Below, piece by piece: positions 1 to 64,000 of a DNA stretch of 64,000 bases. The notes beneath the pieces are model-generated. The model saw only the letters and a program-made list of their open reading frames with translations, was not told the DNA's origin and did not search any database. The stretch lies in NCBI GenBank assembly GCA_022769005.1, contig JALEKK010000031.1, positions 1-64,000 of the forward strand, written 5' to 3'. A program made the translations under genes and the position numbers. How positions within the stretch are numbered: position 1 is the stretch's first letter; every line of letters begins with the position of its first letter. The DNA comes from Lachnospiraceae bacterium. GTDB taxonomy: Bacteria; Bacillota; Clostridia; Lachnospirales; Lachnospiraceae.

Positions 1-2
1 GA

Positions 3-2801
3 TACCTTTTTGTCAGCACTGTAGACGGGATCAAAGATCGGAAATATGTACTTAGCCGTCAGGAGTATCTGGATAAATTGAGTGCACCCGGAGCCAATAT
101 TAAAGGCTGTATCGAATTTGTCAGCCTGCAGGATTTGAAGGGATCCATCTACTTTGGCGGAAGATTTGAAAAGCTCTCAGAAGTCAGCGCAGAAAAAGGC
201 TTGACTTGGGATATTCTGATTATTGACGAGGCACATGAAGGGGTAGATACCTACAAGACCGATACAGCATTTAATCACATCAACCGGAAATACACGCTTC
301 ACCTTTCCGGAACGCCGTTTAAAGCTCTGGCCAATGACAAATTTCCCGAAGATGCCATCTATAACTGGACCTATGCGGATGAGCAGAAGAAAAAGCGTGA
401 CTGGGACAACTCCAGCGAACTGGAAAATCCTTATGAGAATCTGCCACGTCTGTCGCTCTTCACGTACCAGATGTCTGACATTATCCGAGACAAGGTGCGG
501 CAGGGAATCGAGCTTGAGGATAACGATATTGAAGAGTATGCATTCGATTTGAATGAATTTTTCAAAACAAATGAGTCCGGGAAGTTTGTCCATGACTCGG
601 ATGTAGACAAGTTTCTCGATGCACTGACGACCCAGGATAAGTTCCCATTCTCCACGCCGGAGCTTAGAAATGAGTTGAAGCACACGTTCTGGCTTTTAAA
701 TCGCGTGGTAAGTGCAAAGGCGCTTGCAAAGAAGCTGGAGCTGCATCCGGTTTTCAAAGACTATGAAGTGATTCTCGCGGCCGGCGACGGGAAGCTCGAC
801 GATGACGACGAAAATGAAAAGTCTTTTGACAAGGTGACGAAGGCCATCAAGACCTATGACAAAACCATTACCTTGTCCGTCGGACAGCTTACAACCGGCG
901 TGACGATTCCTGAATGGACGGCGGTTATGATGCTTTCCAATATGTCAAGTCCGTCTCTCTATATGCAGGCAGCTTTCCGTGCACAGAATCCGTGCCTTTT
1001 TACAGACGGTCAGGGAAATACTTATCGTAAGAAGAACGCCTATGTCTTCGACTTTGATCCGGCAAGAACGTTGACGATTTTTGAAAAATTTGCAAACGAC
1101 CTTATTCCGGAAACTTCCGGTGACAAGGGCGGCTTTGACCGGCGTAAGGAACATGTACGAGAGCTTTTGAATTTCTTTCCGGTATACGGAGAAGACGATC
1201 GGGGTTCCATGATTGAGCTGGATGCAGAGTCTGTACTTACGGTTCCGCGTCATATTCACGCAAAGGAAGTTGTAGAGCGCGGATTTATGTCTAATTTCCT
1301 GTTTACCAATATTTCAGGTATCTTCGGAGCACCGAAAGAAATTATTGATATTATCAATAATATGCAGGCATTGGAGGAACCGAAAAAGCTGAATCCGGTA
1401 AAGGTGGATGAGTACACAACCGCTGACCTTAAATTAAATGACAACGGAGATGTTGAGATTCCGCATGATATGGTAATCGGTACAGCCGCCGATATTTTTG
1501 GGGATAAAGTCTACAGTAATGTGGATAATCGGCTTACACAGGCAGTCTCTGACATTAAAGAACAGTATGGCAAAAAACCTGATTCGAAGCGGGATGAACT
1601 TGCTGAATTACGTGAAAGGTTTTCAAAGCCAATCGCCGGTACGCTGATTGAAACCGCTCGGCAGCAATACGGCAGTGAATTAAGGAAATCAACGCAAAAT
1701 CATTTGGAGCGTAAAATTCAGGAGACAACGGATATTGTTGTAGATCGTGAGTACGGTAATTATAAAATCCGTAATAATCAACTTGAAAATGAACGGAATG
1801 AAAAAATTTCAGAGGCTCAGAAGTCAGGAGCATCCATGTCGGATATTTCTCGTTTGGATGAGGAATATGAAAAACGAAGAAGTGAAGGCTATAAACAGAT
1901 GGTGGAGAATATCCATAAGAAGCTGAACAGTGAAGATACCGCTAAAAAAGCTGCTGAAATAATTGTTGAAACAGTTGAAACAGAAAAGCTGAATAATGAA
2001 AAAGACTCCATTGAGGGAAATATTCGTGATCACCTGCGCGGATTCTCTCGTACCATCCCGGCATTCTTAATGGCTTATGGCGATGAAAATACTACACTAT
2101 CAAATTTTGATTCCATGGTACCGGCAGAAGTTTTTTGGGAAGTTACTGTGAATCCTCAGAATGGGGTAGGCGTGTCTCTTGATCAGTTTCGGATGTTGCG
2201 TGACGGCGGATATTATTATCAGAAAGATTCTGACGGAAATGAAATTCGGGATAATGCCCATAAAAAACACTTTAACGGACATCTGTTTGATGAAGTTGTG
2301 TTTAACGATGCTGTCGGAGAATTTATGAAAAAGCGTAGAGAACTTGCGGATTATTTTGAAGAATCAGTCAAAGGGGATATTTTTGACTACATACCGCCGC
2401 AGAGAACAAATCAGATTTTTACACCGAAACATATCGTAAAGGATATGGTGAATAGTCTGGAGAAAGAGAATCCCGGCTGTTTTGATAATCCGGATGCTAC
2501 CTTTGCCGATCTTTATATGAAATCAGGTATGTACATAACGGAAATTGTTACACGCCTTTATCAGAGCAGGCGCATGAAAGAACTTTTCCCAAATGATGCA
2601 GAGCGCCTGAATCATATTTTCGCGAAACAGGTATATGGCTGTGCGCCGACAGAAATAATCTACAGAATCTGTTTAAGATATATCCTTGGATTCAGCGATG
2701 AGATACATATTGAAAAGAACAATATTAAACTCCTTGATACTTTACAATTTGCTAAGAATGGAACGTTAGAGCAGGAACTTAAGAAAGTATTTAACCTGTG
2801 A
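3..2801 (+). CDS. Restriction-type DEAH helicase with degenerate N6-methylase-like C-terminus (5' partial)
   Basis: The reading frame is open from the first complete codon at 3, so the N-terminus lies outside the window; the TTG at 78 is not a credible start. Superfamily 2 helicase signs: the Walker B box IIDEAH (about 219-236), the SGTPFKAL motif III near 309, and a motif V/VI-like region (GQLTTGVTIPEW to MQAAFRAQ) near 883-990. A charged coiled-coil-like stretch follows (about 1550-2000). The C-terminus has FTPKHIVKDMV, as in N6-adenine methylases of type ISP/Eco57I-like enzymes, but the expected SAM-binding DPACGSG is DLYMKSGMY and no NPPY motif occurs before the stop. It probably belongs to a restriction or defence module whose other parts are off-window. 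Helicase assignment is firm; methylase activity is doubtful. Confidence 0.75.
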   Translation, partial: YLFVSTVDGIKDRKYVLSRQEYLDKLSAPGANIKGCIEFVSLQDLKGSIYFGGRFEKLSEVSAEKGLTWDILIIDEAHEGVDTYKTDTAFNHINRKYTLHLSGTPFKALANDKFPEDAIYNWTYADEQKKKRDWDNSSELENPYENLPRLSLFTYQMSDIIRDKVRQGIELEDNDIEEYAFDLNEFFKTNESGKFVHDSDVDKFLDALTTQDKFPFSTPELRNELKHTFWLLNRVVSAKALAKKLELHPVFKDYEVILAAGDGKLDDDDENEKSFDKVTKAIKTYDKTITLSVGQLTTGVTIPEWTAVMMLSNMSSPSLYMQAAFRAQNPCLFTDGQGNTYRKKNAYVFDFDPARTLTIFEKFANDLIPETSGDKGGFDRRKEHVRELLNFFPVYGEDDRGSMIELDAESVLTVPRHIHAKEVVERGFMSNFLFTNISGIFGAPKEIIDIINNMQALEEPKKLNPVKVDEYTTADLKLNDNGDVEIPHDMVIGTAADIFGDKVYSNVDNRLTQAVSDIKEQYGKKPDSKRDELAELRERFSKPIAGTLIETARQQYGSELRKSTQNHLERKIQETTDIVVDREYGNYKIRNNQLENERNEKISEAQKSGASMSDISRLDEEYEKRRSEGYKQMVENIHKKLNSEDTAKKAAEIIVETVETEKLNNEKDSIEGNIRDHLRGFSRTIPAFLMAYGDENTTLSNFDSMVPAEVFWEVTVNPQNGVGVSLDQFRMLRDGGYYYQKDSDGNEIRDNAHKKHFNGHLFDEVVFNDAVGEFMKKRRELADYFEESVKGDIFDYIPPQRTNQIFTPKHIVKDMVNSLEKENPGCFDNPDATFADLYMKSGMYITEIVTRLYQSRRMKELFPNDAERLNHIFAKQVYGCAPTEIIYRICLRYILGFSDEIHIEKNNIKLLDTLQFAKNGTLEQELKKVFNL

Positions 2802-2940
2802 TATCCGGATTGTAAACCGGCCAAGTCCACAATTAAGCCGGAACATTATCGTCAGTTGATGAATGTAAAATACGGTGTACATTTCGAGTGTATAAGATAT
2901 GGCAGTAAGATAAAAGGCTTACGGAAAGGATTATTAATTT

Positions 2941-3420
2941 ATGTTCAGACCAATGAGAAGGATAAAACAACAGGTTTCCGACGAAGAGTGCATAAGAATC
3001 TTAAAGGAAGAAAAAAGAGCGGCATTATCGGTAATCGGTGATGACGGATATCCTTATACCGTCCCGATTGATTTCTATTATGATGAGTCGGACGGACGAA
3101 TCTATCTGCATTGTGCAAAGACCGGACATAAGATTGATGCAATTAAAAAATGCGACAAGGTGTGCTTTACTGTATGGAATCAGGGTTATAAAACCGAAGG
3201 AAACTGGGAATGGAACGTTACCAGTGTTATTGTGTTCGGGAGAGCTCGATTTATTGACGACAGGAGCTTTTGGGAAGATAAACTGAGAAAATTAACCGAG
3301 AAGTACTATCCGTCCGCAGAAGCGGTTGAAGCTGCAATGCATATTCCGTCGGTTAATGTTGTTCAAATGATGGCAATCGATATTGAGCACATGACCGGTA
3401 AACTCGTAAATGAAAAATAA
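2941..3420 (+). CDS. Pyridoxamine 5'-phosphate oxidase-fold flavoprotein, NimA-related
   Basis: A 159-residue protein of the split-barrel FMN-binding family that includes the 5-nitroimidazole reductases (Nim). The N-terminal half has the family pattern DGYPYTVPIDFYYDE followed by IYLHCAKTGHKIDAI; the histidine in GHK is the conserved one near the FMN site. The length fits the family. The start ATG follows an AAAGGA-type site. It stands alone, 140 bases after the helicase gene and ahead of a small hypothetical gene, so context says nothing about substrate. Binding of flavin is expected from the family; nitroimidazole reduction is not shown. Confidence 0.8.
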   Translation: MFRPMRRIKQQVSDEECIRILKEEKRAALSVIGDDGYPYTVPIDFYYDESDGRIYLHCAKTGHKIDAIKKCDKVCFTVWNQGYKTEGNWEWNVTSVIVFGRARFIDDRSFWEDKLRKLTEKYYPSAEAVEAAMHIPSVNVVQMMAIDIEHMTGKLVNEK

Positions 3421-3466
3421 ATATCATTAGTATTTATAATTAAATCATGTATTAAAGGTAAAGAAA

Positions 3467-3727
3467 ATGATCAAATATTATTCACTAAAGAATAAGCTTC
3501 TTGTTAAAGGTGATGTACTGAGCCCAAAAGGCGGATTGGTCGAAAATGCATTTGTTTACAGGGACGGTAATTGGCAAGAGGTGAACCCCGATATAATAAA
3601 TGACAGAATAATCGGTTTCGATCCGTTTGACGACAGTATTTACGGTATGGGAAATGCTGAAATTATGGATGAACTTCAGGAAATAAGTGAAGAAGAAGCG
3701 AATAATCTTATTAAAGGAAGGGAATAA
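3467..3727 (+). CDS. Small hypothetical acidic protein upstream of niaR
   Basis: An 86-residue acidic protein that I do not recognise. The N-terminus (YYSLKNKLLVKGDVLSPKGG) and the phrase ENAFVYRDGNWQEV look like a small beta-rich domain, and the C-terminus is acidic (DELQEISEEEAN). It has no membrane segment or cysteine. A purine-rich site (AAAGG) precedes the ATG. Its TAA overlaps the ATG of the NiaR-like gene by one base, so the two are almost certainly cotranscribed and translationally coupled. The coupling is the main evidence that it is a real gene. Confidence 0.6.
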   Translation: MIKYYSLKNKLLVKGDVLSPKGGLVENAFVYRDGNWQEVNPDIINDRIIGFDPFDDSIYGMGNAEIMDELQEISEEEANNLIKGRE

Positions 3728-4242
3728 TGAGCAACAGAAAAATCGTCATTTTAGAGATGTTAAATAAAGCGGACGGGCCGATATCCGCCTCTGACATGGC
3801 AAGGCAATTTAATGTAAGCAGGCAGAGCATTGTGGGTGACATTGCGCTGTTGAGGGCATCGGGAACCGACATTACCGCAACATCAAGAGGATATGTTCTT
3901 ACGGAGAAAATGTTTGAAGACCACATATATGTGGGAACACTGGTATGTGACCACGGAGACGATCGTTTGGAAGAGGAATTGTATACGATTGTTGACATGG
4001 GGGGAGTGGTAATGGATGTAAGCATAGAGCATGCCATATACGGAGAACTTACGGGCAGGTTGGAATTATCATCCAGATATGATGTGGATATGTATTTAAA
4101 AAAGGTTTCAGAAAACAAAAGCGCAGCGCCCATAAGCAGACTTACGGGCGGAAAACATATGCATCGCATAGGATGCAAAAGCAGGGAAATATTTGACCGC
4201 ATTAATAAGAAATTATGCGATGCGGGAATTGCCGTAATGTAA
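3727..4242 (+). CDS. niaR: NiaR-type transcriptional repressor of niacin/NAD genes (HTH_11 plus 3H domain)
   Basis: A 171-residue regulator. Residues 1-60 are a winged helix (ASDMARQFNVSRQSIVGDIALLR, with the recognition helix at NVSRQSIVGDI). The rest is the 3H domain, named for three conserved histidines; here candidates lie in VCDHGDD, SIEHAIYG and GGKHMHR. In Firmicutes, NiaR (YrxA) uses nicotinic acid as co-repressor to control NAD synthesis and niacin uptake. The next gene is a nicotinamidase-type hydrolase with a palindrome in its promoter, which fits a local NiaR target. The start is fixed by a GGAAGGG site and a one-base overlap with the preceding stop. Confidence 0.85.
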   Translation: MSNRKIVILEMLNKADGPISASDMARQFNVSRQSIVGDIALLRASGTDITATSRGYVLTEKMFEDHIYVGTLVCDHGDDRLEEELYTIVDMGGVVMDVSIEHAIYGELTGRLELSSRYDVDMYLKKVSENKSAAPISRLTGGKHMHRIGCKSREIFDRINKKLCDAGIAVM

Positions 4243-4244
4243 AT

Positions 4245-4282
4245 ACACATATATTTATAAATTTATTTATAAATATATGTGT
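4245..4282. repeat. 38-bp AT-only palindrome between niaR and the nicotinamidase gene
   Basis: Positions 4245-4259 are the exact reverse complement of 4268-4282. The symmetry runs to the centre (4263/4264) with only the central pair unmatched. The arms are nearly pure A/T and no T-run follows, so it is a poor intrinsic terminator. It lies 12 bases upstream of the TTGACA of the next gene and could be an upstream operator or a cruciform-prone element. Confidence 0.6.
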
Positions 4283-4293
4283 TAACATATGTC

Positions 4294-4334
4294 TTGACAC
4301 ATAACTGTCATATGCTAAACTATATGACAGTTAT
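4294..4334 (+). promoter_or_regulatory. Promoter with embedded perfect palindrome, candidate NiaR operator
   Basis: TTGACA at 4294-4299 and TAAACT at 4316-4321 (16-base spacer) form a likely promoter. A perfect inverted repeat with 13-base arms, ATAACTGTCATAT at 4301-4313 and its complement at 4322-4334, separated by 8 bases, covers the spacer and the -10. Binding there would block polymerase. The repressor gene immediately upstream and the nicotinamidase-type gene downstream make NiaR the likely ligand, but the sequence match to known NiaR boxes was not tested. Confidence 0.65.
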
Positions 4335-4383
4335 TATTGTTGTGCCTGTAAAATGGCGTTTATTGCATTACGGAGGTGAATGT

Positions 4384-4929
4384 ATGTCAAAATATGCGGT
4401 AATTGTTGTGGATATGCTTAATGATTTTGTCACGGGAGCATTGGCTTGCGAAAGAGGCAAGGCCATAGTTCCTGCCGTGGCAGAGCTTTGTAATGCGGCC
4501 AGAGAAAGCGGTATTCCGGTTATTTTTTCAAATGACTGTCATATCAAAGACGTGGATAAAGAATTGAAATTTTGGGGAGATCATGCCATAGCGGGAACAA
4601 AGGGAGCGGAAGTTATACCGGAACTTAATGTATGTGACAGTGATTTTATCGTACCGAAGCGCCATTACAGCGGTTTTTTCGGAACCGACCTGAATGTTCT
4701 TTTAAAGGATCTGGGTGTTGATACCTGTATAATTGCAGGTCTCCATACTCACATGTGCTGCCGCCACACCGCGGCGGATGCATATCAATACGGTTTTGAT
4801 CTTGTGATTCCGAGAGAAACCACGGATTCGTTTACCGAAGAAGACTATAATTACGGAATGCGGTATTTTAAAGAAACATACGGAGCAAAGATATGTGACC
4901 TGAAGGATTTGCTTGTTAGTTTACGATAA
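4384..4929 (+). CDS. Isochorismatase-family cysteine hydrolase, probable nicotinamidase
   Basis: 181 residues from the ATG at 4384, chosen because GGAGGTGA (4372-4379) sits just upstream; the frame extends to a GTG at 4279, but that would translate through the promoter. The catalytic triad of the family is visible: D10 in VVDMLNDF, K92 in VPKRHYSGF, and C125 in HTHMCCRHTA. Histidine/aspartate residues around 51-67 could bind metal as in nicotinamidases. Nicotinamidase converts nicotinamide to nicotinate for NAD salvage. Placement directly after NiaR and behind a palindromic operator supports that function over other isochorismatase-like hydrolases. Confidence 0.75.
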   Translation: MSKYAVIVVDMLNDFVTGALACERGKAIVPAVAELCNAARESGIPVIFSNDCHIKDVDKELKFWGDHAIAGTKGAEVIPELNVCDSDFIVPKRHYSGFFGTDLNVLLKDLGVDTCIIAGLHTHMCCRHTAADAYQYGFDLVIPRETTDSFTEEDYNYGMRYFKETYGAKICDLKDLLVSLR

Positions 4930-4949
4930 AAATATTTTGTTATATATGT

Positions 4950-4971
4950 GGCGCCCGTCGATTCGGGCGCC
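4950..4971 (+). terminator. GC-rich hairpin after the nicotinamidase gene
   Basis: GGCGCCCG (4950-4957) pairs with CGGGCGCC (4964-4971) around a 6-base loop, 20 bases after the stop. The following tract is T-poor (CCGTGTTGTTG), so it may act with the second hairpin downstream. Confidence 0.55.
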
Positions 4972-5031
4972 CCGTGTTGTTGTCGATAATTTACGGCAAA
5001 AAGATAAAATTTAATAATGTATATTATGCAC

Positions 5032-5077
5032 ATTAAAGGCTGTTTCGTCCGTATGGACGGAGCAGCCTTTAATTTTG
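5032..5077 (+). terminator. Second hairpin, probable intrinsic terminator
   Basis: ATTAAAGGCTG at 5032-5042 pairs with the region ending CAGCCTTTAAT at 5073. An inner CGTCC/GGACG stem forms the tip, and a short T-run follows. It closes the niaR-nicotinamidase unit before the next promoter. Confidence 0.65.
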
Positions 5078-5106
5078 GGAAAATGTAATTATCCGAATTG
5101 CTCCTA

Positions 5107-5157
5107 TTGAAATTATTATAAAAAAGTTATATTATAGATGTAACAATTATAATTACA
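5107..5157 (+). promoter_or_regulatory. Promoter plus TGTAAC...TTACA element ahead of the sirtuin operon
   Basis: TTGAAA (5107-5112), a 17-base spacer and TATTAT (5130-5135) give a good promoter. Just downstream, 5139-5157 reads TGTAACAATTATAATTACA, with TGTAA and TTACA as inverted ends. Thirteen bases of it (TGTAACAATTATA) recur at 32618 upstream of the methyltransferase-ABC operon, so it may be a shared operator. Confidence 0.6.
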
Positions 5158-5227
5158 ACAAAAAATATAAAACACAGGTTTTTATTAAGTTTAAAATGTT
5201 TACATAAATCATTTACGGGGAATTATT

Positions 5228-5848
5228 ATGGAATATACGGATTATCTTAAGATAATATCAAATGACATTCACAGGACGATTGTTGCAACGGTTGATGACG
5301 AGGGACTTCCGGTTACTTCCGCAATAGATATGATGGACAGTGATGAAAAAGGACTTTATTTTCTTACGGCAAAGGGGAAGAATTTTTATGATCGTCTGAA
5401 GAAACGCGGGTATCTTGCACTTACGGCAATGAAAGGAGAGGATACCATGAGCAGTGTTGCCGTGTCGGTTAGGGGAAAGGTAAGAGAACTGGGCTATGAA
5501 AGGATACCGGAACTGTTTGATAAGAATCGTTATATGTATGAGATTTATCCTACGGAGGAATCAATGCATGCGCTGACGGTGTTTCAAATATATGAAGGCA
5601 CGGGAGAATACTTTGATCTGTCAAAAAAGCCTATTGAGAGATCTTCTTTTGCCTTCGGCGGAGGTGTAAATAAAGAAAGCGGATATTTTATAACCGACAG
5701 ATGCGTGGGTTGCGGAAGGTGCGTATCCGTATGTCCTCAAAACTGTATTATCCAAGACAAATTGCCGTTTGTAATAATACAGGAAAACTGCCTGCATTGC
5801 GGTAATTGTTTTAAAGCCTGCCATGCGGAGGCTGTTGAAAGAAGGTGA
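5228..5848 (+). CDS. PNPOx-fold flavoprotein fused to a 2x[4Fe-4S] ferredoxin domain
   Basis: 206 residues. Residues 1-125 are a pyridoxamine 5'-phosphate oxidase-like split barrel (RTIVATVDDEGLPVTSAID, then a lysine/asparagine-containing GKNFYDRL), expected to bind FMN. Residues about 150-206 carry two ferredoxin clusters: CVGCGRCVSVCP and CLHCGNCFKACH. Such fusions are found in anaerobes and probably pass electrons between ferredoxin and flavin. It is the first gene of an operon; its stop overlaps the upstream part of the SirTM start region, so it is cotranscribed with the sirtuin and macrodomain genes. Its substrate is unknown. Confidence 0.8.
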   Translation: MEYTDYLKIISNDIHRTIVATVDDEGLPVTSAIDMMDSDEKGLYFLTAKGKNFYDRLKKRGYLALTAMKGEDTMSSVAVSVRGKVRELGYERIPELFDKNRYMYEIYPTEESMHALTVFQIYEGTGEYFDLSKKPIERSSFAFGGGVNKESGYFITDRCVGCGRCVSVCPQNCIIQDKLPFVIIQENCLHCGNCFKACHAEAVERR

Positions 5849-5853
5849 ATAAT

Positions 5854-6864
5854 ATGACATCGAATGATAAAATAAATGTCGGCAATTTTATGCCTGACGG
5901 GTACAGAGAAACGATACAAAAGGGCATTGAAGGAGTGAGAAGATTCAGCGGGAAAATAAGTTTAGGAAGCGGAGAGCTTTCATCCCTGACAGAGAAATTG
6001 AAAAATGAAGTTGAACATGCAGATGCTATTGTTATCGGAGCAGGGGCCGGGCTTTCCGCCTCTGCCGGATTTACTTACTCTGGAGAGCGTTTTAACCGAT
6101 ATTTTTCTGATTTTGCTTTAAAATTCGGAATAAGGGATATGTATTCCGGCGGGTTCTATCCTTTTCCGAATGATGAAACACGTTGGGCATGGTGGGCGAG
6201 ACATATATATTTTAACAGATATGTTGAAGCTCCGAAGCCTGTTTACAACGAATTGTACAATATTGTAAATGACAGAAATTATTTTGTAATAACCACAAAC
6301 GTTGACAGCATGTTCCTAAAGTCCGGCTTCGACGATAACCGCCTTTTTTGTACACAGGGGGATTACGGTTTGTTTCAGTGCCTGAATCCCGATATAAAAT
6401 ATACTGTTTCCAATGAAGAATGGGTAATGAAGGCCATGGAAGCCCAGGGATTTGTGAAAGATGAAAACGGCGTGTTTGTCGTGCCTGCGGACGGAAAAAT
6501 TGAAATGTCACTTCCGTCAGACTTAATTCCTAAGTTTGATGACGGGAAAAGTGATGTAACGATGAATTTGAGAGTGGATGACTCATTTCTTGAAGATGAA
6601 AAATGGAAAAAGTCGTCGGCGGCTTATTCTGAATTTTTAAGACGTAATGAAAACGGCCATGTATTATATTTGGAGTTGGGAGTCGGATCCAATACTCCGA
6701 TTATAATCAAGTATCCGTTTTGGGAGATGACTTATGCAAACGGAAAGTCTGTATATGCATGTATAAACTTAGGTGAAGCGCTCTGTCCCCAGGAAATTAA
6801 TGAAAGATCCATATGTATTGACAATGATATCGGAGCAGTACTGCATGAATTAAAATGCAGATGA
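5854..6864 (+). CDS. SirTM (class M) sirtuin, candidate protein ADP-ribosyltransferase
   Basis: 336 residues from the ATG at 5854, six bases after GAAGG; a GTG at 5845 is the alternative. The Rossmann NAD site is GAGAGLSASAGF (62-73). Instead of the deacetylase catalytic histidine it has TTNVD (N149, D151) and TQGDY (Q168), the residue pattern described for macrodomain-linked sirtuins (SirTM), which ADP-ribosylate rather than deacylate. The zinc-ribbon cysteines of ordinary sirtuins are absent. The next gene is the zinc macrodomain hydrolase that reverses the mark, the known pairing. The modified target in known systems is a lipoylated GcvH-like protein; no such gene is nearby, so the target here is open. 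Confidence 0.87.
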   Translation: MTSNDKINVGNFMPDGYRETIQKGIEGVRRFSGKISLGSGELSSLTEKLKNEVEHADAIVIGAGAGLSASAGFTYSGERFNRYFSDFALKFGIRDMYSGGFYPFPNDETRWAWWARHIYFNRYVEAPKPVYNELYNIVNDRNYFVITTNVDSMFLKSGFDDNRLFCTQGDYGLFQCLNPDIKYTVSNEEWVMKAMEAQGFVKDENGVFVVPADGKIEMSLPSDLIPKFDDGKSDVTMNLRVDDSFLEDEKWKKSSAAYSEFLRRNENGHVLYLELGVGSNTPIIIKYPFWEMTYANGKSVYACINLGEALCPQEINERSICIDNDIGAVLHELKCR

Positions 6865-6877
6865 AAGGCGGTGTTTG

Positions 6878-7663
6878 ATGACACAGGACGAAAGAAGAAT
6901 ATGGCTGATAAATTATTTATTGAAAGAGCGTGATATGCATAAATCTCATGAGCTTCCGCATGGAAGAGATGAACAGAGACAGCTTCTCAGGTCGCTTATG
7001 AATATCAGAATGCCGATGCCGGTATCTGAGGAGTTTATATTAATTCAGGATCAATATTTGAGGGAGAGGAATATCGAACGTGGGATTGTATATGCGGATG
7101 ATCTTGAGCCTGTAAGTTCAGATAAAAGTATATATATCAGACAGGGTGATATTACGACTTTGGCGTGCAACGCCGTTGTAAATGCGTGTAACAGCCGTAT
7201 GCTCGGGTGTTTTCAGCCGATGCATTCATGTATCGATAACTTTATTCATACATATGCGGGTGTCGAATTAAGACTTAAAATGAATGACATTATGAAGGCT
7301 CAGGGGCATGATGAACCTACGGGACATGCGAAAATTACACCGGGGTATAATCTTCCTGCGAAGTATATTATTCATACGGTGGGACCTGTTGTTTATGGGT
7401 GGCTGACACGTGAAAATGAGGAAGAGCTGGCATCATGCTACACTTCCTGTCTGAATATTGCCGCAGAGAACGGCGTGGATAGCATTGCTTTCTGTTGTAT
7501 TTCGACGGGTGTATTCATGTTCCCGCAGGACAAAGCGGCGGAGATTGCGGTTTCAACGGTTAAAAAGTGGCGGGATGAGCATTCGGACAGCTGTATAAAA
7601 AAGATAATTTTTAACGTATTTAAGGACAGCGATTTGAATATATATAAAAATATTCTTGGTTGA
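6878..7663 (+). CDS. Zinc-dependent macrodomain protein-ADP-ribose hydrolase
   Basis: 261 residues. The ATG at 6878 follows AAAGGCGG, only 13 bases after the SirTM stop; a TTG at 6875 is less likely. Residues 1-85 form the helical N-terminal extension typical of the SirTM-linked branch. The macro fold starts at YIRQGDITTLACNAVVNACN, followed by LGCFQPMHSCIDNFIH with the Cys/His pattern that binds the catalytic zinc in this subgroup, then AKYIIHTVGPV and CISTGVFMFP. It should remove ADP-ribose from the target of the upstream sirtuin, making a reversible modification switch. Confidence 0.88.
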   Translation: MTQDERRIWLINYLLKERDMHKSHELPHGRDEQRQLLRSLMNIRMPMPVSEEFILIQDQYLRERNIERGIVYADDLEPVSSDKSIYIRQGDITTLACNAVVNACNSRMLGCFQPMHSCIDNFIHTYAGVELRLKMNDIMKAQGHDEPTGHAKITPGYNLPAKYIIHTVGPVVYGWLTRENEEELASCYTSCLNIAAENGVDSIAFCCISTGVFMFPQDKAAEIAVSTVKKWRDEHSDSCIKKIIFNVFKDSDLNIYKNILG

Positions 7664-7699
7664 CATATTAAGAGAGTGTTATACAAAAAGGTGATTATT

Positions 7700-8029
7700 A
7701 TGGCGGAATTCAGTGATTTTATTAAGATGGATATCAGAGTGGGAACAATAATTGATGCAAAAGTTTTTGAAAAGGCTAAAAAACCTGCTTATAAGTTAAA
7801 AATTGATTTCGGTGACGATTGCGGAGAGAAGAAATCGTCGGCACAAATTACCGATTTATATTCCACGGAAGAGCTTATAGGCAAGCAGGTACTTGCCGTA
7901 GTGAACTTTCCGCCAAGGCAAATTGCCGACTTTATGTCGGAAGTACTTGTGCTCGGTACATACAGCGATGGGGGAGTGGTGTTGATTACACCTGATAAGC
8001 CGGTCAAAAACGGAGATAAACTCGGGTGA
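7700..8029 (+). CDS. csaA: CsaA-like tRNA-binding domain protein
   Basis: 109 residues, a single OB-fold tRNA-binding domain of the EMAP II/CsaA type: FIKMDIRVGTIIDAK at the N-terminus, SSAQITDLYSTEELIGKQVLAVVNFPPRQI in the middle, and LVLGTYSDGGVVLITPD near the end. The ATG at 7700 follows AAAAGGTG; a GTG at 7676 is an alternative without a good site. CsaA acts as a small dimeric tRNA-binding or export-related chaperone in Bacillus. It lies 36 bases after the macrodomain gene in the same transcription unit and is followed by a strong terminator, so it may be the last gene of the sirtuin operon. Confidence 0.85.
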   Translation: MAEFSDFIKMDIRVGTIIDAKVFEKAKKPAYKLKIDFGDDCGEKKSSAQITDLYSTEELIGKQVLAVVNFPPRQIADFMSEVLVLGTYSDGGVVLITPDKPVKNGDKLG

Positions 8030-8064
8030 AACAGTTGATTGCAAAGTATTTCAAAAATATTTTT

Positions 8065-8096
8065 AAATCCCAATTTAATCATTGGGATTTATTTTT
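8065..8096 (+). terminator. Intrinsic terminator of the sirtuin operon
   Basis: AAATCCCAAT (8065-8074) and ATTGGGATTT (8081-8090) form a perfect 10-bp stem with a 6-base loop, followed by ATTTTTC. Confidence 0.85.
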
Positions 8097-8099
8097 CGC

Positions 8100-8139
8100 A
8101 TAAGGTGTACTTGACATTGATACAAGTACACCTTATTAT
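8100..8139 (+). promoter_or_regulatory. Promoter covered by a 14-bp-arm palindrome (probable Rrf2 operator)
   Basis: TTGACA (8111-8116), 17-base spacer and TATTAT (8134-8139) make a near-ideal promoter. ATAAGGTGTACTTG (8100-8113) and its exact complement (8123-8136) flank a 9-base centre, so the palindrome overlaps both -35 and -10. The first gene downstream is an Rrf2 regulator, so autorepression is the simplest reading. Confidence 0.82.
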
Positions 8140-8168
8140 TGTGTACATACTTAAGTGAGGTGTTGAAT

Positions 8169-8600
8169 ATGGATACAAAATTTTCGGTAGCGCTCCATAT
8201 CCTGATTTATATTGAGGAGTCGGATAAGGAGGTCACTTCGGAACTGTTAGCCCGAAGCGTTGGGACAAATGCCAGTTATATCAGAAAAATTACGGGATTA
8301 TTAAAGGACTCGGGCATAATTGAAACTCACCGTGGGAAAAAGGGTATTACTTTAAATATGGAACCGGATGAATTAACTTTGGATAAAGTATATTTTGCGG
8401 TTTGCCCTGATAAAGAATTGCTTTCGGTTCATGAAACGGCCAACAGAGAATGTCCCATAGGAGAAAATATCAATGAGGTTTTAGAGCCCGTATTTGAAGA
8501 ATCAGAGCGACAGTTGGTTTTAAATCTAAAAAAGAAAACCCTTAAGAATTTAATTGATGATATGTATGAATCATATAACAGGAAAAGGAGAACAAATTGA
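8169..8600 (+). CDS. Rrf2-family transcriptional regulator
   Basis: 143 residues from the ATG at 8169, preceded by GTGAGG. The winged helix (ALHILIYIEE, TSELLARSVGTNASYIRKITGLLKDSGII, HRGKKGITL) is typical of Rrf2 proteins. Two cysteines (AVCPD and RECPIG) lie in the region where Fe-S or redox-sensing Rrf2 members keep their ligands, but only two are visible, so a cluster is uncertain; thiol or electrophile sensing is possible. It heads an operon with an alcohol dehydrogenase-like reductase and a nitroreductase, which suggests control of a detoxification response. Confidence 0.85.
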   Translation: MDTKFSVALHILIYIEESDKEVTSELLARSVGTNASYIRKITGLLKDSGIIETHRGKKGITLNMEPDELTLDKVYFAVCPDKELLSVHETANRECPIGENINEVLEPVFEESERQLVLNLKKKTLKNLIDDMYESYNRKRRTN

Positions 8601-9598
8601 AAGCTGCACTGGTAGAGCGATATAACAAAAATAATATTTCATTAAATATAAGAGACGTTAATAAACCGTTTGTCGGAGAAAACGATCTTCTGGTAAAAGT
8701 GTCCGCAGCGGGAGTAAATCCGCTTGATAACATGATTACACGAGGCGAAGTAAAGATGATTGTTCCGTATAAATTACCGGTTATTGCAGGTAATGAAATG
8801 GTAGGAATCGTTGAAGAAACAGGATCCCGTGTAAGTAAATTTAAAAAAGGAGATCGTATATTTGCCAGACTTCCTTTGAACAGAATAGGAGCATTTGCCG
8901 AGTATACGGCCGTGAATGAAGATGCGGCTGCAAAAGTTCCGGATTATCTGACGGATATTGAAGCTGCTGCAATGCCTTTGACTTCTCTTACGATTATGCA
9001 GTCGCTGGAGTTAATGCATGCGGAAAGCGGAAAGACGATATTTATCTCAGGAGGTACCGGAAGCTTGGGAGCCATGGCGATTCCAATTGCAAAAGCAAAG
9101 GGACTCAAGGTGATTACAAACGGAAGTGCAGGGAACAGGGAGAGAGTTCTGGAATTGGGAGCAAGTGAATTTATAGATTATAAAAAAGAAGATTACACTA
9201 AAGTCTTATCAGATATCGACTATGTATTGGACACGCTCGGCGGTAATGAAACCGAAAAACAGATGACTATTATGAAGAAAAACGGAAAAATGGTTTCTTT
9301 AAGAGCAATGCCAAACGGTTCATTTGCGAGGAGAATGGGCTTGCCTAAATGGAAACAGATAATTTTCGGACTTGTCGGCAGAAAGTATGACAAAATGGCA
9401 AAAAAATACGGAGTTTCATATGATTTTGTGTTTGTAACGTCAGACGGAAAGCAATTACGGGAAGCGGCAGATATATTTGAACGTTTAAAAATAAAACCTT
9501 CAATAGATACTGTTTTTTCATTTAAAGATGTAAATAAAGCATTGTATAAAATTGCGAACGGACACTCAAAGGGAAAGACTATAATCACAATGGAGTAA
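8597..9598 (+). CDS. Medium-chain reductase/quinone oxidoreductase (zinc-independent MDR family)
   Basis: 333 residues. Starts with TTG at 8597, overlapping the preceding TGA by four bases, with AGGAG at 8586-8590. The GroES-like N-terminus (VSAAGVNPLDNMITRGE, PVIAGNEMVGIVEETG) and the NADP-binding motif SGGTGSLGAMAIPIAKAKG (about residues 153-171) mark the quinone oxidoreductase branch. The structural and catalytic zinc cysteines are missing, as expected for that branch. It probably reduces quinones or enals with NADPH. It is translationally coupled to the Rrf2 gene. Confidence 0.85.
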   Translation: MKAALVERYNKNNISLNIRDVNKPFVGENDLLVKVSAAGVNPLDNMITRGEVKMIVPYKLPVIAGNEMVGIVEETGSRVSKFKKGDRIFARLPLNRIGAFAEYTAVNEDAAAKVPDYLTDIEAAAMPLTSLTIMQSLELMHAESGKTIFISGGTGSLGAMAIPIAKAKGLKVITNGSAGNRERVLELGASEFIDYKKEDYTKVLSDIDYVLDTLGGNETEKQMTIMKKNGKMVSLRAMPNGSFARRMGLPKWKQIIFGLVGRKYDKMAKKYGVSYDFVFVTSDGKQLREAADIFERLKIKPSIDTVFSFKDVNKALYKIANGHSKGKTIITME

Positions 9599-9608
9599 AG
9601 AAGAAGTA

Positions 9609-10463
9609 ATGGAATTTACAGAAGTGGAAAAGTTGCCGATAAATGTTACGGATGCGATTAAAAACCGCACAAGTACAAGAAGTTTTGAAGAAAGATCATT
9701 AACTGAAGAAGATAAAAATAAATTACTGAATTTCAGCAATACACTTACAAATCCGTTTGGAGTGGATATTAAACTTCATTTTGTGAGCAAAAACACCGGA
9801 ATGGAAAATATTAAACTCGGAACATACGGAACTATAAAAGGTGCAAGAGATTTCATTGCCGTTACGGTGAAAGATGAACCGTTTGCAATGGAAGCCGTCG
9901 GTTATCAGTTCGAAAATCTGGTGCTGTATGCTACTGAGATGGGGCTCGGTACGGTATGGCTTGCGGCTACATTCAACAGAAAAGACTTTAAAAACGTTAT
10001 GGATATAAGTTCCGATGATTTATTTCCGTGCATCTGTCCTGTCGGATATCCGTCCGGTAAACGTTCGATAATTGAAAGAGTTACAAGAGCGAGTCTCGGT
10101 TCTAAAAACAGAAAATCATGGGATAAGATATTTTTTTTAAATGATTTTAATCATTTATTATCTGAAGAAGATGCAGGTGAATACCGCATTCCGTTGGAAA
10201 TGTTAAGGCTGGCACCGAGTTCCACAAATGCTCAACCTTGGGCAGTGGTAAAGGAAGGTAATTATTATCATTTCTTTAACAATTATAAAGACAGAGTAAG
10301 CGATGACGTAAAAAAGATAAAGCATTTGGATTTGGGTATTGCTCTGTCTCATTTTCATCAAACTGCCATGAGCATCGGATTGAAAAGTAATCCGGAAATA
10401 TGTGATATAAAGTTTTCTGTTCCTAAAGACATGCATTATATCATTTCATATAAAATCGGATAA
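9609..10463 (+). CDS. Nitroreductase-family FMN protein
   Basis: 284 residues, resembling the double-length TM1586-type nitroreductases. The N-terminal half has IKNRTSTRSFEER, the family's FMN phosphate site, and GYQFENLVLYATEMGLGTVWLAATFNR. The second half contains LRLAPSSTNAQPWAVV, a second FMN-contact motif. It begins 10 bases after the reductase gene, so it is the third gene of the Rrf2-controlled operon. Reduction of nitro compounds or quinones is inferred; the true substrate is unknown. Confidence 0.82.
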   Translation: MEFTEVEKLPINVTDAIKNRTSTRSFEERSLTEEDKNKLLNFSNTLTNPFGVDIKLHFVSKNTGMENIKLGTYGTIKGARDFIAVTVKDEPFAMEAVGYQFENLVLYATEMGLGTVWLAATFNRKDFKNVMDISSDDLFPCICPVGYPSGKRSIIERVTRASLGSKNRKSWDKIFFLNDFNHLLSEEDAGEYRIPLEMLRLAPSSTNAQPWAVVKEGNYYHFFNNYKDRVSDDVKKIKHLDLGIALSHFHQTAMSIGLKSNPEICDIKFSVPKDMHYIISYKIG

Positions 10464-10469
10464 TGTGTT

Positions 10470-10555
10470 ACAATTCATCCCACCACCTATAGAGGTGGGG
10501 GATTTCTTGCTCACGGCATGTTAAAAACACTACATATATGCCCGTCCCGGGTTAT
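10470..10555 (-). mobile_element. Probable orphan right end of an IS200/IS605-type (TnpB) element
   Basis: On the minus strand this reads GCCGTGAGCAAGAAATCCCC then CACCTCTATAGGTGGTGGG and ATGAATTG. A GTGAGC-AAGAA lead-in followed by a GGTGGGG hairpin is the usual shape of IS605-family right ends, where the TnpB guide RNA scaffold ends. No tnpB or tnpA reading frame is present nearby, so only the end remains. The same hairpin could act as a terminator for the nitroreductase gene. Recognition is by pattern only. Confidence 0.45.
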
Positions 10556-10574
10556 TAATAAAATATTTTAAGGG

Positions 10575-10616
10575 AAACGGTATAATCTTAAAAATAAGGT
10601 TATACCGTTTTTTTAT
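10575..10616 (+). terminator. Strong intrinsic terminator
   Basis: AAACGGTATAA (10575-10585) pairs with TTATACCGTTT (10600-10610), and a run of seven T follows. It lies 110 bases after the nitroreductase stop. Confidence 0.8.
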
Positions 10617-10672
10617 ATATGCGATAAAAATATATTTGCCGAGCCTATATTAATTATAATATAAGCCGAATG

Positions 10673-10795
10673 TCATATAATTATATTATTATTTTTTAAA
10701 TATTCTAATGTCGTTTTAATTTCTTAATTGACTTCTTTTGTAAAAATTACTGTATACGGTTTTTCACAATCGCTTATTTTTATTTTTGTTTCCAA
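10673..10795 (-). pseudogene. Possible decayed small ORF with one in-frame stop
   Basis: Minus strand, from TTG at 10795 (an AAAGGAG site lies 13 bases before it): METKIKISDCEKPYTVIFTK, then EVN and a TAA at 10724-10726, then 16 more codons (EIKTTLEYLKNNNIII) and TGA at 10673. The composition looks protein-like on both sides of the stop. It could also be two chance ORFs in AT-rich DNA. No family recognised. Confidence 0.25.
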
Positions 10796-11192
10796 CTAAA
10801 ATTTAACTCCTTTCTCATCCGGAATGATATTTGATGTCGTAAGTATATGGGTAACGTGTTTATGAGTCACGAAAAACGGTAAGAGGTAAAAATGCAGGCA
10901 AGATGTAAGATATGGATTTATATCATGTTTTTGCATTGATAACAATATAAAAATGATAAAAAATTAACATAAAAACATTACAAATTTATCTTGTATGTAA
11001 AAAATATTTATCAATAAAATCTACAAATAAGTTGATATGTATAAAAATATGTGATAGAGTACAGTGACATTGATAATAAATACTGTTTTTAATTAATTCA
11101 TCAATTTGTAATTAAAATGTTCCGTACAAAAATATTATCGGACTAAACAGTAATGTATCGGAACTGTTTTAAAATGCTAAAAGGAGAAGATT
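10796..11192. other. AT-rich intergenic region ahead of the large surface-protein gene
   Basis: No coding signal seen. The strand-plus part from about 10900 is very AT-rich. A possible promoter is TTGATA at 11032-11037 with TAGAGT 17 bases on (11055-11060), about 130 bases before the ATG. The long leader suggests post-transcriptional or multi-promoter control, but I see no clear riboswitch. Confidence 0.35.
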
Positions 11193-14100
11193 ATGAAAAC
11201 AAAAAAGCGACGAAGTATATTTGCCGGTGCGCTGGGTTTATTCTTAACATTGGGAGCCGTCACGCAAAATGTGACAGTGGCTTTTGCACAGGAACCGGGC
11301 GAGGCGATATATTATGGCACTGACAGTGATAATCATGCTCCAGGAACAGGCGGCGGAACGGATAATTTGAATGCATTGCAAACATCTGATGAAAACCCGA
11401 CAGAGGAACCGCCGAAAGCGGCTCAAAATGACTTATACACATCATATATCAACCTTGTGGGTGAAAAAACGGCCTTTTACGGCGGAGAAATTATAACACT
11501 TTACAATAATATTGTAATCTCCGGAAATCAGACCGTTTTAGAAGAAGGTTCTTATTCCGTAATTACTATTCCAAAATCTTCATTTCAAAAACCCGTAGAA
11601 AAAGATATCTCAACATCTTTTACCGATTTTAAAAATCTTACCATAGAAGAAACAGACAGTGATTATCGCATTATTACTGTCTATAAAACGTTGTACGGCG
11701 GATATAATGCGGGTACACCGGTTAAGTTAAGCCTGATTCCCGGGGGGATTGTCAACAGGAGCAACAGTATCGTAAAACAGGAATTTTTTGACAAAAACGG
11801 GACAAAACTTACCGAAACAAGTCAGGTAAATATTATCGGTAAGGCTGAAATAGAAAAAATCAGTAACAACAACTGGGGCGCATCAAGGTTAAAAAATGAA
11901 GTAGATGAACATTATGTTATAAAACAGGGAACATATCGTACGTTTCATCCATACTATACATATGTACTGGACAATCAGAACGATCCGAGAGACAGGCGTA
12001 TCTATGCCGCCGTTCCGGATGGGACGTCGGTAAAGGCAGACACGGGCTGGACATATGAAGAATCAACGGGGCGTTATTATAAGGACATTCCGAGAAATAA
12101 ATGGAACAACTCAAATATTACCATTGAGCTGGACTTGGGCGGAATCGATATGTCTTCGTTCGACTCGCAGGATAAGTATAAGCGTTTTGAGGTTGTATTT
12201 TCGACGCAGCCGGTAGTAGACGGAGTTGTTCAGACGGATGTCGGACCTTATAGGGCTTCAAGCAAAATAGATTATTATATATTGAAGTCGGGACCGGTTG
12301 TTCCGGGAGCTACACAGAGTGTATACAATTATGTATATAACAAAACAATAAATCGTGATTATCAACCCGTAAACGGGAATAAATCAGCCACCGGAAGCTA
12401 TCATTTGGGAAGCGGATATTATTCGGACAGAAATCTTACATACTTGTCATATAATCAGGACCTTTTAAATTCACAGCGCATACGGTACTCCCTTGCAAAC
12501 CTTACAAGCTACGGCATTTATAACGGAAAGGGCGATGATGATACACGTGAACTTTCATTTACATCATCACATATAGAAGTAAGCCCTTATACCAATCCTT
12601 CGGAGATCCGTATTATGGTTTTGGGTTTAAATGAAGAAGATACGGAAACATTAAAAAACATGCTGCACGGCACTAAAGCATATGGTTGGAAAGACGGAGT
12701 TAAAACCCTTATATCCGAAGATATTCCCGTTGTCTCCTACGGATCGTACACAGATTCCCATACATCCGAAGGCTGGCAGAAGCTTAACGGAGAAGGAGAT
12801 TATTCGGAAATATCCTTTGAATATCCTGAAACCTTGAAGTTTATCGGTAAAAGCAACATAGATAAGTTTTATAAAGCAATATGGAATGATGTTGTCGCAG
12901 ATATAAAGGAAAGTGCATACACTGAATTGGCAGACAAACTCAGTAAAGAAGAAGCTCCGGTAATTAATTATAAGGCGGATTACGGAAGGTTATATTTGAA
13001 GGGTAAGTATGTCGTAAATGCAGGTGAAGAAGCAACCGAAAATACGGCTGTGGTTTCAGACAGCACAAGAGATGAATTTCGAATGTATTACGAAGATATT
13101 ATGAAGACAAATAATATTTCGATTACTACCGGAAGTCAATATTTTGTGGATGAAACGCTGACTGCAAAGCTTTCATATACACAGAACAGATACGGAAACT
13201 TTGCGGATGCCACGATGCCTGAAAATGCAAATATTTATTATCTTGTTCCGGACGGACTGGAGCCTGTAGATGACGGAGAAACGTTCAGTGACATAAAGGT
13301 TGTCCGAGGATATATAGACGGGTTTAATCTTGTAACGGCTAAACCCACGAAAATGAATATACCTAAGTCTTCGGGAGCAATAAACGATAGAAGTCAAAAT
13401 ACTTACGAATTGAGCTTTACCGTTACAGGAAGACTGCAAACGGGAACATATAAAATTTATTCCTGTATGTCTATTGATAATAACAAGATAGGAGTAGATG
13501 AAAACGGGACTCAATACGGAATCCTTCAAAGAGATAATCCGGGCTCGTCAACCGTATGGAAAAATATACTAAATGATGCGGAAAACAGACCGGACAACAG
13601 GCTTAAATTTACGGATTTTTCGAGTGAGACATTTACAATTTATCCTCCTAAAGTTTTATCTTCATTTAAAGAAGTAAAACTTTCAAAAGATCCGGATTCA
13701 AAATACGCATCATCTCTCGGCAATAAAGCGACTATCGGAACGCCGATAGACTACAGGTGGCTTTTGAAAAATAACAGTACCGGGGATATCGATACTCTCG
13801 AAGTTATAGACATTCTTCCGTATTCCGGAGATAAGTCAATAGTGGCAAGCGACAGCGGAGAATATACAAGCAGAGGTTCAACATTTAAAACTCCTCTTAC
13901 AGGCGTTGATGCAAATGAGAAATTTGACATTTACTATTCTACAGATCCCGTAAAAGGAACCATAAAAGAAAATACTGCCGCTGCATGGAGTGCCTCCGTG
14001 GATGATTATTCATCGGTTACAATGATTAAGGCGGTTTTAAAAACCGGACAAAAATTGTCGGTAGGTGAGTCATGCTCTATCGTAACTCACAATATTATTG

Positions 14101-15398
14101 AAAATAACGATAAAATTCAGGACGGTCAAAAGGCGCATAATTCATTTGCCGTATCTTTGAACGACGGGAATTCTTTTGCGGAAGCTTTGGGTGTTGAAGT
14201 CACGGTAAACTACCCTAAGCGTGACGTTCAAATATTAAAGTCGGATCTGGAAAATCAAAATAAAAGGTTATATAACGCCGTATTTACATTATATGAAGAA
14301 GGAACCGGAGAAAACGGCGGAGACCGCCTGATTAAAGATGACATTACTACTAATCATGACGGTATCGCCACAATTCCGAATCTATTGGTGGGAAAGGAAT
14401 ATTATCTTATTGAAAAGAAAGCTCCCGAAGGATATGAGCGTTCCGAAGATAGATTGTATTTTACGGTTAATGAAGCGGATGAAACAAACAGTGTACAAAG
14501 GATAGACATTTCAAATGACATAAAGAGAACCTCCGTGGGAGTGACTAAAAAATGGATAGGACCGGCCGCGGATAATGTAAATGTTCATCTTTTGGCAGAC
14601 GGAGTTGACACGGGAAAGTCGTTAACTTTAGACGAATCGAATAACTGGAAGGGCACATTTGATAAGCTGCCTGAATTAAATAATGACGGTTCCGAAATTT
14701 CATATACGGTTTCGGAAACACCGATTACGGATTATTCATCTTCAATAACGGGAGATGCGAAAACAGGATATGTAATTACAAACAAAAATACCGAGAAAAT
14801 ATCGATTCCCGTAAAAAAAGAGTGGATAGGACCGCCGACAGATAAAGTTTCGATAAAGTTGGAAGCGGACGGAAATGTTGTTGATGAAATTGTATTAAAT
14901 GATGACAACAACTGGAGCGGAAGCTTTGAAGGATTTCTGAAATATGATGCCGACGACGGTCATGAAATCAGTTATACGGTTTCTGAGGATGAGACGGCAG
15001 ATTATGCAACAAGTATTACGGGAGACGCCGTGAACGGATTTACCGTGACAAATACGAAAAAACCTACGGGATCCATACCTCCGGCAGATGAAGAAAATGT
15101 ACCTCCTTCAGATGATGAACCGGAAAATCCTACATCTCCTTCAGATGAAGAACCGGGAAATCCTACATCTCATTCAGATGAAGGATATGAAGATCCTACG
15201 CCTCCTTCAGGTGAAAAGCATGAAGATCCGGTATCTCCGGACAATGTAAAGAATTCGGAAAACAATACCGACAAAACAGATACAACGCCGAAAACCGGCG
15301 ACAATATGCAATACGGCATTTGGATAATACTTGCGGCTGCGGGAATGGCGGGAGCGGTTCTGACTGCAGTTGCGAAAAAGAAAATAAAGAGAAGATAA
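11193..15398 (+). CDS. Large sortase-anchored surface protein with Cna-B domains
   Basis: 1401 residues. A signal peptide (MKTKKRRSIFAGALGLFLTL to FAQE) is followed by about 950 residues without a recognised domain but rich in beta-strand sequence. Cna-B-type domains lie near 1011-1105 (DVQILKSDLENQNKRLYNAVF), 1112-1195 (GVTKKWIGPAADNVNVHLLADG has its partner in PVKKEWIGPPTDKVSIKLEADG) and 1203-1290. A Pro/Ser/Asp-rich linker with short repeats (PSDDEPENP, PSDEEPGNP) precedes TPKTGD near 1364, a hydrophobic helix and KKKIKRR. It should be covalently attached to peptidoglycan by a sortase. Likely an adhesin or pilin-like protein; the ligand is unknown. Confidence 0.85.
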   Translation: MKTKKRRSIFAGALGLFLTLGAVTQNVTVAFAQEPGEAIYYGTDSDNHAPGTGGGTDNLNALQTSDENPTEEPPKAAQNDLYTSYINLVGEKTAFYGGEIITLYNNIVISGNQTVLEEGSYSVITIPKSSFQKPVEKDISTSFTDFKNLTIEETDSDYRIITVYKTLYGGYNAGTPVKLSLIPGGIVNRSNSIVKQEFFDKNGTKLTETSQVNIIGKAEIEKISNNNWGASRLKNEVDEHYVIKQGTYRTFHPYYTYVLDNQNDPRDRRIYAAVPDGTSVKADTGWTYEESTGRYYKDIPRNKWNNSNITIELDLGGIDMSSFDSQDKYKRFEVVFSTQPVVDGVVQTDVGPYRASSKIDYYILKSGPVVPGATQSVYNYVYNKTINRDYQPVNGNKSATGSYHLGSGYYSDRNLTYLSYNQDLLNSQRIRYSLANLTSYGIYNGKGDDDTRELSFTSSHIEVSPYTNPSEIRIMVLGLNEEDTETLKNMLHGTKAYGWKDGVKTLISEDIPVVSYGSYTDSHTSEGWQKLNGEGDYSEISFEYPETLKFIGKSNIDKFYKAIWNDVVADIKESAYTELADKLSKEEAPVINYKADYGRLYLKGKYVVNAGEEATENTAVVSDSTRDEFRMYYEDIMKTNNISITTGSQYFVDETLTAKLSYTQNRYGNFADATMPENANIYYLVPDGLEPVDDGETFSDIKVVRGYIDGFNLVTAKPTKMNIPKSSGAINDRSQNTYELSFTVTGRLQTGTYKIYSCMSIDNNKIGVDENGTQYGILQRDNPGSSTVWKNILNDAENRPDNRLKFTDFSSETFTIYPPKVLSSFKEVKLSKDPDSKYASSLGNKATIGTPIDYRWLLKNNSTGDIDTLEVIDILPYSGDKSIVASDSGEYTSRGSTFKTPLTGVDANEKFDIYYSTDPVKGTIKENTAAAWSASVDDYSSVTMIKAVLKTGQKLSVGESCSIVTHNIIENNDKIQDGQKAHNSFAVSLNDGNSFAEALGVEVTVNYPKRDVQILKSDLENQNKRLYNAVFTLYEEGTGENGGDRLIKDDITTNHDGIATIPNLLVGKEYYLIEKKAPEGYERSEDRLYFTVNEADETNSVQRIDISNDIKRTSVGVTKKWIGPAADNVNVHLLADGVDTGKSLTLDESNNWKGTFDKLPELNNDGSEISYTVSETPITDYSSSITGDAKTGYVITNKNTEKISIPVKKEWIGPPTDKVSIKLEADGNVVDEIVLNDDNNWSGSFEGFLKYDADDGHEISYTVSEDETADYATSITGDAVNGFTVTNTKKPTGSIPPADEENVPPSDDEPENPTSPSDEEPGNPTSHSDEGYEDPTPPSGEKHEDPVSPDNVKNSENNTDKTDTTPKTGDNMQYGIWIILAAAGMAGAVLTAVAKKKIKRR

Positions 15399-15463
15399 AC
15401 TTTATTTACCGATACAAATATATACAAGAAAATTGTAAAATTATGCAGTAACTTTTAATTAAA

Positions 15464-15500
15464 AAACTATCGCAAGGTATTTTGCGGTAGGTTTATTTTT
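15464..15500 (+). terminator. Intrinsic terminator after the surface-protein gene
   Basis: CTATCGCAA (15467-15475) pairs, with one G-U pair, with TTGCGGTAG (15482-15490); GTTTATTTTTT follows. Confidence 0.7.
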
Positions 15501-15526
15501 TACCATATATCGGATTTTAATATCTA

Positions 15527-15568
15527 AAGATGCGCTAAGGCAATCGCCTCGGCGCATCTTTTTTATTT
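15527..15568 (+). terminator. Second intrinsic terminator
   Basis: AAGATGCGC (15527-15535) pairs with GCGCATCTT (15552-15560); the inner AGGC/GCCT also pairs, and a T-run follows. The 240 bases between here and the next gene hold no other feature I can support. Confidence 0.75.
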
Positions 15569-15807
15569 TGAGAGCATAATCGTAGGAATAATAAGCATTT
15601 TTTACATATATATTATGAGCGTATATATAACCTGTCGTAAAAGTCATGCTTTATGACAATTTTATAAAAATGATAATCGGAATATAAAATTTATTTTACA
15701 TGGACTTTTCCGGATGTTGATAGATGAAAAATATTGCCTTTAGTAACATATGAGATGTCAACGGGACAAACAATTCAAAACCTAAACACAAAGAGGAATG
15801 GTATCAA

Positions 15808-16269
15808 ATGCTTACAATCAAAGAAAAACAGGAATTAAATGTAAAAAAAGCTCTTTCATTCAGAGGAATTATTGAGGAGAGCGAACTTGAATCCATTAAA
15901 AGAGATATGGACTCTGTGATTATTAATAACAATATATCCGTAAGAGGCGAGTTTATCACGGTTACATACGGTATAGAAGGCGAAAAGCTGGATATGGAGC
16001 TTATTATACCGATAGATTCCGATGTTGACGTTACGGCAGAAGGGTATCGTATCAGAGACGATGTAAGGATTGAAAATGCTGTTGTTGCTTCTTATCAGGG
16101 AAGTCCGGATACATTTACGGATGTGTTCATGGAATTAAACCGATATATAACAGACAACAATTTAGAACCTGCAACAGCCGGATACAACGTATTCAGAGGT
16201 TCCGTATACAACGAAATTGAAGGTTGTATGGATATATGTGTTGATGTGTATTTGGGAGTTGCCAACTGA
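15808..16269 (+). CDS. GyrI-like/DUF5085-like small protein upstream of the peptide array
   Basis: 153 residues, soluble, no membrane segment. The pattern MELIIPIDSDVDVTAEGY, then a YNVFRGSVYNE strand and an acidic end with a conserved-looking ICVDVYLGV, resembles the effector-binding GyrI-like fold or DUF5085 proteins; this is a weak match by eye. It starts with ATG after AAGAGGA. It ends 82 bases before the first double-glycine peptide gene, so it may be part of that locus, for example as a regulator or self-protection protein. Immunity function is only an inference from position. Confidence 0.5.
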   Translation: MLTIKEKQELNVKKALSFRGIIEESELESIKRDMDSVIINNNISVRGEFITVTYGIEGEKLDMELIIPIDSDVDVTAEGYRIRDDVRIENAVVASYQGSPDTFTDVFMELNRYITDNNLEPATAGYNVFRGSVYNEIEGCMDICVDVYLGVAN

Positions 16270-16289
16270 TTTTTGACATATTTATTCGG

Positions 16290-16312
16290 TAATAACGGGT
16301 ATGCCCGTATTA
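16290..16312 (+). other. Small hairpin between the upstream gene and the peptide array
   Basis: ACGGG (16295-16299) pairs with CCCGT (16304-16308), extended by TAA/TTA with a one-base bulge. No T-run follows, so it is more likely a transcript-stabilising or attenuating hairpin than a terminator. A TTGACA lies at 16273-16278 but no well-spaced -10 is seen. Confidence 0.4.
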
Positions 16313-16351
16313 CATATACTATTAAAAATCCGGTAAAAGGAGGTGAAGCAG

Positions 16352-16504
16352 ATGGAAAACAAATTCAAAGTTATGACAAATGAAGAACTTATGAAGTGCG
16401 AAGGCGGAAGTGTTGCAAGAATACTTATCGATATTGCCAAAGAAGCAATTAAAGAGCTTTGGAGGGATATAAATAAACCTAATCGATTTAGACCTACACT
16501 TTGA
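16352..16504 (+). CDS. Double-glycine leader peptide precursor 1
   Basis: 50 residues, preceded by AAAGGAGGTG. Leader MENKFKVMTNEELMKCEGG ends in GG; the predicted core is 31 residues, beginning SVARILIDIAKEAIKELW and ending NRFRPTL. The core would form a cationic amphipathic helix with a charged tail, unlike the glycine-rich cores later in the array. The leader shares MTxEELMxxEGG with the other six. A C39-type exporter encoded 1.5 kb downstream is the expected protease and transporter for such leaders. Confidence 0.85.
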   Translation: MENKFKVMTNEELMKCEGGSVARILIDIAKEAIKELWRDINKPNRFRPTL

Positions 16505-16535
16505 TATATAGGAAATGTAAGAAGGAGACAGAATC

Positions 16536-16703
16536 ATGGAAAAGCTAAATACAATGACAGAAGACGAAATTATGGTTTGTGACGGCGGAGTGTATCATCC
16601 AAACGGCGGTTGTACTCCAACGATAGAGATTCCTATTTTAAGACCGCAGAGACCTAAAACAAGAGACATTTTTGATTCTGCCTTAAAGAGTCTTTATAAA
16701 TAA
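16536..16703 (+). CDS. Double-glycine leader peptide precursor 2
   Basis: 55 residues, with GAAGGAG upstream. Leader MEKLNTMTEDEIMVCDGG; core 37 residues starting VYHPNGGCTPTIEIPILRPQ and ending ALKSLYK. The core is proline- and arginine-rich, holds one cysteine, and contains no GxxxG helix, so it differs in chemistry from its neighbours while keeping the leader. It lies 31 bases after precursor 1. Function is inferred from the leader and the linked exporter. Confidence 0.83.
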   Translation: MEKLNTMTEDEIMVCDGGVYHPNGGCTPTIEIPILRPQRPKTRDIFDSALKSLYK

Positions 16704-16738
16704 TTACCAAAACAAGTTTTATAAAAGGAGAAAAAGTT

Positions 16739-16891
16739 ATGTTAAGAACAATGACAGAAGATGAAGTAATGACAGTAGACGGCGGTATTGTATGGGTACC
16801 TGTTGTTTGGGCGGGAGTTAAGTGCGCTGCGGCATTGCTCGGAGGAGTAGGTGCAGGTCTCGCAGTATCAAAAATAGTTTCAAGATGGTAA
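16739..16891 (+). CDS. Double-glycine leader peptide precursor 3 (class IIb-like core)
   Basis: 50 residues, preceded by AAAAGGAG. Leader MLRTMTEDEVMTVDGG; core 34 residues, beginning IVWVPVVWAGVKC and ending AVSKIVSRW. The hydrophobic core contains GGVGAG, a GxxxG-type helix-packing motif common in two-peptide bacteriocins, and a cationic end. It is the close paralogue of precursor 7 (same first five and last ten core residues), pointing to duplication within the array. Confidence 0.85.
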   Translation: MLRTMTEDEVMTVDGGIVWVPVVWAGVKCAAALLGGVGAGLAVSKIVSRW

Positions 16892-16919
16892 TAAAGATAA
16901 ATTAAAAAGGATAAAAGAT

Positions 16920-17042
16920 ATGTTAAAAGATATGACGAACAGAGAATTAATGAATGTAGAAGGCGGCTCTGTGTTGGTAACGCTCTTTTGTGCAGGTTTT
17001 GCGGCAGGTATAGCAATGGGCGTGAAGAAGTGGTTTAAATAA
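16920..17042 (+). CDS. Double-glycine leader peptide precursor 4
   Basis: 40 residues with a weak AAGGA site. Leader MLKDMTNRELMNVEGG; core 24 residues, SVLVTLFCAGFAAGIAMG then VKKWFK. The AGFAAGIAMG segment holds overlapping GxxxG motifs and is shared almost exactly with precursor 6; the KKWFK end is cationic-aromatic. The peptide is short for a bacteriocin and may be one partner of a multi-peptide pore. Confidence 0.83.
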   Translation: MLKDMTNRELMNVEGGSVLVTLFCAGFAAGIAMGVKKWFK

Positions 17043-17068
17043 TTTGAGGTTTCAAGAGGAGCAAAGCA

Positions 17069-17179
17069 ATGTTAAGAACAATGACAGAAGATGAAGTAAT
17101 GGCAGTAGACGGCGGTCTTGTAATTTTACCTATTATGCCAACATCTATTCTTAGATGGGTTAGAAAGTTGTTTAAATAA
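17069..17179 (+). CDS. Double-glycine leader peptide precursor 5
   Basis: 36 residues. AGAGGAG lies upstream within a stretch repeated before precursors 5, 6 and 7. Leader MLRTMTEDEVMAVDGG (identical to that of precursor 7); core only 20 residues, LVILPIMPTSILRWVRKLFK. It is proline-kinked and ends in the cationic RKLFK, parallel to KKWFK in precursors 4 and 6. The identical leader joined to an unrelated core suggests leader-core shuffling. Confidence 0.83.
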   Translation: MLRTMTEDEVMAVDGGLVILPIMPTSILRWVRKLFK

Positions 17180-17205
17180 TTTTAGATTTCAAGAGGAGAA
17201 AAGCA

Positions 17206-17352
17206 ATGTTAAGAGCAATGACAAATGACGAAATAATGGAAGTTGAAGGCGGAATTGTGCCTATAGTAGTCGGAGGATCAGCATTGGCAAAAATATTCGC
17301 TGCAGGTTTTGCGGCAGGTATAGCAATGGGCATTAAGAAGTGGTTTAAATAA
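17206..17352 (+). CDS. Double-glycine leader peptide precursor 6
   Basis: 48 residues, preceded by AGAGGAG. Leader MLRAMTNDEIMEVEGG; core 32 residues starting IVPIVVGGSALAKIF and ending AAGIAMGIKKWFK. The last 16 residues match precursor 4 with one change (V to I), while the first half is different and longer. Glycine-zipper character again suggests a membrane-inserting helix. Confidence 0.84.
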   Translation: MLRAMTNDEIMEVEGGIVPIVVGGSALAKIFAAGFAAGIAMGIKKWFK

Positions 17353-17378
17353 TTTGAGATTTCAAGAGGAGCAAAGTT

Positions 17379-17531
17379 ATGTTAAGAACAATGACAGAAG
17401 ATGAGGTAATGGCAGTAGACGGCGGTATTGTATGGGTACCTATTCTTATAGCGGGAGCTAAGTGCGGTGCGGCATTGCTCGGTGGAGTAGCTGCAGGCCT
17501 CGCAGTATCAAAAATAGTTTCCAGATGGTAA
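17379..17531 (+). CDS. Double-glycine leader peptide precursor 7 (paralogue of 3)
   Basis: 50 residues, preceded by AGAGGAG. Leader MLRTMTEDEVMAVDGG; core 34 residues, beginning IVWVPILIAGAKCG and ending AVSKIVSRW. It aligns without gaps to precursor 3, with differences in the middle (VVWAGVKCA to ILIAGAKCG, GVGAG to GVAAG). One cysteine is kept at the same core position. It is the last member with an intact GG site. Confidence 0.85.
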   Translation: MLRTMTEDEVMAVDGGIVWVPILIAGAKCGAALLGGVAAGLAVSKIVSRW

Positions 17532-17589
17532 TAAATATAATACATATAAAAGAAACAAAAACAATTTTCAGAGTAAAGGGATGAGAATA

Positions 17590-17685
17590 ATGGCGGTTGA
17601 CAGCAATGTACTCTTAATTCTTTTTCTTACAGGTTTTATAGGCGGCACGGCACTTGGAATTGCAAAGTGGATAAAAAAGAAATAA
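17590..17685 (+). CDS. Leader-defective relative of the array peptides
   Basis: 31 residues from the ATG at 17590 (AAAGGG 9 bases before), or 34 from the ATG at 17581, which touches the AAAGGG. The start MAVDSN corresponds to the end of the leaders, MAVDGG, with GG replaced by SN and the helical leader part missing. The rest, LFLTGFIGGTALGIAKWIKK, is like the glycine-zipper plus cationic end of precursors 4 and 6. It could be an intracellular or leaderless peptide, an immunity-like membrane peptide, or a decaying copy. Confidence 0.55.
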   Translation: MAVDSNVLLILFLTGFIGGTALGIAKWIKKK

Positions 17686-17738
17686 GTCTGTAAAGCAATA
17701 TTTATCGGTATGTAACTCTAAAAACTTGTTTATATGAC

Positions 17739-17786
17739 AAATAAGGGTATCTATTGTGTGAAAACACATGGTAGGTGCCTTTATTT
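17739..17786 (+). terminator. Long GAAA-capped hairpin between array peptides and the exporter
   Basis: AATAAGGGTATCTA (from 17740) pairs, with G-U pairs, with TAGGTGCCTTTATT (to 17785). An inner TGTGT/ACACA stem is closed by GAAA. It has A-rich and T-rich flanks, so it may terminate in both directions or attenuate transcription into the exporter genes. Confidence 0.65.
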
Positions 17787-17801
17787 GAAATGGAGGTAAA
17801 T

Positions 17802-17879
17802 ATGAAAAAGGCGTTGACTGTTATTTTCAGTGTCGGATTTATATGCGGGACAGTAATGGGCATTAGATTGTTTTTTTAA
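17802..17879 (+). CDS. 25-residue core-only peptide
   Basis: ATG with an excellent GGAGG site (17792-17796). The product, MKKALTVIFSVGFICGTVMG then IRLFF, is a single hydrophobic helix. It resembles the second half of precursors 4 and 6 (AGFAAGIAMGIKKWFK against VGFICGTVMGIRLFF) but lacks any leader. The strong ribosome site argues for translation. It may be a leaderless membrane peptide or an immunity factor for the array peptides. Too short for confident proof. Confidence 0.55.
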   Translation: MKKALTVIFSVGFICGTVMGIRLFF

Positions 17880-17965
17880 TACCGAGGATCATCCGTCAAT
17901 AAAATTTAAAAGTATCCGTTTAGAGGCGGATATATATGTGAACTAAAAAATTCTTGAGGTTACTT

Positions 17966-20185
17966 ATGAGATACTATTGTATAAAACAGCATGACATGAC
18001 TGATTGCGGTGCGGCATGTATCGCAACAATATGCAGACAAAACGGTTATAAGATCAGTATTACAAAGATACGTGAGGTTGCGGGAACAGACAAACAGGGA
18101 ACGAATGCCAAAGGCGTTATTAAGGCAGCGGAACAGTTGGGATTTGACGCCAAGGGAGTTAAGGGTGACAGAGAGGCGTTCTTTTCCGGATTTCAGCTTC
18201 CCTGTATAGCACATGTTATTGTTGATGGGCAACTTTTGCATTATGTGGTGATACATAAGATTACAAAAAAATATGTTATTATCGCGGATCCGGGAGTGGG
18301 AATAGTTAAACTCAAACCCGAAGAATTTTTCGGTGATGTTCACGAGCCGGGGAAACCGCCGAAATACAGATGGAGCGGTGTTCTCATTTTATTGGTGAAA
18401 AAAGAAACCTTTAAAAAGGGCGGAGAAACAAAAGGATTGTTTAAGCGTTTTTTCAGTTTATTGGTTCCGCAGAGAAAATTGCTTATGCATATCTTTTTTG
18501 CGTCACTGATATATACGATACTCGGTATACTCGGAGCTTTTTATTTTAAAGAGCTTATTGACAGTGTATTGCCGGACGGACTGCAAAGGACACTTATGAC
18601 TCTCTCGGTAGGAGTAATTGCCTTAAATGTATTTAAGGTTATTCTGGATGCGTTCAGATCTCATTTGCTTCTTTATTTAAGTCAGAAGCTGGATATTGCA
18701 TTATTGCTTGGATATTATCGTCATATAATGGAACTTCCCATGAACTTTTTCGGGACAAGGAAAATAGGCGAGATAATTTCGAGATTTAATGATGCTGGAA
18801 AGGTAAGAGATGCAATTTCCGGTGCCACTCTTACCATGATGATTGATACCATTATGGCGGTTGCGGGCGGAATTATATTATTTATGCAGAATGCAAAGCT
18901 GTTCGGAATTGCGGTAATAATGGTAGTAATCTACATTATTATCGTTGTGGTCTTTAATAAAAAATATGAAACATTAAACCGCAGGGAGATGGAAGACAAT
19001 GCTCAGCTTACTTCATACATGGTGGAATCATTAAACGGGATACAGACCGTAAAGGCGTACAATGCAGAGCGAAAGACAAAGCAGGAAACGGAAATCAGAT
19101 TTGTAAAGCTCTTAAGAAGCGTATTTAATTTGAGCAAAGCAAATAATATACAGTCATCACTTAAAACATTGGTGGAATTGGTAGGAGGAGTCATTATCCT
19201 CTGGGTCGGAGGAGTAAGTGTTATAAACGGAGAAATGACTATGGGTTCTCTTATAACATTTAATTCGTTATTGATATATTTTCTTGATCCGATTAAAAAT
19301 CTTATTAATCTGCAGCCGCAGATACAAACTGCGGTAGTGGCCGCAGATCGCCTCGGGGAAATACTTGATCTTGAAGCGGAAAAGACGGAAAAAGAATATC
19401 GCAAAATGTCGCCTTCAAGTCTTGCCGGAGATATAGAGATAAAGAATTTGAATTTCAGATACGGAACAAGGAGACTTATTTTACAGGATATTAATCTTAA
19501 GATAGAAAAGGGACAAAAGGTTGCCTTTGTAGGTGAAAGCGGTTCAGGCAAGACCACTCTTTCCAAACTGTTATTGCATTTATATGCTCCGGAATCGGGA
19601 GATATACTTATCAACGGAAGAAATATAGAAGATATTCAACTTGAGTGCCTGAGAGAGAAGATTGCATATATTCCACAGGAAACATTTTTATTCAGCGGCT
19701 CAATATATGAAAATCTTACTCTGGGTATGGATAACGTTACCATGGAAGAAGTTACGGAGGCGGCTAAAATGGCTCAGGCTCACGATTTTATTAATGAACT
19801 TCCTCTTCGATATGATACGAGACTGGAAGAGAACGGTGCAAATCTTTCCGGAGGACAGAGGCAGAGACTTGCAATTACGAGAGCAATGCTTAAGAAACCT
19901 GACATACTTATCCTTGATGAGGCAACAAGCAATCTTGATGCCATTACAGAGCGTGCTCTGGATAAGACTCTCAATGAATATACCAAGGACAGAACCACAA
20001 TATTTATCGCTCATCGTTTAAGTACAATAAAGAACTGCGATAAGATTTATGTATTGGACAAAGGCAGGATAATAGAGGAAGGCTCACACAGAGAACTTAT
20101 TAAGCTCGGAGGAAAATACGCTTATCTCGTAAAACAGCAGTCGTTGGAGGAGAATACCGAAGAGAAAGGCGGTGATGACAAATGA
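17966..20185 (+). CDS. Peptidase-containing ABC exporter (C39 peptidase, PCAT) for double-glycine peptides
   Basis: 739 residues from the ATG at 17966 (TGAGGT just upstream). Residues 1-135 are the C39 cysteine protease with Q8, C14 (MTDCGAAC), H92 (LLHYVVIH) and D108 (IADPG). The transmembrane domain spans about 155-450. The ATPase has GESGSGKTTL, signature LSGGQRQR and Walker B ILILDEATSNLD. It should cleave the array leaders after GG and export the cores with the HlyD-like partner. All catalytic residues are present. The gene overlaps the next by four bases. Confidence 0.93.
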   Translation: MRYYCIKQHDMTDCGAACIATICRQNGYKISITKIREVAGTDKQGTNAKGVIKAAEQLGFDAKGVKGDREAFFSGFQLPCIAHVIVDGQLLHYVVIHKITKKYVIIADPGVGIVKLKPEEFFGDVHEPGKPPKYRWSGVLILLVKKETFKKGGETKGLFKRFFSLLVPQRKLLMHIFFASLIYTILGILGAFYFKELIDSVLPDGLQRTLMTLSVGVIALNVFKVILDAFRSHLLLYLSQKLDIALLLGYYRHIMELPMNFFGTRKIGEIISRFNDAGKVRDAISGATLTMMIDTIMAVAGGIILFMQNAKLFGIAVIMVVIYIIIVVVFNKKYETLNRREMEDNAQLTSYMVESLNGIQTVKAYNAERKTKQETEIRFVKLLRSVFNLSKANNIQSSLKTLVELVGGVIILWVGGVSVINGEMTMGSLITFNSLLIYFLDPIKNLINLQPQIQTAVVAADRLGEILDLEAEKTEKEYRKMSPSSLAGDIEIKNLNFRYGTRRLILQDINLKIEKGQKVAFVGESGSGKTTLSKLLLHLYAPESGDILINGRNIEDIQLECLREKIAYIPQETFLFSGSIYENLTLGMDNVTMEEVTEAAKMAQAHDFINELPLRYDTRLEENGANLSGGQRQRLAITRAMLKKPDILILDEATSNLDAITERALDKTLNEYTKDRTTIFIAHRLSTIKNCDKIYVLDKGRIIEEGSHRELIKLGGKYAYLVKQQSLEENTEEKGGDDK

Positions 20186-21738
20186 AATCCACAATAATAG
20201 ATATTAAGGATATAACCGACAGCTCGGAAGTATACGATTCCAAACCTAACCGCTTCATGGTATATACGATATATGTAATATTAGCCGTATTGGCGGCAGC
20301 ATTTCTGTGGATGTGCTTTTTCTCAATCGATATAGTGGTAAAGAGCAACGGTATCTTTAAGGGAAATGACACTTCAAATGTAATAAGCAGTGCAGTAGCC
20401 GGCAAAGTCAAAGAGACAAAGGTTAAGAACGGACAGTATGTAAATGAAGGAGATACGCTTTATACAGTTGAGGTATCGTCTCTTTCGGATACTTTAAAAA
20501 GTTACGGAGAGAGTGTTGAATCATCGAAGAAGAGACTGGAGATTCTTGATGCATATGAGAAAAGCCTTGACGGAAACAAAGATGAACTGGACAAATATTC
20601 AGATAATCCTTACTACGGTGAATTTGTAAATCGAAGAGAACTTTTATTTGCAAATATAAGTATGAATGAAACGGATGTAAACGGTCAGGCATCCGTATAT
20701 AACGGAAATATAAGCTCAACATCCGAAATGATCTATGAATATAATGAAAAAGTAAATAAACTGAACGAAGTAAAAAAATCGATTGCAAACAGGAATAATA
20801 CATTATCTCCTTCGGATGAATATTATTACGGCATGGTGGAGAGTTATCTTGCCTCCTACAGTTATACCGAACTCCAATATAATAATAAAGTAAGCGATTA
20901 TCAGTCACAGATAGATTCATATAACAGGCAGCTAAAACAACTGAACGGAAATGAGACAGGCGATGAGATAAAAAGTCAAATTAATTCATTGGAAAGAGCA
21001 AAGAATTCAGCCGAAAAAGAAAAGAACGAAGCACTTTATAATCTTGAGCTTCAGCAGACATCATCCGTGGAACAGCAGATTGAAAGCTACAAAAACAACA
21101 TACTTTCGATGGAATCAAGTCTAAATGCAGACAAACTGCAGCTTGATAACCTTAATAAAGCAAACGGAAATACAAAAGAAAATGCCGCGATTCTTACCGA
21201 AAAAAATAACATTGCATCGGAGCGGTTAAGCTACAGTGACAAATTGGCTGAAGGGGAAAGATACCTAAAGAATTACGAGATACAAAACGATAATTGTACG
21301 GTAAAAGCAGGTGCTTCCGGATATTACACCATTGATAACGAGATTAAAGAAGGTTCTTTTATACAGGAGGGAACATCTTTGGGAGAGGTGTATCCCGCAA
21401 GCGAGTCCGGTTTTTATGCCGAATTATATGTTGAAAATTCGGATATTGCAAAATTAAAAGAAGGTCAGGAAGTTAATTTTGAAATTGCGGCTCTTCCGTC
21501 TTCTGAATACGGGTACTTCACAGGTAAAGTTGAATATATTTCAAAAGATATCACAGTCGATCAAAATTCGGGAAACGCATATTACCTTGTAAAAGTGAAA
21601 TGCGATACTTCATCGTTGAAGAATAAATCCGGAGACGAAATCTCTCTTATTAACGGAATGGCTTGTCAGGGTAAAATTATTGTTGATAAACAAAACGTAC
21701 TTACATATTTAATGAAGAACTTGGACTTATGGGGCTGA
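20182..21738 (+). CDS. HlyD-family membrane fusion/accessory protein of the peptide exporter
   Basis: 518 residues. One N-terminal membrane helix (about 32-52, VYTIYVILAVLAAAFLWMCF), then a biotinyl-like half motif (NVISSAVAGKVKETKVKNGQYVNEGDTL), a long coiled-coil hairpin (about 110-370), the second lipoyl half (NCTVKAGASGYYTIDNEIKEG) and a beta-barrel end (LKEGQEVNFEIAALPSSEYG). This is the layout of bacteriocin accessory proteins that work with C39-ABC exporters. The ATGA overlap with the exporter gene shows coupled translation. The hairpin is long, as in Gram-positive members. Confidence 0.88.
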   Translation: MKSTIIDIKDITDSSEVYDSKPNRFMVYTIYVILAVLAAAFLWMCFFSIDIVVKSNGIFKGNDTSNVISSAVAGKVKETKVKNGQYVNEGDTLYTVEVSSLSDTLKSYGESVESSKKRLEILDAYEKSLDGNKDELDKYSDNPYYGEFVNRRELLFANISMNETDVNGQASVYNGNISSTSEMIYEYNEKVNKLNEVKKSIANRNNTLSPSDEYYYGMVESYLASYSYTELQYNNKVSDYQSQIDSYNRQLKQLNGNETGDEIKSQINSLERAKNSAEKEKNEALYNLELQQTSSVEQQIESYKNNILSMESSLNADKLQLDNLNKANGNTKENAAILTEKNNIASERLSYSDKLAEGERYLKNYEIQNDNCTVKAGASGYYTIDNEIKEGSFIQEGTSLGEVYPASESGFYAELYVENSDIAKLKEGQEVNFEIAALPSSEYGYFTGKVEYISKDITVDQNSGNAYYLVKVKCDTSSLKNKSGDEISLINGMACQGKIIVDKQNVLTYLMKNLDLWG

Positions 21739-21773
21739 GTAAAAATTTCATATATTATTAATTATTAAATCAG

Positions 21774-21818
21774 CAGGTATTTTGCGGCATATTCCGCATA
21801 TGATACCTGTTTTTTTTC
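21774..21818 (+). terminator. Terminator closing the peptide export operon
   Basis: CAGGTAT (21774-21780) pairs with ATACCTG (21803-21809), with an inner TGCGG/CCGCA stem; eight or more T follow. Confidence 0.85.
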
Positions 21819-21907
21819 ATATTATTATATTAACAAAATCGAAAAGTTCTGTATTTATTATGTTTATTCTTTAAATTATAATCATGTAACAAAAGGGGGT
21901 GCGATAG

Positions 21908-22489
21908 ATGTGTACCGATATAGAAAAGATAATAACGGAATTGAAGGAAGATCCGCGAAATGCGGAATATACTGAACGGGGGATTCCTCCGGTGTTTCAA
22001 TTCAGCGAACATGCCCGAATATTGATTATAGGTCAGGCTCCGGGAAAGAAAGTCGAAGAATCTCTTATTCCGTTTAATGATAAGTCCGGTGAAAAATTAA
22101 TAAGTTGGATGGGCATTGATAAAAATACATTTTATTCCGAAAAGACAGCAATTATACCCATGGATTTTTATTATCCGGGAAAGGGGAAGACGGGGGATTT
22201 ACCTCCCCGCAAATTTGTTGCCCGTGAATATCATGAAAAGATAATTAATATGATGCATGACATAAGGATTACGATTCTTATAGGAAGCTATTCTCAAAAA
22301 TACTATTTGGGAGATCGACAGAAAAAGAATCTCACGGAAACCGTAAGGTCATATAGGGAATATTTGCCGGATTACTTTCCGATAGTACATCCCAGCCCTC
22401 TTAACTTTCGATGGTTAAAAAATAATCCCTGGTTTGAGTCGGAGGTTGTGCCGGAATTGAAAATTGAAGTTGAAAAAGCGCTTAAGTGA
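21908..22489 (+). CDS. Uracil-DNA glycosylase family protein
   Basis: 193 residues, start after AAAGGGGGTG. The N-terminal motif ILIIGQAPGKKVEES and the C-terminal IVHPSPLNFRW are the paired GQxPG and HPSP motifs of the uracil-DNA glycosylase superfamily (family 4/5-like small-protein branch). There is no four-cysteine Fe-S pattern, so it belongs to the branch without a cluster. It would excise uracil or a related damaged base. It stands alone between terminators. Confidence 0.82.
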   Translation: MCTDIEKIITELKEDPRNAEYTERGIPPVFQFSEHARILIIGQAPGKKVEESLIPFNDKSGEKLISWMGIDKNTFYSEKTAIIPMDFYYPGKGKTGDLPPRKFVAREYHEKIINMMHDIRITILIGSYSQKYYLGDRQKKNLTETVRSYREYLPDYFPIVHPSPLNFRWLKNNPWFESEVVPELKIEVEKALK

Positions 22490-22539
22490 AAATAATTCTG
22501 ATTTTATGAAAATTTACGGAATATAAGGAGAGATATACG

Positions 22540-23490
22540 ATGAAAAAAGGAACTGTTTATCTTGCCGGAGGATGTTTCTGGGGAGTAGAGAAATTCTTTG
22601 AACAATTCCGCGGTATTACGGATACTTTAGTCGGTTATGCAAACGGACCGACTTCGGAGCCTTCATACGGAGACGTATGTAACGGAAGCGGTCATGCCGA
22701 AGCGGTAAGACTGGAATATGATAAGGATAAAATTTCTCTTACAGAGATTATAAAATACTTTTTTATGATAATAGACCCGTTGTCCGTAAACAAACAGGGG
22801 AATGATACGGGTATACAGTACAGAACGGGCATATATTATGAAGATGCGGCTGATCTGCCCGAGATAGAGGCGGTATATAACGAAGAACAAAATAAAGTCG
22901 GCACACCTCTTGCCGTGGAACTTGAACCAATTAAAAATTTCTACCCCGCAGAGGAGTATCACAGAAAATATCTCGATAAAAATCCTTTAGGCTATTGTCA
23001 TATAAATCCGAAATTGTTCGGATTGCAAAAGCAAAAATTTAATATTGAAAACGGTATCGAAAGCGAAGAAGAACTTAAAAAACGTATAGGAGATTTGTCT
23101 TTTGAAGTTACACAAAGGGCTGCGACGGAAAGACCTTTTACAGGCGAATATGACAATTTTTTTGAAAAGGGAATTTATGTGGATATAGTAAGCGGAGAGC
23201 CTCTGTTCAGTTCTGAAGATAAATATAATTCAGGCTGCGGCTGGCCTGCCTTTACAAAACCGATTGATAAAAACATTTTGATTGAGAAAACAGATTTGTC
23301 ATACGGCATGGTTCGTACGGAAGTAATATCAAAGGAAGCATCTTCTCATCTGGGACATGTTTTTGACGACGGTCCGAAAGACAGGGGAGGACTTCGCTAT
23401 TGTATAAATTCCGCATCATTAAGGTTTATCCCATACGATGAACTTGAAAAGCAGGGATACGGCGAATATAAGAAGCTGTTTGATAAATAA
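22540..23490 (+). CDS. msrAB: Fused methionine sulfoxide reductase MsrA-MsrB
   Basis: 316 residues. MsrA domain about 1-155, with the catalytic GGCFWG (C12) and the [16 protein letters not shown] loop. MsrB domain about 185-305, with [20 protein letters not shown] and the catalytic cysteine in [11 protein letters not shown]. The zinc-binding CxxC pairs of some MsrB proteins are not present. The fusion reduces both S and R methionine sulfoxide epimers. AAGGAG precedes the ATG. It fits the oxidative and electrophile-stress genes around it. Confidence 0.93.
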
Positions 23491-23553
23491 CCGTGTTCTC
23501 TGAATCATATGACATAGTAAATAATATGTGAGGATAAAAGTTTTATATATCAG

Positions 23554-23620
23554 AGCAACCGATGTTGTTGATATTTTACCGATAAGTGTATTGCGGTCTA
23601 ATGTCACAATGTCGGTTGCT
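23554..23620 (+). terminator. Long-loop hairpin after msrAB
   Basis: AGCAACCGA (23554-23562) pairs with TCGGTTGCT (23612-23620) over a 49-base loop. The T-tract is weak. It could be a terminator or a leader structure. Confidence 0.4.
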
Positions 23621-23756
23621 TATTTAAGTGTAAAATATCAAAAAAATATGCAAAACAAAAGTGCGGATTAAAGATATGAATCCGGATATGAACTATTTTG
23701 CAGTATTTACATTAATAATCAAATTGAGGAAATGAGACTGTTTTAACACGAAATTA

Positions 23757-23802
23757 TATCTAATTAGATACTATTGACGAATTACATCTAATTAGATATA
23801 AT
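23757..23802 (+). promoter_or_regulatory. MarR operon promoter with twin palindromic operators
   Basis: TTGACG (23774-23779), 17-base spacer and TATAAT (23797-23802). TATCTAATTAGATA (23757-23770) lies just upstream of the -35, and ATCTAATTAGAT (23786-23797) fills the spacer up to the -10. The centres are 28 bases apart. The form resembles the ATCT-N-AGAT boxes of quinone-sensing MarR regulators such as MhqR. Confidence 0.8.
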
Positions 23803-23826
23803 TTGTGCAAGTCAGGAGGTGAGCCG

Positions 23827-24258
23827 ATGAGGGAAGATTCATATATTCTCATAGGTATACACAGAATAGTTAAGGATCTTGACCGTGAGACTGCAAGGGT
23901 TAGTTCGTCATACGGATTGACATTTCCTCAGTTCATGGTGCTTGAAGCGCTGTTAAACAAGGGGAGTCTTACGGTCGGAGAGATAAAGGAAAAGATATTG
24001 AGCAGTAACGGAACTATTCCCGTAATAATTAATAATCTTGTTAAGCAGGGAATGGTACGGCGTACAAAAGATCCGGATGACCAAAGAAGGAGTCTTGTTG
24101 AACTTACGGACAAGGGAAGGGAGCTTATTGAACGTGTATATCCGAAAAATGAGAAAATATTTACCGAAAGATTCGGAATTTGGACAAAAGAAGAGAAGAA
24201 AGAACTTATGAGCCTTATCGGCAGATATCATGAACATTTTTTAAAAAGGAGGGAATAA
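23827..24258 (+). CDS. MarR-family regulator (MhqR-like)
   Basis: 143 residues from the ATG at 23827, chosen because AGGAGGTGAG sits directly upstream; an upstream TTG is less likely. The winged helix is clear (TFPQFMVLEALLNKG, TVGEIKEKILSSNGTIPVIINNLVKQGMVRR, DDQRRSLVELTDKG). No cysteine is present, so thiol sensing is unlikely and direct ligand binding is expected. It is the first gene of a unit with a pirin and precedes a nitroreductase, the set controlled by MhqR in Bacillus. Binding to the twin palindromes would give autorepression. Confidence 0.87.
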   Translation: MREDSYILIGIHRIVKDLDRETARVSSSYGLTFPQFMVLEALLNKGSLTVGEIKEKILSSNGTIPVIINNLVKQGMVRRTKDPDDQRRSLVELTDKGRELIERVYPKNEKIFTERFGIWTKEEKKELMSLIGRYHEHFLKRRE

Positions 24259-25103
24259 TGATAAGAGAAGTGATAAAGCAGACACGCGGTCGAAGAAGCA
24301 GAGACGGAGCCGGCGTAAATTTGGTAAGAGTACTGGGTAACGGAACGGTAAACGCATATGATCCTTTTCTTATGCTTGATTCATTTGATTCGAGCGATCC
24401 CAGAGACTACGAAGCGGGATTTCCGATGCATCCTCACAGAGGTATAGAAACGGTAAGTTTTATAAGCAAAGGACAGATGCTTCACAGAGATCATCTCGGT
24501 ACGGAAGCGTTGGTACGTGACGGTGAGGCACAGTGGCTTACTGCCGGATCGGGCGCCGAGCATGAAGAGATGCCCGGAGGAGAGAGACTTCTCGGAACGC
24601 AGCTTTGGCTCAATATGCCGGCAAAGGATAAAATGAAAGCTAAACCCGCATACCACGGAATAACAAAGGATGAAATAAAAGAAATTCCTTTAAAAGGCGG
24701 AATACTCAGACTTATAATCGGCGAATATAACGGAGCCGAAGGATGGCAGGGACGTTACCTGCCTCTGGATTTTTATGATATACATCTTGAACCTCATGCA
24801 AATGCAGAAATAAGTATTCGCAAAGGTTGGTCATCATTTGCTTTTACACTCAGGGGAAGCGTAAAGATAAGCGGCACGGATGTTGAAGAGAAGACAGCCG
24901 CAAAACTCGGTGACGGTGACAGCGTAGTGCTTGAAACCGGGGATACGGGAGCCGAAATATTGATTTATGCTTCAAAACCCCTTGATGAACCCGTTGCGTG
25001 GTATGGCCCTATTGTTATGAATACAAGGGAAGAACTTGAACAGGCATATTTGGATCTTCAAAACGGAACATTTATTAAAGATGCTGAAGAATACGATAAT
25101 TGA
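24258..25103 (+). CDS. Pirin-family protein (possible quercetinase)
   Basis: 281 residues; the ATG overlaps the MarR stop by one base. Bicupin with MHPHRGIETVSFISKGQMLHRDHLG near the N-terminus and GSGAEHEEMP, which give the three histidines and one glutamate that bind metal. Bacterial pirins are often quercetin dioxygenase-like enzymes induced by quinones. The length is normal. Position under MarR control supports an electrophile-stress role; the natural substrate is not known. Confidence 0.9.
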   Translation: MIREVIKQTRGRRSRDGAGVNLVRVLGNGTVNAYDPFLMLDSFDSSDPRDYEAGFPMHPHRGIETVSFISKGQMLHRDHLGTEALVRDGEAQWLTAGSGAEHEEMPGGERLLGTQLWLNMPAKDKMKAKPAYHGITKDEIKEIPLKGGILRLIIGEYNGAEGWQGRYLPLDFYDIHLEPHANAEISIRKGWSSFAFTLRGSVKISGTDVEEKTAAKLGDGDSVVLETGDTGAEILIYASKPLDEPVAWYGPIVMNTREELEQAYLDLQNGTFIKDAEEYDN

Positions 25104-25110
25104 TATAATA

Positions 25111-25151
25111 TTGACAGTTACAACGGAAAACGATATAATAATGGTTACAAC
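25111..25151 (+). promoter_or_regulatory. Consensus promoter with direct GTTACAAC repeats
   Basis: TTGACA (25111-25116), 17-base spacer, TATAAT (25134-25139): a perfect consensus. GTTACAAC occurs at 25117-25124 and again at 25144-25151, flanking the -10. This would let the nitroreductase be transcribed apart from the MarR-pirin unit, under another regulator. Confidence 0.7.
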
Positions 25152-25197
25152 ATAGAGTATTATAATCATAAAAATGTTTTAAGATCGGAGAATGAAA

Positions 25198-25770
25198 ATG
25201 AAACTTACGGAGATATTAGGAAAAAGAAGAAGCTATTACGGCTTAAACAAAGAACTTCCCGTATCGGAGGAAGAAGTAAAATCATTGCTTAAAGAAATTA
25301 CGGAGTCAGTTCCTGATGCATTTAATATGAAGAGTGCAAGAATTGCGGTTGCGCTCGGAAGTAAACAGGATGAACTCTGGGATCGTATTTATGATACTTT
25401 CGGAGGAAAGGTTCCAAAAGAAAAGATTGATTCATTTAAAGCTGCAGCCGGAACCGTATTGTATTTCTATGATGAGGATGTTGTGAAAGGCATGCAGGAA
25501 CAATTTCCGAGGTATGCCGAGAATTTCCCTGTATGGGCCAACCAGGCAAACGGAATGCTTCAGATTAACATTTGGACGGCTCTCAGAGAAATCGGAATAG
25601 GAGCAAACATTCAGCATTATAATCCTGTTATTGATGAGACGGTACGTGAGATGTTTAACCTTCCGGAAAGTTGGAAACTCATTGCACAGATGCCGTTCGG
25701 AGGAATTGTTTCAGAACCTGATCAGAAAGAAAAAGAAGAAATTGATAACAGAGTGAAATTCTTTCAATAA
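25198..25770 (+). CDS. Nitroreductase-family protein
   Basis: 190 residues from the ATG at 25198, seven bases after CGGAG; an ATG two codons earlier is too close to the site. Starts LTEILGKRRSYYGLNKELPV, the FMN-binding arginine region, and carries NFPVWANQANGMLQINIWTALREIGIG, the dimer helix and cofactor contact. Similar to the fatty-acid-repression type nitroreductases. It follows pirin by 94 bases with its own promoter and is closed by a terminator. Confidence 0.85.
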   Translation: MKLTEILGKRRSYYGLNKELPVSEEEVKSLLKEITESVPDAFNMKSARIAVALGSKQDELWDRIYDTFGGKVPKEKIDSFKAAAGTVLYFYDEDVVKGMQEQFPRYAENFPVWANQANGMLQINIWTALREIGIGANIQHYNPVIDETVREMFNLPESWKLIAQMPFGGIVSEPDQKEKEEIDNRVKFFQ

Positions 25771-25815
25771 ACATAAAAAACTTAAAAGATAAAATGATAT
25801 ATAAATAAGGCAAAG

Positions 25816-25854
25816 GCACGGATATCGACTTAATATCGGATATCCGTGCTTTTT
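25816..25854 (+). terminator. Intrinsic terminator after nitroreductase
   Basis: GCACGGATAT (25816-25825) and ATATCCGTGC (25840-25849) form a perfect stem followed by TTTTTA. Confidence 0.85.
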
Positions 25855-26066
25855 ATATGCCGCATGGAATGGCGGATCGGCGGATTGGATGGTATAATAT
25901 ATACAATATTAAGACAGTGTCAAGACAGTGTTACGTCGGACTGACAAAGCATATTTCAATATCGGTGGTAAAACTTAAGCAAAATCAAAACCCTGTGACA
26001 TTCAATATATGAGACGTATAAACAACAGTAACATATCGTAAAAGTTCACGCACGGAGGGAACGAAG

Positions 26067-27041
26067 ATGAAAAAACTTTATCTTGTAACCGGAGCAACGG
26101 GACATTTGGGAACAGTGCTTATTTCAGAACTGATTAAAAGGGGAGAAAATATACGTGCTCTTGTAAGAGCAGGCAAAGAAGGACAGGTACAGGGTGGTGT
26201 TGAAATATGTTTGGGTGATATAAGAGATAAGGAATCACTTAAAAGTTTCTTTAATCTCAAGGGGTATGATACGGTAACATTATTTCACTGTGCGGCAATT
26301 ATAGATATTACTTCCGGCAACAATTCCGCAGTATGGGACACAAATGTAAACGGAACAAAAAATATTATGGAATGGGCGTTAAATACCGGAGTCAATCGTG
26401 TTGTATATGTAAGTTCCGTACATGCCATTCCCGAATTGCCTAAGCCTGAAACGATAAAGGAAGTAAACTCTTTTTCTCCGGATGATGTTTACGGACAATA
26501 TGCCAAATCAAAAGCGGCAGCGGCACAAATTGTTTTGGATTACGCGAAAAAGGGTCTTAATGTGAGTATTGTTCATCCTTCCGGAATTATAGGTCCGGGA
26601 GATGTAAAGTTGAGTAATCATATGATTCGTACTCTTAAAGATATGGAAGTAGGAAAAATAAGAATAGCAATAAGCGGCGGTTATGACTTTGTGGACTCAA
26701 GAGATGTTGTCGAAGGAATACTTGCATGTGAGACTAAGGGGAAGCCCGGGGAATGTTATATATTGAACGGACATTATGTAAGTGTATCTAAACTATTAAA
26801 CATGGTTCGTAAGCTGTCCGGGAAAAAGCCCATAAGGAATATTATTCCATACGGACTTGTAAAATGGATAGCACCGGTGGTTGAGAAAGTTTCAATACTT
26901 CTTGGGGATAAACAGCCGCTTTTTACGCAATATTCTTTATATACGTTGCAGACAAATGCGAACTTCTCACACAGGAAGGCTGAAAATGAACTTGGATATG
27001 TTCCGAGGAGTATAAAAGAGTCCTTAAGGGATTCGCTGTAG
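26067..27041 (+). CDS. NAD-dependent epimerase/dehydratase (extended SDR)
   Basis: 324 residues, CGGAGGG upstream. GATGHLG (9-15) is the nucleotide-binding motif of extended short-chain dehydrogenases; the catalytic YxxxK is YGQYAKSK (about 147-154), with VYVSSVHAIPE before it. Probably acts on a hydroxy or keto group of a small metabolite or nucleotide sugar; family members include dihydroflavonol-4-reductase-like enzymes. It is monocistronic, so context does not help. Confidence 0.83.
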   Translation: MKKLYLVTGATGHLGTVLISELIKRGENIRALVRAGKEGQVQGGVEICLGDIRDKESLKSFFNLKGYDTVTLFHCAAIIDITSGNNSAVWDTNVNGTKNIMEWALNTGVNRVVYVSSVHAIPELPKPETIKEVNSFSPDDVYGQYAKSKAAAAQIVLDYAKKGLNVSIVHPSGIIGPGDVKLSNHMIRTLKDMEVGKIRIAISGGYDFVDSRDVVEGILACETKGKPGECYILNGHYVSVSKLLNMVRKLSGKKPIRNIIPYGLVKWIAPVVEKVSILLGDKQPLFTQYSLYTLQTNANFSHRKAENELGYVPRSIKESLRDSL

Positions 27042-27224
27042 ATGTATGTACTCCGCGGGAATAACAGTAATTAAATGCGTATATATAGTGATTTTCAATA
27101 TATATGCATTTAATTAAACACATTTTGATATTTTTTATCAATGTGTGTTTGTAATATTGATAACGATAATATAAAAAGAAAACTTAGAATAATTAATAAT
27201 TAACCGATAAATATTTTTAAGAAG

Positions 27225-27256
27225 ATAAGCGGCGGATAATCCGCCGCTTATTTTTG
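27225..27256 (+). terminator. GC-rich terminator in the SDR-bile salt hydrolase gap
   Basis: ATAAGCGGCGGA (27225-27236) and TCCGCCGCTTAT (27240-27251) form a perfect 12-bp stem with a 3-base loop and a following T-run. The rest of the 313-base gap is AT-rich and holds nothing else I can name. Confidence 0.85.
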
Positions 27257-27354
27257 CCTTTCTTAATATAAAATCAACAATAAATTCATAATTAAGAACT
27301 ATAATAGTAAGCAGATTGATAATTTAAATAATGTTATGACAGGAGGTGTTTGAT

Positions 27355-28332
27355 ATGTGTACATGTGCGACATATAAAACAAAAAACCACTATTTCGGAC
27401 GAAACCTTGATTTGGAATTTTCGTATAATGAGACCGTTACGATTACTCCGAGAAATTTTCCGATTCCGTTCAGAACAAAGGAAACATTAAGAAATCATTA
27501 TTCAATTATCGGAATGGCGTTTGTAAATAAGGGCTTTCCGTTATATTATGATGCGACGAACGAATTCGGACTTTCAATGGCCGGATTAAATTTCCCGGGA
27601 AACGGTTATTTTGAAGCTCCGAAGGAAGATGAAAAGGACAATATTTCGCCGTTTGAATTTATTCCGTGGATTCTGTCTCAGTGTCGTAATGTTGACGAGG
27701 CCGAAAAGTTAATAAAAAGAATTCGTTTGGCGGATATTCCTTTCAGCAAAGAACTTCCGATAACTCCGCTTCACTGGATGGTTGCCGACAGAGACAGGTC
27801 TGTTGTTGTAGAGTCAGTAAAAGACGGGCTGCATATATATGATAATCCGGTGGGAGTAATGACAAATAATCCTACATTTGATATTCAGTTATTCAGACTT
27901 AATGACTACCGCCATGTTTCCGCTGCCGCCTCGCCGGATTCGTTTGCTCCGGGTCTGTCTTTGAATGAGTACAGCCGCGGTATGGGAGGCATCGGAATAC
28001 CGGGAGATCTTTCTTCGGGATCTCGTTTTGTCAAAGCCGCATTTACAAAGATGAATTCCGTTTCGGAGGATACGGAAGAATCATCGGTAAGCCAGTTTTT
28101 CCATATTCTTGGCTCAGTCGAACAACAGAGAGGATGCTGTGACCTCGGAGACGGAAAATATGAAATCACAATATATTCTTCATGCTGTAATACCGATAAA
28201 GGAATTTATTATTACAGAACATACGATAACAGCCAAATATCGGCAGTGGATATGAATAACGAAAATTTGGACGGAAATGAGCTTATATCATATCCTTTGG
28301 AGGATAAACAGCAAATTAAACGGATAAATTAA
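27355..28332 (+). CDS. bsh: Bile salt hydrolase (choloylglycine hydrolase family)
   Basis: 325 residues from the ATG at 27355, chosen because AGGAGGT is 7 bases upstream and because it places the catalytic cysteine at position 2 (MCTCATYKT), which becomes the N-terminal nucleophile after removal of Met. Other active-site residues: R16 and D19 in GRNLDLEFS, the asparagine in MTNNPTFDIQL, and the arginine in LSSGSRFVKAAF. These match bile salt hydrolases more than penicillin V acylases. It deconjugates taurine or glycine bile salts and implies an intestinal habitat. It is cytoplasmic, with no signal peptide. Confidence 0.87.
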   Translation: MCTCATYKTKNHYFGRNLDLEFSYNETVTITPRNFPIPFRTKETLRNHYSIIGMAFVNKGFPLYYDATNEFGLSMAGLNFPGNGYFEAPKEDEKDNISPFEFIPWILSQCRNVDEAEKLIKRIRLADIPFSKELPITPLHWMVADRDRSVVVESVKDGLHIYDNPVGVMTNNPTFDIQLFRLNDYRHVSAAASPDSFAPGLSLNEYSRGMGGIGIPGDLSSGSRFVKAAFTKMNSVSEDTEESSVSQFFHILGSVEQQRGCCDLGDGKYEITIYSSCCNTDKGIYYYRTYDNSQISAVDMNNENLDGNELISYPLEDKQQIKRIN

Positions 28333-28392
28333 ATATTTCTCTGTTATGCTCTCTTATATAGCTGATAAGATTTCTTAATCGGAGGCTTTAAC

Positions 28393-28881
28393 ATGTACCA
28401 TATATATGACTACAACTCTCCGTTGGGTAAAATGATGTTGGAATCTGATGAAAAGTATCTGACGGGGATTTGGTTTTACGGCGGAAAATATTTCGGAGAA
28501 TCAAATGCAAAAGAACGAACCGAAAGGTGTACTCCGGTTATTGCGGAAGCCGTCAGCTGGCTGAACAGGTACTTTAAGGGAGAAAATCCGCCTCCTTTTT
28601 CCGAGTTTCGCATGACGGGATCTGATTTTCAGGTTGCGGTATGGAAAGTTCTTCTGAGCATACCGTACGGAGAAACCGTTTCATATAGGGATATTGCCTT
28701 GAGGCTTGAACGGGAAAGGGGAGCCCGTATGTCGTGTCAGGCGGTAGGTAATGCGGTGGGGCACAACAAAATATCAATAATAATTCCCTGTCACCGCGTA
28801 ATCGGAACGGACGGAAGCTTAAGGGGGTATGCCGGAGGCATTGACAGAAAGATGGCATTATTGAATTTGGAGAAGGGATAA
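28393..28881 (+). CDS. ogt: Methylated-DNA-protein-cysteine methyltransferase
   Basis: 162 residues. The helix-turn-helix region (VLLSIPYGETVSYRDIALRL) and the active site IIIPCHRVIG with the alkyl-accepting cysteine are clear. The arginine finger (RMSCQAVGNAVG) is present. It repairs O6-methylguanine by suicide transfer. CGGAGG lies upstream. It lies 60 bases after the bile salt hydrolase gene and may be cotranscribed. Confidence 0.93.
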   Translation: MYHIYDYNSPLGKMMLESDEKYLTGIWFYGGKYFGESNAKERTERCTPVIAEAVSWLNRYFKGENPPPFSEFRMTGSDFQVAVWKVLLSIPYGETVSYRDIALRLERERGARMSCQAVGNAVGHNKISIIIPCHRVIGTDGSLRGYAGGIDRKMALLNLEKG

Positions 28882-28929
28882 ATATTTATTATTTTAAGGT
28901 TCGACACTTTTTACGTGATGACGTATTTA

Positions 28930-28962
28930 TTGACAAATAACATATTATGTATAATATGTTAT
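28930..28962 (+). promoter_or_regulatory. Palindrome beside a TTGACA ahead of a surface-protein gene
   Basis: TTGACA at 28930-28935 is followed by ATAACATATTA (28937-28947), four bases, and the exact complement (28952-28962). TATAAT at 28950-28955 is only 14 bases from the TTGACA, too short for a classical promoter, so the palindrome may be an operator or may enforce weak or activated transcription. Confidence 0.5.
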
Positions 28963-29030
28963 ATAAAACTATTTTGGGGATGGTTTTTGCAGTTTACATA
29001 TAGATAAGTCAAAGCGTAAGGAGGATATCT

Positions 29031-30713
29031 ATGACAAAAGGATTGAAAGCTACATGGCTGTTCCCTTTATTATTTATTATAGTGCTGTGTTGGTCTGTCA
29101 TTGCAAGTGCCGCCAAGGTATCTGCCGCGGATTCCGTAAACGGTGAAACATCCGGCGGAAGTCTGATGTGTGCAGTGGGAGATGAAGTAAACGACAAGGT
29201 GGAAAATGTTACAATCACCCATGAAAAAAGAGACTATAACGGAGCGTCAGCGGATTGGCAGGTTAATAATTACCAATATGTGTTTTTAAGAATGAAGGGT
29301 GTTATTAACAATAAGTCAGGTGAAATAAGAGAAGGAGATTATTTCACGGTTAAGTTGGACAGGAAATTGAGACCTAACGGAATTATTGATGAAAACGATG
29401 TTTCGGGACTTATTCCTTATCTTACATATGAAAAAGACGGAGAAGTTCATATGCTTGCGGTTCCTGATTACAACAGGAATACAAAAACAATAAAATATTT
29501 TTTCACAAAGGACATTGAAAATATAGCCGAAGGTGAGATTAATCTTACATTTGCGGATTTTCCGGATTTAAATGAAGTAAAGGATAACGGTAACTATTCG
29601 TTTACCAACTCATATGCCGGTAAGAATTATACATACGGCTATGACATTCTGTGGTCGGAACCGTTGCCTGAAAAAGACAGCGTCAGTGAGAAGACGGCAA
29701 AATCAATCGCCATGATAACAAATGTAAGTATTGATTCTTCCGGCAATAATGCCGTGTATACTCACAGAGCATACGGTGAGATTTATAATGCGGATGACAA
29801 TGATGAAATTTCGATAACATGGAACGGAAGCGCCGAATTTACGGATAATACAAAGTTTAAAATCTATGGGTTGACGGAACAAAATGTTGACAGTTTCGGT
29901 GTCGATACTTCAAATTTAGAAAACGTAACGGATAAATTCCGATTTACGCGTACGGGTGCAAAATCCGTTGCATATGACGCAAAAATCGGAGATGTTGGAT
30001 ACAGAGCATTTTTGGTGGAATTGGAGAATCCGTTTAATCTTAATGACGGTATAACTTCTCATGTCGGATTTAAGATACAGGGCGGCAGAGATGCGGGCGT
30101 AACAACATTTATTGCAAAAGAATATTTTGAAAATGCAAGGGCGGCAATAGTTAACAGATATCCCGTTCCGTGTCGTGAAGTGCGTCAGTTGGAAATTACA
30201 AAGGTTGATTCAAAAGACAATTCCAAAACTTTGCCGGGAGCTCATTTTGACCTTTATGAAATAAAAGACGGTGAAATGAGTACGGTTCCTTTAAAAAGTC
30301 TTGTGACTGACAGTGACGGAAAAATATTTATTGACGAAATTGATTACGATAAAAAATATGCGCTGGTTGAAACAAAGGCTCCGGAAGGGTATGTTATCGA
30401 CAATACCCCGACGGAAATAGATCCGGAAAAACTCGGTAAAGATACGGCAACCGTAAGCATTGTCGTAAAGAACAGTCCTGAGGGCGGGACAGGTGAAGAG
30501 CCGCCGGCTCCGTCTCCGTCTGATCCGTTGCCGCCGGAGCCTTCGGATAAAACCGTCGGAAACAACGGCTTGGAATTAAAGAATACAACAGTAAGTCCTT
30601 CAACGGGTGACAGACAAAATACTGTTTTCTATGTATATACAGCCGTAATTTCTGTTGCGATTGCGGCAGTAGGCTTACTTGTAATAAAAAATAAAATGAA
30701 TAAAAGTAAATAA
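29031..30713 (+). CDS. Sortase-anchored surface protein with one Cna-B domain
   Basis: 560 residues, AAGGAGG upstream. Signal peptide about 1-33 (LFPLLFIIVLCWSVIASAAK). A beta-rich region (about 60-380), possibly adhesin Ig-like, is followed by a Cna-B domain at about 385-480 (LEITKVDSKDNSKTLPGAHF, ETKAPEGYVID). A proline-rich linker (PPAPSPSDPLPPEP) and the sorting signal SPSTGD near 523, a hydrophobic helix and NKMNKSK end the protein. It should be linked to the cell wall; the ligand is unknown. Confidence 0.83.
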   Translation: MTKGLKATWLFPLLFIIVLCWSVIASAAKVSAADSVNGETSGGSLMCAVGDEVNDKVENVTITHEKRDYNGASADWQVNNYQYVFLRMKGVINNKSGEIREGDYFTVKLDRKLRPNGIIDENDVSGLIPYLTYEKDGEVHMLAVPDYNRNTKTIKYFFTKDIENIAEGEINLTFADFPDLNEVKDNGNYSFTNSYAGKNYTYGYDILWSEPLPEKDSVSEKTAKSIAMITNVSIDSSGNNAVYTHRAYGEIYNADDNDEISITWNGSAEFTDNTKFKIYGLTEQNVDSFGVDTSNLENVTDKFRFTRTGAKSVAYDAKIGDVGYRAFLVELENPFNLNDGITSHVGFKIQGGRDAGVTTFIAKEYFENARAAIVNRYPVPCREVRQLEITKVDSKDNSKTLPGAHFDLYEIKDGEMSTVPLKSLVTDSDGKIFIDEIDYDKKYALVETKAPEGYVIDNTPTEIDPEKLGKDTATVSIVVKNSPEGGTGEEPPAPSPSDPLPPEPSDKTVGNNGLELKNTTVSPSTGDRQNTVFYVYTAVISVAIAAVGLLVIKNKMNKSK

Positions 30714-30781
30714 GAGAAATTAAAATTTTAAAATAAAAAGTTTGGGAAAGCGATTATAGGGTATTAATCAAAAACTTTCAG

Positions 30782-30820
30782 GCAGAGACATACAGATATG
30801 AAGGAATGTCTCTGCTTTTT
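30782..30820 (+). terminator. Intrinsic terminator
   Basis: GCAGAGACA (30782-30790) pairs with TGTCTCTGC (30807-30815), followed by TTTTTA. Confidence 0.85.
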
Positions 30821-30989
30821 ATATAAATTTTATATAATATTAACAGAACATATAAATAATAAAAAATATCGATTGAGTATATAATAATATATATTATTAT
30901 ATACATAGGGATAAATGTTAAGACTAAATCGACATGTTGTAATGTTTTTTGTTCTAACAGATTTGTTTTGGGGAAAGGAAGTGTGTAAC

Positions 30990-32501
30990 ATGAATATGTT
31001 TTCAAAAAAGGGGAGAACCGTTATGTTAACGGCAGCAGCAACAGGAGTAACATTCGGAGCAACTATGTTTGCACCGGTAATACCTGCTTTTGCCGAGACT
31101 GTAACGGTAAAAACTGCTGACGAGCTTAAAAATGCTCTTAATAACGGAGCGGATTCCATAGTAGTAGGTTCCGACATAGAAGGTTCTTTTGAGGTAAAGA
31201 GTGATACATCCATAGATCTCGGAGGTAATACAGTTAACTCATCGGGACATGCATTTATCGTGGATAAGGGTGCCAATGCTACAATCACCAACGGTACAAT
31301 TACGGCGGGGAATAAAGATGCTGCGGTATACAATAACGGATATACTACATTAAATGTTAATATAACTCGTACGACTTCAGGTTCGAACTCATACTATGCA
31401 ATTCTTAATCACGGTGAAATGACCATTAACGGAGGAACGATTCAGGCTCCGGAGGACAGCAAGTCCAGCCTTATAGAAAACGGATATTACAGTTACAAGA
31501 GCACAGATCCGAACTCCGGACATGTTGAAGGTGTTAATGCGGCAGAGCCTACACTTACAATTAACGGCGGAAACTTTTCCGGCGGTTTGATAGGTATAAA
31601 GACAGATGAAGGCGGTGTAACAACTATTAATGATGGAAAGTTTATCAACAGTGACGTTGTGGTTCAGAACTGGAACAAGACCACGATTAATGGCGGTGAA
31701 TTTGAGTCAACGGGACCGGAAGCCATTCTCTATTCAGGATTATATAACGATAAGACCGCAGGCGAGTTAAATATTGAGGGTGGTAAGTTTACAGGTGCTT
31801 CTCTTGTAGCTGCAAGCGATCAATATACAAAAGGTGCAAGTGTTACTTTAAACAATGCCGATATTACGGGAGTCGATAAGTTATTTAACAGAGATACAAC
31901 CGAAAATAAACCGACATTGGATGCCGGAGACAATAATGAAATGCCTCAGGTTACATCAGCTGAGGTTCATGATGTTATTAACTGGGATGACAAGGATGAC
32001 CAAGACGGAGTAAGACCTACGGTTGAGCAGATAAAGAAAATGTTAACGGTTAAGGATAAAAACGGCAATCCTTTAAATGCAACCATAGATGTAACGGTTG
32101 ATCCGGATAATCCAAACAGATATTTAATAACATTTGTATACAGCGCTGATAAGTTTAACAGCGACGGAAGTCCTGCAGAGCTTCCGGATGGCGTAGAGCT
32201 TACATTTGACAAAGATGAACTCAAAAATGCGGGATATACCGTTGGTTATAACGGAAACTTCAGGACGTTTTCTCATATTCCGGAAGTTGTAGAGACGGAA
32301 GAAACCGAAAAAACCGATACTAAGGAAACAGAGAGCGACGTTGAATTGAAAAAGGCGGACGATGTTTCATATTCAACATCGACTGCAGTAAGCCCTAAAA
32401 CAGGCGACAAATCAGCCGTTGCATTATATACTTTAATTGCGGTATCTGCAGCGGGAGCATGTGCAGTTGCCTGGACAATTAAAAGAAAACTTGAGAAATA
32501 A
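30990..32501 (+). CDS. Sortase-anchored surface protein with right-handed beta-helix-like repeats
   Basis: 503 residues from the ATG at 30990 (AAAGGAAG upstream); an in-frame TTG/ATG about 25 codons earlier lacks a site. Signal peptide MNMFSKKGRTVMLTAAATG to AFAE. Residues about 50-330 have short repeats of the type TINGGTI, TINGGNF, TINDGKF, TINGGEF, as in pectate lyase-like beta-helices. A second domain (about 345-440) and an acidic linker lead to SPKTGD near 468, a membrane helix and KRKLEK. No catalytic lyase residues recognised, so an adhesin is more likely than an enzyme. Confidence 0.82.
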   Translation: MNMFSKKGRTVMLTAAATGVTFGATMFAPVIPAFAETVTVKTADELKNALNNGADSIVVGSDIEGSFEVKSDTSIDLGGNTVNSSGHAFIVDKGANATITNGTITAGNKDAAVYNNGYTTLNVNITRTTSGSNSYYAILNHGEMTINGGTIQAPEDSKSSLIENGYYSYKSTDPNSGHVEGVNAAEPTLTINGGNFSGGLIGIKTDEGGVTTINDGKFINSDVVVQNWNKTTINGGEFESTGPEAILYSGLYNDKTAGELNIEGGKFTGASLVAASDQYTKGASVTLNNADITGVDKLFNRDTTENKPTLDAGDNNEMPQVTSAEVHDVINWDDKDDQDGVRPTVEQIKKMLTVKDKNGNPLNATIDVTVDPDNPNRYLITFVYSADKFNSDGSPAELPDGVELTFDKDELKNAGYTVGYNGNFRTFSHIPEVVETEETEKTDTKETESDVELKKADDVSYSTSTAVSPKTGDKSAVALYTLIAVSAAGACAVAWTIKRKLEK

Positions 32502-32535
32502 TACATTTTAATTTCGAGTAAAACCGTGTAGTGGG

Positions 32536-32585
32536 AAAAGACCATATAAAGCATTTTCAAAATGCTTTATATGGTCTTTTTTATT
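32536..32585 (+). terminator. Very long perfect-stem terminator
   Basis: 32536-32557 is almost the exact complement of 32559-32580 (centre at 32558): AAAAGACCATATAAAGCA on one arm. T-runs follow. Bidirectional activity is possible. Confidence 0.8.
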
Positions 32586-32617
32586 TTCTTATAGGATATT
32601 CAGATTTCCGTGACGAA

Positions 32618-32635
32618 TGTAACAATTATATTACA
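32618..32635 (+). promoter_or_regulatory. TGTAAC...ATTACA inverted element upstream of the methyltransferase-ABC operon
   Basis: TGTAACAATTATATTACA: TGTAACA and TATTACA are inverted with one mismatch. The first 13 bases are identical to the element at 5139. No well-spaced promoter was found around it. Confidence 0.4.
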
Positions 32636-32745
32636 AATGAAGGCGGTATATTATTTAACAATTTATCCTATGTGGGGGCATCCCCGGGGATATCTTTTAT
32701 ACGATACTGTTAAATATGTTAATTAATCGGAAAGGAGAGACAATT

Positions 32746-33552
32746 ATGGATTTGTCGTATATTAAAGAGCATTGGACAAAGCGCGTAAATGATGACAGAT
32801 TATCATGTATTAACGCATGGAACAGTTCGGCTAAAGATTATATTTACGACGGTTCGGTAAATTTTGAAAATAATTCTTTTTTAAAATTTATGCGGGATAA
32901 AGTTAAATTTACATCCGAAATGAATGTTTTGGACATAGGCTGCGGTGCGGGAGCATACTCTGTCGCCGTGGCGCCGGAAGTCAGAAAAGTCGTGGGGGTG
33001 GATTTTTCCCCGGAGATGTTAAAAGAGGCAAAATCCGCGGCTGAGCGGAACGGAATAAGTAACGCGGAATTTATAAGACGCGATTGGTATTATTGCGACG
33101 AAAATGAATTCAAATCGCAATATGATATTGTATTTGCGCATACGACGCCTGCAATTTCCGATTATAACTCATTAATGAAAATGATGTACGCCTCAAGAAA
33201 ATATTGTTTTTTATGCATGCCGGCAAGACGAAGCGATGAAATACTCGACAGCCTGAGACTGATGCTCGGAATGAAAAAACCTAATACGGATGAATCTGCG
33301 GCTTTTATATTTGATACCGTTTGGCTGAACGGTTGTAATCCGGAAACTGTTTATGAGAATAAAACATGGAACTCAAGGAAAACCTTTGATGATGCGGTGA
33401 CGTGGTATCTGGGAAGGCTTAAAGAAGAAAAATGTTTAAATGAGAAGGAAGAAGAATCTGTTATACGCTTTCTTTCCAATGTGAGCATTAACGGTTATGT
33501 TTCGGAAACAATTAAAACCACTCTTGTCAGTTTTTTCTGGGAATTTAAGTAA
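32746..33552 (+). CDS. Class I SAM-dependent methyltransferase
   Basis: 268 residues from the ATG at 32746, after AAAGGAGAG. Motif I is VLDIGCGAGAYS (about 61-72), with VVGVDFSPEMLKEA as motif post-I and FIRRDWYY after it. The C-terminal half is unusual for a generic methyltransferase, with WYLGRLKEEKCLNEKEEES. It heads a cluster with a FecCD/FecE/FecB-like importer and FmdE, an arrangement repeated in anaerobes, so it may modify or sense a metal chelate. The substrate is unknown. Confidence 0.78.
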   Translation: MDLSYIKEHWTKRVNDDRLSCINAWNSSAKDYIYDGSVNFENNSFLKFMRDKVKFTSEMNVLDIGCGAGAYSVAVAPEVRKVVGVDFSPEMLKEAKSAAERNGISNAEFIRRDWYYCDENEFKSQYDIVFAHTTPAISDYNSLMKMMYASRKYCFLCMPARRSDEILDSLRLMLGMKKPNTDESAAFIFDTVWLNGCNPETVYENKTWNSRKTFDDAVTWYLGRLKEEKCLNEKEEESVIRFLSNVSINGYVSETIKTTLVSFFWEFK

Positions 33553-33612
33553 CGGTAAATACAAAATGTCTGTTACGAAACATGAAAATTTTGTAATTAC
33601 ATGGAGGTAAGT

Positions 33613-34722
33613 GTGGCAATAAGAGAAAAAGAATTAGGCAGAATTCGTGAAAATATAATTGAAAACAACGGAGGAATATGTGCATATCACCGTTCAATAC
33701 GAAAGAAATGGATTATTATCGCAGGAATGGCTGTTGCTGTATTGTTCTTCATGATTATATCCGTTAATGCAGGTTCGACCGCCATGTCTCCGTTAGATGT
33801 GTTAAAGACCGTTGTGGGAGCGGGAGATGAAAGAGGATTTATTGTTGTATGGATGCTCAGAATGCCGAGAGTTATCGGAGCTGTTACGGCAGGAGCCGGA
33901 CTTGCCGTTGCCGGATGCGTGATGCAAACATGTTTAAAAAATCCTTTGGCATCACCGTCTACATTGGGAGTTACATCTGCCGCAACCTTCGGAGCAAACG
34001 TGGCAATAATCATTTTCGGTGCCGGTACCGTGATGAGTTCTGCTTCGGAGGCTGTTGCAATAGGCAACCCGTATATTGTCAGCGTATGTGCATTTGTATT
34101 TTCGACAGCCGCAATTTTTTTGATTTTATCACTTTCAAAATTAAGAGGTTTTTCTCCGGAATCCATTGTATTGGCAGGTACCGCTCTCAGTGCACTGTTC
34201 GGCGCCGGGACTACGGTTATCCAATATTTCGGAGATGAAATAAGGATAGCCGCGGCAGTATTTTGGACTTTCGGAGACCTTGGCCGTATTTCGTGGACGG
34301 AGAATGCCATTTTGGGAATTATCACGGCGATATGCATTATTTATTTTATGATGATGCGCTGGAATTATAACGCTCTGTCAAACGGCGAAGATACGGCTAA
34401 GAGTTTGGGAGTAAAGACGGCAAGAGTCAGATTTTTGGGACTTATGGCCGCATCGCTTCTAACAGCAATATCGGTTTCATTTATGGGAACCATAGGATTT
34501 ATAGGACTGATAGCTCCGCAAATTATGAAACGGGTTTTGGGCTCGGATCACAGATTCCTCATTCCGGCTTCGGCGTTGATGGGAAGCATTCTTCTGTTGG
34601 TTGCGGATACATTTGCAAGATCCGTAATGTCACCTGTTGTACTGCCGGTGGGAGCAATAACCTCACTGCTCGGAGCACCCGTGTTTTTTTATATGTTGTT
34701 AAGAGGAAAACGGAAGAAATGA
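33613..34722 (+). CDS. FecCD-family ABC importer permease
   Basis: 369 residues from GTG at 33613, because GGAGG (33603-33607) lies inside the alternative ATG at 33601, which has no site of its own. About nine or ten membrane helices; typical segments RMPRVIGAVTAGAGLAVAGC, NPLASPSTLGVTSAATFGAN and GTIGFIGLIAPQIMKRVLG. The family moves siderophores, heme, cobalamin or oxyanions such as molybdate. The coupling helix region near the C-terminus meets the ATPase encoded by the next gene, with a four-base overlap. Confidence 0.88.
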   Translation: MAIREKELGRIRENIIENNGGICAYHRSIRKKWIIIAGMAVAVLFFMIISVNAGSTAMSPLDVLKTVVGAGDERGFIVVWMLRMPRVIGAVTAGAGLAVAGCVMQTCLKNPLASPSTLGVTSAATFGANVAIIIFGAGTVMSSASEAVAIGNPYIVSVCAFVFSTAAIFLILSLSKLRGFSPESIVLAGTALSALFGAGTTVIQYFGDEIRIAAAVFWTFGDLGRISWTENAILGIITAICIIYFMMMRWNYNALSNGEDTAKSLGVKTARVRFLGLMAASLLTAISVSFMGTIGFIGLIAPQIMKRVLGSDHRFLIPASALMGSILLLVADTFARSVMSPVVLPVGAITSLLGAPVFFYMLLRGKRKK

Positions 34723-35471
34723 ATTTAGAAGTAAAAAATCTTAAATTCTCATACGGACATCACGAAATAGTAAAGGATATCTCGTTTTATGCGGAGACCG
34801 GGGAATTGGTTGCGGTTCTCGGAGTTAACGGAGTCGGAAAATCGACAATGATAAAGTGTATAAACAAAATACATAAACCTGATTCCGGCGAAATATTGAT
34901 AAAAGGAACCGACGTTTCCGCCATGGGAAGCAACGAACTGGCAAGGAATATCGGCTATGTTCCCCAAAGCAGTGAATTTGCTGACGGTACGGTATTTGAT
35001 TCGGTTTTGCTGGGGCGAAAACCGTTTATTAAATGGGACGTTACGGAAAAAGATCTGGAGATCGTACATGAAATATTGCACTTATTGTCTTTGCAGAAAT
35101 ACGCAATGAGAAACGTAACGGAACTCTCCGGAGGAGAAAGACAGAAAGTTGCGATAGCCAGAGCGTTGGCTCAGCAGACGCCTGTATTACTGTTTGATGA
35201 GCCGACAAGTAATCTTGATTTAAAGAATCAGTTGGAAGTATTGAAAATTATAAAGAATATTGTAAAAGATAAGGCGCTTTCTGCAGTTGTTGTCATACAT
35301 GATTTGAATCTTGCTTTAAGATTTGCGGATAAATTTCTCATAATACGGGAAGGAAGAGTATATGATTTCGGCGGAGATGAGATTGTAAACGAAAGAAGTA
35401 TATCCGAAGTTTACGGAGTTTCTGCATCTGTTATTGTTCATGACGGATGCAGAATAGTAGTGCCACAGTGA
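34719..35471 (+). CDS. ABC importer ATPase (FecE/BtuD type)
   Basis: 250 residues, overlapping the permease by ATGA. Walker A GVNGVGKSTM, signature LSGGERQKVAIARAL, Walker B PVLLFDEPTSNLD and switch histidine in VVIHDLN. This is the ATPase of the metal or metal-cofactor importer. Confidence 0.9.
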   Translation: MNLEVKNLKFSYGHHEIVKDISFYAETGELVAVLGVNGVGKSTMIKCINKIHKPDSGEILIKGTDVSAMGSNELARNIGYVPQSSEFADGTVFDSVLLGRKPFIKWDVTEKDLEIVHEILHLLSLQKYAMRNVTELSGGERQKVAIARALAQQTPVLLFDEPTSNLDLKNQLEVLKIIKNIVKDKALSAVVVIHDLNLALRFADKFLIIREGRVYDFGGDEIVNERSISEVYGVSASVIVHDGCRIVVPQ

Positions 35472-35490
35472 GTTTAAAAAGGAGATAAGT

Positions 35491-36639
35491 ATGAATAAAA
35501 ATAAGCTTTTTGCGGTTGCTTTGACGGTATGTGCGGCTTTACCGCTTGCCGCCTGCGGTTCCGGTAAAGAATCATCAACGGAAAGTAAAGCGGTCTCTGA
35601 ATCAGGTGCGGAAAACAAGGAAGATTACGAAGTAACGGATATGCTTGGGAGAACGGTTAAGATTCCGGGTAATGCATCTAAATATGCCTGCATAGGCGCA
35701 GGAGCACTTCGTATGTATACATACGTTGCCGATGACAAAAACCTGGTTGGGGTTGAAGATGTCGAACTTTCCTGGGGAGAGAAAGGGCGCCCTTATAATA
35801 TGTCAATTCCTAATTTAAAAGAACTTCCGGTAATAGGTCCGGGAGGTCCGGGCAACGGTCCTAATGCAGAGGCTTTGTTTGCCGCAAAACCCGATGTAAT
35901 TTTCACCGGATATAATACGGATATTTCAAGTGTTAACGAGTTACAGGAAAAAACGGGAATTCCCGTTGTGGCAATAAGTTACGGAAAGGGTAAGACCGGT
36001 GCGGGTAAAATATTCGACCGTAACATTTACGATTCCATATCTCTTGTGGGAAAGATAACAGGTAATGAGGATAGGGCGAATGATGTTGTAAGTTACATTC
36101 AGGCAGCAAAGACGGATCTGGAGAAACGTACGGAAAATGTGAATCCGGTAAGAGTATATCTGGGAGCGCAGTCATTTAAAGGGGCACACGGCATAGAGAG
36201 CACAACCGGAGATTATGAGATATTCGATGTTTTAAAAGCAAAAAATGTCGTAAATGAAAAAGGTATAAACGATTACATTATGCTTGATAAAGAAACTGTT
36301 TTGGAGTTAGATCCGGAGGTTATTATATTGGATGCCGGCGGAATGTCTCTTGTAAAGGAAGATTATAATAACAATCCCGATTTCTATAAATCGCTGTCGG
36401 CGGTAAGAAACGGTAAAACATATATACAAATGCCGTTTAATAATTACATAACCAATATAGATATTGCCCTTGCGGATGCGTATTATACAGGCAAGGTATT
36501 GTATCCGGATGCATTTTCAGATATTGATCCGGCTGAGAAGTTTGACGAGATAACGCAATATCTTCTCGGCATTAACGCATATGAAAAAATTGCTTCACAA
36601 TATCACGGGGGATATCAACAGGCAAATTTTGATAAATAA
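35491..36639 (+). CDS. Metal/cofactor-binding lipoprotein (FecB/BtuF/MolA-type)
   Basis: 382 residues. Lipobox LAAC with the lipidated cysteine at 22. The helical-backbone binding protein fold is shown by DMLGRTVKIPGNASKYACIG near 50-70, and by PDVIFTG and DPEVIILDAGG. The GPGGPGNGPNAEALFAAKPD loop is notable. Substrate could be a siderophore, a corrinoid or a metal oxyanion; MolA of Haemophilus belongs to this fold and carries molybdate or tungstate. It lies 19 bases after the ATPase gene. Confidence 0.82.
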   Translation: MNKNKLFAVALTVCAALPLAACGSGKESSTESKAVSESGAENKEDYEVTDMLGRTVKIPGNASKYACIGAGALRMYTYVADDKNLVGVEDVELSWGEKGRPYNMSIPNLKELPVIGPGGPGNGPNAEALFAAKPDVIFTGYNTDISSVNELQEKTGIPVVAISYGKGKTGAGKIFDRNIYDSISLVGKITGNEDRANDVVSYIQAAKTDLEKRTENVNPVRVYLGAQSFKGAHGIESTTGDYEIFDVLKAKNVVNEKGINDYIMLDKETVLELDPEVIILDAGGMSLVKEDYNNNPDFYKSLSAVRNGKTYIQMPFNNYITNIDIALADAYYTGKVLYPDAFSDIDPAEKFDEITQYLLGINAYEKIASQYHGGYQQANFDK

Positions 36640-36666
36640 TGATTAAAATACGAAAGGGGGATATTT

Positions 36667-37200
36667 ATGGTTAATAAAGAGAAACTTTGGGAGAGAGCCG
36701 CGGACTTTCACGGACATGTATGCGGTGGATTAACGATAGGATACAAAGCCTCTCTGTATGCCGCTGATTTATTAAATTTAAATTTTTCGGATGACGAAGA
36801 AATAGTTTGTATCGCAGAAAATGACGCATGCGGCTGTGACGCAATACAGTCTGTATTGGGATGCAGCGTGGGAAAAGGCAACCTTCTGTTTCATATGAGG
36901 GGTAAACAGGCGTTTTCATTTTATAACAGAAAAACAGGTAAATCGGTTCGCCTTGTTTTAAAGGACAAGCCTGAAGGTATGACAAAGGAAGAGAGTTTTG
37001 AGTATTACCGGGGATGTGAGCCTGAAGAGATGTTTGACGTAAAAGAAACAACCATAAAGCTTCCGACGCAGGCAAAGCTTTTTGATTCATATAAATGTGA
37101 ATGCTGCGGTGAAGTAACCGGAGCAAATTGGATAAGAATACAAAACGGAAAGAAAGTTTGCTTAGACTGTTATGATCACTATGACCGTTTTAATGTATAA
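36667..37200 (+). CDS. FmdE-family protein with C-terminal zinc ribbon
   Basis: 177 residues. The FmdE core begins DFHGHVCGGLTIGYKASLYA with its conserved His and Cys, and includes DACGCDAIQSVLGCS. The C-terminus is a zinc ribbon, CECCGEV then VCLDCY. FmdE proteins lie in molybdenum formylmethanofuran dehydrogenase operons of archaea and next to metal importers in bacteria; the molecular role is unknown. Here it ends a five-gene cluster with a methyltransferase and importer, which suggests handling of the imported metal. Confidence 0.87.
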   Translation: MVNKEKLWERAADFHGHVCGGLTIGYKASLYAADLLNLNFSDDEEIVCIAENDACGCDAIQSVLGCSVGKGNLLFHMRGKQAFSFYNRKTGKSVRLVLKDKPEGMTKEESFEYYRGCEPEEMFDVKETTIKLPTQAKLFDSYKCECCGEVTGANWIRIQNGKKVCLDCYDHYDRFNV

Positions 37201-37232
37201 TCCGTTACACTGTGTAAAAAAGTGCCGTATCA

Positions 37233-37258
37233 GGTGTTTTGTAAATTGACACCGTTTT
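37233..37258 (+). terminator. Short hairpin after the FmdE gene
   Basis: GGTGT (37233-37237) pairs with ACACC (37249-37253), followed by GTTTTT. Short stem, so modest strength. Confidence 0.45.
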
Positions 37259-37409
37259 TGAATTTCTATACTTTCAGAATATGATTTTTACATGAAATAT
37301 TTATGTTATTCAATGTGACTATGTCACTGAAGAGCATATATGAATAAGATAATCTTTAGTAAATAAAAAATAACAATATTTAATTTGAAAGTATACGGAG
37401 GAAATAAAA

Positions 37410-37730
37410 ATGGGTTTCTTTGGATTTTCAAGACAACCTGACATTAACACGGGTGTGGCTGAATATAAGAATACGGAAGGAGCGGTACTTGTGGATGTAA
37501 GGAACATCGGCGAGTATGCCGCCGGACACATAGAGGGAAGTATTAATGTTCCGTTACAGTTTATAACGGATATAAAAGGAAGAGTAACGGATCTTAATAC
37601 TCCGCTGTTTGTATATTGTCTGAGCGGAGGACGAAGTGAGCAGGCCGCTTTATTGCTGAAGAGAATCGGATACACCAATGTCAAAAACATAGGCGGAATC
37701 AATTCCTATACAGGCAGGGTCGTGAGATAA
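37410..37730 (+). CDS. Single-domain rhodanese-like protein
   Basis: 106 residues. VLVDVRNIGEYAAGHIEGSINVP is the CDC25/rhodanese signature, and VYCLSGGRS carries the active-site cysteine C70 with a six-residue loop (CLSGGR), the size expected for sulfurtransferases. It may transfer sulfane sulfur to a small acceptor. It is monocistronic with ACGGAGG upstream. Confidence 0.9.
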   Translation: MGFFGFSRQPDINTGVAEYKNTEGAVLVDVRNIGEYAAGHIEGSINVPLQFITDIKGRVTDLNTPLFVYCLSGGRSEQAALLLKRIGYTNVKNIGGINSYTGRVVR

Positions 37731-37768
37731 AAATCAAAAACCAAAATAATTACTGCCATGAAATTGCA

Positions 37769-37797
37769 TTGAAAAAGTGCAGAAATCGTGGTAGTAT
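37769..37797 (+). promoter_or_regulatory. Promoter of the CofE-like gene
   Basis: TTGAAA (37769-37774), 17-base spacer, TAGTAT (37792-37797), about 35 bases before the start. Confidence 0.55.
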
Positions 37798-37831
37798 TTT
37801 TGTTGTTGATTTTTAGTAAAAGAGGATGCAT

Positions 37832-39022
37832 ATGGAAAGAATTACTGGAACTATTTCACGAGGATTGCGTGCGCCGATTATCAAGCAGGGAGATGATTTA
37901 AAGAATATCCTTGTAGATACCGTATTAAAGGCGCAGGAACAAAATGAATTCACTATCGGAGATAAGGACATTATAGCCCTTACGGAGTCAATACTTGCAA
38001 GAAGCCAGGGCAATTATTGTACGGTTGACGACATTGCGAGCGATGTAAAAGATAAATTCGGAGATAGTACAATAGGTGTTATTTTCCCGATTTTAAGCAG
38101 AAATCGTTTTGCGATTGTTTTAAGAGGCTTTGCCAGAGGTGCTAAGAAGATTGTTCTTCAATTGGGATATCCGTCTGATGAAGTAGGTAATCATTTGGTT
38201 GACTATGATGCGTTGGACGCAGCGGGAGTCGATCCTTACGAAGATGTGCTTACGGAAGATGAATTTGTAGAGAAGTTCGGAAGACCTCGTCATACATTTA
38301 CGGGTGTTGACTACGTGTCTTATTATAAAGATATTATTCAGTCAGAGGGATGTGAAGTAGAGATTATTTTCGCGAATAAACCGAAAGCGATTCTTTCATA
38401 TACAGACTGTGTTTTAAATTGTGACATTCATACGAGATTTCGTACAAAACGTTTATTAACGAGTGCGGGAGCAAAAAAAGTATACGGTATGGATGATATT
38501 ATGACGGCTCCGAGAAACGGAAGCGGTTATAATGACAAGTACGGATTGCTCGGATCAAATAAGGCAACTGAAGAATCCATAAAGTTATTCCCTATTAACT
38601 GTATGGAATTTGTGGAATCCGTTCAAAAGCTTATGTTTGAAAAAACAGGTAAACTTGTTGAAGTAATGGTATACGGTGACGGAGCATTTAAAGACCCTAT
38701 CGGAAAGATATGGGAACTTGCGGATCCTGTTGTATCTCCCGGATATACCGACGGACTTGAAGGAGCGCCGAATGAGCTGAAGCTTAAGTATCTTGCGGAT
38801 AACAAGTATGCTGACTTAAAGGGCGAGGAGCTTAAGGAAGCAATTAAAAAATCTATTACGGAAAAAGACTCTCAACTTAAAGGTCAGATGGCTTCAGAGG
38901 GAACAACACCCCGCAGATTGGCAGATTTAGTCGGTTCCCTGGCGGATCTTACATCAGGTTCCGGTGATAAAGGTACACCATTTGTATATATTCAGGGATA
39001 CTTTGATAATTATACAGACTAA
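37832..39022 (+). CDS. CofE-like (coenzyme F420-0:gamma-glutamyl ligase family) protein
   Basis: 396 residues from the ATG at 37832, six bases after AGAGG; the ATG at 37826 sits on the site. ITGTISRGLRAPIIKQGDDL at the start and DKDIIALTESILARSQGN, then YGDGAFKDPIGKIWELADPV, match the F420-0 ligase fold. Only about 250 residues make up canonical CofE; this is a longer Firmicute form. The organism type is not known to make F420, so the real product, perhaps another gamma-glutamyl amide, is unknown. Confidence 0.75.
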   Translation: MERITGTISRGLRAPIIKQGDDLKNILVDTVLKAQEQNEFTIGDKDIIALTESILARSQGNYCTVDDIASDVKDKFGDSTIGVIFPILSRNRFAIVLRGFARGAKKIVLQLGYPSDEVGNHLVDYDALDAAGVDPYEDVLTEDEFVEKFGRPRHTFTGVDYVSYYKDIIQSEGCEVEIIFANKPKAILSYTDCVLNCDIHTRFRTKRLLTSAGAKKVYGMDDIMTAPRNGSGYNDKYGLLGSNKATEESIKLFPINCMEFVESVQKLMFEKTGKLVEVMVYGDGAFKDPIGKIWELADPVVSPGYTDGLEGAPNELKLKYLADNKYADLKGEELKEAIKKSITEKDSQLKGQMASEGTTPRRLADLVGSLADLTSGSGDKGTPFVYIQGYFDNYTD

Positions 39023-39030
39023 TATTTAAC

Positions 39031-39083
39031 AAAATCACTTTTTCGCGTAATTGAATTTTATTAAGCGGAGAAGTGATTTTTTT
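39031..39083 (+). terminator. Intrinsic terminator
   Basis: AAAATCACTT (39031-39040) pairs with AAGTGATTTT (39071-39080), followed by more T. Confidence 0.75.
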
Positions 39084-39111
39084 GCTCTATGGGTAATATG
39101 GGAGGAATTTT

Positions 39112-39525
39112 ATGACAGTTGCACAGATTATTGTTGTTATTGTGGCATCTGCGGCCGGATTTGCAGGTATAATGCTGAGCTTATATGTTAAAAAACACAA
39201 TAAGGATTTTGAAGAATTTAAAGTAGAGGATGACACATTGTACTTTTCAAAAGGACTCGGCGCGTTCAGAAAGACAAAAAGCGTAAAAAGAGAAGATGTT
39301 TCCGAAGTCAGATTCGAAATAAAGACTAATAAGAGAAACAGCTACGGTGTTGCGCTTATCATCAGAAAGAACGGATTAAAACCCGTTAAATGTACATTCT
39401 CAAGTGCCATGTACTACAAAGAAGATAAAATGGTAAACTCAATTGACGATATGGAGTTGACCGTCGAAATGGTAATGAGATATTTAAGACAGAATAAGTT
39501 CATATGCAGAAAAATTGTTCAATGA
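39112..39525 (+). CDS. Membrane-anchored hypothetical protein (PH-like cytosolic domain possible)
   Basis: 137 residues. One N-terminal helix (about 3-25, AQIIVVIVASAAGFAGIMLSLY) then a basic stop and a soluble beta-rich domain (KVEDDTLYFSKGLGAFRKTKS, EVRFEIKTNKRNSYGVALII). The strand-rich pattern resembles bacterial PH-like domains. No enzyme motif. GGGAGG precedes the ATG. Confidence 0.6.
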   Translation: MTVAQIIVVIVASAAGFAGIMLSLYVKKHNKDFEEFKVEDDTLYFSKGLGAFRKTKSVKREDVSEVRFEIKTNKRNSYGVALIIRKNGLKPVKCTFSSAMYYKEDKMVNSIDDMELTVEMVMRYLRQNKFICRKIVQ

Positions 39526-39579
39526 GTCAGATGATTTTAATAAAATAACAAAGATCGTTTTATTTTACGGGAGAATGGC

Positions 39580-40308
39580 ATGCGTTTAGATAAATACCTG
39601 GCTGATATGGGTCTCGGTACACGAAGTGAACTGAAAAAAGCCATAAGAAAAGGAGCCGCCCGTGTAAACGGTGTTGCGGAAAAGGATCCGGGGGCGTCTG
39701 TATCTCCTGAAGATAATATATTTTGGTATGACGAGCCGGTAGAGTATGAAGCTTTTGCATATTATATGTTGAATAAGCCTGCGGGCACGGTCTCCGCTAC
39801 GGTAGACAGTAAGCATAAAACAGTGACGGATTTAATTTACGAATACGAAGAGTCGGAAGATAAGGTCAACATAACGGTCAGAAAAGACTTATTTCCCGTC
39901 GGAAGGCTTGATATAGATACGGAGGGTCTGCTTATTATTACAAATGACGGTGAATTGGCACACAAGTTATTGTCTCCTAAGCGCCACGTGGATAAGACTT
40001 ACTTTGTACGCCTTGACAAAGCCGCCACGTCGGATGATGCAGAGCTTTTTGCAAAGGGGTTCAGAGTTGACGATGAGCTTACGGCAATGCCGTCAAAGCT
40101 TGATATTCTTCCTGATAAAAACGAAGCATTAATAACCGTTCGGGAGGGGAAGTTTCATCAGGTTAAAAGGATGTTTTCGGCCGTGGGAAAAGAAGTTACA
40201 TATCTTAAAAGAATTTCTATGGGGCCGATAGCGCTTGATGAGTCGCTTCCGGTTGGATCATGCAGAAGACTGACTGAAAATGAAATTGCTTTATTGAAAA
40301 ATACATAA
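39580..40308 (+). CDS. rsuA: 16S rRNA pseudouridine synthase (RsuA family)
   Basis: 242 residues. S4 domain at 1-50 (MRLDKYLADMGLGTRSELKK), then the catalytic GRLDIDTEGLLIITNDG with its aspartate, and KTYFVRL and REGKFHQVKRMF downstream. RsuA modifies U516 of 16S rRNA; close relatives RluE or RluF act on 23S. The assignment to RsuA rests on length and S4 presence. Confidence 0.88.
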   Translation: MRLDKYLADMGLGTRSELKKAIRKGAARVNGVAEKDPGASVSPEDNIFWYDEPVEYEAFAYYMLNKPAGTVSATVDSKHKTVTDLIYEYEESEDKVNITVRKDLFPVGRLDIDTEGLLIITNDGELAHKLLSPKRHVDKTYFVRLDKAATSDDAELFAKGFRVDDELTAMPSKLDILPDKNEALITVREGKFHQVKRMFSAVGKEVTYLKRISMGPIALDESLPVGSCRRLTENEIALLKNT

Positions 40309-40342
40309 GTATAACATATATAAATACCGAGAGGGTGATAAT

Positions 40343-41464
40343 ATGTCAGAGACGGAAAAGAAAGAAACGGGTAAACTCGGATTTGGTCTGATGAGGCTGC
40401 CGAGGAGGTTGTTCAGCACGGATATACCTCAAACAAAGAAAATGGTTGATATGTTTATGGCGGCGGGATTCACATATTTTGATACGGCTCACATTTATCC
40501 GGGATCCGAAAAAGCAACAAAAAAAGCTCTTGTTGACAGATATCCGAGAGAATCTTTTACCCTCGCAACAAAGCTTTTTGCCGCATTATCTCCAACGGCA
40601 AAAATGGCAAAGCAGCAGTTTTATACAAGTCTTGAGCGTACAGGAGCAGGTTATTTTGACCATTACCTGTTACATTCTCTTATGGGATTTAATTATAACA
40701 GGTATGAGAAGCTTGGAATTTGGGAATTTGCCGAAGAGCAAAAGGCAAAGGGCCTGATTAAACATATCGGATTCTCTTTTCACGACGGACCGGAACTGCT
40801 TGATGAATTACTGGAAAAACATCCGGATGTGGATTTTGTACAACTGCAGATTAACTATGCGGATTGGGAGAATCCGTCGGTATCTTCGAGAGCCAATTAT
40901 GAAGTTGCGCGTAAGCACGGTAAGTCAATTGTTGTAATGGAACCGGTAAAGGGCGGGAAGCTTGCAAACCCTCCGGAAAAGGTACGTGAATTATTTGATT
41001 CATATGCTCCTAACATGTCATATGCTTCATGGGCCATAAGATTTGCAGCATCATTGGACGGGATTTTAACCGTTTTATCCGGCATGTCAGACGTGAAACA
41101 AATGGCTGACAATTTGTCATACATGAAGGATTTTAAGCCGTTAAACGACGAAGAGAGGGAAATAATAAGAAAGGCCAGAGAAATCATCGGCAAATCTTCT
41201 CTTATTCCATGTACGGGATGTGGTTATTGTGTGGAAGGTTGCCCTAAAAACATACCTATTCCGGATATATTCGAAGCCATGAATAAAAGGCTGGGTAACG
41301 GTTTGATTGACGAAGCGAAGAGAGATTACGGAAATGCCGTAAAAGGAAAGGGAAGGGCAGATGAATGTATTGCCTGCGGAAAGTGCGAACAGGTATGTAC
41401 TCAGCATATAGATATTATTAATCAGCTTAAGATCTGCTCCTCAAATTTTGAAAATATTAACTGA
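40343..41464 (+). CDS. Aldo/keto reductase with C-terminal ferredoxin-like Fe-S domain
   Basis: 373 residues. TIM-barrel reductase with FDTAHIYPGSE (catalytic D and Y), TLATKL and DHYLLHSL, and the phosphate site ending MEPVKGGKLA. The C-terminus holds CTGCGYCVEGCPKNIP and CIACGKCEQVCTQHIDI, two cluster motifs. Such proteins are frequent in anaerobes and may couple NADPH and ferredoxin. Substrate unknown. Followed by a terminator. Confidence 0.87.
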   Translation: MSETEKKETGKLGFGLMRLPRRLFSTDIPQTKKMVDMFMAAGFTYFDTAHIYPGSEKATKKALVDRYPRESFTLATKLFAALSPTAKMAKQQFYTSLERTGAGYFDHYLLHSLMGFNYNRYEKLGIWEFAEEQKAKGLIKHIGFSFHDGPELLDELLEKHPDVDFVQLQINYADWENPSVSSRANYEVARKHGKSIVVMEPVKGGKLANPPEKVRELFDSYAPNMSYASWAIRFAASLDGILTVLSGMSDVKQMADNLSYMKDFKPLNDEEREIIRKAREIIGKSSLIPCTGCGYCVEGCPKNIPIPDIFEAMNKRLGNGLIDEAKRDYGNAVKGKGRADECIACGKCEQVCTQHIDIINQLKICSSNFENIN

Positions 41465-41514
41465 CAGTGTATTATATGATATAATCGGTCGAGTTAAAAA
41501 TACATTTTGTTTTG

Positions 41515-41546
41515 ACCCTGTAAAGCATTGCTTTGCAGGGTTATTG
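41515..41546 (+). terminator. Terminator after the aldo/keto reductase
   Basis: ACCCTG (41515-41520) pairs with CAGGGT (41536-41541); the inner AAAGC/GCTTT extends the stem. TATTGTT follows. Confidence 0.7.
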
Positions 41547-41591
41547 TTAAAAATGGGCAATGATTATATTATACGCAAATCGGGTAGTTTT

Positions 41592-42524
41592 ATGAAAAAT
41601 TTGACTTTAAATACATTAAAAAACGCAAAAAACAGTATAGAGCAATTTCTTTTGTCTGAATCTGTTGTATCAGACAGGTTTGAAGCTTCATCCGAAGCAT
41701 CGATTATTCTGTGTGAAGTTCATAAATGCAAAAAAGCGGACATTGTATTTAATCCTGAGGATGAACTTAATGATGATGAGATCAGACAAATAAACGAAGT
41801 GATCGGGAAAAGAAAAGAGAGGATTCCTCTGCAGTATATATTCGGGAAAGCGCCGTTTTACGGAAGGGAATTCAAAGTAACAGCCGACACTCTCATACCA
41901 AGATTTGACACGGAAGTATTGGTTGAATATACGCTGGATATTATCCGATCATATATTGCAGACGTTCGGAATGATAACGGTACATTAAATGTATTGGATA
42001 TGTGTACGGGATCGGGTTGTATTATAATAACCTTGGCAAAGGAACTTGAAAAAATGTCTGACATACATTTTGCGGCGACGGATATAGATCATAATACATT
42101 AAACGTGGCCCGTGAAAATGCAAAGAATCTCGGAGCAGAAGTAATGTTCATAGAGAGTGACATTTTTAAATCAGATTACTTTAAAAATAAAGAAAACAGT
42201 ATTGACATATTGGTATCCAATCCGCCGTATATTACTGAGGAAGTCATAAAAACCCTCGAGCCGGAAGTAAAACATGAACCGTATAAGGCGCTTTACGGCG
42301 GAGAAGACGGATTGTACTTCTACAGAAAAATAGCCGAAGAAGCATATGACAGAATAAAAGACAACGGAAGTCTTGTATTTGAAGTGGGATATGACGAAGG
42401 AGAAAGCGTATGCGACATATTAAAGAAAGCCGGTTATGTGAATATTGAGATTATAAAGGATCTTGCAGGAAATGACAGAGTCGTAACCGGAACAAAGCAA
42501 TGTAAAATAACCTCACATACATAG
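41592..42524 (+). CDS. prmC: Peptide chain release factor N5-glutamine methyltransferase
   Basis: 310 residues from the ATG at 41592. The open frame reaches back to 41448, but that would cross the terminator and overlap the reductase gene; MKNLTLNTLKNAKNSIEQFL is the usual PrmC start. An N-terminal helical domain is followed by VLDMCTGSGCIIITLAKEL (SAM motif I) and SNPPYI (catalytic). It methylates the GGQ glutamine of release factors. prfA follows 91 bases downstream, so the pair is functionally linked. Confidence 0.92.
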   Translation: MKNLTLNTLKNAKNSIEQFLLSESVVSDRFEASSEASIILCEVHKCKKADIVFNPEDELNDDEIRQINEVIGKRKERIPLQYIFGKAPFYGREFKVTADTLIPRFDTEVLVEYTLDIIRSYIADVRNDNGTLNVLDMCTGSGCIIITLAKELEKMSDIHFAATDIDHNTLNVARENAKNLGAEVMFIESDIFKSDYFKNKENSIDILVSNPPYITEEVIKTLEPEVKHEPYKALYGGEDGLYFYRKIAEEAYDRIKDNGSLVFEVGYDEGESVCDILKKAGYVNIEIIKDLAGNDRVVTGTKQCKITSHT

Positions 42525-42615
42525 GTGTTGCATATATTGAAGTCCGGAATGTGAATAATTCGCATTTTAATGTAAAAGCACATAAATTATTTCGTTATAT
42601 AAAAGGAGATATAAG

Positions 42616-43695
42616 ATGGATATATATGGTAAGTTATCAGACCTTGAACATAAATATGAGGATATTGTGCATGAATTATCCCTTGAGGGAGCGGCAAACG
42701 ATACAAAAAGGTTCACGGAACTGTGCAAAAAACAGGGTGAATTGGAGCCCATAGTAAACACGTACAATAAATATAAAAAAAACAAGGAGTTGGAAGCGGA
42801 AAGCCTTGAGATTATTTCGACCGAAAAGGACGCGGACATGATTGCGCTTGCAAAGGAAGACTTATCAACGGCAAGAGTAAATATGCATGAACTTGAAAAT
42901 GAATTAAAGATTTTACTTATTCCGAAAGATCCAAACGACGATAAAAATATCATTGTGGAAATAAGAGCAGGAGCAGGCGGAGAAGAAGCGGCTTTGTTTG
43001 CGAACAGTTTGTATAGAATGTATACACATTTTGCGGAGAAAAGGGGATGGAAAACGGAACTGCTTTCATATGAGGATACAGGTATAGGCGGAATGAAAGA
43101 AGTCGAATTTATGGTAAAAGGTTCGGGAGTCTATTCCATTCTGAAATACGAAAGCGGCGTTCACAGAGTACAAAGAGTACCGGAGACGGAAACAGGCGGA
43201 CGAATCCACACTTCAACGGCTACCGTTGCAATTATGCCTGAGGCGGAGCCGGAAGATGTGGTTCTCAATGAAAAGGATTACCGTATAGATGTCATGCGTG
43301 CTTCCGGAAACGGAGGGCAGTGTGTAAATACCACGGACTCCGCCGTTCGTCTTACACATTATCCCACGGGTATAGTGATATATTCTCAGACCGAGAAATC
43401 ACAAATACAAAACAAAGCAAAGGCATTTGCTCTGCTGTATGCTAAGTTAAATGCTCTTGCAATCGCCGAAGCTCACGAAAAGGAAGCAAGCGAAAGGAAA
43501 TCCCAGGTAGGAACCGGAGACAGATCCGAAAAAATCAGGACATATAATTTTCCTCAGGGAAGAGTTACGGATCACAGAATAAAGATGACGCTTTACAAAA
43601 TCGATCAGGTCATGGACGGAGATCTTGACGAAATTATTGACGCATTGATTGCCGATGACAGGGCAAAGAAACTCGCAGGCAGTGAAAATGAGTAA
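42616..43695 (+). CDS. prfA: Peptide chain release factor 1
   Basis: 359 residues, AAAGGAG upstream. The catalytic GGQ lies in [19 protein letters not shown], and the codon-reading domain includes [34 protein letters not shown] is the conserved domain 2 motif. Reads UAA and UAG. Follows prmC, the enzyme that methylates it. Confidence 0.96.
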
Positions 43696-43719
43696 CATTT
43701 CAAACGGTAAAGATTTATT

Positions 43720-43762
43720 TTGTTAAAATCTCCATATAATGTATAATAAAAAGGATTTTAAC
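43720..43762 (+). promoter_or_regulatory. Promoter of hom flanked by a perfect 9-bp inverted repeat
   Basis: TTGTTA (43720-43725), 16-base spacer, TATAAT (43742-43747). GTTAAAATC (43722-43730) and GATTTTAAC (43754-43762) are exact complements bracketing the -10, with a T-run at about 43766-43772. It may be an operator or a terminator for prfA that overlaps the promoter. Confidence 0.55.
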
Positions 43763-43815
43763 ATCATTTTTTTAAATTAAAGGCACATTTACACTTACGC
43801 TTATTAGGAGGAAAA

Positions 43816-45096
43816 ATGAGTACAGTTATAAATGCAGCGCTTTTGGGAGCGGGTACGGTAGGCGGAGGTCTTTACAGACTTCAGAGCATAATGAGTGAAG
43901 AAATAGAAAAAAGAGTCGGAGCAAGACTTAATATTAAAAAGGTACTTGTAAGAGATACAGCTAAAAAAAGAGAAGGTATCGACAGTGAAGTAATGACATC
44001 CGACTGGAATGAAATTATCAACGACCCTGAAATTCAAATCGTGATAGAACTCATGGGCGGCACAACCCTTGCAAGGGAAAGAATCATGGAAGCTTTGGAA
44101 GCGGGAAAGAACGTAGTAACGGCCAATAAAGATTTAATTGCCGAACACGGTGAAGAGATATTCGAAAAAGCACGGGAAAAAGGCTTGGATATCCAATTTG
44201 AAGCAGCCGTTGCGGGAGCGATTCCGATTATTCGCCCTATTATGCAAAATATGGACGGTGATAACATTACGGAAGTTATGGGCATCGTAAACGGAACGAC
44301 CAACTATATTTTAACAAAGATGGCAGAAGAAGGTTTAAGCTATGAAAAGGCACTTGCGGACGCCACTGAGTTGGGATATGCGGAAGCGGACCCTACGGCA
44401 GACGTTGAAGGTATAGATGCCGCAAGAAAAGTGGCGATTATTTCACAGCTTATATTCCACTCAAATGTTACTCTAGATGATGTTTATAAAGAAGGAATAA
44501 GCAAGATAACAAGCGATGATATCAGTTATGCAAAAGATTTCGGTTATGTTATCAAACTTGTCGGAACAACCAAGATGACAAACGGAAAAATAGAGGCAAG
44601 AGTTCATCCGTTACTTATAGAAGAAAAGCATCCTCTTGCGGGAGTACGCGATTCATTTAATGCCGTATATGTATTGGGCGACGCTCTTGACGCAGCCATG
44701 TTTATGGGCAGGGGAGCAGGTGACATGCCTACTGCCAGCGCTGTTCTCGGAGATGTTCTTGATGTAATGAGAAATATCATGAACAATTGCACAAACAGGG
44801 TTCCGGTAAATTATTACAACAATTTTGAAGTAATGCCTATCGATAATGTTGAAAGCAGATTTTTCCTTAAGACGGTTGTTGAAGATAAACCGGGCGTTCT
44901 TGCACTTATAGCGGGAGATATGGGAGAAAACGGAGTAAGTGTTAAGAAGGTTGTTCAAAAGAATGCGAGAGACGGCGTGGCAGATCTTGTATTTATAACA
45001 GACAGTGTCGAAGAGAGTAAATTCATGTCATTTGTCAACGCGATCAAACAGCTTGAATGTGTTAAGGAAATTTCAAGTATTATCAGAGTTAAGTAA
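43816..45096 (+). CDS. hom: Homoserine dehydrogenase
   Basis: 426 residues, AGGAGG upstream. LGAGTVGGGLYR is the NAD(P)-binding start, IMGIVNGTTNYILTKMAEEG with AEADPTADVEGIDAARKVAI is the catalytic core, and the C-terminal ACT domain (VVEDKPGVLALIAGDMGENG) allows allosteric control by threonine. It catalyses the NADPH-dependent reduction of aspartate semialdehyde in threonine and methionine synthesis. No other pathway gene is adjacent. Confidence 0.95.
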   Translation: MSTVINAALLGAGTVGGGLYRLQSIMSEEIEKRVGARLNIKKVLVRDTAKKREGIDSEVMTSDWNEIINDPEIQIVIELMGGTTLARERIMEALEAGKNVVTANKDLIAEHGEEIFEKAREKGLDIQFEAAVAGAIPIIRPIMQNMDGDNITEVMGIVNGTTNYILTKMAEEGLSYEKALADATELGYAEADPTADVEGIDAARKVAIISQLIFHSNVTLDDVYKEGISKITSDDISYAKDFGYVIKLVGTTKMTNGKIEARVHPLLIEEKHPLAGVRDSFNAVYVLGDALDAAMFMGRGAGDMPTASAVLGDVLDVMRNIMNNCTNRVPVNYYNNFEVMPIDNVESRFFLKTVVEDKPGVLALIAGDMGENGVSVKKVVQKNARDGVADLVFITDSVEESKFMSFVNAIKQLECVKEISSIIRVK

Positions 45097-45105
45097 GAAA
45101 ACGGC

Positions 45106-45146
45106 AAAACATTACAGATACGTTCAATGTATCCGTAATGTTTTTT
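45106..45146 (+). terminator. Terminator after hom
   Basis: AAACATTAC-A-GATA (from 45107) pairs with TATC-C-GTAATGTTT (45130-45143) with one mismatch; T-run to 45146. Confidence 0.8.
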
Positions 45147-45215
45147 ATTCATTGTATGATGAATGTAAAGACAGAGCGGCTGTATGAGATTACATGGAAA
45201 GAGCAGGTAATTGTA

Positions 45216-45836
45216 TTGGGGAAATTTTATGCGGTAAAAAACGGTAAAAATATCGGGATATATGATACTTGGGATGAGTGTAAATCTCAGGTGTACGGAT
45301 ATCCCGGAGCGGTTTATAAGAGTTTCAAAACACTTAAAGAGGCCGATGAATACATGAGAAGATCGGATGATTATGAAGAAATAAACGGAAGAGGCGGTAC
45401 GATTTCGGAAACGGACGGTAACATACCTGTTGCATTTGTCGACGGATCCTACAATATTAAGACAAAAGTATACGGTTACGGCGGATATATAAGCTTTAAT
45501 GGAAAGAAAACAATATTTTCGGGAAGCGGCTCAGAACCTGAATATGCGGAAATGAGAAATGTTGCGGGAGAAATAAAAGGCTCCATGGCGGCAATCCAAC
45601 TGGCCATTGACATGGGATTACCGACTTTGATAGTTTATTTTGACTATATGGGGATAAAGTCATGGGCAAACGGCGATTGGAAAACCAATAAGCCGGGTAC
45701 AAAAAAATATAAAGAATTTATTGACAATGCATCCGAAAAAATAAATATCATATTCAGGAAGGTTCGCGCACATACCGGTGTTGACGGTAATGAAGAGGCC
45801 GACCTTCTTGCAAAAAAATCGGCGGGTATCGGATAA
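45216..45836 (+). CDS. rnhA: Ribonuclease HI with N-terminal viroplasmin-like RNA/DNA-binding domain
   Basis: 206 residues from TTG at 45216, eight bases after AGCAGG; ATG at 45156 is possible but has no site and follows the terminator T-run. MGKFYAVKNGKNIGIYDTWD, with YPGAVYKSF, is the caulimovirus viroplasmin-type hybrid-binding domain (1-55) found in RNase H1. The catalytic part has VAFVDGSYN (first Asp), AGEIKGSMAAIQLAI (Glu), VYFDY (Asp) and HTGVDGNEEADLLAKK (His and last Asp). It removes RNA from RNA-DNA hybrids. Confidence 0.9.
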   Translation: MGKFYAVKNGKNIGIYDTWDECKSQVYGYPGAVYKSFKTLKEADEYMRRSDDYEEINGRGGTISETDGNIPVAFVDGSYNIKTKVYGYGGYISFNGKKTIFSGSGSEPEYAEMRNVAGEIKGSMAAIQLAIDMGLPTLIVYFDYMGIKSWANGDWKTNKPGTKKYKEFIDNASEKINIIFRKVRAHTGVDGNEEADLLAKKSAGIG

Positions 45837-46026
45837 CAATTGATTTGGCCGATATAATGAAAAAGAGGCTTTTCACATGCCGATATTCATTTTTTAATTA
45901 TTATTTAATGGTATTATTGAAAAAAAGTAGTAATATATAGCGTAGTAATATTAAGAAAATATTAATTTTTATTATCACATTGTATGAATTTCAAGCAATC
46001 ATGCAAGTGTATATAGAAGTGGCACA

Positions 46027-46054
46027 TTGACACACGGATACATTTATGTATGAG
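46027..46054 (+). promoter_or_regulatory. Probable promoter of the aminotransferase gene
   Basis: TTGACA (46027-46032), 16-base spacer, TATGAG (46049-46054), 53 bases before the start. The 190 bases before it, back to the RNase H gene, are AT-rich with no other feature I can support. Confidence 0.45.
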
Positions 46055-46107
46055 AACTTTCACAGAGAAATCCATATTAATGCAGTCAGACGGAAGAGGT
46101 GTAGGAT

Positions 46108-47301
46108 ATGATTTCAAAAAAAATGCAGGATCAGCTTAATCAAAGATCGGCCATAAGAGAGTGTTACGGACTTGCAACCAAACTTGCAAAGAAGGTTGGA
46201 AGAGAAAATGTATATGATTTCACACTCGGCAACCCAAATGTTCCGGCACCTGCGTCTGTTAATGAGTCCATAAAAAGAATAGTAGACACGACAGATTCGG
46301 TTCAGCTTCACGGATATATGCTTAACGCAGGATTCCCGGACGTAAGAGAAACAGTTGCTGAATCAATTAACAGAAGGTTCGGCACTAAATTCGACGGTTC
46401 AAACATTGTTATGACCGTAGGAGCCGCAGGCGGAATGAACGTAATATTTAAAGTGCTTCTTAACCCGGGGGATGAAGTAATTACATTTTCACCGTTTTTC
46501 AGTGAATACAGAAATTACGTAACCAATTACGACGGAGTTCTGGTGGAAGTATTGTCGGATCCTAAGACTTTTATGCCTGACATTGAAGGACTCAGAGCTG
46601 CCATAAATGAAAAGACTAAAGTTCTCATTCTTAATACGCCTAACAATCCTACGGGAGTTGTATATCCGGAAAGCGTAATTAAGGCAATTGCGGATTGCTT
46701 AAGAGAAGAATCGGCAAAATACGGCAATGACATAGTCATAATTTCGGATGAACCATACAGAGAATTGGTTTACGAAGACATAGAGGTACCTTATATTACA
46801 AAGTATTATGACAATACAATAGTAAGTTATTCATACAGTAAATCTTTATCACTTCCAGGTGAAAGAATAGGCTATCTCGTAATTCCGGATGAGCTTACTG
46901 ATTCCGAAACGGTAAAGGCGGCATGCGGAGTTGCCACAAGAATAATGGGATTTGTAAATGCTCCCGCCATTATGCAGAAGGTTGTTAAAGAGAATATCGA
47001 TGCGGAAGTTGATGTTGAAGCATATAACAAAAACAGATTGGCATTATATAACGCTCTTACGGAATATGGTTTTGAATGCGTAAAACCGGACGGAGCTTTC
47101 TATTTATTTATGAAGACTCCTACGGAAGATGAGAGAGAATTTACGGACAGAGCAAGAGAATATAATATCCTGGTTGTTCCATGCAGCGATTTCGGCGGAA
47201 GCGGATATGTCAGAATCGCATATTGCGTGTCATACGATACAATAGAGAGATCGTTGCCTGCATTTAAGAAACTGGCAGAGTCATACGGTCTTGTAAAATA
47301 A
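46108..47301 (+). CDS. Pyridoxal-phosphate aminotransferase, aspartate aminotransferase family
   Basis: 397 residues. VTVGAAGGMNVIFKVLLNPGDEVI, ILNTPNNPTGVVYP and IISDEPYRELVYE are class I/II fold motifs, and the PLP lysine is in SYSYSKSLSLPGERIGYL. GAFYLFMKTP near the end is typical. Substrates in this family are broad; aspartate, alanine or aromatic amino acids are possible. It is followed 30 bases later by a HisC-like gene, so the two may be cotranscribed. Confidence 0.87.
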   Translation: MISKKMQDQLNQRSAIRECYGLATKLAKKVGRENVYDFTLGNPNVPAPASVNESIKRIVDTTDSVQLHGYMLNAGFPDVRETVAESINRRFGTKFDGSNIVMTVGAAGGMNVIFKVLLNPGDEVITFSPFFSEYRNYVTNYDGVLVEVLSDPKTFMPDIEGLRAAINEKTKVLILNTPNNPTGVVYPESVIKAIADCLREESAKYGNDIVIISDEPYRELVYEDIEVPYITKYYDNTIVSYSYSKSLSLPGERIGYLVIPDELTDSETVKAACGVATRIMGFVNAPAIMQKVVKENIDAEVDVEAYNKNRLALYNALTEYGFECVKPDGAFYLFMKTPTEDEREFTDRAREYNILVVPCSDFGGSGYVRIAYCVSYDTIERSLPAFKKLAESYGLVK

Positions 47302-47331
47302 TTTTTGCGAATAGAGGATAATCGAGTTTAA

Positions 47332-48399
47332 ATGGATAATTGGAAAGATAACATTAGAAGAGTGGATCCGTATGTGCCCGGAGAACAGCCGAAGGGCGAC
47401 GGTATAATAAAGCTTAACACCAACGAGAACCCATATACACCGGCTCTCGGAGTGGTTAACGCCCTTAAGGATTTGTCAGATATGAACGGAGACATACTCA
47501 GAAAATATCCGGATCCGGATGCTTCCGTTATTATTGAGAGTATTGCGAAATATCACAAGGTGAACAGGGAAAATGTCTTTGTCGGCGTGGGCTCCGACGA
47601 TGTACTTGCTACGGCGTTTTTGACATTTTTTAATTCAGACAAACCGATTATCTTTCCCGATATCACATACTCATTTTATAAAGTTTGGGCTGACGTTTAC
47701 AGAATACCTTATGAGGAAATTCCTTTGAGTGACGATTTCACCGTTAATATCGGGGATTATAACAGGGAATGCGGCGGAATAGTTATTGCCAATCCAAATG
47801 CACCTACCGGCGTAGTATTGCCCTTGGAAGATATAGAAACTATAGTAAAGAATAACAGGGACGTTGTTGTAATAATCGATGAGGCATATATAGATTTCGG
47901 CGGCGAATCCGCACTTAAGCTCATTGATAAATATGAAAATGTCCTTGTTACGAGAACGTTTTCCAAGTCAAGATCGCTTGCGGGTCTTCGCTTAGGTTAT
48001 GCAATGGGAAGCAAAGAACTGATTTCCGCCATGCTTGACGTTAAGTTTTCAATAAACTCATATACAATAAATGCTCCGACTCTTATCTCCGCAAGTGAAT
48101 CCATCGAGGACGAAACGTACTTCAGAGAAACCGTTGCAAAGATTGTTTATACAAGAGAAGAAGTCATAAGGGAGTTGGAAAGCAGGGATTTTGAGGTGCT
48201 TCCCTCGTCAGCCAATTTTATATTTGCAAAACATAAAGTAAAGCCTGCCGAATTAATATTTGAGGAACTTAAAAAGAGAAATATCTATGTCAGATATTTT
48301 AAGAAACCCAGAATAGACAATTATCTCAGGATTACGATAGGTACGGAAGAAGAGATGGAGATATTCCTTGAAGTAATAGATTCCGTTATCAACGCATGA
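47332..48399 (+). CDS. hisC: Histidinol-phosphate aminotransferase-like enzyme
   Basis: 355 residues. IIKLNTNENPYTPALGV, FVGVGSDDVLATAFLTF, NPNAPTGVVLP and IDEAYIDFGG are HisC-type motifs; the PLP lysine is in TRTFSKSRSLAGLRLGYAMG. It would convert imidazole-acetol phosphate to histidinol phosphate, but some HisC proteins act on aromatic amino acids. No other his gene is near, so the substrate is not certain. Confidence 0.87.
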   Translation: MDNWKDNIRRVDPYVPGEQPKGDGIIKLNTNENPYTPALGVVNALKDLSDMNGDILRKYPDPDASVIIESIAKYHKVNRENVFVGVGSDDVLATAFLTFFNSDKPIIFPDITYSFYKVWADVYRIPYEEIPLSDDFTVNIGDYNRECGGIVIANPNAPTGVVLPLEDIETIVKNNRDVVVIIDEAYIDFGGESALKLIDKYENVLVTRTFSKSRSLAGLRLGYAMGSKELISAMLDVKFSINSYTINAPTLISASESIEDETYFRETVAKIVYTREEVIRELESRDFEVLPSSANFIFAKHKVKPAELIFEELKKRNIYVRYFKKPRIDNYLRITIGTEEEMEIFLEVIDSVINA

Positions 48400-48418
48400 T
48401 TTTGTAAAGCGGTAACAT

Positions 48419-49090
48419 ATGAACAATATCAATTATCAAAAAGAGATGGAAAAGAAACTTGAAATCATGGCGAAATCCGCGCAATCATCCGAATCGGTTC
48501 CGACATTGCTTCTCCACAGCTGTTGCGCGCCGTGTTCAAGTTACTGTATTTCATATCTTTCGGATTTTTTTAAAATTACGGTTTTTTATTATAATCCCAA
48601 CATAACCGAACAGGAAGAATATTTGAGAAGAGCAGAGGAGCAGAAGAGATTTATCGGAGAATACGATACGAAATATCCTGTATCCTTCATTGACGGAGGA
48701 TATGATAACAGGCTTTTTTTTGAATCGGTAAGGGGGCTTGAAAAGTGTCCGGAAGGCGGAGAGAGGTGTGAAATTTGTTTCAGACTTCGCCTCAGAGAAG
48801 CGGCGCGAGTTTCTAAAGAACTTAATATGGACTGTTTTACGACAACTCTTACAATAAGTCCGATGAAAGATGCGGCCCTTCTCAATAAAATCGGAGAAGA
48901 AGAGGCTCTGAAAGCCGGTACGGTATTTCTTAATTCCGATTTTAAAAAGAAGAACGGATTTAAATGTTCCACGGAACTGTCAAAAGAATATAATTTATAT
49001 CGCCAGGATTATTGCGGCTGCGTCTTTTCTAAACATGAAAGCGAGCTTAGAAGAGAGAGTATGAAATCAAAAACGGAAAAGAGCTTTTAA
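48419..49090 (+). CDS. queH: Epoxyqueuosine reductase QueH
   Basis: 223 residues. LLLHSCCAPCSSYCISYL near 28-45 and CEICFRLRLREAA near 116 are the cysteine motifs of QueH (DUF208), with YYNPNI between. QueH performs the last step of queuosine synthesis and replaces QueG in many anaerobes. A further cysteine pair, DYCGC, is near the C-terminus. It starts 19 bases after hisC. Confidence 0.92.
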   Translation: MNNINYQKEMEKKLEIMAKSAQSSESVPTLLLHSCCAPCSSYCISYLSDFFKITVFYYNPNITEQEEYLRRAEEQKRFIGEYDTKYPVSFIDGGYDNRLFFESVRGLEKCPEGGERCEICFRLRLREAARVSKELNMDCFTTTLTISPMKDAALLNKIGEEEALKAGTVFLNSDFKKKNGFKCSTELSKEYNLYRQDYCGCVFSKHESELRRESMKSKTEKSF

Positions 49091-49126
49091 TTTCATTATA
49101 ATTATATTTGGTAAGAGGATAATATT

Positions 49127-49561
49127 ATGAGATATAATACTAATGGATATAACAATGGGAGGAACGGATTTGATTCGCTGTCAAGATTTTTAAGCATAGC
49201 AGGCTTAATAATTCTTTCCGCATCTATCGCATTGAGAATATTTCATTATGATATTTTTGGATTAGTATTAAGTATAATCGCAATTGTTTTGTTTGCTTAT
49301 GCGTACTTCAGAGCTCTTTCAAGAAACATTTCCGCAAGACACACGGAAAATCAGGCATATTTAAATCTTATCAGCGGAGTAAAAAGGAATTTAAACAACA
49401 GAAAAGATATACATAATGACAAAAAAATAAATAAAGTTGTTAAATGTCCGAATTGTTCACAGAAGATAAGAATTCCGAAGGGAAAAGGCCTTCTACAGGT
49501 CAAATGTCCTAATTGCAGAATTGAATTTCGTGTTAACTCGGGAAAAAGGCAATATCAATGA
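49127..49561 (+). CDS. Membrane protein with C-terminal zinc ribbon
   Basis: 144 residues. Two hydrophobic helices (about 20-38 and 45-66, FLSIAGLIILSASIALRIF and FGLVLSIIAIVLFAYAYF) followed by a basic region and a zinc ribbon: KCPNCSQKIRIPKGKGLLQV and KCPNCRIEFRVNS, two CPNC knuckles. The ribbon type resembles MJ0042 zinc fingers. No function is known to me. It ends the gene group with a terminator. Confidence 0.7.
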   Translation: MRYNTNGYNNGRNGFDSLSRFLSIAGLIILSASIALRIFHYDIFGLVLSIIAIVLFAYAYFRALSRNISARHTENQAYLNLISGVKRNLNNRKDIHNDKKINKVVKCPNCSQKIRIPKGKGLLQVKCPNCRIEFRVNSGKRQYQ

Positions 49562-49584
49562 CATTATAAATATTAATATTTATT

Positions 49585-49607
49585 AATAGAGGCTTGCGGC
49601 CTCTATT
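49585..49607 (+). terminator. Short terminator
   Basis: AATAGAGGC (49585-49593) pairs with GCCTCTATT (49599-49607) with a 5-base loop; TGTCATTTT follows. Confidence 0.7.
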
Positions 49608-49689
49608 TGTCATTTTATCGTGATACGGTTACATATCAGGGAACGTATATAAACATTAATTAAAACAGGTTTAGAAAGGTTATTAATAA

Positions 49690-51093
49690 ATGCTCACTTA
49701 TGATTTGAACAAATCAGGCAAACTTCCAAAATATGATTATTTATATCAATGCATCAGAGATGACATAATCTCAGGCAAGATAAAGAGCAATGAGCAGCTC
49801 CCCTCAAAGAGGACTCTTGCCAATCACTTAAGTATAGGTCTTATTACGGTTGCCAACGCGTATGAGCAGCTTCTTACGGAAGGCTATATTGTGGCAAAGG
49901 AGAGAGTCGGATATTTCGTCCAGGAATTACCGGATGAATATATCAAAAGGACACAGGAAAAAGCCGTTATGGCAAAAGAAGAGCCGGAACATGAATTTTT
50001 TGCGGATTTTAAGGCGAACAGAATAAGTCTTAAATTATTTCCCGTTTCAATATGGAATCAGATGCTCAGACAGGCTCTGTATGACAACAGTGACACGTTG
50101 TTTAAAACCATCCCATATAACGGAATATTTGAATTAAGAGAGGCAATAGCGGATTATCTTCATAAAAACAGAGGTATGTCGGTTTCGCCTTCACAGATAA
50201 TAATAGGAGCCGGAACCGAGTATCTCTACAGTAGGCTTATTCAACTGTTCGGAAGAAAAAGCACATTCGGATTCGAGGAATCAAGTTTCGATAAATTATC
50301 AACCATTTGCAAAGCTTACGGTAACCCGTATAACTTTATTCCTATAGACGAGAGCGGACTGATTGTGGATGTATTAAAGAAAAGTGCCACGGACATTGTT
50401 CATGTATCGCCGTCCAATCACTTTCCGACCGGCATAGTCATGCCAATCAAAAGAAGGCTTGAACTCATGGAATGGGCAGATGAATCCGACAACAGATATA
50501 TAATAGAAGATGATTATGACAGCGAATTCAGATACAGAGGAAAGTATATAGCTCCCATATATACTGAAGACAGAAATAATAAAGTTATATATATGAACAC
50601 ATTTTCAAAAACCATGGTACCGTCATTGAGAATAAGTTACATGGTTTTGCCGGTTAATATACTTGAAAGATACAAGGAAACCATGAGTTTTTATTCATGT
50701 ACCGTATCAAGTTTCGAACAATATGCTCTTGCAAGATTTATTTCGGGCGGATATTTTGAAAGACATATTAACAGAATAAAGAATTATTATAAGAAATTAA
50801 GAGTTCAGATTATTAACGCAATTAAAGAATCGTCAATCGGGAAAATTTCGGAGATCATAGAATATAATTCCGGAACCCATTTTCTCCTGAGAGTAAAAAC
50901 GCCTATGTCTGAAGAAGAAATTAATAAAAAGAGCCTTGAAAACGATCTTCATATAATGACATATGCGGATTATATAAAAGATAAAAAAGAATCCGAAAAA
51001 AGTATGACACTAGTTATCAATTATGCAGGCATCGATCCGGAAAAAATTGATGACGTAATAAAGAGAATAGAAAGAGTATTTCAGCGAATATAA
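49690..51093 (+). CDS. MocR-type regulator: GntR winged helix plus aminotransferase domain
   Basis: 467 residues. GntR winged helix at about 10-75 (YLYQCIRDDIISGKIKSNEQ, LPSKRTLANHLSIG). The rest is a class I aminotransferase fold (GAGTEYLYSRLIQLFGRKST, SNHFPTGIVMP, IEDDYDSEFRYRG) with the PLP lysine in MNTFSKTMVPSLRISYM. MocR proteins bind PLP and amino acids to control transcription. It lies upstream of, and on the same strand as, an NhaC-family transporter, a possible target. Confidence 0.87.
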   Translation: MLTYDLNKSGKLPKYDYLYQCIRDDIISGKIKSNEQLPSKRTLANHLSIGLITVANAYEQLLTEGYIVAKERVGYFVQELPDEYIKRTQEKAVMAKEEPEHEFFADFKANRISLKLFPVSIWNQMLRQALYDNSDTLFKTIPYNGIFELREAIADYLHKNRGMSVSPSQIIIGAGTEYLYSRLIQLFGRKSTFGFEESSFDKLSTICKAYGNPYNFIPIDESGLIVDVLKKSATDIVHVSPSNHFPTGIVMPIKRRLELMEWADESDNRYIIEDDYDSEFRYRGKYIAPIYTEDRNNKVIYMNTFSKTMVPSLRISYMVLPVNILERYKETMSFYSCTVSSFEQYALARFISGGYFERHINRIKNYYKKLRVQIINAIKESSIGKISEIIEYNSGTHFLLRVKTPMSEEEINKKSLENDLHIMTYADYIKDKKESEKSMTLVINYAGIDPEKIDDVIKRIERVFQRI

Positions 51094-51209
51094 AATTTCT
51101 TTGTAAAAAAATTAAAAATATATTAAAATGGTTCTAATTGTTATGTGTTGTAACTTTTGTTTGTCATGGCGTGCCATTTGACTGTTAATTACGTTAAAGG
51201 AGAGTACAT

Positions 51210-52928
51210 TTGAGTTTAAGTAATACGGAAAACGAAGAAAAAAAGGGCAGCGTTGACAGCGAATTCAACAGTGCTTACGAAGAAGCTCTCAACGAAAGTG
51301 AAACCCTTGAAAAGAAAAGTAAAAAGAGCAGGGCAATAGGAGGAGCCGTTGCAATAGCAGCCATAATTGTTCTGATGATTATTGCGGCTCTTACAACCAA
51401 TTCGGATACGGTGAAAAATACTTTCTGGGCATTAGTTCCTCCGATAGTGGCTATAGGTCTGGCTCTTATTACAAAGGAAGTATACAGTTCTCTGTTTGTC
51501 GGAGTTGTGGTGGGCGGTTTGCTTTATGCAGGTTTTAATTTCCAGGGAATGATCACCCACGTATATTCGGAAGGTATAGTAGCCGTTCTTTCGGATCCCT
51601 ACAATGTCGGTATCTTGGTGTTCCTTGTTGTTCTGGGAATTATAGTATCGCTGATGAACAGAGCCGGCGGTTCGGCGGCGTTCGGTAAGTGGGCACTTAA
51701 AAAAATAAAGGGAAGAAAAGGCGCGCAGATTTCCACCATCGGACTGGGAATTCTCATATTTATTGATGACTATTTTAACTGCCTTACGGTAGGCAGCGTT
51801 ATGAGACCGATAACGGATTCCCATAAAGTATCAAGATCGAAGTTATCTTATCTGATTGATGCGACGGCGGCTCCTGTGTGTATTATTGCTCCTATTTCAT
51901 CATGGGCAGCGGCGGTTTCGGGATTTGTACCCGGAGAAGAAAGCGGTATATCATTGTTTGTGAGTACAATTCCATATAATTTATACGCTCTTCTTACAAT
52001 CCTGTTTATGTTCATGGTGGTGGCGCTTAAGGCCGACTATGGTTCAATGCTTCGCCATGAATTAAACGCAATTAAAAACGGAGATCTCTATACTACTGAA
52101 GACAGAGATTATGATGAAAATGAAGAAGAGATTTCGTCAAAGGGCGGTATCTCCGATATGCTTGTACCGATCTTTGCATTAATAGGATGCTGTGTTGTCG
52201 GAATGCTTTGGAGCGGCGGATTATTTGAAGGAAGTGACTTTATCACGGCATTTTCAGCCAGCGATGCTTCCGTAGGTCTCGGAGTCGGTTCGATATTTGC
52301 ACTTCTGATTACCCTTGGATATTACATGGCAAGAAGAGTAATTTCATTTAAGGAATTTATGGATTGCGTACCGAAGGGATTTGCATCCATGATTCCTCCG
52401 ATACTTATTCTTACATTTGCGTGGTCTATAAAGGCCATGACTGACAGTTTGGGAGCTAAAGAATTTGTGGCTTCCATAATAAGCGGTTCCGCTTCGGGAC
52501 TTGTAAACTTCCTCCCTGTTATAATATTTATTATTGCCGTATGCCTTGCGTTTGCAACGGGTACAAGCTGGGGAACATTCGGAATTCTCATTCCGATTGT
52601 GGTTGCTTCTTTCCAGGAAACGGATCCTAACCTTATGATCATTGCAATGTCCGCATGTATGGCAGGTGCCGTTTGCGGAGATCACTGTTCACCTATATCC
52701 GATACCACAATTATGGCTTCGGCAGGTGCAAAATGTAATCATATCAATCATGTAAACACTCAGATGCCTTATGTTATGACGGTAGCCGTTATATCCGCAA
52801 TCGGATACATTATTCTCGGATTTACGAGAAGCATATGGATATCACTTCCGGTATGTGCCGCAATTACCATTGTTTTCTTGTTGATAATGAGAAACAGAAA
52901 TAAAAAAAGATATCCGGAATTATTCTAA
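51210..52928 (+). CDS. NhaC-family Na+/H+ antiporter or Na+-coupled amino-acid/organic-acid transporter
   Basis: 572 residues from TTG at 51210 with AAAGGAGAG upstream. A charged cytosolic N-terminus (1-45) is followed by about 11 membrane helices. IDDYFNCLTVGSVMRPITD and FATGTSWGTFGILIPI, then GDHCSPISDTTIMASAGA, are NhaC signatures. Family members include Na+/H+, malate-lactate antiporters and MetT-like methionine transporters. Position after a MocR regulator and before metNIQ makes an amino-acid substrate possible but not shown. Confidence 0.82.
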   Translation: MSLSNTENEEKKGSVDSEFNSAYEEALNESETLEKKSKKSRAIGGAVAIAAIIVLMIIAALTTNSDTVKNTFWALVPPIVAIGLALITKEVYSSLFVGVVVGGLLYAGFNFQGMITHVYSEGIVAVLSDPYNVGILVFLVVLGIIVSLMNRAGGSAAFGKWALKKIKGRKGAQISTIGLGILIFIDDYFNCLTVGSVMRPITDSHKVSRSKLSYLIDATAAPVCIIAPISSWAAAVSGFVPGEESGISLFVSTIPYNLYALLTILFMFMVVALKADYGSMLRHELNAIKNGDLYTTEDRDYDENEEEISSKGGISDMLVPIFALIGCCVVGMLWSGGLFEGSDFITAFSASDASVGLGVGSIFALLITLGYYMARRVISFKEFMDCVPKGFASMIPPILILTFAWSIKAMTDSLGAKEFVASIISGSASGLVNFLPVIIFIIAVCLAFATGTSWGTFGILIPIVVASFQETDPNLMIIAMSACMAGAVCGDHCSPISDTTIMASAGAKCNHINHVNTQMPYVMTVAVISAIGYIILGFTRSIWISLPVCAAITIVFLLIMRNRNKKRYPELF

Positions 52929-52935
52929 ATATAAT

Positions 52936-53009
52936 AAAAACCCCATTATTGTTTTATTATTATCACGTCAATTATCGATAATAACGTAAAACACATAATG
53001 GGGTTTTTG
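52936..53009. terminator. Bidirectional terminator between convergent genes
   Basis: AAAACCCCATTAT (52936-52948) pairs with ATAATGGGGTTTT (52995-53007). A-run and T-run on either side serve both the antiporter gene and the opposing peptidase gene. Confidence 0.85.
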
Positions 53010-53041
53010 TATATTCGTAAATAAAAATCGATCGGCAAATA

Positions 53042-54154
53042 TTAAATGTCGGACAGCAGCAGAGATTCTATAATTTTTGCGGTATTTTCCAAATCATTTA
53101 CATGAGAAGTTTCTTTGCATGAATGAACCGTGCTCATTCCGCATGCGATAACTATTCCCTTAACGTCTTTTTCCATAAAGTAATTATTATCGCTTCCGCC
53201 GTAAGTGGAAATAAGATTTACGGGTAAATTATTTTCCTTACATGCATTTTCAAATCTTTTAACTGTAATGTCATCCTTAGGCGTATTAACGGCTGAAAAA
53301 AGAATATCGATGTTAAATGTAAATTCAGCTCCGTTGTCACGGCATGCTTTTTCTATTTCTTTTCTTACAAGCTCAATCTGTTCAAGGGCAAGTTCATTTT
53401 GAAAGCTTCTTGCTTCACCTTTTATAATACATTCTTCCGGAACAACATTTGTTGCCGTACCGCCGGATATTAATCCGATGTTGATTGTTGTATCGCCGAT
53501 TTTTCCCAGTTTGCATCGGCTTATGGCTTCGGAGGCTGTTTTAATGGCATGTATACCGTCATTTGGATTAAATGCGGCATGTGCGGCTCTTCCGGTTATA
53601 TGTGCTTCAAACGCAATGATACATGCAGCCTGAACAGCTGCCGTTCCTATACTTTCGGTAAGATCGAATACATACGCTTCATCGGATTTTAATTTACTGA
53701 AATCGAAATTTTTAATTCCCTGACAATATATTTCTTCGCCTACGTCAAATAATAATTCAAAGGGTCTGTGAGGCTTGCCGGATTCTCTCACGGCTCTTAC
53801 GGCTTCCAGTATGGAAGCAACTCCCGATAAATCATCGGCGCCAAGTACGGTGTCGCCTTCTGATGTTATAAGCCCGTCGGGATGAACCACCGCTTTCTTG
53901 CCTACCGCAGGATCGACAGAGTCCATATGAGCTGAAAGAATAATCGGTTTTGCGTTTAAATCCCCATCCACATATGCATAGAGATTGCCGGCATTGCCTC
54001 CGATAAGTTCACCCGCATTGTCTTCATCGTATGAAATATTCAGGTCGTCCAATTCTTTTTTTATTCGCTCACACATTTCTTTTTCATGTCTTGACGGATT
54101 ATCTATTGAAACGAGTTCCGTAAAGAGTGATATCAATCTGTTCTTATTAATCAT
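53042..54154 (-). CDS. M20-family tripeptidase-like metallopeptidase
   Basis: 370 residues from the ATG at 54154 (AAAGGAAG on the minus strand). Starts NRLISLFTELVSIDNPSRHEK. Metal-binding residues lie in ILSAHMDSVDP (His, Asp), VLGADDLSG, DVGEEIYCQGIKNF (catalytic Glu pair), YVFDLTESIG and a last histidine in GMSTVHSCKETSHV. The lid domain is at about 185-290 (AHITGRAAHAAFNPNDGIHA). Closest in layout to PepT-like aminotripeptidases. It is monocistronic and convergent with the antiporter gene. Confidence 0.85.
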   Translation of the reverse strand: MINKNRLISLFTELVSIDNPSRHEKEMCERIKKELDDLNISYDEDNAGELIGGNAGNLYAYVDGDLNAKPIILSAHMDSVDPAVGKKAVVHPDGLITSEGDTVLGADDLSGVASILEAVRAVRESGKPHRPFELLFDVGEEIYCQGIKNFDFSKLKSDEAYVFDLTESIGTAAVQAACIIAFEAHITGRAAHAAFNPNDGIHAIKTASEAISRCKLGKIGDTTINIGLISGGTATNVVPEECIIKGEARSFQNELALEQIELVRKEIEKACRDNGAEFTFNIDILFSAVNTPKDDITVKRFENACKENNLPVNLISTYGGSDNNYFMEKDVKGIVIACGMSTVHSCKETSHVNDLENTAKIIESLLLSDI

Positions 54155-54254
54155 TATGTCATTACTTCCTTTCCGCAATATGATTTTATTATTATACCAT
54201 TAAATTAACGATTAATAATTGTCATATAAGACAATAATGGATAATAAGTAATGA

Positions 54255-54324
54255 TATAGCTTTTTGCTATAACTCGTGATATTTATATGGTATATCAAAT
54301 AGGAAATTATATATGTTAATATAT
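54255..54324 (+). promoter_or_regulatory. metNI regulatory region with 17-bp MET-box-like palindrome
   Basis: TATAGCTTTTTGCTATA at 54255-54271 is a palindrome matching the form of the streptococcal MET box (TATAGTTTNAAACTATA). It is followed by GTGATAT-N-TATA and, 42 bases after its end, ATGTTAATATAT (54313-54324), an extended -10 (TGTTAATAT). The -35 is poor, as for an activated promoter. The same layout recurs before the hydroxyacid dehydrogenase gene. Confidence 0.7.
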
Positions 54325-54352
54325 TCAAATACAAAAAGGAGGAATTAATTAA

Positions 54353-55402
54353 GTGATTTACTTAAAGCATATATGTAAAACATTCATTGATGATAACAAA
54401 AAAGAGGTACATGCCGTAAACGACGTAACTCTTACAATCAATGACGGAGATATATTTGGAATTATCGGATTCTCCGGAGCCGGAAAATCTACTCTTGTAA
54501 GATGTATAAATCTTCTTGAAAGACCTACTTCCGGCACCGTTGAAGTTGACGGTAAAGACCTCACAAAGCTTTCGGACAGAGAACTCAGGGAATCAAGGAA
54601 GAAAATCGGAATGATATTTCAGCATTTTAATCTTTTTCCCTCAAGAACAATATTCGGAAATGTGGCATTTCCTCTTCAGGGAAGCGGATTATCAAAGGAA
54701 GAGATAAAGGTTAAGGTAAGAAAGCTTCTTGACCTTGTGGGGATTTCCGAAAAGGAAAATGCATATCCGAGTCAGTTATCGGGAGGACAGAAGCAGAGAG
54801 TTGCCATTGCAAGGGCTCTTGCCAATGATCCTGATATTTTATTGTGTGATGAGGCTACAAGTGCTCTTGACCCTCAGACAACAAAATCCATACTTGATTT
54901 GCTCAAGAACCTTAATAAAGAACTGGGAATTACAATTGTTGTCATCACTCATGAGATGGCGGTGGTAAAGGAAATATGCAACAGAGTAGCCGTAATGGAA
55001 AAGGGAAAAGTTGTTGAGGAAGGCGATGTATTCTCAATATTTGCCAATCCAAAAGAAAAGCTTACCCAGAACTTTATTAAGACAACATCCAACTTAAGAA
55101 AGATAGAGGATCTTGTAAATGAAGATTCTCCGGTTGTGAAACTTAAACCGGGAGAACTGATAGTAAGACTGTCATATATTGAAAAAAATATTTCAGAACC
55201 TTTGATTTCAAGTATGACTGAAAAATACGGTGTTATTCTAAATATTATATTTGCCAATATAGAAATAATTCAGGATGCGCCTATAGGCGGAACCGTTGCA
55301 ATAATGAGCGGTGAACCGGATAGCATTGAGGCGGCGCTTGATTATCTTAGAGATAAAAATGTCGGAGTGGAGGTAATTAAAGATGCAAGACTTCCTAAAT
55401 AA
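54353..55402 (+). CDS. metN: Methionine ABC importer ATPase
   Basis: 349 residues from GTG at 54353 (AAAGGAGG upstream). Walker A GFSGAGKSTL, signature LSGGQKQRVAIARALA, Walker B ILLCDEATSALD, and the C-terminal NIL regulatory domain (about 270-345, LIVRLSYIEKNISEPLIS). In MetN that domain binds methionine and inhibits transport. It overlaps metI by 20 bases. Confidence 0.93.
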   Translation: MIYLKHICKTFIDDNKKEVHAVNDVTLTINDGDIFGIIGFSGAGKSTLVRCINLLERPTSGTVEVDGKDLTKLSDRELRESRKKIGMIFQHFNLFPSRTIFGNVAFPLQGSGLSKEEIKVKVRKLLDLVGISEKENAYPSQLSGGQKQRVAIARALANDPDILLCDEATSALDPQTTKSILDLLKNLNKELGITIVVITHEMAVVKEICNRVAVMEKGKVVEEGDVFSIFANPKEKLTQNFIKTTSNLRKIEDLVNEDSPVVKLKPGELIVRLSYIEKNISEPLISSMTEKYGVILNIIFANIEIIQDAPIGGTVAIMSGEPDSIEAALDYLRDKNVGVEVIKDARLPK

Positions 55403-56063
55403 TATTATGCCTAATGTTGTCGAAAGATTTCCAACATTTGTACAGGCAATTTGGGATACCATAATAATGGTAGTATGGTCCGGAGCCATTTCTTTCGGAC
55501 TCGGAATGCTGTTCGGCGTTATGCTGACGGTCACTAAACCGGGCGGAATAATGCAGAACAGAGTTGTATATCAGATACTTGATAAGGTAATCAACTTCTT
55601 CAGATCGATTCCTTTTGTTATTCTTCTTACATGGTTGATTCCTATTTCAAGAGCAATCATGGGAACAGCCATTAATGTTGAAGGTGCAATTATCCCTCTT
55701 ATTGTGGGAACGGTTCCTTTCTTGTCACGTCAGATTGAATCCGCTCTCGCCGAGACGGACAAGGGAATGATTGAGGCGGCAACTTCAATGGGAATCAGCA
55801 AAATGGGAATAATATTCAGAGTATATCTTCGCGAAGGAATAGGTGCCATTGCAAGAGGAACAACCATTACAATGATAAGCCTTGTGGGACTTACCGCCAT
55901 GGCGGGAGCCGTAGGTTCGGGAGGCCTCGGTGACTTCGCCATCAGATACGGTCACGACAGAAATATGATGGATGTAACCTGGGTAACGGTTATTGCCGTA
56001 TTTATACTTGTAAGTATTATTCAGATCATCGGTAATATTGTCGTAAAGAAAAACAAACACTGA
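55383..56063 (+). CDS. metI: Methionine ABC importer permease
   Basis: 226 residues with five membrane helices. SIPFVILLTWLIPISRAIMG and the coupling sequence EAATSMGISKMGIIFRVYLRE, then TAMAGAVGSGGLGDFAIRYG, are MetI signatures. GGAGG precedes the ATG inside the end of metN. A terminator follows, so metQ is made from another transcript. Confidence 0.93.
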   Translation: MQDFLNNIMPNVVERFPTFVQAIWDTIIMVVWSGAISFGLGMLFGVMLTVTKPGGIMQNRVVYQILDKVINFFRSIPFVILLTWLIPISRAIMGTAINVEGAIIPLIVGTVPFLSRQIESALAETDKGMIEAATSMGISKMGIIFRVYLREGIGAIARGTTITMISLVGLTAMAGAVGSGGLGDFAIRYGHDRNMMDVTWVTVIAVFILVSIIQIIGNIVVKKNKH

Positions 56064-56095
56064 TTTTTGGAATTTCAAAAATTGTTTATATAATT

Positions 56096-56145
56096 AAAAA
56101 TGTCTGTATAATACGGAGAAAAATCCGTATTGTACGGACATTTTT
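56096..56145 (+). terminator. Terminator after metI
   Basis: AAAAATGTCTGTATAATACGG (from 56096, with a G-U pair) is complementary to the arm ending in GTACGGACATTTTT (to 56145). It separates metNI from the next promoter. Confidence 0.82.
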
Positions 56146-56192
56146 ATGTTTTAATATTAATATATGTATATGTTCTTATTTTTAAGAATATA

Positions 56193-56262
56193 TATAGTTT
56201 GAAGCTATAACGGGTGATATATATACTGTATTGGAATATATTTTTATAGAATGTTAATATAT
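56193..56262 (+). promoter_or_regulatory. Second MET-box-like palindrome with the same promoter layout
   Basis: TATAGTTTGAAGCTATA at 56193-56209 differs by one base from the MET box form TATAGTTTGAAACTATA. GGGTGATATATATA follows, and ATGTTAATATAT lies at 56251-56262, exactly 42 bases from the palindrome end, as before metN. TTGGAA at 56231-56236 is a weak -35 for TAATAT (18-base spacer). Confidence 0.75.
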
Positions 56263-56288
56263 GAATCACAGAAACGGAAGGAGAAAGG

Positions 56289-57254
56289 ATGAACAACGGA
56301 AACACTAACAGAAAGGTCGTAATCATCGGTGCGGGTCATGTGGGATCACATGCCGGATATTCGCTCATTTCACAGAACCTGGTGGAAGAAATAGTATACA
56401 TCGATGTTGACGAAAAAAAGGCGGAGGCACAGGCATTAGATTTATATGATTGTACACTGTACCTTCAAAAGGGGGCAACGGTAAAGTCAGGAGATTATTC
56501 GGATCTTGAAGATGCCAGCCTTGTAATTGTTTCGGCAGGTCCGCTTCCGGATCCCACAACAGGCGAAACCAGAATGGATACGTTATCTAAAACGGTTGCA
56601 ATAATGAAAGATATTGTCAAAAATATCAAATCGACAAGCTACGACGGTCTGATACTTAACATATCCAATCCTGCAGATGTTGTGACGCATTATCTTCAGC
56701 ACGAACTCGGCTGGGATGAAAAAAAGATATTCTCAACAAGTACAACTCTTGATTCCGCAAGGTTAAAAAGAGCGATTGCAAATGAAATAGGAATTAATCA
56801 AAAATCAATAATTGCCTATGCTCTCGGAGAGCACGGAGAGAGTCAGATGGTTCCGTGGTCAACGGTTACGATTGCCGGAAAACCTCTCTTTAAGCTCATG
56901 GAGGAGAGACCTGATACTTACGGTAAGTTAGATCTTCGGAAACTGGCGGATTTGGGAAGAGCCGGCGGATGGACAATCTTACACGGAAAGGGTTATACGG
57001 AATTCGGCATAGGAGCTTCCATTGCGGAGGTTGTAAGAGCCGTATTCGGTGATGAGAATAAGATACTTCCCGTATCCGTTAAACTCAACGGAGAATATGG
57101 GCAGACAGGGGTTTATGCCAGTGTGCCGGCGGTAATTAACCGCAACGGTATCGCCGACATAATACCGCTTGATCTGAATGAAGAAGAACAGAAACAGTTC
57201 GATGCATCGTGTAAAACGATGAGAGAAAATTTTGAATTAGCATTAACATTATAA
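56289..57254 (+). CDS. L-2-hydroxyacid dehydrogenase of the lactate/HicDH family
   Basis: 321 residues. IIGAGHVGSHAGYSL binds NAD. The active-site loop GPLPDPTTGETRMDT is two residues longer than in standard lactate dehydrogenase and carries no Q at the pyruvate-specificity position, as in L-2-hydroxyisocaproate dehydrogenases with larger substrates. TTLDSARLKR gives the catalytic Asp and Arg, GEHGESQ the catalytic histidine. It is the first gene of a unit with metQ and shares a palindromic operator with metNI, so a methionine-derived hydroxy or keto acid is a likely substrate. Confidence 0.78.
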   Translation: MNNGNTNRKVVIIGAGHVGSHAGYSLISQNLVEEIVYIDVDEKKAEAQALDLYDCTLYLQKGATVKSGDYSDLEDASLVIVSAGPLPDPTTGETRMDTLSKTVAIMKDIVKNIKSTSYDGLILNISNPADVVTHYLQHELGWDEKKIFSTSTTLDSARLKRAIANEIGINQKSIIAYALGEHGESQMVPWSTVTIAGKPLFKLMEERPDTYGKLDLRKLADLGRAGGWTILHGKGYTEFGIGASIAEVVRAVFGDENKILPVSVKLNGEYGQTGVYASVPAVINRNGIADIIPLDLNEEEQKQFDASCKTMRENFELALTL

Positions 57255-57279
57255 TCAGTTTGTTTTGGAGGTATTTAAA

Positions 57280-58149
57280 ATGGGATTTAAAAAGGCATTA
57301 GCTATAGGTGGAATTGTTGCTGCGGCAGGTGTTACATTTGCAGGATGCGGAGCAGGTGCAAGCGGAAACGGAAGCGCTGAAAAGGCAGATACGGTTACTG
57401 TAAAACTCGGAGTTGTAGGCGCTATTTATGAGGATCTTTGGAAGCCTGCTCAGGAGAAGCTTAAGGATGAAGGCGTTAATCTTGAATTTGTTCAGTTTTC
57501 CGATTATGTAACTCCTAACAATGCGCTTAACAGCGGAGATATCGACTTAAATGCATTCCAGCATCACATCTATCTCGATACGGAAGTTCAGCAGTATAAC
57601 TACTCAATAGAGCCTGTAGGTTATACATTTATTATTCCTCTTAACCTTTATTCAAATAAAGTTAAGTCAGTTGACGAGATTAAAGACGGAGATACAATAG
57701 CAATCCCTGATGACTTAACCAACGGCGGAAGAGCGTTAAAGGTACTTGCATCCGCAGGTCTTATCAAGCTTAAGGACAATGCAAACTTCAGCCCTACATT
57801 AGACGACATTGAAACATACAACAAGAAGATCACAATTAAGGAATTAAAGGCAAATACAATTCCTTCTACACTTAATGACGTAACCGCAGCCATCATCAAC
57901 GGTAACTATGCGCTTGACTTCGGTTTAAAAACAGATGAAGCAATCTTCAAAGACACATCATTAAATGAAGAAAAATACTGGAACTTAGTTGCGGCACGTA
58001 CAAGTGATTTACAGGATCCAAAGAAGAAAGAAGCATACGAGAAGGTTATTAAGGCATTCCAGACAGAAGATACTGAAAAGGTATTTAATGACAAGTTCGG
58101 CGGATACTTCATCAAAGTAGGCTGGGATAAGGATTTATTTAACAAATAA
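57280..58149 (+). CDS. metQ: Methionine-binding lipoprotein MetQ
   Basis: 289 residues from the ATG at 57280 (GGAGGT upstream). Lipobox FAGC with C23. The NlpA/MetQ fold is shown by VKLGVVGAIYEDLWKP, LNSGDIDLNAFQHHIYLD and IAIPDDLTNGGRALKVLA. It delivers methionine to MetNI. It lies 25 bases after the dehydrogenase gene and away from metNI, an unusual split. Confidence 0.9.
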   Translation: MGFKKALAIGGIVAAAGVTFAGCGAGASGNGSAEKADTVTVKLGVVGAIYEDLWKPAQEKLKDEGVNLEFVQFSDYVTPNNALNSGDIDLNAFQHHIYLDTEVQQYNYSIEPVGYTFIIPLNLYSNKVKSVDEIKDGDTIAIPDDLTNGGRALKVLASAGLIKLKDNANFSPTLDDIETYNKKITIKELKANTIPSTLNDVTAAIINGNYALDFGLKTDEAIFKDTSLNEEKYWNLVAARTSDLQDPKKKEAYEKVIKAFQTEDTEKVFNDKFGGYFIKVGWDKDLFNK

Positions 58150-58193
58150 TAAGTTGACCGTCTAACAGGATACAAACATTACCATACATTACT

Positions 58194-58223
58194 AATCCCT
58201 GTCGTTTTAATACGGCAGGGATT
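58194..58223 (+). terminator. Hairpin after metQ, weak terminator
   Basis: AATCCCTG (58194-58201) pairs with CAGGGATT (58216-58223); the following bases have no T-run, so read-through into the oxidase gene is possible. Confidence 0.45.
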
Positions 58224-58251
58224 TAGTGCATAAGCAAAACGGAGACAGTCT

Positions 58252-59631
58252 ATGGATATAAATGAATTAAAAAATATAATTATAGATGAAAACAGAATTT
58301 TTTTCGGAGACAGTATACCGGAGGAATATTTATCGGACACATTCGGAAGATTCAGAACCGAAGCCGACGCCCTTGTATTCCCGATAACAACCGAAGAGGT
58401 AAGCGGTATCTTAAAGTTTGCGCATGACAACAGGATACCCGTTACACCGAGAGGAGCCGGTACAAACCTTGTAGGTTCCACGGTTCCGTTGGATAAGGGA
58501 ATCATAGTGGATATGTCAAAGATGAATAAAATTATCGAAATTGATGAAGAGACCATGACTGCAACCGTGGAAGCGGGAATATTGTTGTGTGATTTTCAGG
58601 AATATCTTAAAAACGGAAATACGGGTCTGTTTTATCCTCCGGATCCGGGTGAAAAAGCGTCGTCAATCGGCGGTAATATCGCAACAAATGCCGGCGGCAT
58701 GAGGGCTGTTAAATACGGAGTTACCAGAGATTATGTAAGGGGACTTGAAGTTGTTAAAGCCGACGGAACGGTTCTTACTTTAGGAAGCAAGAATGTAAAG
58801 GATGCGAGCGGTTTATCTCTTAAGCATTTATTTATCGGCTCAGAGGGAACGCTGGGTATTATTACAAAGTGCATTTTGAAATTAGTGCCTGCACCTGTAT
58901 ACAGCCTCTCGGTGCTTGTTCCTTTTAAGAATCTTGAAGACGGAATAAGCAATGTTCTCAGAATATTAAAGTCTAATACGGATCCTACCGCAGTTGAATT
59001 TGTGGAGAGAAATGTTATAGAACTCGGTGAAAAGTTCTGTAATTTAAAATATCCGTGTCCGGAAGCCGGTTCATATATTATATTGACATTTGACGGAAAT
59101 GAATCTTCCGTAAGGGAGAACGCCGAAAAGGTTAAAAAAATCACTCTTGAACACGGAGCAATGGACTATATTATTCTCGATGATCCTAAGCTCCTTGAGG
59201 ACATATGGAAAGTACGCGGATGTCTCGTTAAAGCCGTTGATGCGGTATCAAAACAGGAACCCGTAGACATTGTTGTTCCTATTAACAAAATCACGGATAT
59301 AATGGCGTTTGTTAATAAGTTATCTGCCGAAACTAATATGAAGATGATTGGCTTCGGACATGCCGGTGACGGCAATGTTCATCTTTGTGTTTTAAGAGAA
59401 GACAGGGATGAGGAAACATGGGACAGGGAACTTCACGAAAATATGGATATTCTCTATTCCAAGGCCTATGAGCTTGGCGGTTTAACGTCGGGAGAACACG
59501 GAATAGGCATAAGCAAACAGAGATATTTTCTAAAAGGAAGCAATCCGGCAAATATAGAAATGATGAACGAGATAAAGGATGCTCTCGATCCTTTACATAT
59601 ATTGAATAATAAAAAGGTCTATATGAAGTAA
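58252..59631 (+). CDS. FAD-linked 2-hydroxyacid dehydrogenase (GlcD/D-lactate dehydrogenase type)
   Basis: 459 residues. FAD domain: VTPRGAGTNLVGSTVPLDKG and IGGNIATNAGGMRAVKYG. The C-terminal cap has GFGHAGDGNVHLCVLRED and LTSGEHGIGISKQRYF. It oxidises D-2-hydroxy acids such as D-lactate or glycolate. It follows metQ by 102 bases; no separate electron-transfer subunit is adjacent. Together with the L-specific dehydrogenase upstream it could interconvert D and L hydroxy acids through the keto acid. Confidence 0.87.
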   Translation: MDINELKNIIIDENRIFFGDSIPEEYLSDTFGRFRTEADALVFPITTEEVSGILKFAHDNRIPVTPRGAGTNLVGSTVPLDKGIIVDMSKMNKIIEIDEETMTATVEAGILLCDFQEYLKNGNTGLFYPPDPGEKASSIGGNIATNAGGMRAVKYGVTRDYVRGLEVVKADGTVLTLGSKNVKDASGLSLKHLFIGSEGTLGIITKCILKLVPAPVYSLSVLVPFKNLEDGISNVLRILKSNTDPTAVEFVERNVIELGEKFCNLKYPCPEAGSYIILTFDGNESSVRENAEKVKKITLEHGAMDYIILDDPKLLEDIWKVRGCLVKAVDAVSKQEPVDIVVPINKITDIMAFVNKLSAETNMKMIGFGHAGDGNVHLCVLREDRDEETWDRELHENMDILYSKAYELGGLTSGEHGIGISKQRYFLKGSNPANIEMMNEIKDALDPLHILNNKKVYMK

Positions 59632-59636
59632 ATTCA

Positions 59637-59680
59637 AAAACTGCCGAGAAGAAATCAAAATTTCTTCTCGGCAGTTTTAT
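59637..59680 (+). terminator. Strong terminator after the FAD oxidase
   Basis: AACTGCCGAGAAGAAA (59639-59654) pairs with TTTCTTCTCGGCAGTT (59661-59676), and a T-rich tail follows. Confidence 0.88.
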
Positions 59681-59779
59681 TTAGAAAATTAATATTAAGT
59701 GTTTAATGTTTTTGTTTTGCAATATTTCCATGTTAATCGGAGAAACATGTTTCAGTTATGTTTTATTGTTTTATGTTTA

Positions 59780-59845
59780 GTTTTACTGTTTTATGATTAA
59801 TTATATTTGTTTGTTTTACTGTTTTATGATTAATTTTATCTGTTT
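59780..59845. repeat. Tandem 33-bp repeat in a convergent intergenic region
   Basis: 59780-59812 and 59813-59845 are two copies differing at two positions; each begins GTTTTACTGTTTTATGATTA. Related GTTTTA-rich sequence extends from about 59755 to 59890. No coding signal; the strand composition is strikingly T-rich and C-poor. Confidence 0.7.
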
Positions 59846-59908
59846 GTTATAATTGTTTTAGTTTGGTTTTAATTATATGTTTTAGTATTGCGATATGATT
59901 TTATTTAC

Positions 59909-61171
59909 TTATCCGAAAATAAGATAAATAATCACTGAAGCCACGGTGCTTGTAAGACCGATAATTGCTTCGTAAGGAATGAGTTTCATTCTTTCCTTGA
60001 TCTCCATAAATACCGAACCGCCTGTTGCGTGGAAAAATGAACCGTGCGGAAGCGAGTCGATAACTGTTGCGCCTGCATGCGTCATTGCTGCGGCAGATAT
60101 TGCCGGTACACCTGCGTCAATAAGAGGTGTGGCAAATGTCTGTGCCGCAATCGTTGAACCTGCGGTTGTGGAAGCGGTAGCACCAGCCATAAGAATACCT
60201 GAAAGAGGAGCAAGCAGGAATGCAGGCATATTCATAAAGTTAAGGATATTTATAAGATCGAACTGAAGTGCGGAAGCCTTAATAATACCCGCGATTGTAC
60301 CCGTACCGATCAAAAGAATGGATACGCCTATAACTTTACTGATACCGAATTCCGTAAATGAAACCGTATGTCTTGCATTTCCCGTAACAAGTATGGTTAC
60401 AAATCCGCCTATCGGAAGTGCAATCAAAGGATCCACCGTGATTCCGAAAATAGGTCTTAATGCAAGTAATATGATTACAGCTAAAGGACCGAGTATTGCG
60501 GTAAAGAAGTTCGGAAGGTCTTTAGATACGGCTGAATCTTCTTCAACGCCCTCAAATGCCGCAACTCCCTTTTTAGACAGAACATTTGAAATCAATATTG
60601 TAACCACAACCGCACAAATTGCAGGTACAATGTTCTGAATCATAAGCGATGTCATGTCAACACCGAAACCTTCGGCAGCCGCAATGGTGTTAGGGTTAGG
60701 CGATATAATGTTGCCGGCCTTGCCTCCGCCGATCATGGCAAGAAGAATACCCGGTTTTGAAAGCTTTGCTTTCTTGCCTATGGCGATTGCTATAGGAGCA
60801 ACCGTAATAACTGCAATATCAATAAATACGCCTACGGCACATATGATCATGGTTGAGATCGAAAGAGCGATTATGGCGCGCTTTTGTCCCAATTTATTTA
60901 CTATTGCTTCGGCTATTTTTTCGGCAGATCCCGTTTTAATAAGGGCGCCTGCGAGAATACCTGATGTAAGAATACGAAGTACTGACGACATCATACTTGA
61001 TGCACCGCTGACCATCGTGCTTACTGTCTGTACAAGATCTCCGCTGCCGATAAGTCCGCCGATAAGAGCGCCGGCAATGAGACTGTATGCCGGATGAACC
61101 TTACGGATTATAAGGAAAATTGAAATTCCGAGTCCGATAAGTGCTCCGGCGGTAGAAAATGTGTAATCCAT
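59909..61171 (-). CDS. GntP-family gluconate/glycerate permease
   Basis: 420 residues, about 11 membrane helices, minus strand with AAAGGAG upstream. LIGLGISIFLIIRKVHPAYS, FIDIAVITVAPIAIAIGKKA, GGGKAGNIISPNPNTIAAAEG and the C-terminal THAGATVIDSLPHGSFFH are GntP-type motifs. It imports a sugar acid with a proton. It is 15 bases downstream of glycerate kinase, so glycerate is the natural candidate. Confidence 0.87.
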   Translation of the reverse strand: MDYTFSTAGALIGLGISIFLIIRKVHPAYSLIAGALIGGLIGSGDLVQTVSTMVSGASSMMSSVLRILTSGILAGALIKTGSAEKIAEAIVNKLGQKRAIIALSISTMIICAVGVFIDIAVITVAPIAIAIGKKAKLSKPGILLAMIGGGKAGNIISPNPNTIAAAEGFGVDMTSLMIQNIVPAICAVVVTILISNVLSKKGVAAFEGVEEDSAVSKDLPNFFTAILGPLAVIILLALRPIFGITVDPLIALPIGGFVTILVTGNARHTVSFTEFGISKVIGVSILLIGTGTIAGIIKASALQFDLINILNFMNMPAFLLAPLSGILMAGATASTTAGSTIAAQTFATPLIDAGVPAISAAAMTHAGATVIDSLPHGSFFHATGGSVFMEIKERMKLIPYEAIIGLTSTVASVIIYLIFG

Positions 61172-61186
61172 ACATTCTCCTTTCTA

Positions 61187-62341
61187 TTAAGAAAAGGTCT
61201 TAATAGTTCTAAATACCTGTTCAACGGTTGCAATCATATTTTTTTCGGCATTATCGTGATCCATTGCTTCCTGAAGAGTAACAATATTTCTGAGAATAGG
61301 GAAAAATGCATCAATTCCGTTCTCGTTGCATAAATACGAATCTTCGGAGACCGAACCCGAAAACGCCAGGACTTTTTTGTTGTGTTTTTTTGCAATTTCG
61401 GCAACGCCTATAGGGGCTTTTCCCATGGCTGTCTGGCTGTCGAGTCTGCCTTCGCCTGTTATTACTATATCGGCATCTTTTATATATTCTTCAAGCCTTG
61501 TTTCTTCAAGCACTATTTTAATACCTGATTCCAATACGGCGTTGGTAAATGTCAGAAATGCAAAGCCCAGACCGCCTGCGGCACCTGTTCCCGGAAAGTC
61601 CTTATCCGCATTGGGATATTTTTCCTTACAGAGAGCTGCGTAATTTGACAGCCATCTGTCCATACGCATTATCATTGTCGGAGTAGCTCCCTTTTGAGGA
61701 CCGAAAACGGCGCTGCATCCCAATGCACCGCAAAGAGTGTTATTTACATCGCATGCGATACGAAACGTACACTCTTTAAGTTCCGGAATAACTTCTTCTT
61801 CCGTAATGCTTTTGAGCTCTTTTAATCCGTTTGCACCGAATAAAACAGGCATACCGTTTTTATTATGAAAACCGTATCCGAGCGCTTGAAGCATTCCTAT
61901 ACCGCCGTCATTGGTGGCACTGCCGCCGATACCCACAATAAAATGTCTGCATCCTTTGAAAATGGCATCTTTTATAATTTCACCCACACCGTAAGTAGTG
62001 GTATTCAGGGGGTTTCTGTCTTTTTCATCGACTAAGGTAATTCCTGCCGCTGCAGACATTTCAATAATGGCTGTTTTTTTATCATTTGAAGTCAACGGCT
62101 CCAAAATACCGTATACGGCATTTACCGGTTTACCGAGAGGACCCGTAACAAGAACATTTTCCAGTCTTCCGCCCATTCCCAGCGTCAATGCTTCAACTGT
62201 TCCCTCGCCGCCGTCGGCCAACGGTCTTATGGTAACGCCCGCATTAGGATAAACTTTTTCAATTCCTTGCTTAATTGCGCCTCCGGCTTCCAAAGAAGTA
62301 AGACTTCCCTTTAAGGAATCTATTGCCACAACTATATTCAT
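61187..62341 (-). CDS. glxK: Glycerate kinase (GlxK/GarK family)
   Basis: 384 residues, minus strand, GGAAAGGAG upstream. IAIDSLKGSLTSLEAGGAIKQ, RPLADGGEGTVEAL, GIGGSATNDGGIGMLQALGY and VITGEGRLDSQTAMGKAP are family motifs. It phosphorylates glycerate, feeding glycolysis. It forms an operon with the GntP permease and diverges from a CdaR-type regulator. Confidence 0.93.
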   Translation of the reverse strand: MNIVVAIDSLKGSLTSLEAGGAIKQGIEKVYPNAGVTIRPLADGGEGTVEALTLGMGGRLENVLVTGPLGKPVNAVYGILEPLTSNDKKTAIIEMSAAAGITLVDEKDRNPLNTTTYGVGEIIKDAIFKGCRHFIVGIGGSATNDGGIGMLQALGYGFHNKNGMPVLFGANGLKELKSITEEEVIPELKECTFRIACDVNNTLCGALGCSAVFGPQKGATPTMIMRMDRWLSNYAALCKEKYPNADKDFPGTGAAGGLGFAFLTFTNAVLESGIKIVLEETRLEEYIKDADIVITGEGRLDSQTAMGKAPIGVAEIAKKHNKKVLAFSGSVSEDSYLCNENGIDAFFPILRNIVTLQEAMDHDNAEKNMIATVEQVFRTIKTFS

Positions 62342-62556
62342 GGTATTCTCCTTTCCTGTATTTTCGAAAGATAAAATTTTTGAAAAATTGTATCAACGAA
62401 AGTACAAAATTTAATATTTAGTATCATACAAGTCACATACAAATTAGAACATATTACAAATAACATAAAAGATTGTAAATAATTAAAATCTATAGTATAT
62501 ATAACATATTGACATAACTTATTATCCTAATTTTGCATATTGTAACGGAGACTGAA

Positions 62557-63636
62557 ATGCTTTTATCACTGTCAAGACAAACGGCACAGAAAATTGTTGA
62601 TGCGGTAAAGGAGGTATGCGGGTACGACATTAACTTTATCAACAACAGGGGAATAATCTTTGCCAGCACGGATAAATCAAGAATAGGCAATTTCCATGAA
62701 ATAGGTAAAAAAGCGATAGATATGGGAGAAACCATAGAAGTCGAATCGGATGATCTTTTCCTGGGAACAAACAAAGGCGTTAATATACCATACAGATATA
62801 ATAAGGAAATAATAGCCGTAATAGGAATAAGCGGAAAACCCGACGAAGTTAGGAAATATGCTCTTCTTGCTCAAAGAATTACGTCATTGATTCTAAAAGA
62901 GCATGAAATAGACTCTCTCAATTACAACAGAAAAAGTTGGCTGAATTATATTACAAGGAGTCTTATTGAAGGAAGAGAATTTGAATATAATGAATTACAG
63001 CCGTATTTTAACGAATTGAAACTCAGCATTAATTGGAATTACAGAACCGTGGTTGTAAGGATAAACATAAAGGATAACATTTCCAATATCTCGTCCGTGG
63101 AAAATGATATATATCGTACATTTGAAAAAATATCGGCAAGATTATTTACATTTCAATTTCCGAATGAATATGTTGCGTTATTGCCGGAACATCAGTATGT
63201 TAACTGCAGTGATGCATTGGAAGGTCTTGCTTCCGAATATAAGAATATAATAAGCACGGGTGTGGGAAACAGTTTATCAATATGGCGCCAGTTTGAATCG
63301 TATCAATGCGCCGAAATTGCAATAGAAAGTCTTGAAAACGGTGAGAACTATTCGGTTTTTGATAAATTGGATTTGGAAATTATTTTGGGATGCATAAATG
63401 AAAATGTAAAAAACGAATATATTTCAAAAACCATCAGTAAGCTTGACCGTGAAGACAGAAAGATACTTAAAATTTATTTTGATAACAATTTATCACTAAA
63501 GGATACATCTGATAAATTGTTTATTCACAAAAATACATTACAATATAAGTTAAATAAAATAAAAAACATAACAGGATATGATCCGAGAGTATTTAAGGAT
63601 GCATTAAAGTTATATATGGCAATAAGGCTTGAGTAA
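62557..63636 (+). CDS. CdaR-type sugar-diacid/glycerate regulator
   Basis: 359 residues from the ATG at 62557, six bases after ACGGAG; a TTG at 62533 is less likely. The N-terminal putative sugar diacid recognition domain (SRQTAQKIVDAVKEVCGYDI to LLAQRITSLIL, about 1-120) and the C-terminal PucR-type helix-turn-helix (LKIYFDNNLSLKDTSDKLFI, HKNTLQYKLNKI) are clear. CdaR activates glycerate and glucarate genes in enterics. It is divergent from glxK-gntP over a 215-base gap, the usual layout for a local activator. Confidence 0.88.
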   Translation: MLLSLSRQTAQKIVDAVKEVCGYDINFINNRGIIFASTDKSRIGNFHEIGKKAIDMGETIEVESDDLFLGTNKGVNIPYRYNKEIIAVIGISGKPDEVRKYALLAQRITSLILKEHEIDSLNYNRKSWLNYITRSLIEGREFEYNELQPYFNELKLSINWNYRTVVVRINIKDNISNISSVENDIYRTFEKISARLFTFQFPNEYVALLPEHQYVNCSDALEGLASEYKNIISTGVGNSLSIWRQFESYQCAEIAIESLENGENYSVFDKLDLEIILGCINENVKNEYISKTISKLDREDRKILKIYFDNNLSLKDTSDKLFIHKNTLQYKLNKIKNITGYDPRVFKDALKLYMAIRLE

Positions 63637-63653
63637 TTATCAGGGAGGAAATT

Positions 63654-64000
63654 ATGTTATTTATTGAATATCCGTCCTGTTCCACATGTAAAAAAGCGAA
63701 AAAGTGGCTTAATGACAACGGAATAGAATATACGGACAGACATATAGTTGAGGATAATCCAACGGTGAAAGAATTAAGGGAATGGCACGTTAAAAGCGGT
63801 TTACCCCTTAAGAAATTTTTTAATACAAACGGTAAATTATACAAGGAATTAAACCTTAAAGATAGGCTTCCGGGGATGAGCGAAGAGGAACAATACGAAC
63901 TTTTGGCATCTGACGGAATGTTGGTGAAGAGACCCATTGTTGTTGATAATGATAAAATACTTGTGGGTTTCAAAGAAACGGAATGGGAATATCTTAAATG
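63654..64000 (+). CDS. ArsC/Spx-family protein (3' partial)
   Basis: ATG at 63654 after GGGAGG. At least 115 residues; the frame ends at the window edge on LK followed by TG, so a TGA stop may lie one base further. MLFIEYPSCSTCKKAKKWLN has the CxxC at the thioredoxin-like N-terminus, and LVKRPIVVDNDKILVGF is the RP motif region of arsenate reductase-like YffB/Spx proteins. More likely a YffB-like reductase than Spx itself because the RNA-polymerase contact pattern is not obvious. Confidence 0.83.
   Translation, partial: MLFIEYPSCSTCKKAKKWLNDNGIEYTDRHIVEDNPTVKELREWHVKSGLPLKKFFNTNGKLYKELNLKDRLPGMSEEEQYELLASDGMLVKRPIVVDNDKILVGFKETEWEYLK

Follow-up and report, generated by a model that had tools for sequence, protein, structure and literature searches.

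Several described systems resemble the locus studied here, and we summarise them from excerpts of the cited papers. Class IIb bacteriocins of the lactobin A/cerein 7B family (TIGR03949) combine double-glycine (GG) leaders, GxxxG cores and a C39 exporter with an accessory protein. The pneumococcal blp locus encodes several GG bacteriocin peptides per ABC exporter and has a fluid gene content, along with a peptide signal, its receptor, a response regulator and CAAX-protease immunity genes (PMC4860687). The pneumococcal rtg locus, which is regulated by Rgg/SHP, has a PCAT, an accessory protein and several GG peptides (PMC7018657); RtgX, present in 21.1% of 318 loci, is given there as a "GyrI-like hypothetical protein" (PMC7018657 Table 2). 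The DUF5085 proteins TipE and ExiAB are cytosolic, bind the glycine zippers of type VII toxins and are experimentally tested immunity proteins against zipper toxins. They are encoded next to the zipper products TelE and EsxX, ExiA/B are termed GyrI-like, and the toxin end of TelE weakly resembles bacteriocin IIc (PMC10434224, PMC12744356). Finally, the Gram-negative Caulobacter makes Cdz, a surface-bound, two-protein glycine-zipper bacteriocin with type I export and a small membrane immunity protein (PMC5380434).

We analysed a window of 64,000 nt from a Lachnospiraceae contig (JALEKK010000031.1). The locus within it is most likely a multi-peptide, class IIb-like operon of unmodified bacteriocins, with killing activity presumed from the sequence (Table 1). 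It shares GG leaders, GxxxG cores and a C39 exporter with accessory protein with the lactobin A/cerein 7B family but differs in having seven precursors for one exporter, leaderless homologues and a GyrI-fold gene that precedes the peptides. The blp-type signal, receptor, regulator and CAAX-protease genes were not found among the 16 flanking proteins scanned. The resemblance of the GyrI-fold gene to rtgX is one of description. ExiAB/EsxX and TipE/TelE offer a further parallel: a DUF5085 protein is encoded next to glycine-zipper products there too, ExiA/B being termed GyrI-like, and bacteriocin IIc, the Pfam family that the toxin end of TelE weakly resembles, also touches the present peptides. 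In contrast to those systems, which export LXG proteins by type VII secretion, C39/ABC export of tiny peptides is encoded here, the protein falls below the DUF5085 cut-off, and searches for LXG proteins gave no match in the genome itself (95.66% complete; a B. subtilis control was positive).

Table 1 Features of the bacteriocin-like locus, in window coordinates.
Feature	Position	Strand	Description
DUF5085-like GyrI-fold protein	15808..16269	+	153 aa, 82 nt upstream of array; proposed cytosolic zipper-binding immunity protein/holdase
GG peptide 1	16352..16504	+	50 aa, amphipathic core; leader positions present; PF10439 E 7.8e-4, 19.8 bits, below cut-off 27.1
GG peptide 2	16536..16703	+	55 aa, Pro/Arg-rich core; leader; no family above cut-off
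GG peptide 3	16739..16891	+	50 aa, GxxxG core, duplicate of 7; TIGR03949 18.4 bits, below 21.5
GG peptide 4	16920..17042	+	40 aa, GxxxGxxxG zipper core; TIGR03949 25.0 bits, above 21.5
GG peptide 5	17069..17179	+	36 aa, cationic-aromatic 20-aa core; leader 47/48 nt identical to genes 3 and 7
GG peptide 6	17206..17352	+	48 aa, GxxxGxxxG zipper core; TIGR03949 35.3 bits, E 7.2e-9
GG peptide 7	17379..17531	+	50 aa, GxxxG core, duplicate of 3; TIGR03949 24.9 bits, above 21.5
Leaderless zipper mini-protein 8	17590..17685	+	31 aa (34 aa from ATG 17581); core-4 homologue, no GG leader; proposed membrane immunity mimic
Leaderless zipper mini-protein 9	17802..17879	+	25 aa, GGAGGT ahead of ATG; core-6 homologue; proposed membrane immunity mimic
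C39 peptidase-ABC exporter	17966..20185	+	739 aa; TIGR01193 712.4 bits, above cut-off 523.85; best solved relative 4ry2, E 1.3e-238
HlyD-like export adaptor	20182..21738	+	518 aa; PF13437 60.5 bits, above 22.2; TIGR01000 101.8 bits, below 258.85

Seven in-frame ATG mini-genes (50, 55, 50, 40, 36, 48 and 50 codons) lie in 16352-17531, each behind a Shine-Dalgarno-like sequence and with 26-35 nt spacing. A rule-based GG-leader detector found exactly these seven in 16300-17900 and none elsewhere in the window; among 1000 dinucleotide shuffles of the region, eight gave one match and none gave more. The leader positions stated in an excerpt of PMC7018657 (-4, -7, -12 and -15) are hydrophobic in all seven peptides if the Cys that genes 1 and 2 have at -4 is accepted as such. 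The initial annotation had described seven such genes, which these results confirm, yet its title counted a nine-gene array: the reading frames at 17581/17590-17685 and 17802-17879 have no functional GG leader, and the array is one of seven. Its leader motif, MTx(D/E)E-h-M-x-x-(D/E)GG, fits six leaders and fails in gene 4, which has Arg. Downstream (3') of the array, the exporter domains Peptidase_C39, ABC_membrane and ABC_tran and the adaptor domain HlyD_3 all score above cut-off, bearing out the annotated export pair.

The NCBIfam model TIGR03949 (class IIb; 21.5 bits) is passed by three of the seven peptides (4, 6 and 7), which makes a multi-peptide bacteriocin operon the most likely reading and the class IIb-like, multi-component toxin the best of those offered initially. 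Genes 1, 3 and 5 score below this cut-off and gene 2 is unmatched. Pfam Bacteriocin_IIc (PF10439, gathering score 27.1) is passed by none of the seven, the best being gene 4 with 24.9 bits, and four of the seven peptides pass no family cut-off. Helix motifs of the GxxxG type occur in peptides 3, 4, 6 and 7 and are absent from 1, 2 and 5.

Comparison of the mini-genes with one another revealed fewer core types than the strongly different cores first reported. Genes 3 and 7 are 92% alike across 168 nt, and genes 4 and 6 share 15 of their 16 final residues. The leaders of genes 3, 5 and 7 are identical at 46-47 of 48 nt, whereas core 5 is only 38-39% like cores 3 and 7, the level of unrelated cores. 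At a related locus, L139, a stretch covering ribosome-binding site (RBS) and leader is identical at 98 of 102 nt with differing cores. Judged from these alignments, the array was most likely built through duplication around a near-identical leader joined to differing cores. The repertoire would then grow by duplication and recombination around the common RBS-leader segment, and the array would exemplify how one leader becomes coupled to new cores.

The gene at 15808-16269 had been overlooked in the initial annotation. Its product matches Pfam DUF5085 (PF16895) with E 1.5e-5 and 25.9 bits; the gathering score of 30 is missed, hence our name "DUF5085-like". An AF2 model from 13 aligned sequences has a pLDDT of 94.3 and supersedes an earlier run from four sequences (pLDDT 68.4). 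This predicted model has a GyrI-like fold spanning the entire chain (best Foldseek E 6.8e-8). VIA-align 2 aligned it with CTR107 (3e0h; Z 16.4, rmsd 2.4, 146 aligned) and CtaZ (7zhe; Z 15.1). Among the Foldseek matches are an albicidin resistance protein and the closthioamide-bound structure of CtaZ, and the best structural matches include those parts of the regulators BmrR and EcmrR that bind effectors. GyrI-like folds double as ligand sensors.

We profiled the co-occurrence of this gene with C39 loci. Across 299 family genomes our profile (A2) gave 15 matches in 14 genomes, 11 of them adjoining C39, HlyD or GG genes; when the three genomes represented in the profile itself were set aside, this was 8 of 12. 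Pfam's own DUF5085 model gave four matches in three of the 299 genomes, the C39-linked genes not among them, and the one neighbourhood inspected was a WXG100 locus. At order level, 7 of 24 C39 loci have the gene, all with GG genes (7/16, against 0/8 without GG genes); these are 24 of 25 new loci, the remaining one repeating an earlier record, and the G352 exporter, at a contig start, was left out. Of the 12 loci chosen by exporter alone that have the gene, it ends at most 200 nt from the next GG gene in eight. In a comparison of 62 exporter loci it is absent from 21 of the 37 with GG genes, and 5 of the 16 that have it had been fetched on account of that gene. For the enrichment figure we left out these five and six further loci (L019, L022, L023, L025, L026 and L027; 26-32% identity), because the six match only past the C39 peptidase part. 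In the literature, a mostly open-access search linked DUF5085 to C39/GG loci only through RtgX, within the excerpts available.

The second element consists of mini-ORFs 8 and 9, which have kept the GxxxGxxxG seen in peptides 4 and 6 but have no usable leader. ORF 8 aligns with core 4 (score 69) and ORF 9 with core 6 (score 55), and ORF 9 also aligns with an apparent orthologue at the same place in another genus, at L139 (score 55), each with 0/5000 shuffles as high. The only invariant columns in the alignment of the ORF 8/9 family are the three zipper glycines. Besides the two in the window, leaderless homologues of a locus's own cores lie between the GG genes and C39 at L066, L146, L147 and L139, in four other genera; a recognised one is absent from 32 of the 37 loci with GG genes. 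In the shuffle test an unrelated ORF of L022 also reached 0/3000, and one of L142 tied with L139. When 302 small ORFs were compared with the cores of other loci, two scored at least 50 (ORF 8 itself and an overlooked GG gene) and eight at least 40. Leaderless proteins at L006 and L065 resemble each other (score 133), but that of L006 is only weakly like its own core (57/5000 shuffles), and both were left uncounted. Leader-like residues persist in ORF 8 (leader score 6), which could be a decayed precursor. We first took it to have a leader put out of frame by a frameshift; since its N-terminal part can also be aligned with the leaderless protein of L139, we keep both readings side by side.

Each of the 62 loci had between 0 and 8 detected GG genes, L006 having eight; the detector gives false positives away from this locus (two of its three L140 calls look false) and overlooks some true genes (L061). 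Seven GG genes are the top of a range and no new kind; the initial remark that seven is unusual was partly right, blp operons being multi-peptide too. A seven-peptide profile found no convincing relative in the 298 other family genomes, its sole weak match (E 0.0074) lying within a 2116-aa frame, so the cores are poorly conserved. The initial annotation would have been refuted if relatives did not conserve the start, RBS and GG, and this test does not refute it: besides its ORF 9 homologue, L139 has a core-6 homologue with GG leader and RBS (score 84, 0/5000 shuffles). The two additional elements do not always travel together. L139 has only the leaderless one, and L143, L145, L148, L149 and L156 have only the DUF5085-like gene.

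What the analysis shows directly are the genes with their leaders, the homologies, the fold prediction and the fact that both elements recur at related loci. On this basis we lean towards a class IIb-like operon with array duplication and two-compartment self-protection, in which killing, peptide pairing and both immunity roles are predicted. The C39 domain would recognise the seven precursors, cut them after GG and pass them through the ABC/HlyD pair. Zipper helices (4 and 6, with 3 and 7 as likely partners) would insert in the target membrane and associate through their GxxxG faces. Before export, the DUF5085-like protein would hold these helices in the cytosol, much as ExiB holds EsxX, a type VII toxin. 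Mini-proteins 8 and 9 would stay in the producer membrane, where by occupying the zipper face they would keep pores from assembling. The zipper-free peptides 1, 2 and 5 are left unexplained by this model. A more general scheme is tentative: producers of C39-exported zipper bacteriocins might keep a leaderless zipper copy as dominant-negative membrane immunity, plus a cytosolic GyrI-fold binder common with type VII systems.

The locus could instead be an ordinary multi-peptide bacteriocin operon, with ORFs 8 and 9 as duplicates that have decayed or are decaying and with a DUF5085-like gene that lies nearby but has nothing to do with it. Both ORFs are clearly copied from zipper cores in an array where duplication is frequent, ORF 8 has a leader-like start without GG, and most related loci lack both elements. 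We nevertheless consider this rather unlikely, because ORF 9 has its apparent orthologue at the same place in another genus, leaderless homologues recur upstream of C39 in L066, L146 and L147, and the DUF5085-like gene recurs at GG loci. Similarly doubtful is a bacteriocin operon whose DUF5085-like protein acts as a sensor, regulator or export chaperone and confers no immunity. The BmrR and EcmrR matches and the position 82 nt ahead of the array fit such a role, but the 153 residues make up one GyrI-like domain in which a DNA-binding domain would not fit, CtaZ with bound closthioamide and the albicidin resistance protein are also among the matches, and the DUF5085 proteins tested by experiment are immunity proteins (PMC10434224, PMC12744356, excerpts).

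Two further readings concern the peptides themselves. They might remain on the producer surface as zipper aggregates that kill by contact, like Caulobacter CdzC/CdzD, which are also paired zipper proteins with type I export and a small membrane immunity protein, CdzI. This is improbable, since the family of the host suggests a Gram-positive cell with no outer membrane, the site of CdzC/D, and since the cores measure 20-37 aa against 86 and 84 aa for CdzC/D (PMC5380434, excerpts). That the peptides are pheromones and no toxins, the signal family proposed initially, is very improbable. ComC (PF03047) weakly matches gene 1 (16.1 bits, below 20.4) and C39 exporters also serve cell-to-cell communication (PMC7018657), but the cores have zippers and TIGR03949 matches, and the 16 flanking proteins scanned (5845-32501) include no sensor kinase or response regulator.

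To our knowledge, few immunity genes have been assigned for the class II bacteriocins of gut Clostridia. If our preferred reading of two-compartment self-protection is true, two immunity types become recognisable by sequence, a DUF5085-like gene at the array and a leaderless core homologue before C39. Many orphan GG peptides would then have a named partner, RtgX-type genes would gain a suggested role, and one zipper-binding fold would connect small exported bacteriocins with type VII toxins. Immunity by a leaderless copy was not found in our mostly open-access literature search, within the excerpts available.

Rfam at gathering scores returned nothing in 15300-22000, and the 26 promoter-like sites compare with 24.7 expected by chance. 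A candidate hairpin in the 82-nt gap ahead of gene 1 was rejected, as it folds no better than shuffles (z -0.47). Plasmid records contain no DNA match to 16300-17950 and no match to the L147 leaderless protein. Among 11 genomes of the genus, own included, the flanking genes 21908-22489 and 9609-10463 are matched in four and five, respectively; the exporter is matched in two of the 11, the second match being partial, at 37%.

We judge that the array and its exporter make up a genuine bacteriocin operon of the multi-peptide, class IIb-like type, and that no new kind of toxin is involved. What is new is its combination with a DUF5085-like protein and with leaderless zipper homologues of its own peptides, each of which recurs elsewhere. 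The contig that holds the window is 73.8 kb long, and the genome assembly comprises 1.47 Mb (95.7% complete). The initial annotation had described seven consecutive double-glycine (GG) mini-genes followed by a C39 exporter and an HlyD-type adaptor, and both parts were borne out. A GG-leader detector gave seven matches in the array region, none in the rest of the window and never more than one per shuffle in 1000 dinucleotide shuffles of the region. After gene 7 come two leaderless mini-ORFs, then the exporter, whose nearest solved structure is 4ry2 (E 1.3e-238; which we take to be PCAT1), and then the HlyD-like adaptor. A scan of 16 flanking window proteins found neither two-component signalling proteins (sensor kinase or response regulator) nor any enzyme that modifies peptides. 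At least one GG gene was detected in 37 of 62 distinct exporter loci, with a maximum of eight per locus (three duplicates removed; six loci match only outside the C39 part, and many end at contig ends).

Features of the window and of compared exporter loci (L-handles)
Location	Feature	Remark
Window 5845-7663	Macro-domain protein (PF01661) adjoining a 339-aa protein, sirtuin-like by eye	339-aa protein: no Pfam match at 1e-5
Window 11193-15398	Surface-type protein	Cna_B + SpaA
Window 15808-16269	DUF5085-like protein, 153 aa	DUF5085 match below cut-off
Window 16270-16351	Gap between DUF5085-like gene and gene 1	Imperfect palindrome; folding no better than shuffles
Window 16352-17531	Seven ATG mini-genes with GG leaders (genes 1-7)	
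Window 17590-17685	ORF 8, leaderless	
Window 17802-17879	ORF 9, leaderless	
Window 17966-20185	C39 exporter	
Window 20182-21738	HlyD-like adaptor	
Window 27346-28332	Choloylglycine hydrolase family protein	CBAH, 339.6 bits
Window 29031-30713	Surface-type protein	SpaA + Big_8
Window 30915-32501	Surface-type protein	No Pfam match
L006 5757-5918	Small Gly-rich protein near GG genes	MNKKVGLPIG...
L139, ~4.1 kb upstream of C39	Small Gly-rich protein near GG genes	MIMNKSVKML...
L018 1419-3530	Treponema radical SAM protein, SPASM-like region	Weak C-terminal DUF5085-like match (E 2.7e-5); 39% C39 exporter nearby
L103 6805-7308	DUF5085-like gene beside GHKL-type sensor kinase	26% to window protein; exporter matches confined to ABC part
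L111 4800-5976 and 12916-14244	Two consecutive units of long GG peptide + DUF5085-like gene	

Genes 4, 6 and 7 passed the cut-off of TIGR03949 (class IIb, lactobin A/cerein 7B), and gene 3 scored 18.4 bits against a cut-off of 21.5. All seven peptides matched Pfam Bacteriocin_IIc below its cut-off, and none passed. A full GxxxGxxxG is present in genes 4 and 6 and GxxxG in genes 3 and 7; genes 1, 2 and 5 have neither.

Core pairs share 37-62% identity, except cores 3 and 7 (89%), whose genes are 92% identical across 168 nt. Genes 4 and 6 differ once in their final 16 residues. The 48-nt leaders of genes 3, 5 and 7 differ at just 1-2 positions, and core 5 matches cores 3 and 7 at 38-39% identity, not above other pairs. 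At another exporter locus, L139, two adjoining genes match at 98 of 102 nt from RBS through leader and have different cores. Leader segments resemble the constant part of a two-part cassette. The codon differences between genes 3 and 7 (seven amino-acid-changing, four silent) are too few for us to claim selection.

ORF 8 aligns with core 4 (score 69) and ORF 9 with core 6 (score 55), each unmatched in 5000 composition shuffles. A screen of GG+ loci (those with a detected GG gene) covered 680 small ORFs other than GG genes, ORFs 8 and 9 included; only scores of at least 33 were shuffled. Six ORFs stood at 0/3000: ORFs 8 and 9, one each from L066, L146 and L147, and one from L022 that is evidently a chance match. 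An L139 ORF came next at 2/3000, tied with a chance-looking one from L142; separately, it gave 1/5000. L066, L146, L147 and L139 represent four other genera (genomes G063, G468, G332 and G612). The L066 leaderless gene starts 13 nt past the stop of its third GG gene, with GAGGAG before the ATG, and its YNLGKNIGELVYY aligns with YDLGKNLGEAIYY of the first GG core there. At L146 and L147, the leaderless gene sits between a pair of GG genes and the C39 gene downstream. The L139 leaderless protein is closest to ORF 9 (score 55), and the GG core at L139 has its homologue in core 6 (score 84; both 0/5000). When leadered and leaderless versions from the window and L139 genomes were aligned, only the three zipper glycines were invariant. 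A lone leaderless zipper helix with no C39 route, co-encoded with its exported twin, would fit immunity by mimicry. The small Gly-rich proteins at L006 and L139 are possibly another immunity type.

A profile built from four DUF5085-like proteins, its rows supplied by three genomes, gave 15 matches in 14 of 299 family genomes. Eleven adjoin C39, HlyD or GG genes (8 of 12 once the three source genomes are excluded), among them one with HlyD only (G119) and one without C39 (G227), both at contig ends. Of the other four, one adjoins WXG100 genes, one a GHKL kinase and one SipL- and PrcB-type genes; the last is a fragment with stops. Pfam's own DUF5085 model gave four matches in three of the 299 genomes, and the one neighbourhood viewed is a WXG100 locus. 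The gene was present in 7 of 24 order-level loci (7/16 GG+ vs 0/8 GG-; one-sided Fisher p 0.033, or 0.047 without one duplicate locus) and in 11/31 GG+ vs 1/20 GG- exporter-chosen loci (p 0.012; n=51, the 62 minus six lacking a C39 match and five retrieved through the DUF search). These p values are rough, since related genomes were sampled and GG genes are called imperfectly. In 8 of the 12 exporter-chosen loci having the gene, it ends at most 200 nt before the next GG gene.

An AlphaFold2 model made with 13 relatives (pLDDT 94.3) places the DUF5085-like protein with GyrI-like proteins. PDB neighbours of this predicted structure are CTR107, EcmrR, BmrR, GyrI and CtaZ, the last in complex with closthioamide. 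One published study describes TelE as blocked by the DUF5085 protein TipE (PMC10434224). Another describes cytosolic EsxX as neutralised by the DUF5085 pair ExiAB, with the ExiB groove binding the EsxX glycine zipper, and the membrane proteins ExiCD as protecting from outside (PMC12744356).

Elsewhere in the window, the three surface-type proteins carry PKTGD- or STGDR-like C-terminal sorting motifs, read by eye. The choloylglycine hydrolase family protein is expected for a gut bacterium.

What the first reader, a model, noticed from the sequence alone, without database searches (positions are those of the whole stretch)
16739..17531. Leader-core shuffling and recent duplication inside the peptide array
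Precursors 3 and 7 share core ends (IVWVP and AVSKIVSRW); precursors 4 and 6 share AGFAAGIAMG and KKWFK; precursors 5 and 7 have an identical leader with unrelated cores. The spacer plus ribosome site (ATTTCAAGAGGA) is repeated before 5, 6 and 7. The leader is thus a conserved cassette onto which different cores have been placed, a sign of diversifying evolution by recombination.
Basis: seen in the sequence. Interest (0 to 1): 0.66.

Follow-up and report, generated by a model that had tools for sequence, protein, structure and literature searches.

The report
Bacteriocin array shuffling leaders and cores
A gut Lachnospiraceae bacterium carries a row of seven small secreted, probably antibacterial, peptide genes in which one export tag and its spacer are reused in front of different peptides, so whole peptides can be swapped by recombination; leaderless look-alikes beside it may protect the producer.

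Summary
P3-P7 (16739-17531) are five of seven double-glycine precursors feeding a C39 ABC exporter (PCAT) and HlyD partner. P3/P7 cores are 82% identical (z 20), and P4/P6 cores 75% (z 15). P5 and P7 have identical 16-residue leaders but cores no more alike than shuffled. One correction: the spacer before P5 differs from ATTTCAAGAGGA by one base.

The shuffling reading is largely supported. The shared unit runs from the previous stop codon to GG (P5/P7 73/77 nt), and homology ends 0-6 nt after GG in P3/P5, P5/P7, P5/P6 and P6/P7. A related genome shows the same thing independently: a 118-nt repeat (113 identical) ending exactly at GG before two unrelated cores. Qualifications: P3/P7 moved leader and core together, the P4/P6 block starts inside the core, P5 looks like an A/B fusion remnant, diversifying selection is not shown, and no strains could be compared. 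Leader recombination is known from pneumococcal blp.

Beyond the finding, leaderless P8 and P9 copy the GxxxG helix of the P4/P6 cores. Similar leaderless look-alikes follow two-peptide genes in other families, matching their own locus best (6/10, permutation P=1e-4). They are candidate competitive immunity peptides, as proposed for gallocin's GIP.

The parts
15808..16269 (+). 153-aa protein, weak DUF5085 / AraC-effector-binding (GyrI-like) match, first gene before the array; role unknown
   Evidence: PF16895 E 1.5e-5, below its cut-off; PDB 9rtm AraC effector-binding domain E 0.27
16352..16504 (+). P1, GG precursor, amphipathic core SVARILIDIAKEAIKELWRDINKPNRFRPTL
   Evidence: strong RBS aaaggaggtg
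16536..16703 (+). P2, GG precursor, hydrophilic proline-rich core
16739..16891 (+). P3, GG precursor, type A core with GxxxG
   Evidence: core 82% identical to P7, z 20; TIGR03949 E 0.0014, below cut-off
16920..17042 (+). P4, GG precursor, type B core (GxxxGxxxG)
   Evidence: core 75% identical to P6, z 15; TIGR03949 above cut-off
17040..17116 (+). repeat unit 1: stop codon of P4, spacer, RBS, leader of P5 up to GG
   Evidence: 73/77 identical to unit 3
17069..17179 (+). P5, GG precursor; leader identical to P7; short core with A-like start and B-like end
17177..17253 (+). repeat unit 2: stop codon of P5, spacer, RBS, leader of P6 up to GG
   Evidence: 65/77 to unit 1, 63/77 to unit 3
17206..17352 (+). 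P6, GG precursor, type B core
   Evidence: TIGR03949 E 7e-9, above cut-off
17350..17426 (+). repeat unit 3: stop codon of P6, spacer, RBS, leader of P7 up to GG
17379..17531 (+). P7, GG precursor, type A core; 5' flank like P5, core like P3
   Evidence: 5' flank 27/30 to P5 against 15/30 to P3; core 94/105 nt to P3; TIGR03949 above cut-off
16991..17122 (+). duplicated block 1 (second copy 17301-17432): B core 3' half, spacer, next leader
   Evidence: 125/132 identical at offset 310, ends 6 nt after GG
16733..16900 (+). duplicated block 2 (second copy 17373-17540): whole P3/P7 gene from 6 nt before the ATG to 9 nt after the stop codon
   Evidence: 154/168 identical at offset 640
17581..17685 (+). 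P8, leaderless peptide with B-type GxxxG helix (alternative start 17590; GG replaced by SN); candidate immunity peptide
   Evidence: best of 88 cores is P4 in the same locus; z 11.7
17802..17879 (+). P9, 25-aa leaderless peptide with B-type GxxxG helix, RBS ggaggt; candidate immunity peptide
   Evidence: best of 88 cores is P6 in the same locus; z 9.2
17963..20185 (+). PCAT: C39 peptidase-ABC exporter that cleaves at GG and exports
   Evidence: TIGR01193 712 bits, cut-off 524; PF03412, PF00664, PF00005
20182..21738 (+). HlyD/BlpB-type accessory protein
   Evidence: PF13437 above cut-off; TIGR01843 and TIGR01000 below their cut-offs

Best explanation
This is a class IIb-like (two-peptide, GxxxG) bacteriocin array served by one PCAT/HlyD exporter. 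Shown: seven precursors with PCAT-type leaders; cores of types A (P3, P7) and B (P4, P6); and near-identical [stop codon, spacer, RBS, leader] repeats between cores, with homology ending at GG. Inferred: these repeats act as homologous anchors, so RecA-type recombination (unequal crossing-over within the array, or with incoming arrays) duplicates, deletes or swaps cores without disturbing the start signal or the export tag. The exporter reads only the leader, so any core placed after GG is exported. Also inferred: the mature A and B peptides pair through GxxxG helices to permeabilise rivals, while leaderless P8 and P9 stay in the producer's membrane and compete for the partner helix, giving immunity.
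For: The PCAT is a TIGR01193 member with a C39 domain. All seven leaders have hydrophobic residues at -4, -7, -12 and -15, the positions PCATs read (from the sequences; rule from PMC7018657). P4, P6 and P7 exceed the TIGR03949 class IIb cut-off. Homology ends 0-6 nt after GG in P3/P5, P5/P7, P5/P6 and P6/P7, while the noncoding spacers are up to 95% identical and cores are at chance. P7 is a mosaic: 5' flank like P5, core like P3. In the related genome G369 a 118-nt spacer-leader repeat (113/118) ends exactly at GG before two unrelated cores. In the G369/G431 species pair the exporter is 90% identical but everything upstream of it differs, so payload exchange also happens at locus scale. B cores match across genera (B4/B6 against G369, z 10) while leaders match within genomes. 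The leaderless mimics P8 and P9 and their relatives match their own locus best (6/10, P=1e-4). L128 and L129 were fetched after the idea was noted.
Against: No strain-level data. The leader copies differ by only 1-2 bases, so the direction and order of events cannot be resolved, and the GG-end cases share leaders and are not independent. P3/P7 and P4/P6 do not break at GG. No activity, transcription or export data exist. A-type cores have no clear relative elsewhere, so A/B pairing is inferred. A looser first scan for leaderless mimics was not significant (P=0.17); the filter used was defined after examples had been seen.
Confidence: 0.72

Rival explanations
1. Ordinary tandem gene duplication followed by fast point-mutation divergence of the cores, with leaders held by export selection; no recombination at GG.
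For: P3 and P7 moved as whole genes with leader and core of similar dS (0.11 and 0.14). The N-half of that core has 6.5 nonsynonymous against 0.5 synonymous changes.
Against: Noncoding spacers are up to 95% identical next to cores at chance level (P5/P7; G369 repeat of 118 nt), and the leader's synonymous sites are almost unchanged (1 of about 10; P about 0.002 if saturated). P7 is mosaic.
Confidence: 0.15
2. Concerted evolution: gene conversion homogenises spacers and leaders of long-separate genes within each genome, so cores are old and never moved.
For: Leaders cluster by genome and cores by type across genera. The P4 leader is old (dS about 1) while its downstream block is young.
Against: The P7 mosaic and the duplicated P3/P7 cores show that cores themselves were copied. 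Conversion tracts ending at GG leave the same mark, however, so the two cannot be separated with one genome.
Confidence: 0.3
3. P5, P8 and P9 are decay products: P5 an internal deletion fusing A and B cores, P8 and P9 precursors that lost their leaders.
For: P5 has an A-like start and a B-like end. P8 keeps MAVD but has SN in place of GG.
Against: G369 has a leaderless B-type peptide in the same position before the PCAT with an intact frame and RBS. Leaderless mimics recur in other families, also as orphans near LytTR-type regulators. P9 has a strong RBS.
Confidence: 0.25

Closest known systems
Streptococcus pneumoniae blp bacteriocin locus (BlpAB and BlpI/J/K/M/N/O)
   Same: Several GG precursors share one PCAT; few leader types carry many cores. 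Recombination is reported to have exchanged the first 12 residues of blpN variants with blpM and blpK, and to explain two leader types within blpN and blpK, plus a BlpM-BlpN fusion (PMC4860687).
   Different: No BlpRH regulators or canonical immunity region found beside this array. Here the repeated unit includes the noncoding spacer, from stop codon to GG, in a compact seven-gene array, and leaderless core mimics follow.
Gallocin A operon gllA2-gllA1-gip
   Same: Two GG peptides followed by a small leaderless peptide. GIP is necessary and sufficient for immunity and is modelled as a structural mimic competing for the partner (PMC10100652).
   Different: GIP mimicry was shown by structural model of disulfide hairpins. 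Here the resemblance is in sequence, in the GxxxG helix of one partner, and specific to the locus; function is untested.
TIGR03949 lactobin A/cerein 7B class IIb bacteriocins
   Same: P4, P6 and P7 score above the curated cut-off; GG leader, GxxxG.
   Different: P1, P2, P3 and P5 do not reach the cut-off; seven precursors rather than a pair.

Membership tests
PCAT-exported GG peptide locus | C39 peptidase-ABC exporter adjacent | tested here: met
   TIGR01193 712 bits against cut-off 524; PF03412 E 1.9e-34
PCAT-exported GG peptide locus | leader ending in GG with hydrophobic residues at -4, -7, -12, -15 | tested here: met
   All seven leaders, e.g. MLRTMTEDEVMAVDGG has V, V, M, L (rule from PMC7018657)
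Class IIb bacteriocin (TIGR03949) | curated HMM score | tested here: met
   Met for P4 (25.0), P6 (35.3), P7 (24.9) against 21.5; not met for P1, P2, P3, P5
Class IIb bacteriocin | GxxxG motif in both partner peptides | tested here: met
   B cores GFAAGIAMG; A cores GVAAG or GVGAG
Class IIb bacteriocin | two peptides needed together for killing | not testable with these tools
   needs peptides and assays
Class IIb bacteriocin | dedicated immunity gene beside the structural genes | tested here: inconclusive
   No known immunity family found near the array; only P8, P9 and the DUF5085-like gene are candidates
blp-like shuffled array | same leader before different cores with break at GG | tested here: met
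blp-like shuffled array | variation of content and order between strains | not testable with these tools
   one genome per species held; no near-identical array in 61 relatives
GIP-like competitive immunity peptide | leaderless small membrane peptide after the pair, resembling a partner peptide | tested here: met
   P8 z 11.7, P9 z 9.2; 6/10 own-locus best, P=1e-4
GIP-like competitive immunity peptide | confers immunity | not testable with these tools
   needs expression in a sensitive strain

The most novel reading that the evidence does not exclude
P8 and P9 belong to a widespread, unnamed class of leaderless immunity peptides that arise from bacteriocin cores by losing the export leader and protect by offering a decoy GxxxG helix. 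Toxin and antidote would then share one sequence origin, and each shuffled core can generate its own antidote.
Probability: 0.4. Interest if true: 0.7.

Novelty: new member of a known kind. Interest (0 to 1): 0.45.

Why it matters
It gives nucleotide-level evidence, in two gut genera, of how bacteriocin arrays can be rebuilt: the repeated spacer-leader is a recombination anchor and the exporter does not care what follows GG. The leaderless mimics make the open question of class IIb self-immunity directly testable with small peptides, and offer a rule for finding immunity genes that no family model recognises (no match in NCBIfam or Pfam).

Tried and rejected
(2) Conserved flanks or an empty site: the uracil-DNA glycosylase gene downstream has relatives in three congeners, but their neighbourhoods share no synteny with the window, so insertion could not be dated.
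(3) First mechanical test of leaderless mimics over all hydrophobic small ORFs: not significant (P=0.17). It became significant once restricted to GxxxG ORFs downstream of a GG precursor. The restriction followed from examples, so L128 and L129, fetched later, carry most weight.
(4) Searching for more mimics in the genera of G449 and G087 added none. Order-wide, most weak hits were unrelated genes.
(5) No plasmid record carries the related alpha peptide or its mimic.
(6) A relative of G369's third core to type A was not supported (z 2-2.6).
(7) Promoter scan gave no more sites than chance.
(8) A modified-peptide (RiPP enzyme) reading was rejected because no modification enzyme lies next to the array.

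Full report
WHAT IS THERE. The window comes from a Lachnospiraceae-like genome of 1.47 Mb in 38 contigs (named relatives of the exporter are mainly gut and rumen Lachnospiraceae). Between a 153-aa gene (15808-16269) and an exporter operon lie seven GG precursors, P1-P7, and two leaderless peptides, P8 and P9, all on the plus strand with gaps of 26-117 nt and good ribosome sites for most. The exporter is a C39 peptidase ABC transporter followed by an HlyD-type partner. All seven leaders carry hydrophobic residues at -4, -7, -12 and -15, which PCATs read (PMC7018657).

CHECK OF THE OBSERVATION. All stated similarities are real. Cores: P3/P7 28/34 (z 20), P4/P6 18/24 (z 15). Leaders: P3/P5/P7 15-16 of 16. 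P5's core is at chance against P7. The only slip is one base of the spacer before P5.

WHERE HOMOLOGY ENDS. At fixed offsets, the best blocks are: P4/P5 against P6/P7, 125/132 nt, ending 6 nt after GG; P3/P5, 52/54, ending 6 nt after GG; P5/P6, 76/88, ending at GG; P6/P7, 79/94, ending about 5 nt after GG; and P3/P7, 154/168, covering the whole gene from 6 nt before the ATG to 9 nt after the stop codon. Units from stop codon to GG are 73/77, 65/77 and 63/77 identical. P7 is a mosaic: its 30-nt 5' flank matches P5 at 27 positions and P3 at 15, whereas its core matches P3 at 94/105. Because noncoding spacer and synonymous leader sites are nearly unchanged beside cores at chance level, core replacement or leader conversion fits and point-mutation divergence does not.

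P5 IS SPECIAL. Its 20-residue core begins like type A (LVILPI against IVWVPI; 14/21 nt, P 3e-4) and ends like type B (RKLFK against KKWFK; 16/24 nt, 0 of 20,000 shuffles). It may be an A-B fusion with an internal deletion; the stretches are short and the test was made after looking.

SELECTION. P3/P7: leader dS 0.11, core dS 0.14, core dN/dS 0.79. Changes concentrate in the N-half (6.5 nonsynonymous, 0.5 synonymous) against the C-half (1 and 3), Fisher P 0.02-0.09. This is suggestive, not proof of diversifying selection.

RELATIVES. Eighteen of 397 family genomes and 27 of 392 order genomes carry a close exporter. Most have precursors near it with different cores. In G369 (exporter 80% identical) two precursors share a 118-nt spacer-leader repeat, 113 identical, running from the preceding stop codon exactly to GG, before unrelated cores. 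This repeat is not the window's sequence, so it is a second, independent case. G369's second core is type B (z 10 to P4 and P6) although its leader resembles its own neighbour more than the window's. G369 and its congener G431 share a 90% identical exporter region but entirely different upstream payloads. In the window's genus sample only this genome carries a close relative of the exporter; G007 has a 37% homologue.

LEADERLESS MIMICS. P8 and P9 share GxxxGxxxG with the P4 and P6 cores. A profile of this family hits only the window and G369 among 397 genomes, and both have it with and without a leader. G369's leaderless copy lies at the same place, just before the exporter. A second mimic family follows alpha-beta pairs: L128 alpha CYDLGTYVGKAIAHATR against leaderless SYLVGTYVGKFLAHTYH; L129 CYELGTYTGKALAHWLS against MYFLGTEVGKAIAYMLR; L072 CYDLGKNLGEAIYYATH against FYNLGKNIGELVYYLSIR; L014 CYEIGYAAGKAFVHATSR against LYNIGYGVGTAIYRIFG. 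Orphan copies occur without a pair, in L126 and L071 near LytTR-type regulators and in L147. Among ten leaderless GxxxG ORFs within 500 nt downstream of a precursor, six have their best match among 88 cores in their own locus (permutation mean 1.2, P=1e-4). No NCBIfam or Pfam model covers them. The gallocin A operon has the same order and its third gene is sufficient for immunity, with mimicry proposed from models (PMC10100652), so immunity is the best guess here.

HOW IT PROBABLY WORKS. Shown: repeats, breakpoints, exporter, leaders, mimics. Inferred: homologous recombination between the repeats moves cores; A and B pair by GxxxG; P8 and P9 protect by competition.

PRIOR ART. Leader exchange between blp peptides was reported in pneumococcus (PMC4860687). 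Class IIb peptides and GxxxG are reviewed in PMC8538875, which says class IIb immunity is little understood. The finding is therefore a new, clear member of a known kind; the sequence-level mimics are the less expected part.

Noticed in passing
   Followed up: yes
window 15808-16269: Stand-alone GyrI/AraC-effector-binding-like protein (weak DUF5085) directly before the array; possible sensor or drug-binding protein.
   Followed up: partly
window 11193-15398: 1401-aa surface protein with SpaA and Cna_B domains and a TPKTG sorting-like end, upstream of the array.
   Followed up: partly
L065, about 2.8-3.1 kb upstream of its PCAT: Fragments of a second, broken PCAT (N-terminal and membrane pieces) upstream of the G369 array, a sign of past rearrangement.
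   Followed up: no
L014 and L069: Conserved three-gene module in two genomes: core beginning xFGVDDAIFW, a GxxxG core, and a leaderless two-helix protein of 53-60 aa, probably a two-peptide bacteriocin with immunity protein.
   Followed up: partly
L095 (G431): Next to a 90% identical exporter, a different payload: a 631-aa protein, a flavodoxin-like reductase and an M50-like protein, perhaps a modified-peptide cluster.
   Followed up: partly
L080: Precursors with 31-residue leaders ending in GG or GA (MDKRTxxEFESMLxxFE...VNGA), leaders 71-86% identical in DNA and cores different: a third possible case of leader reuse.
   Followed up: no
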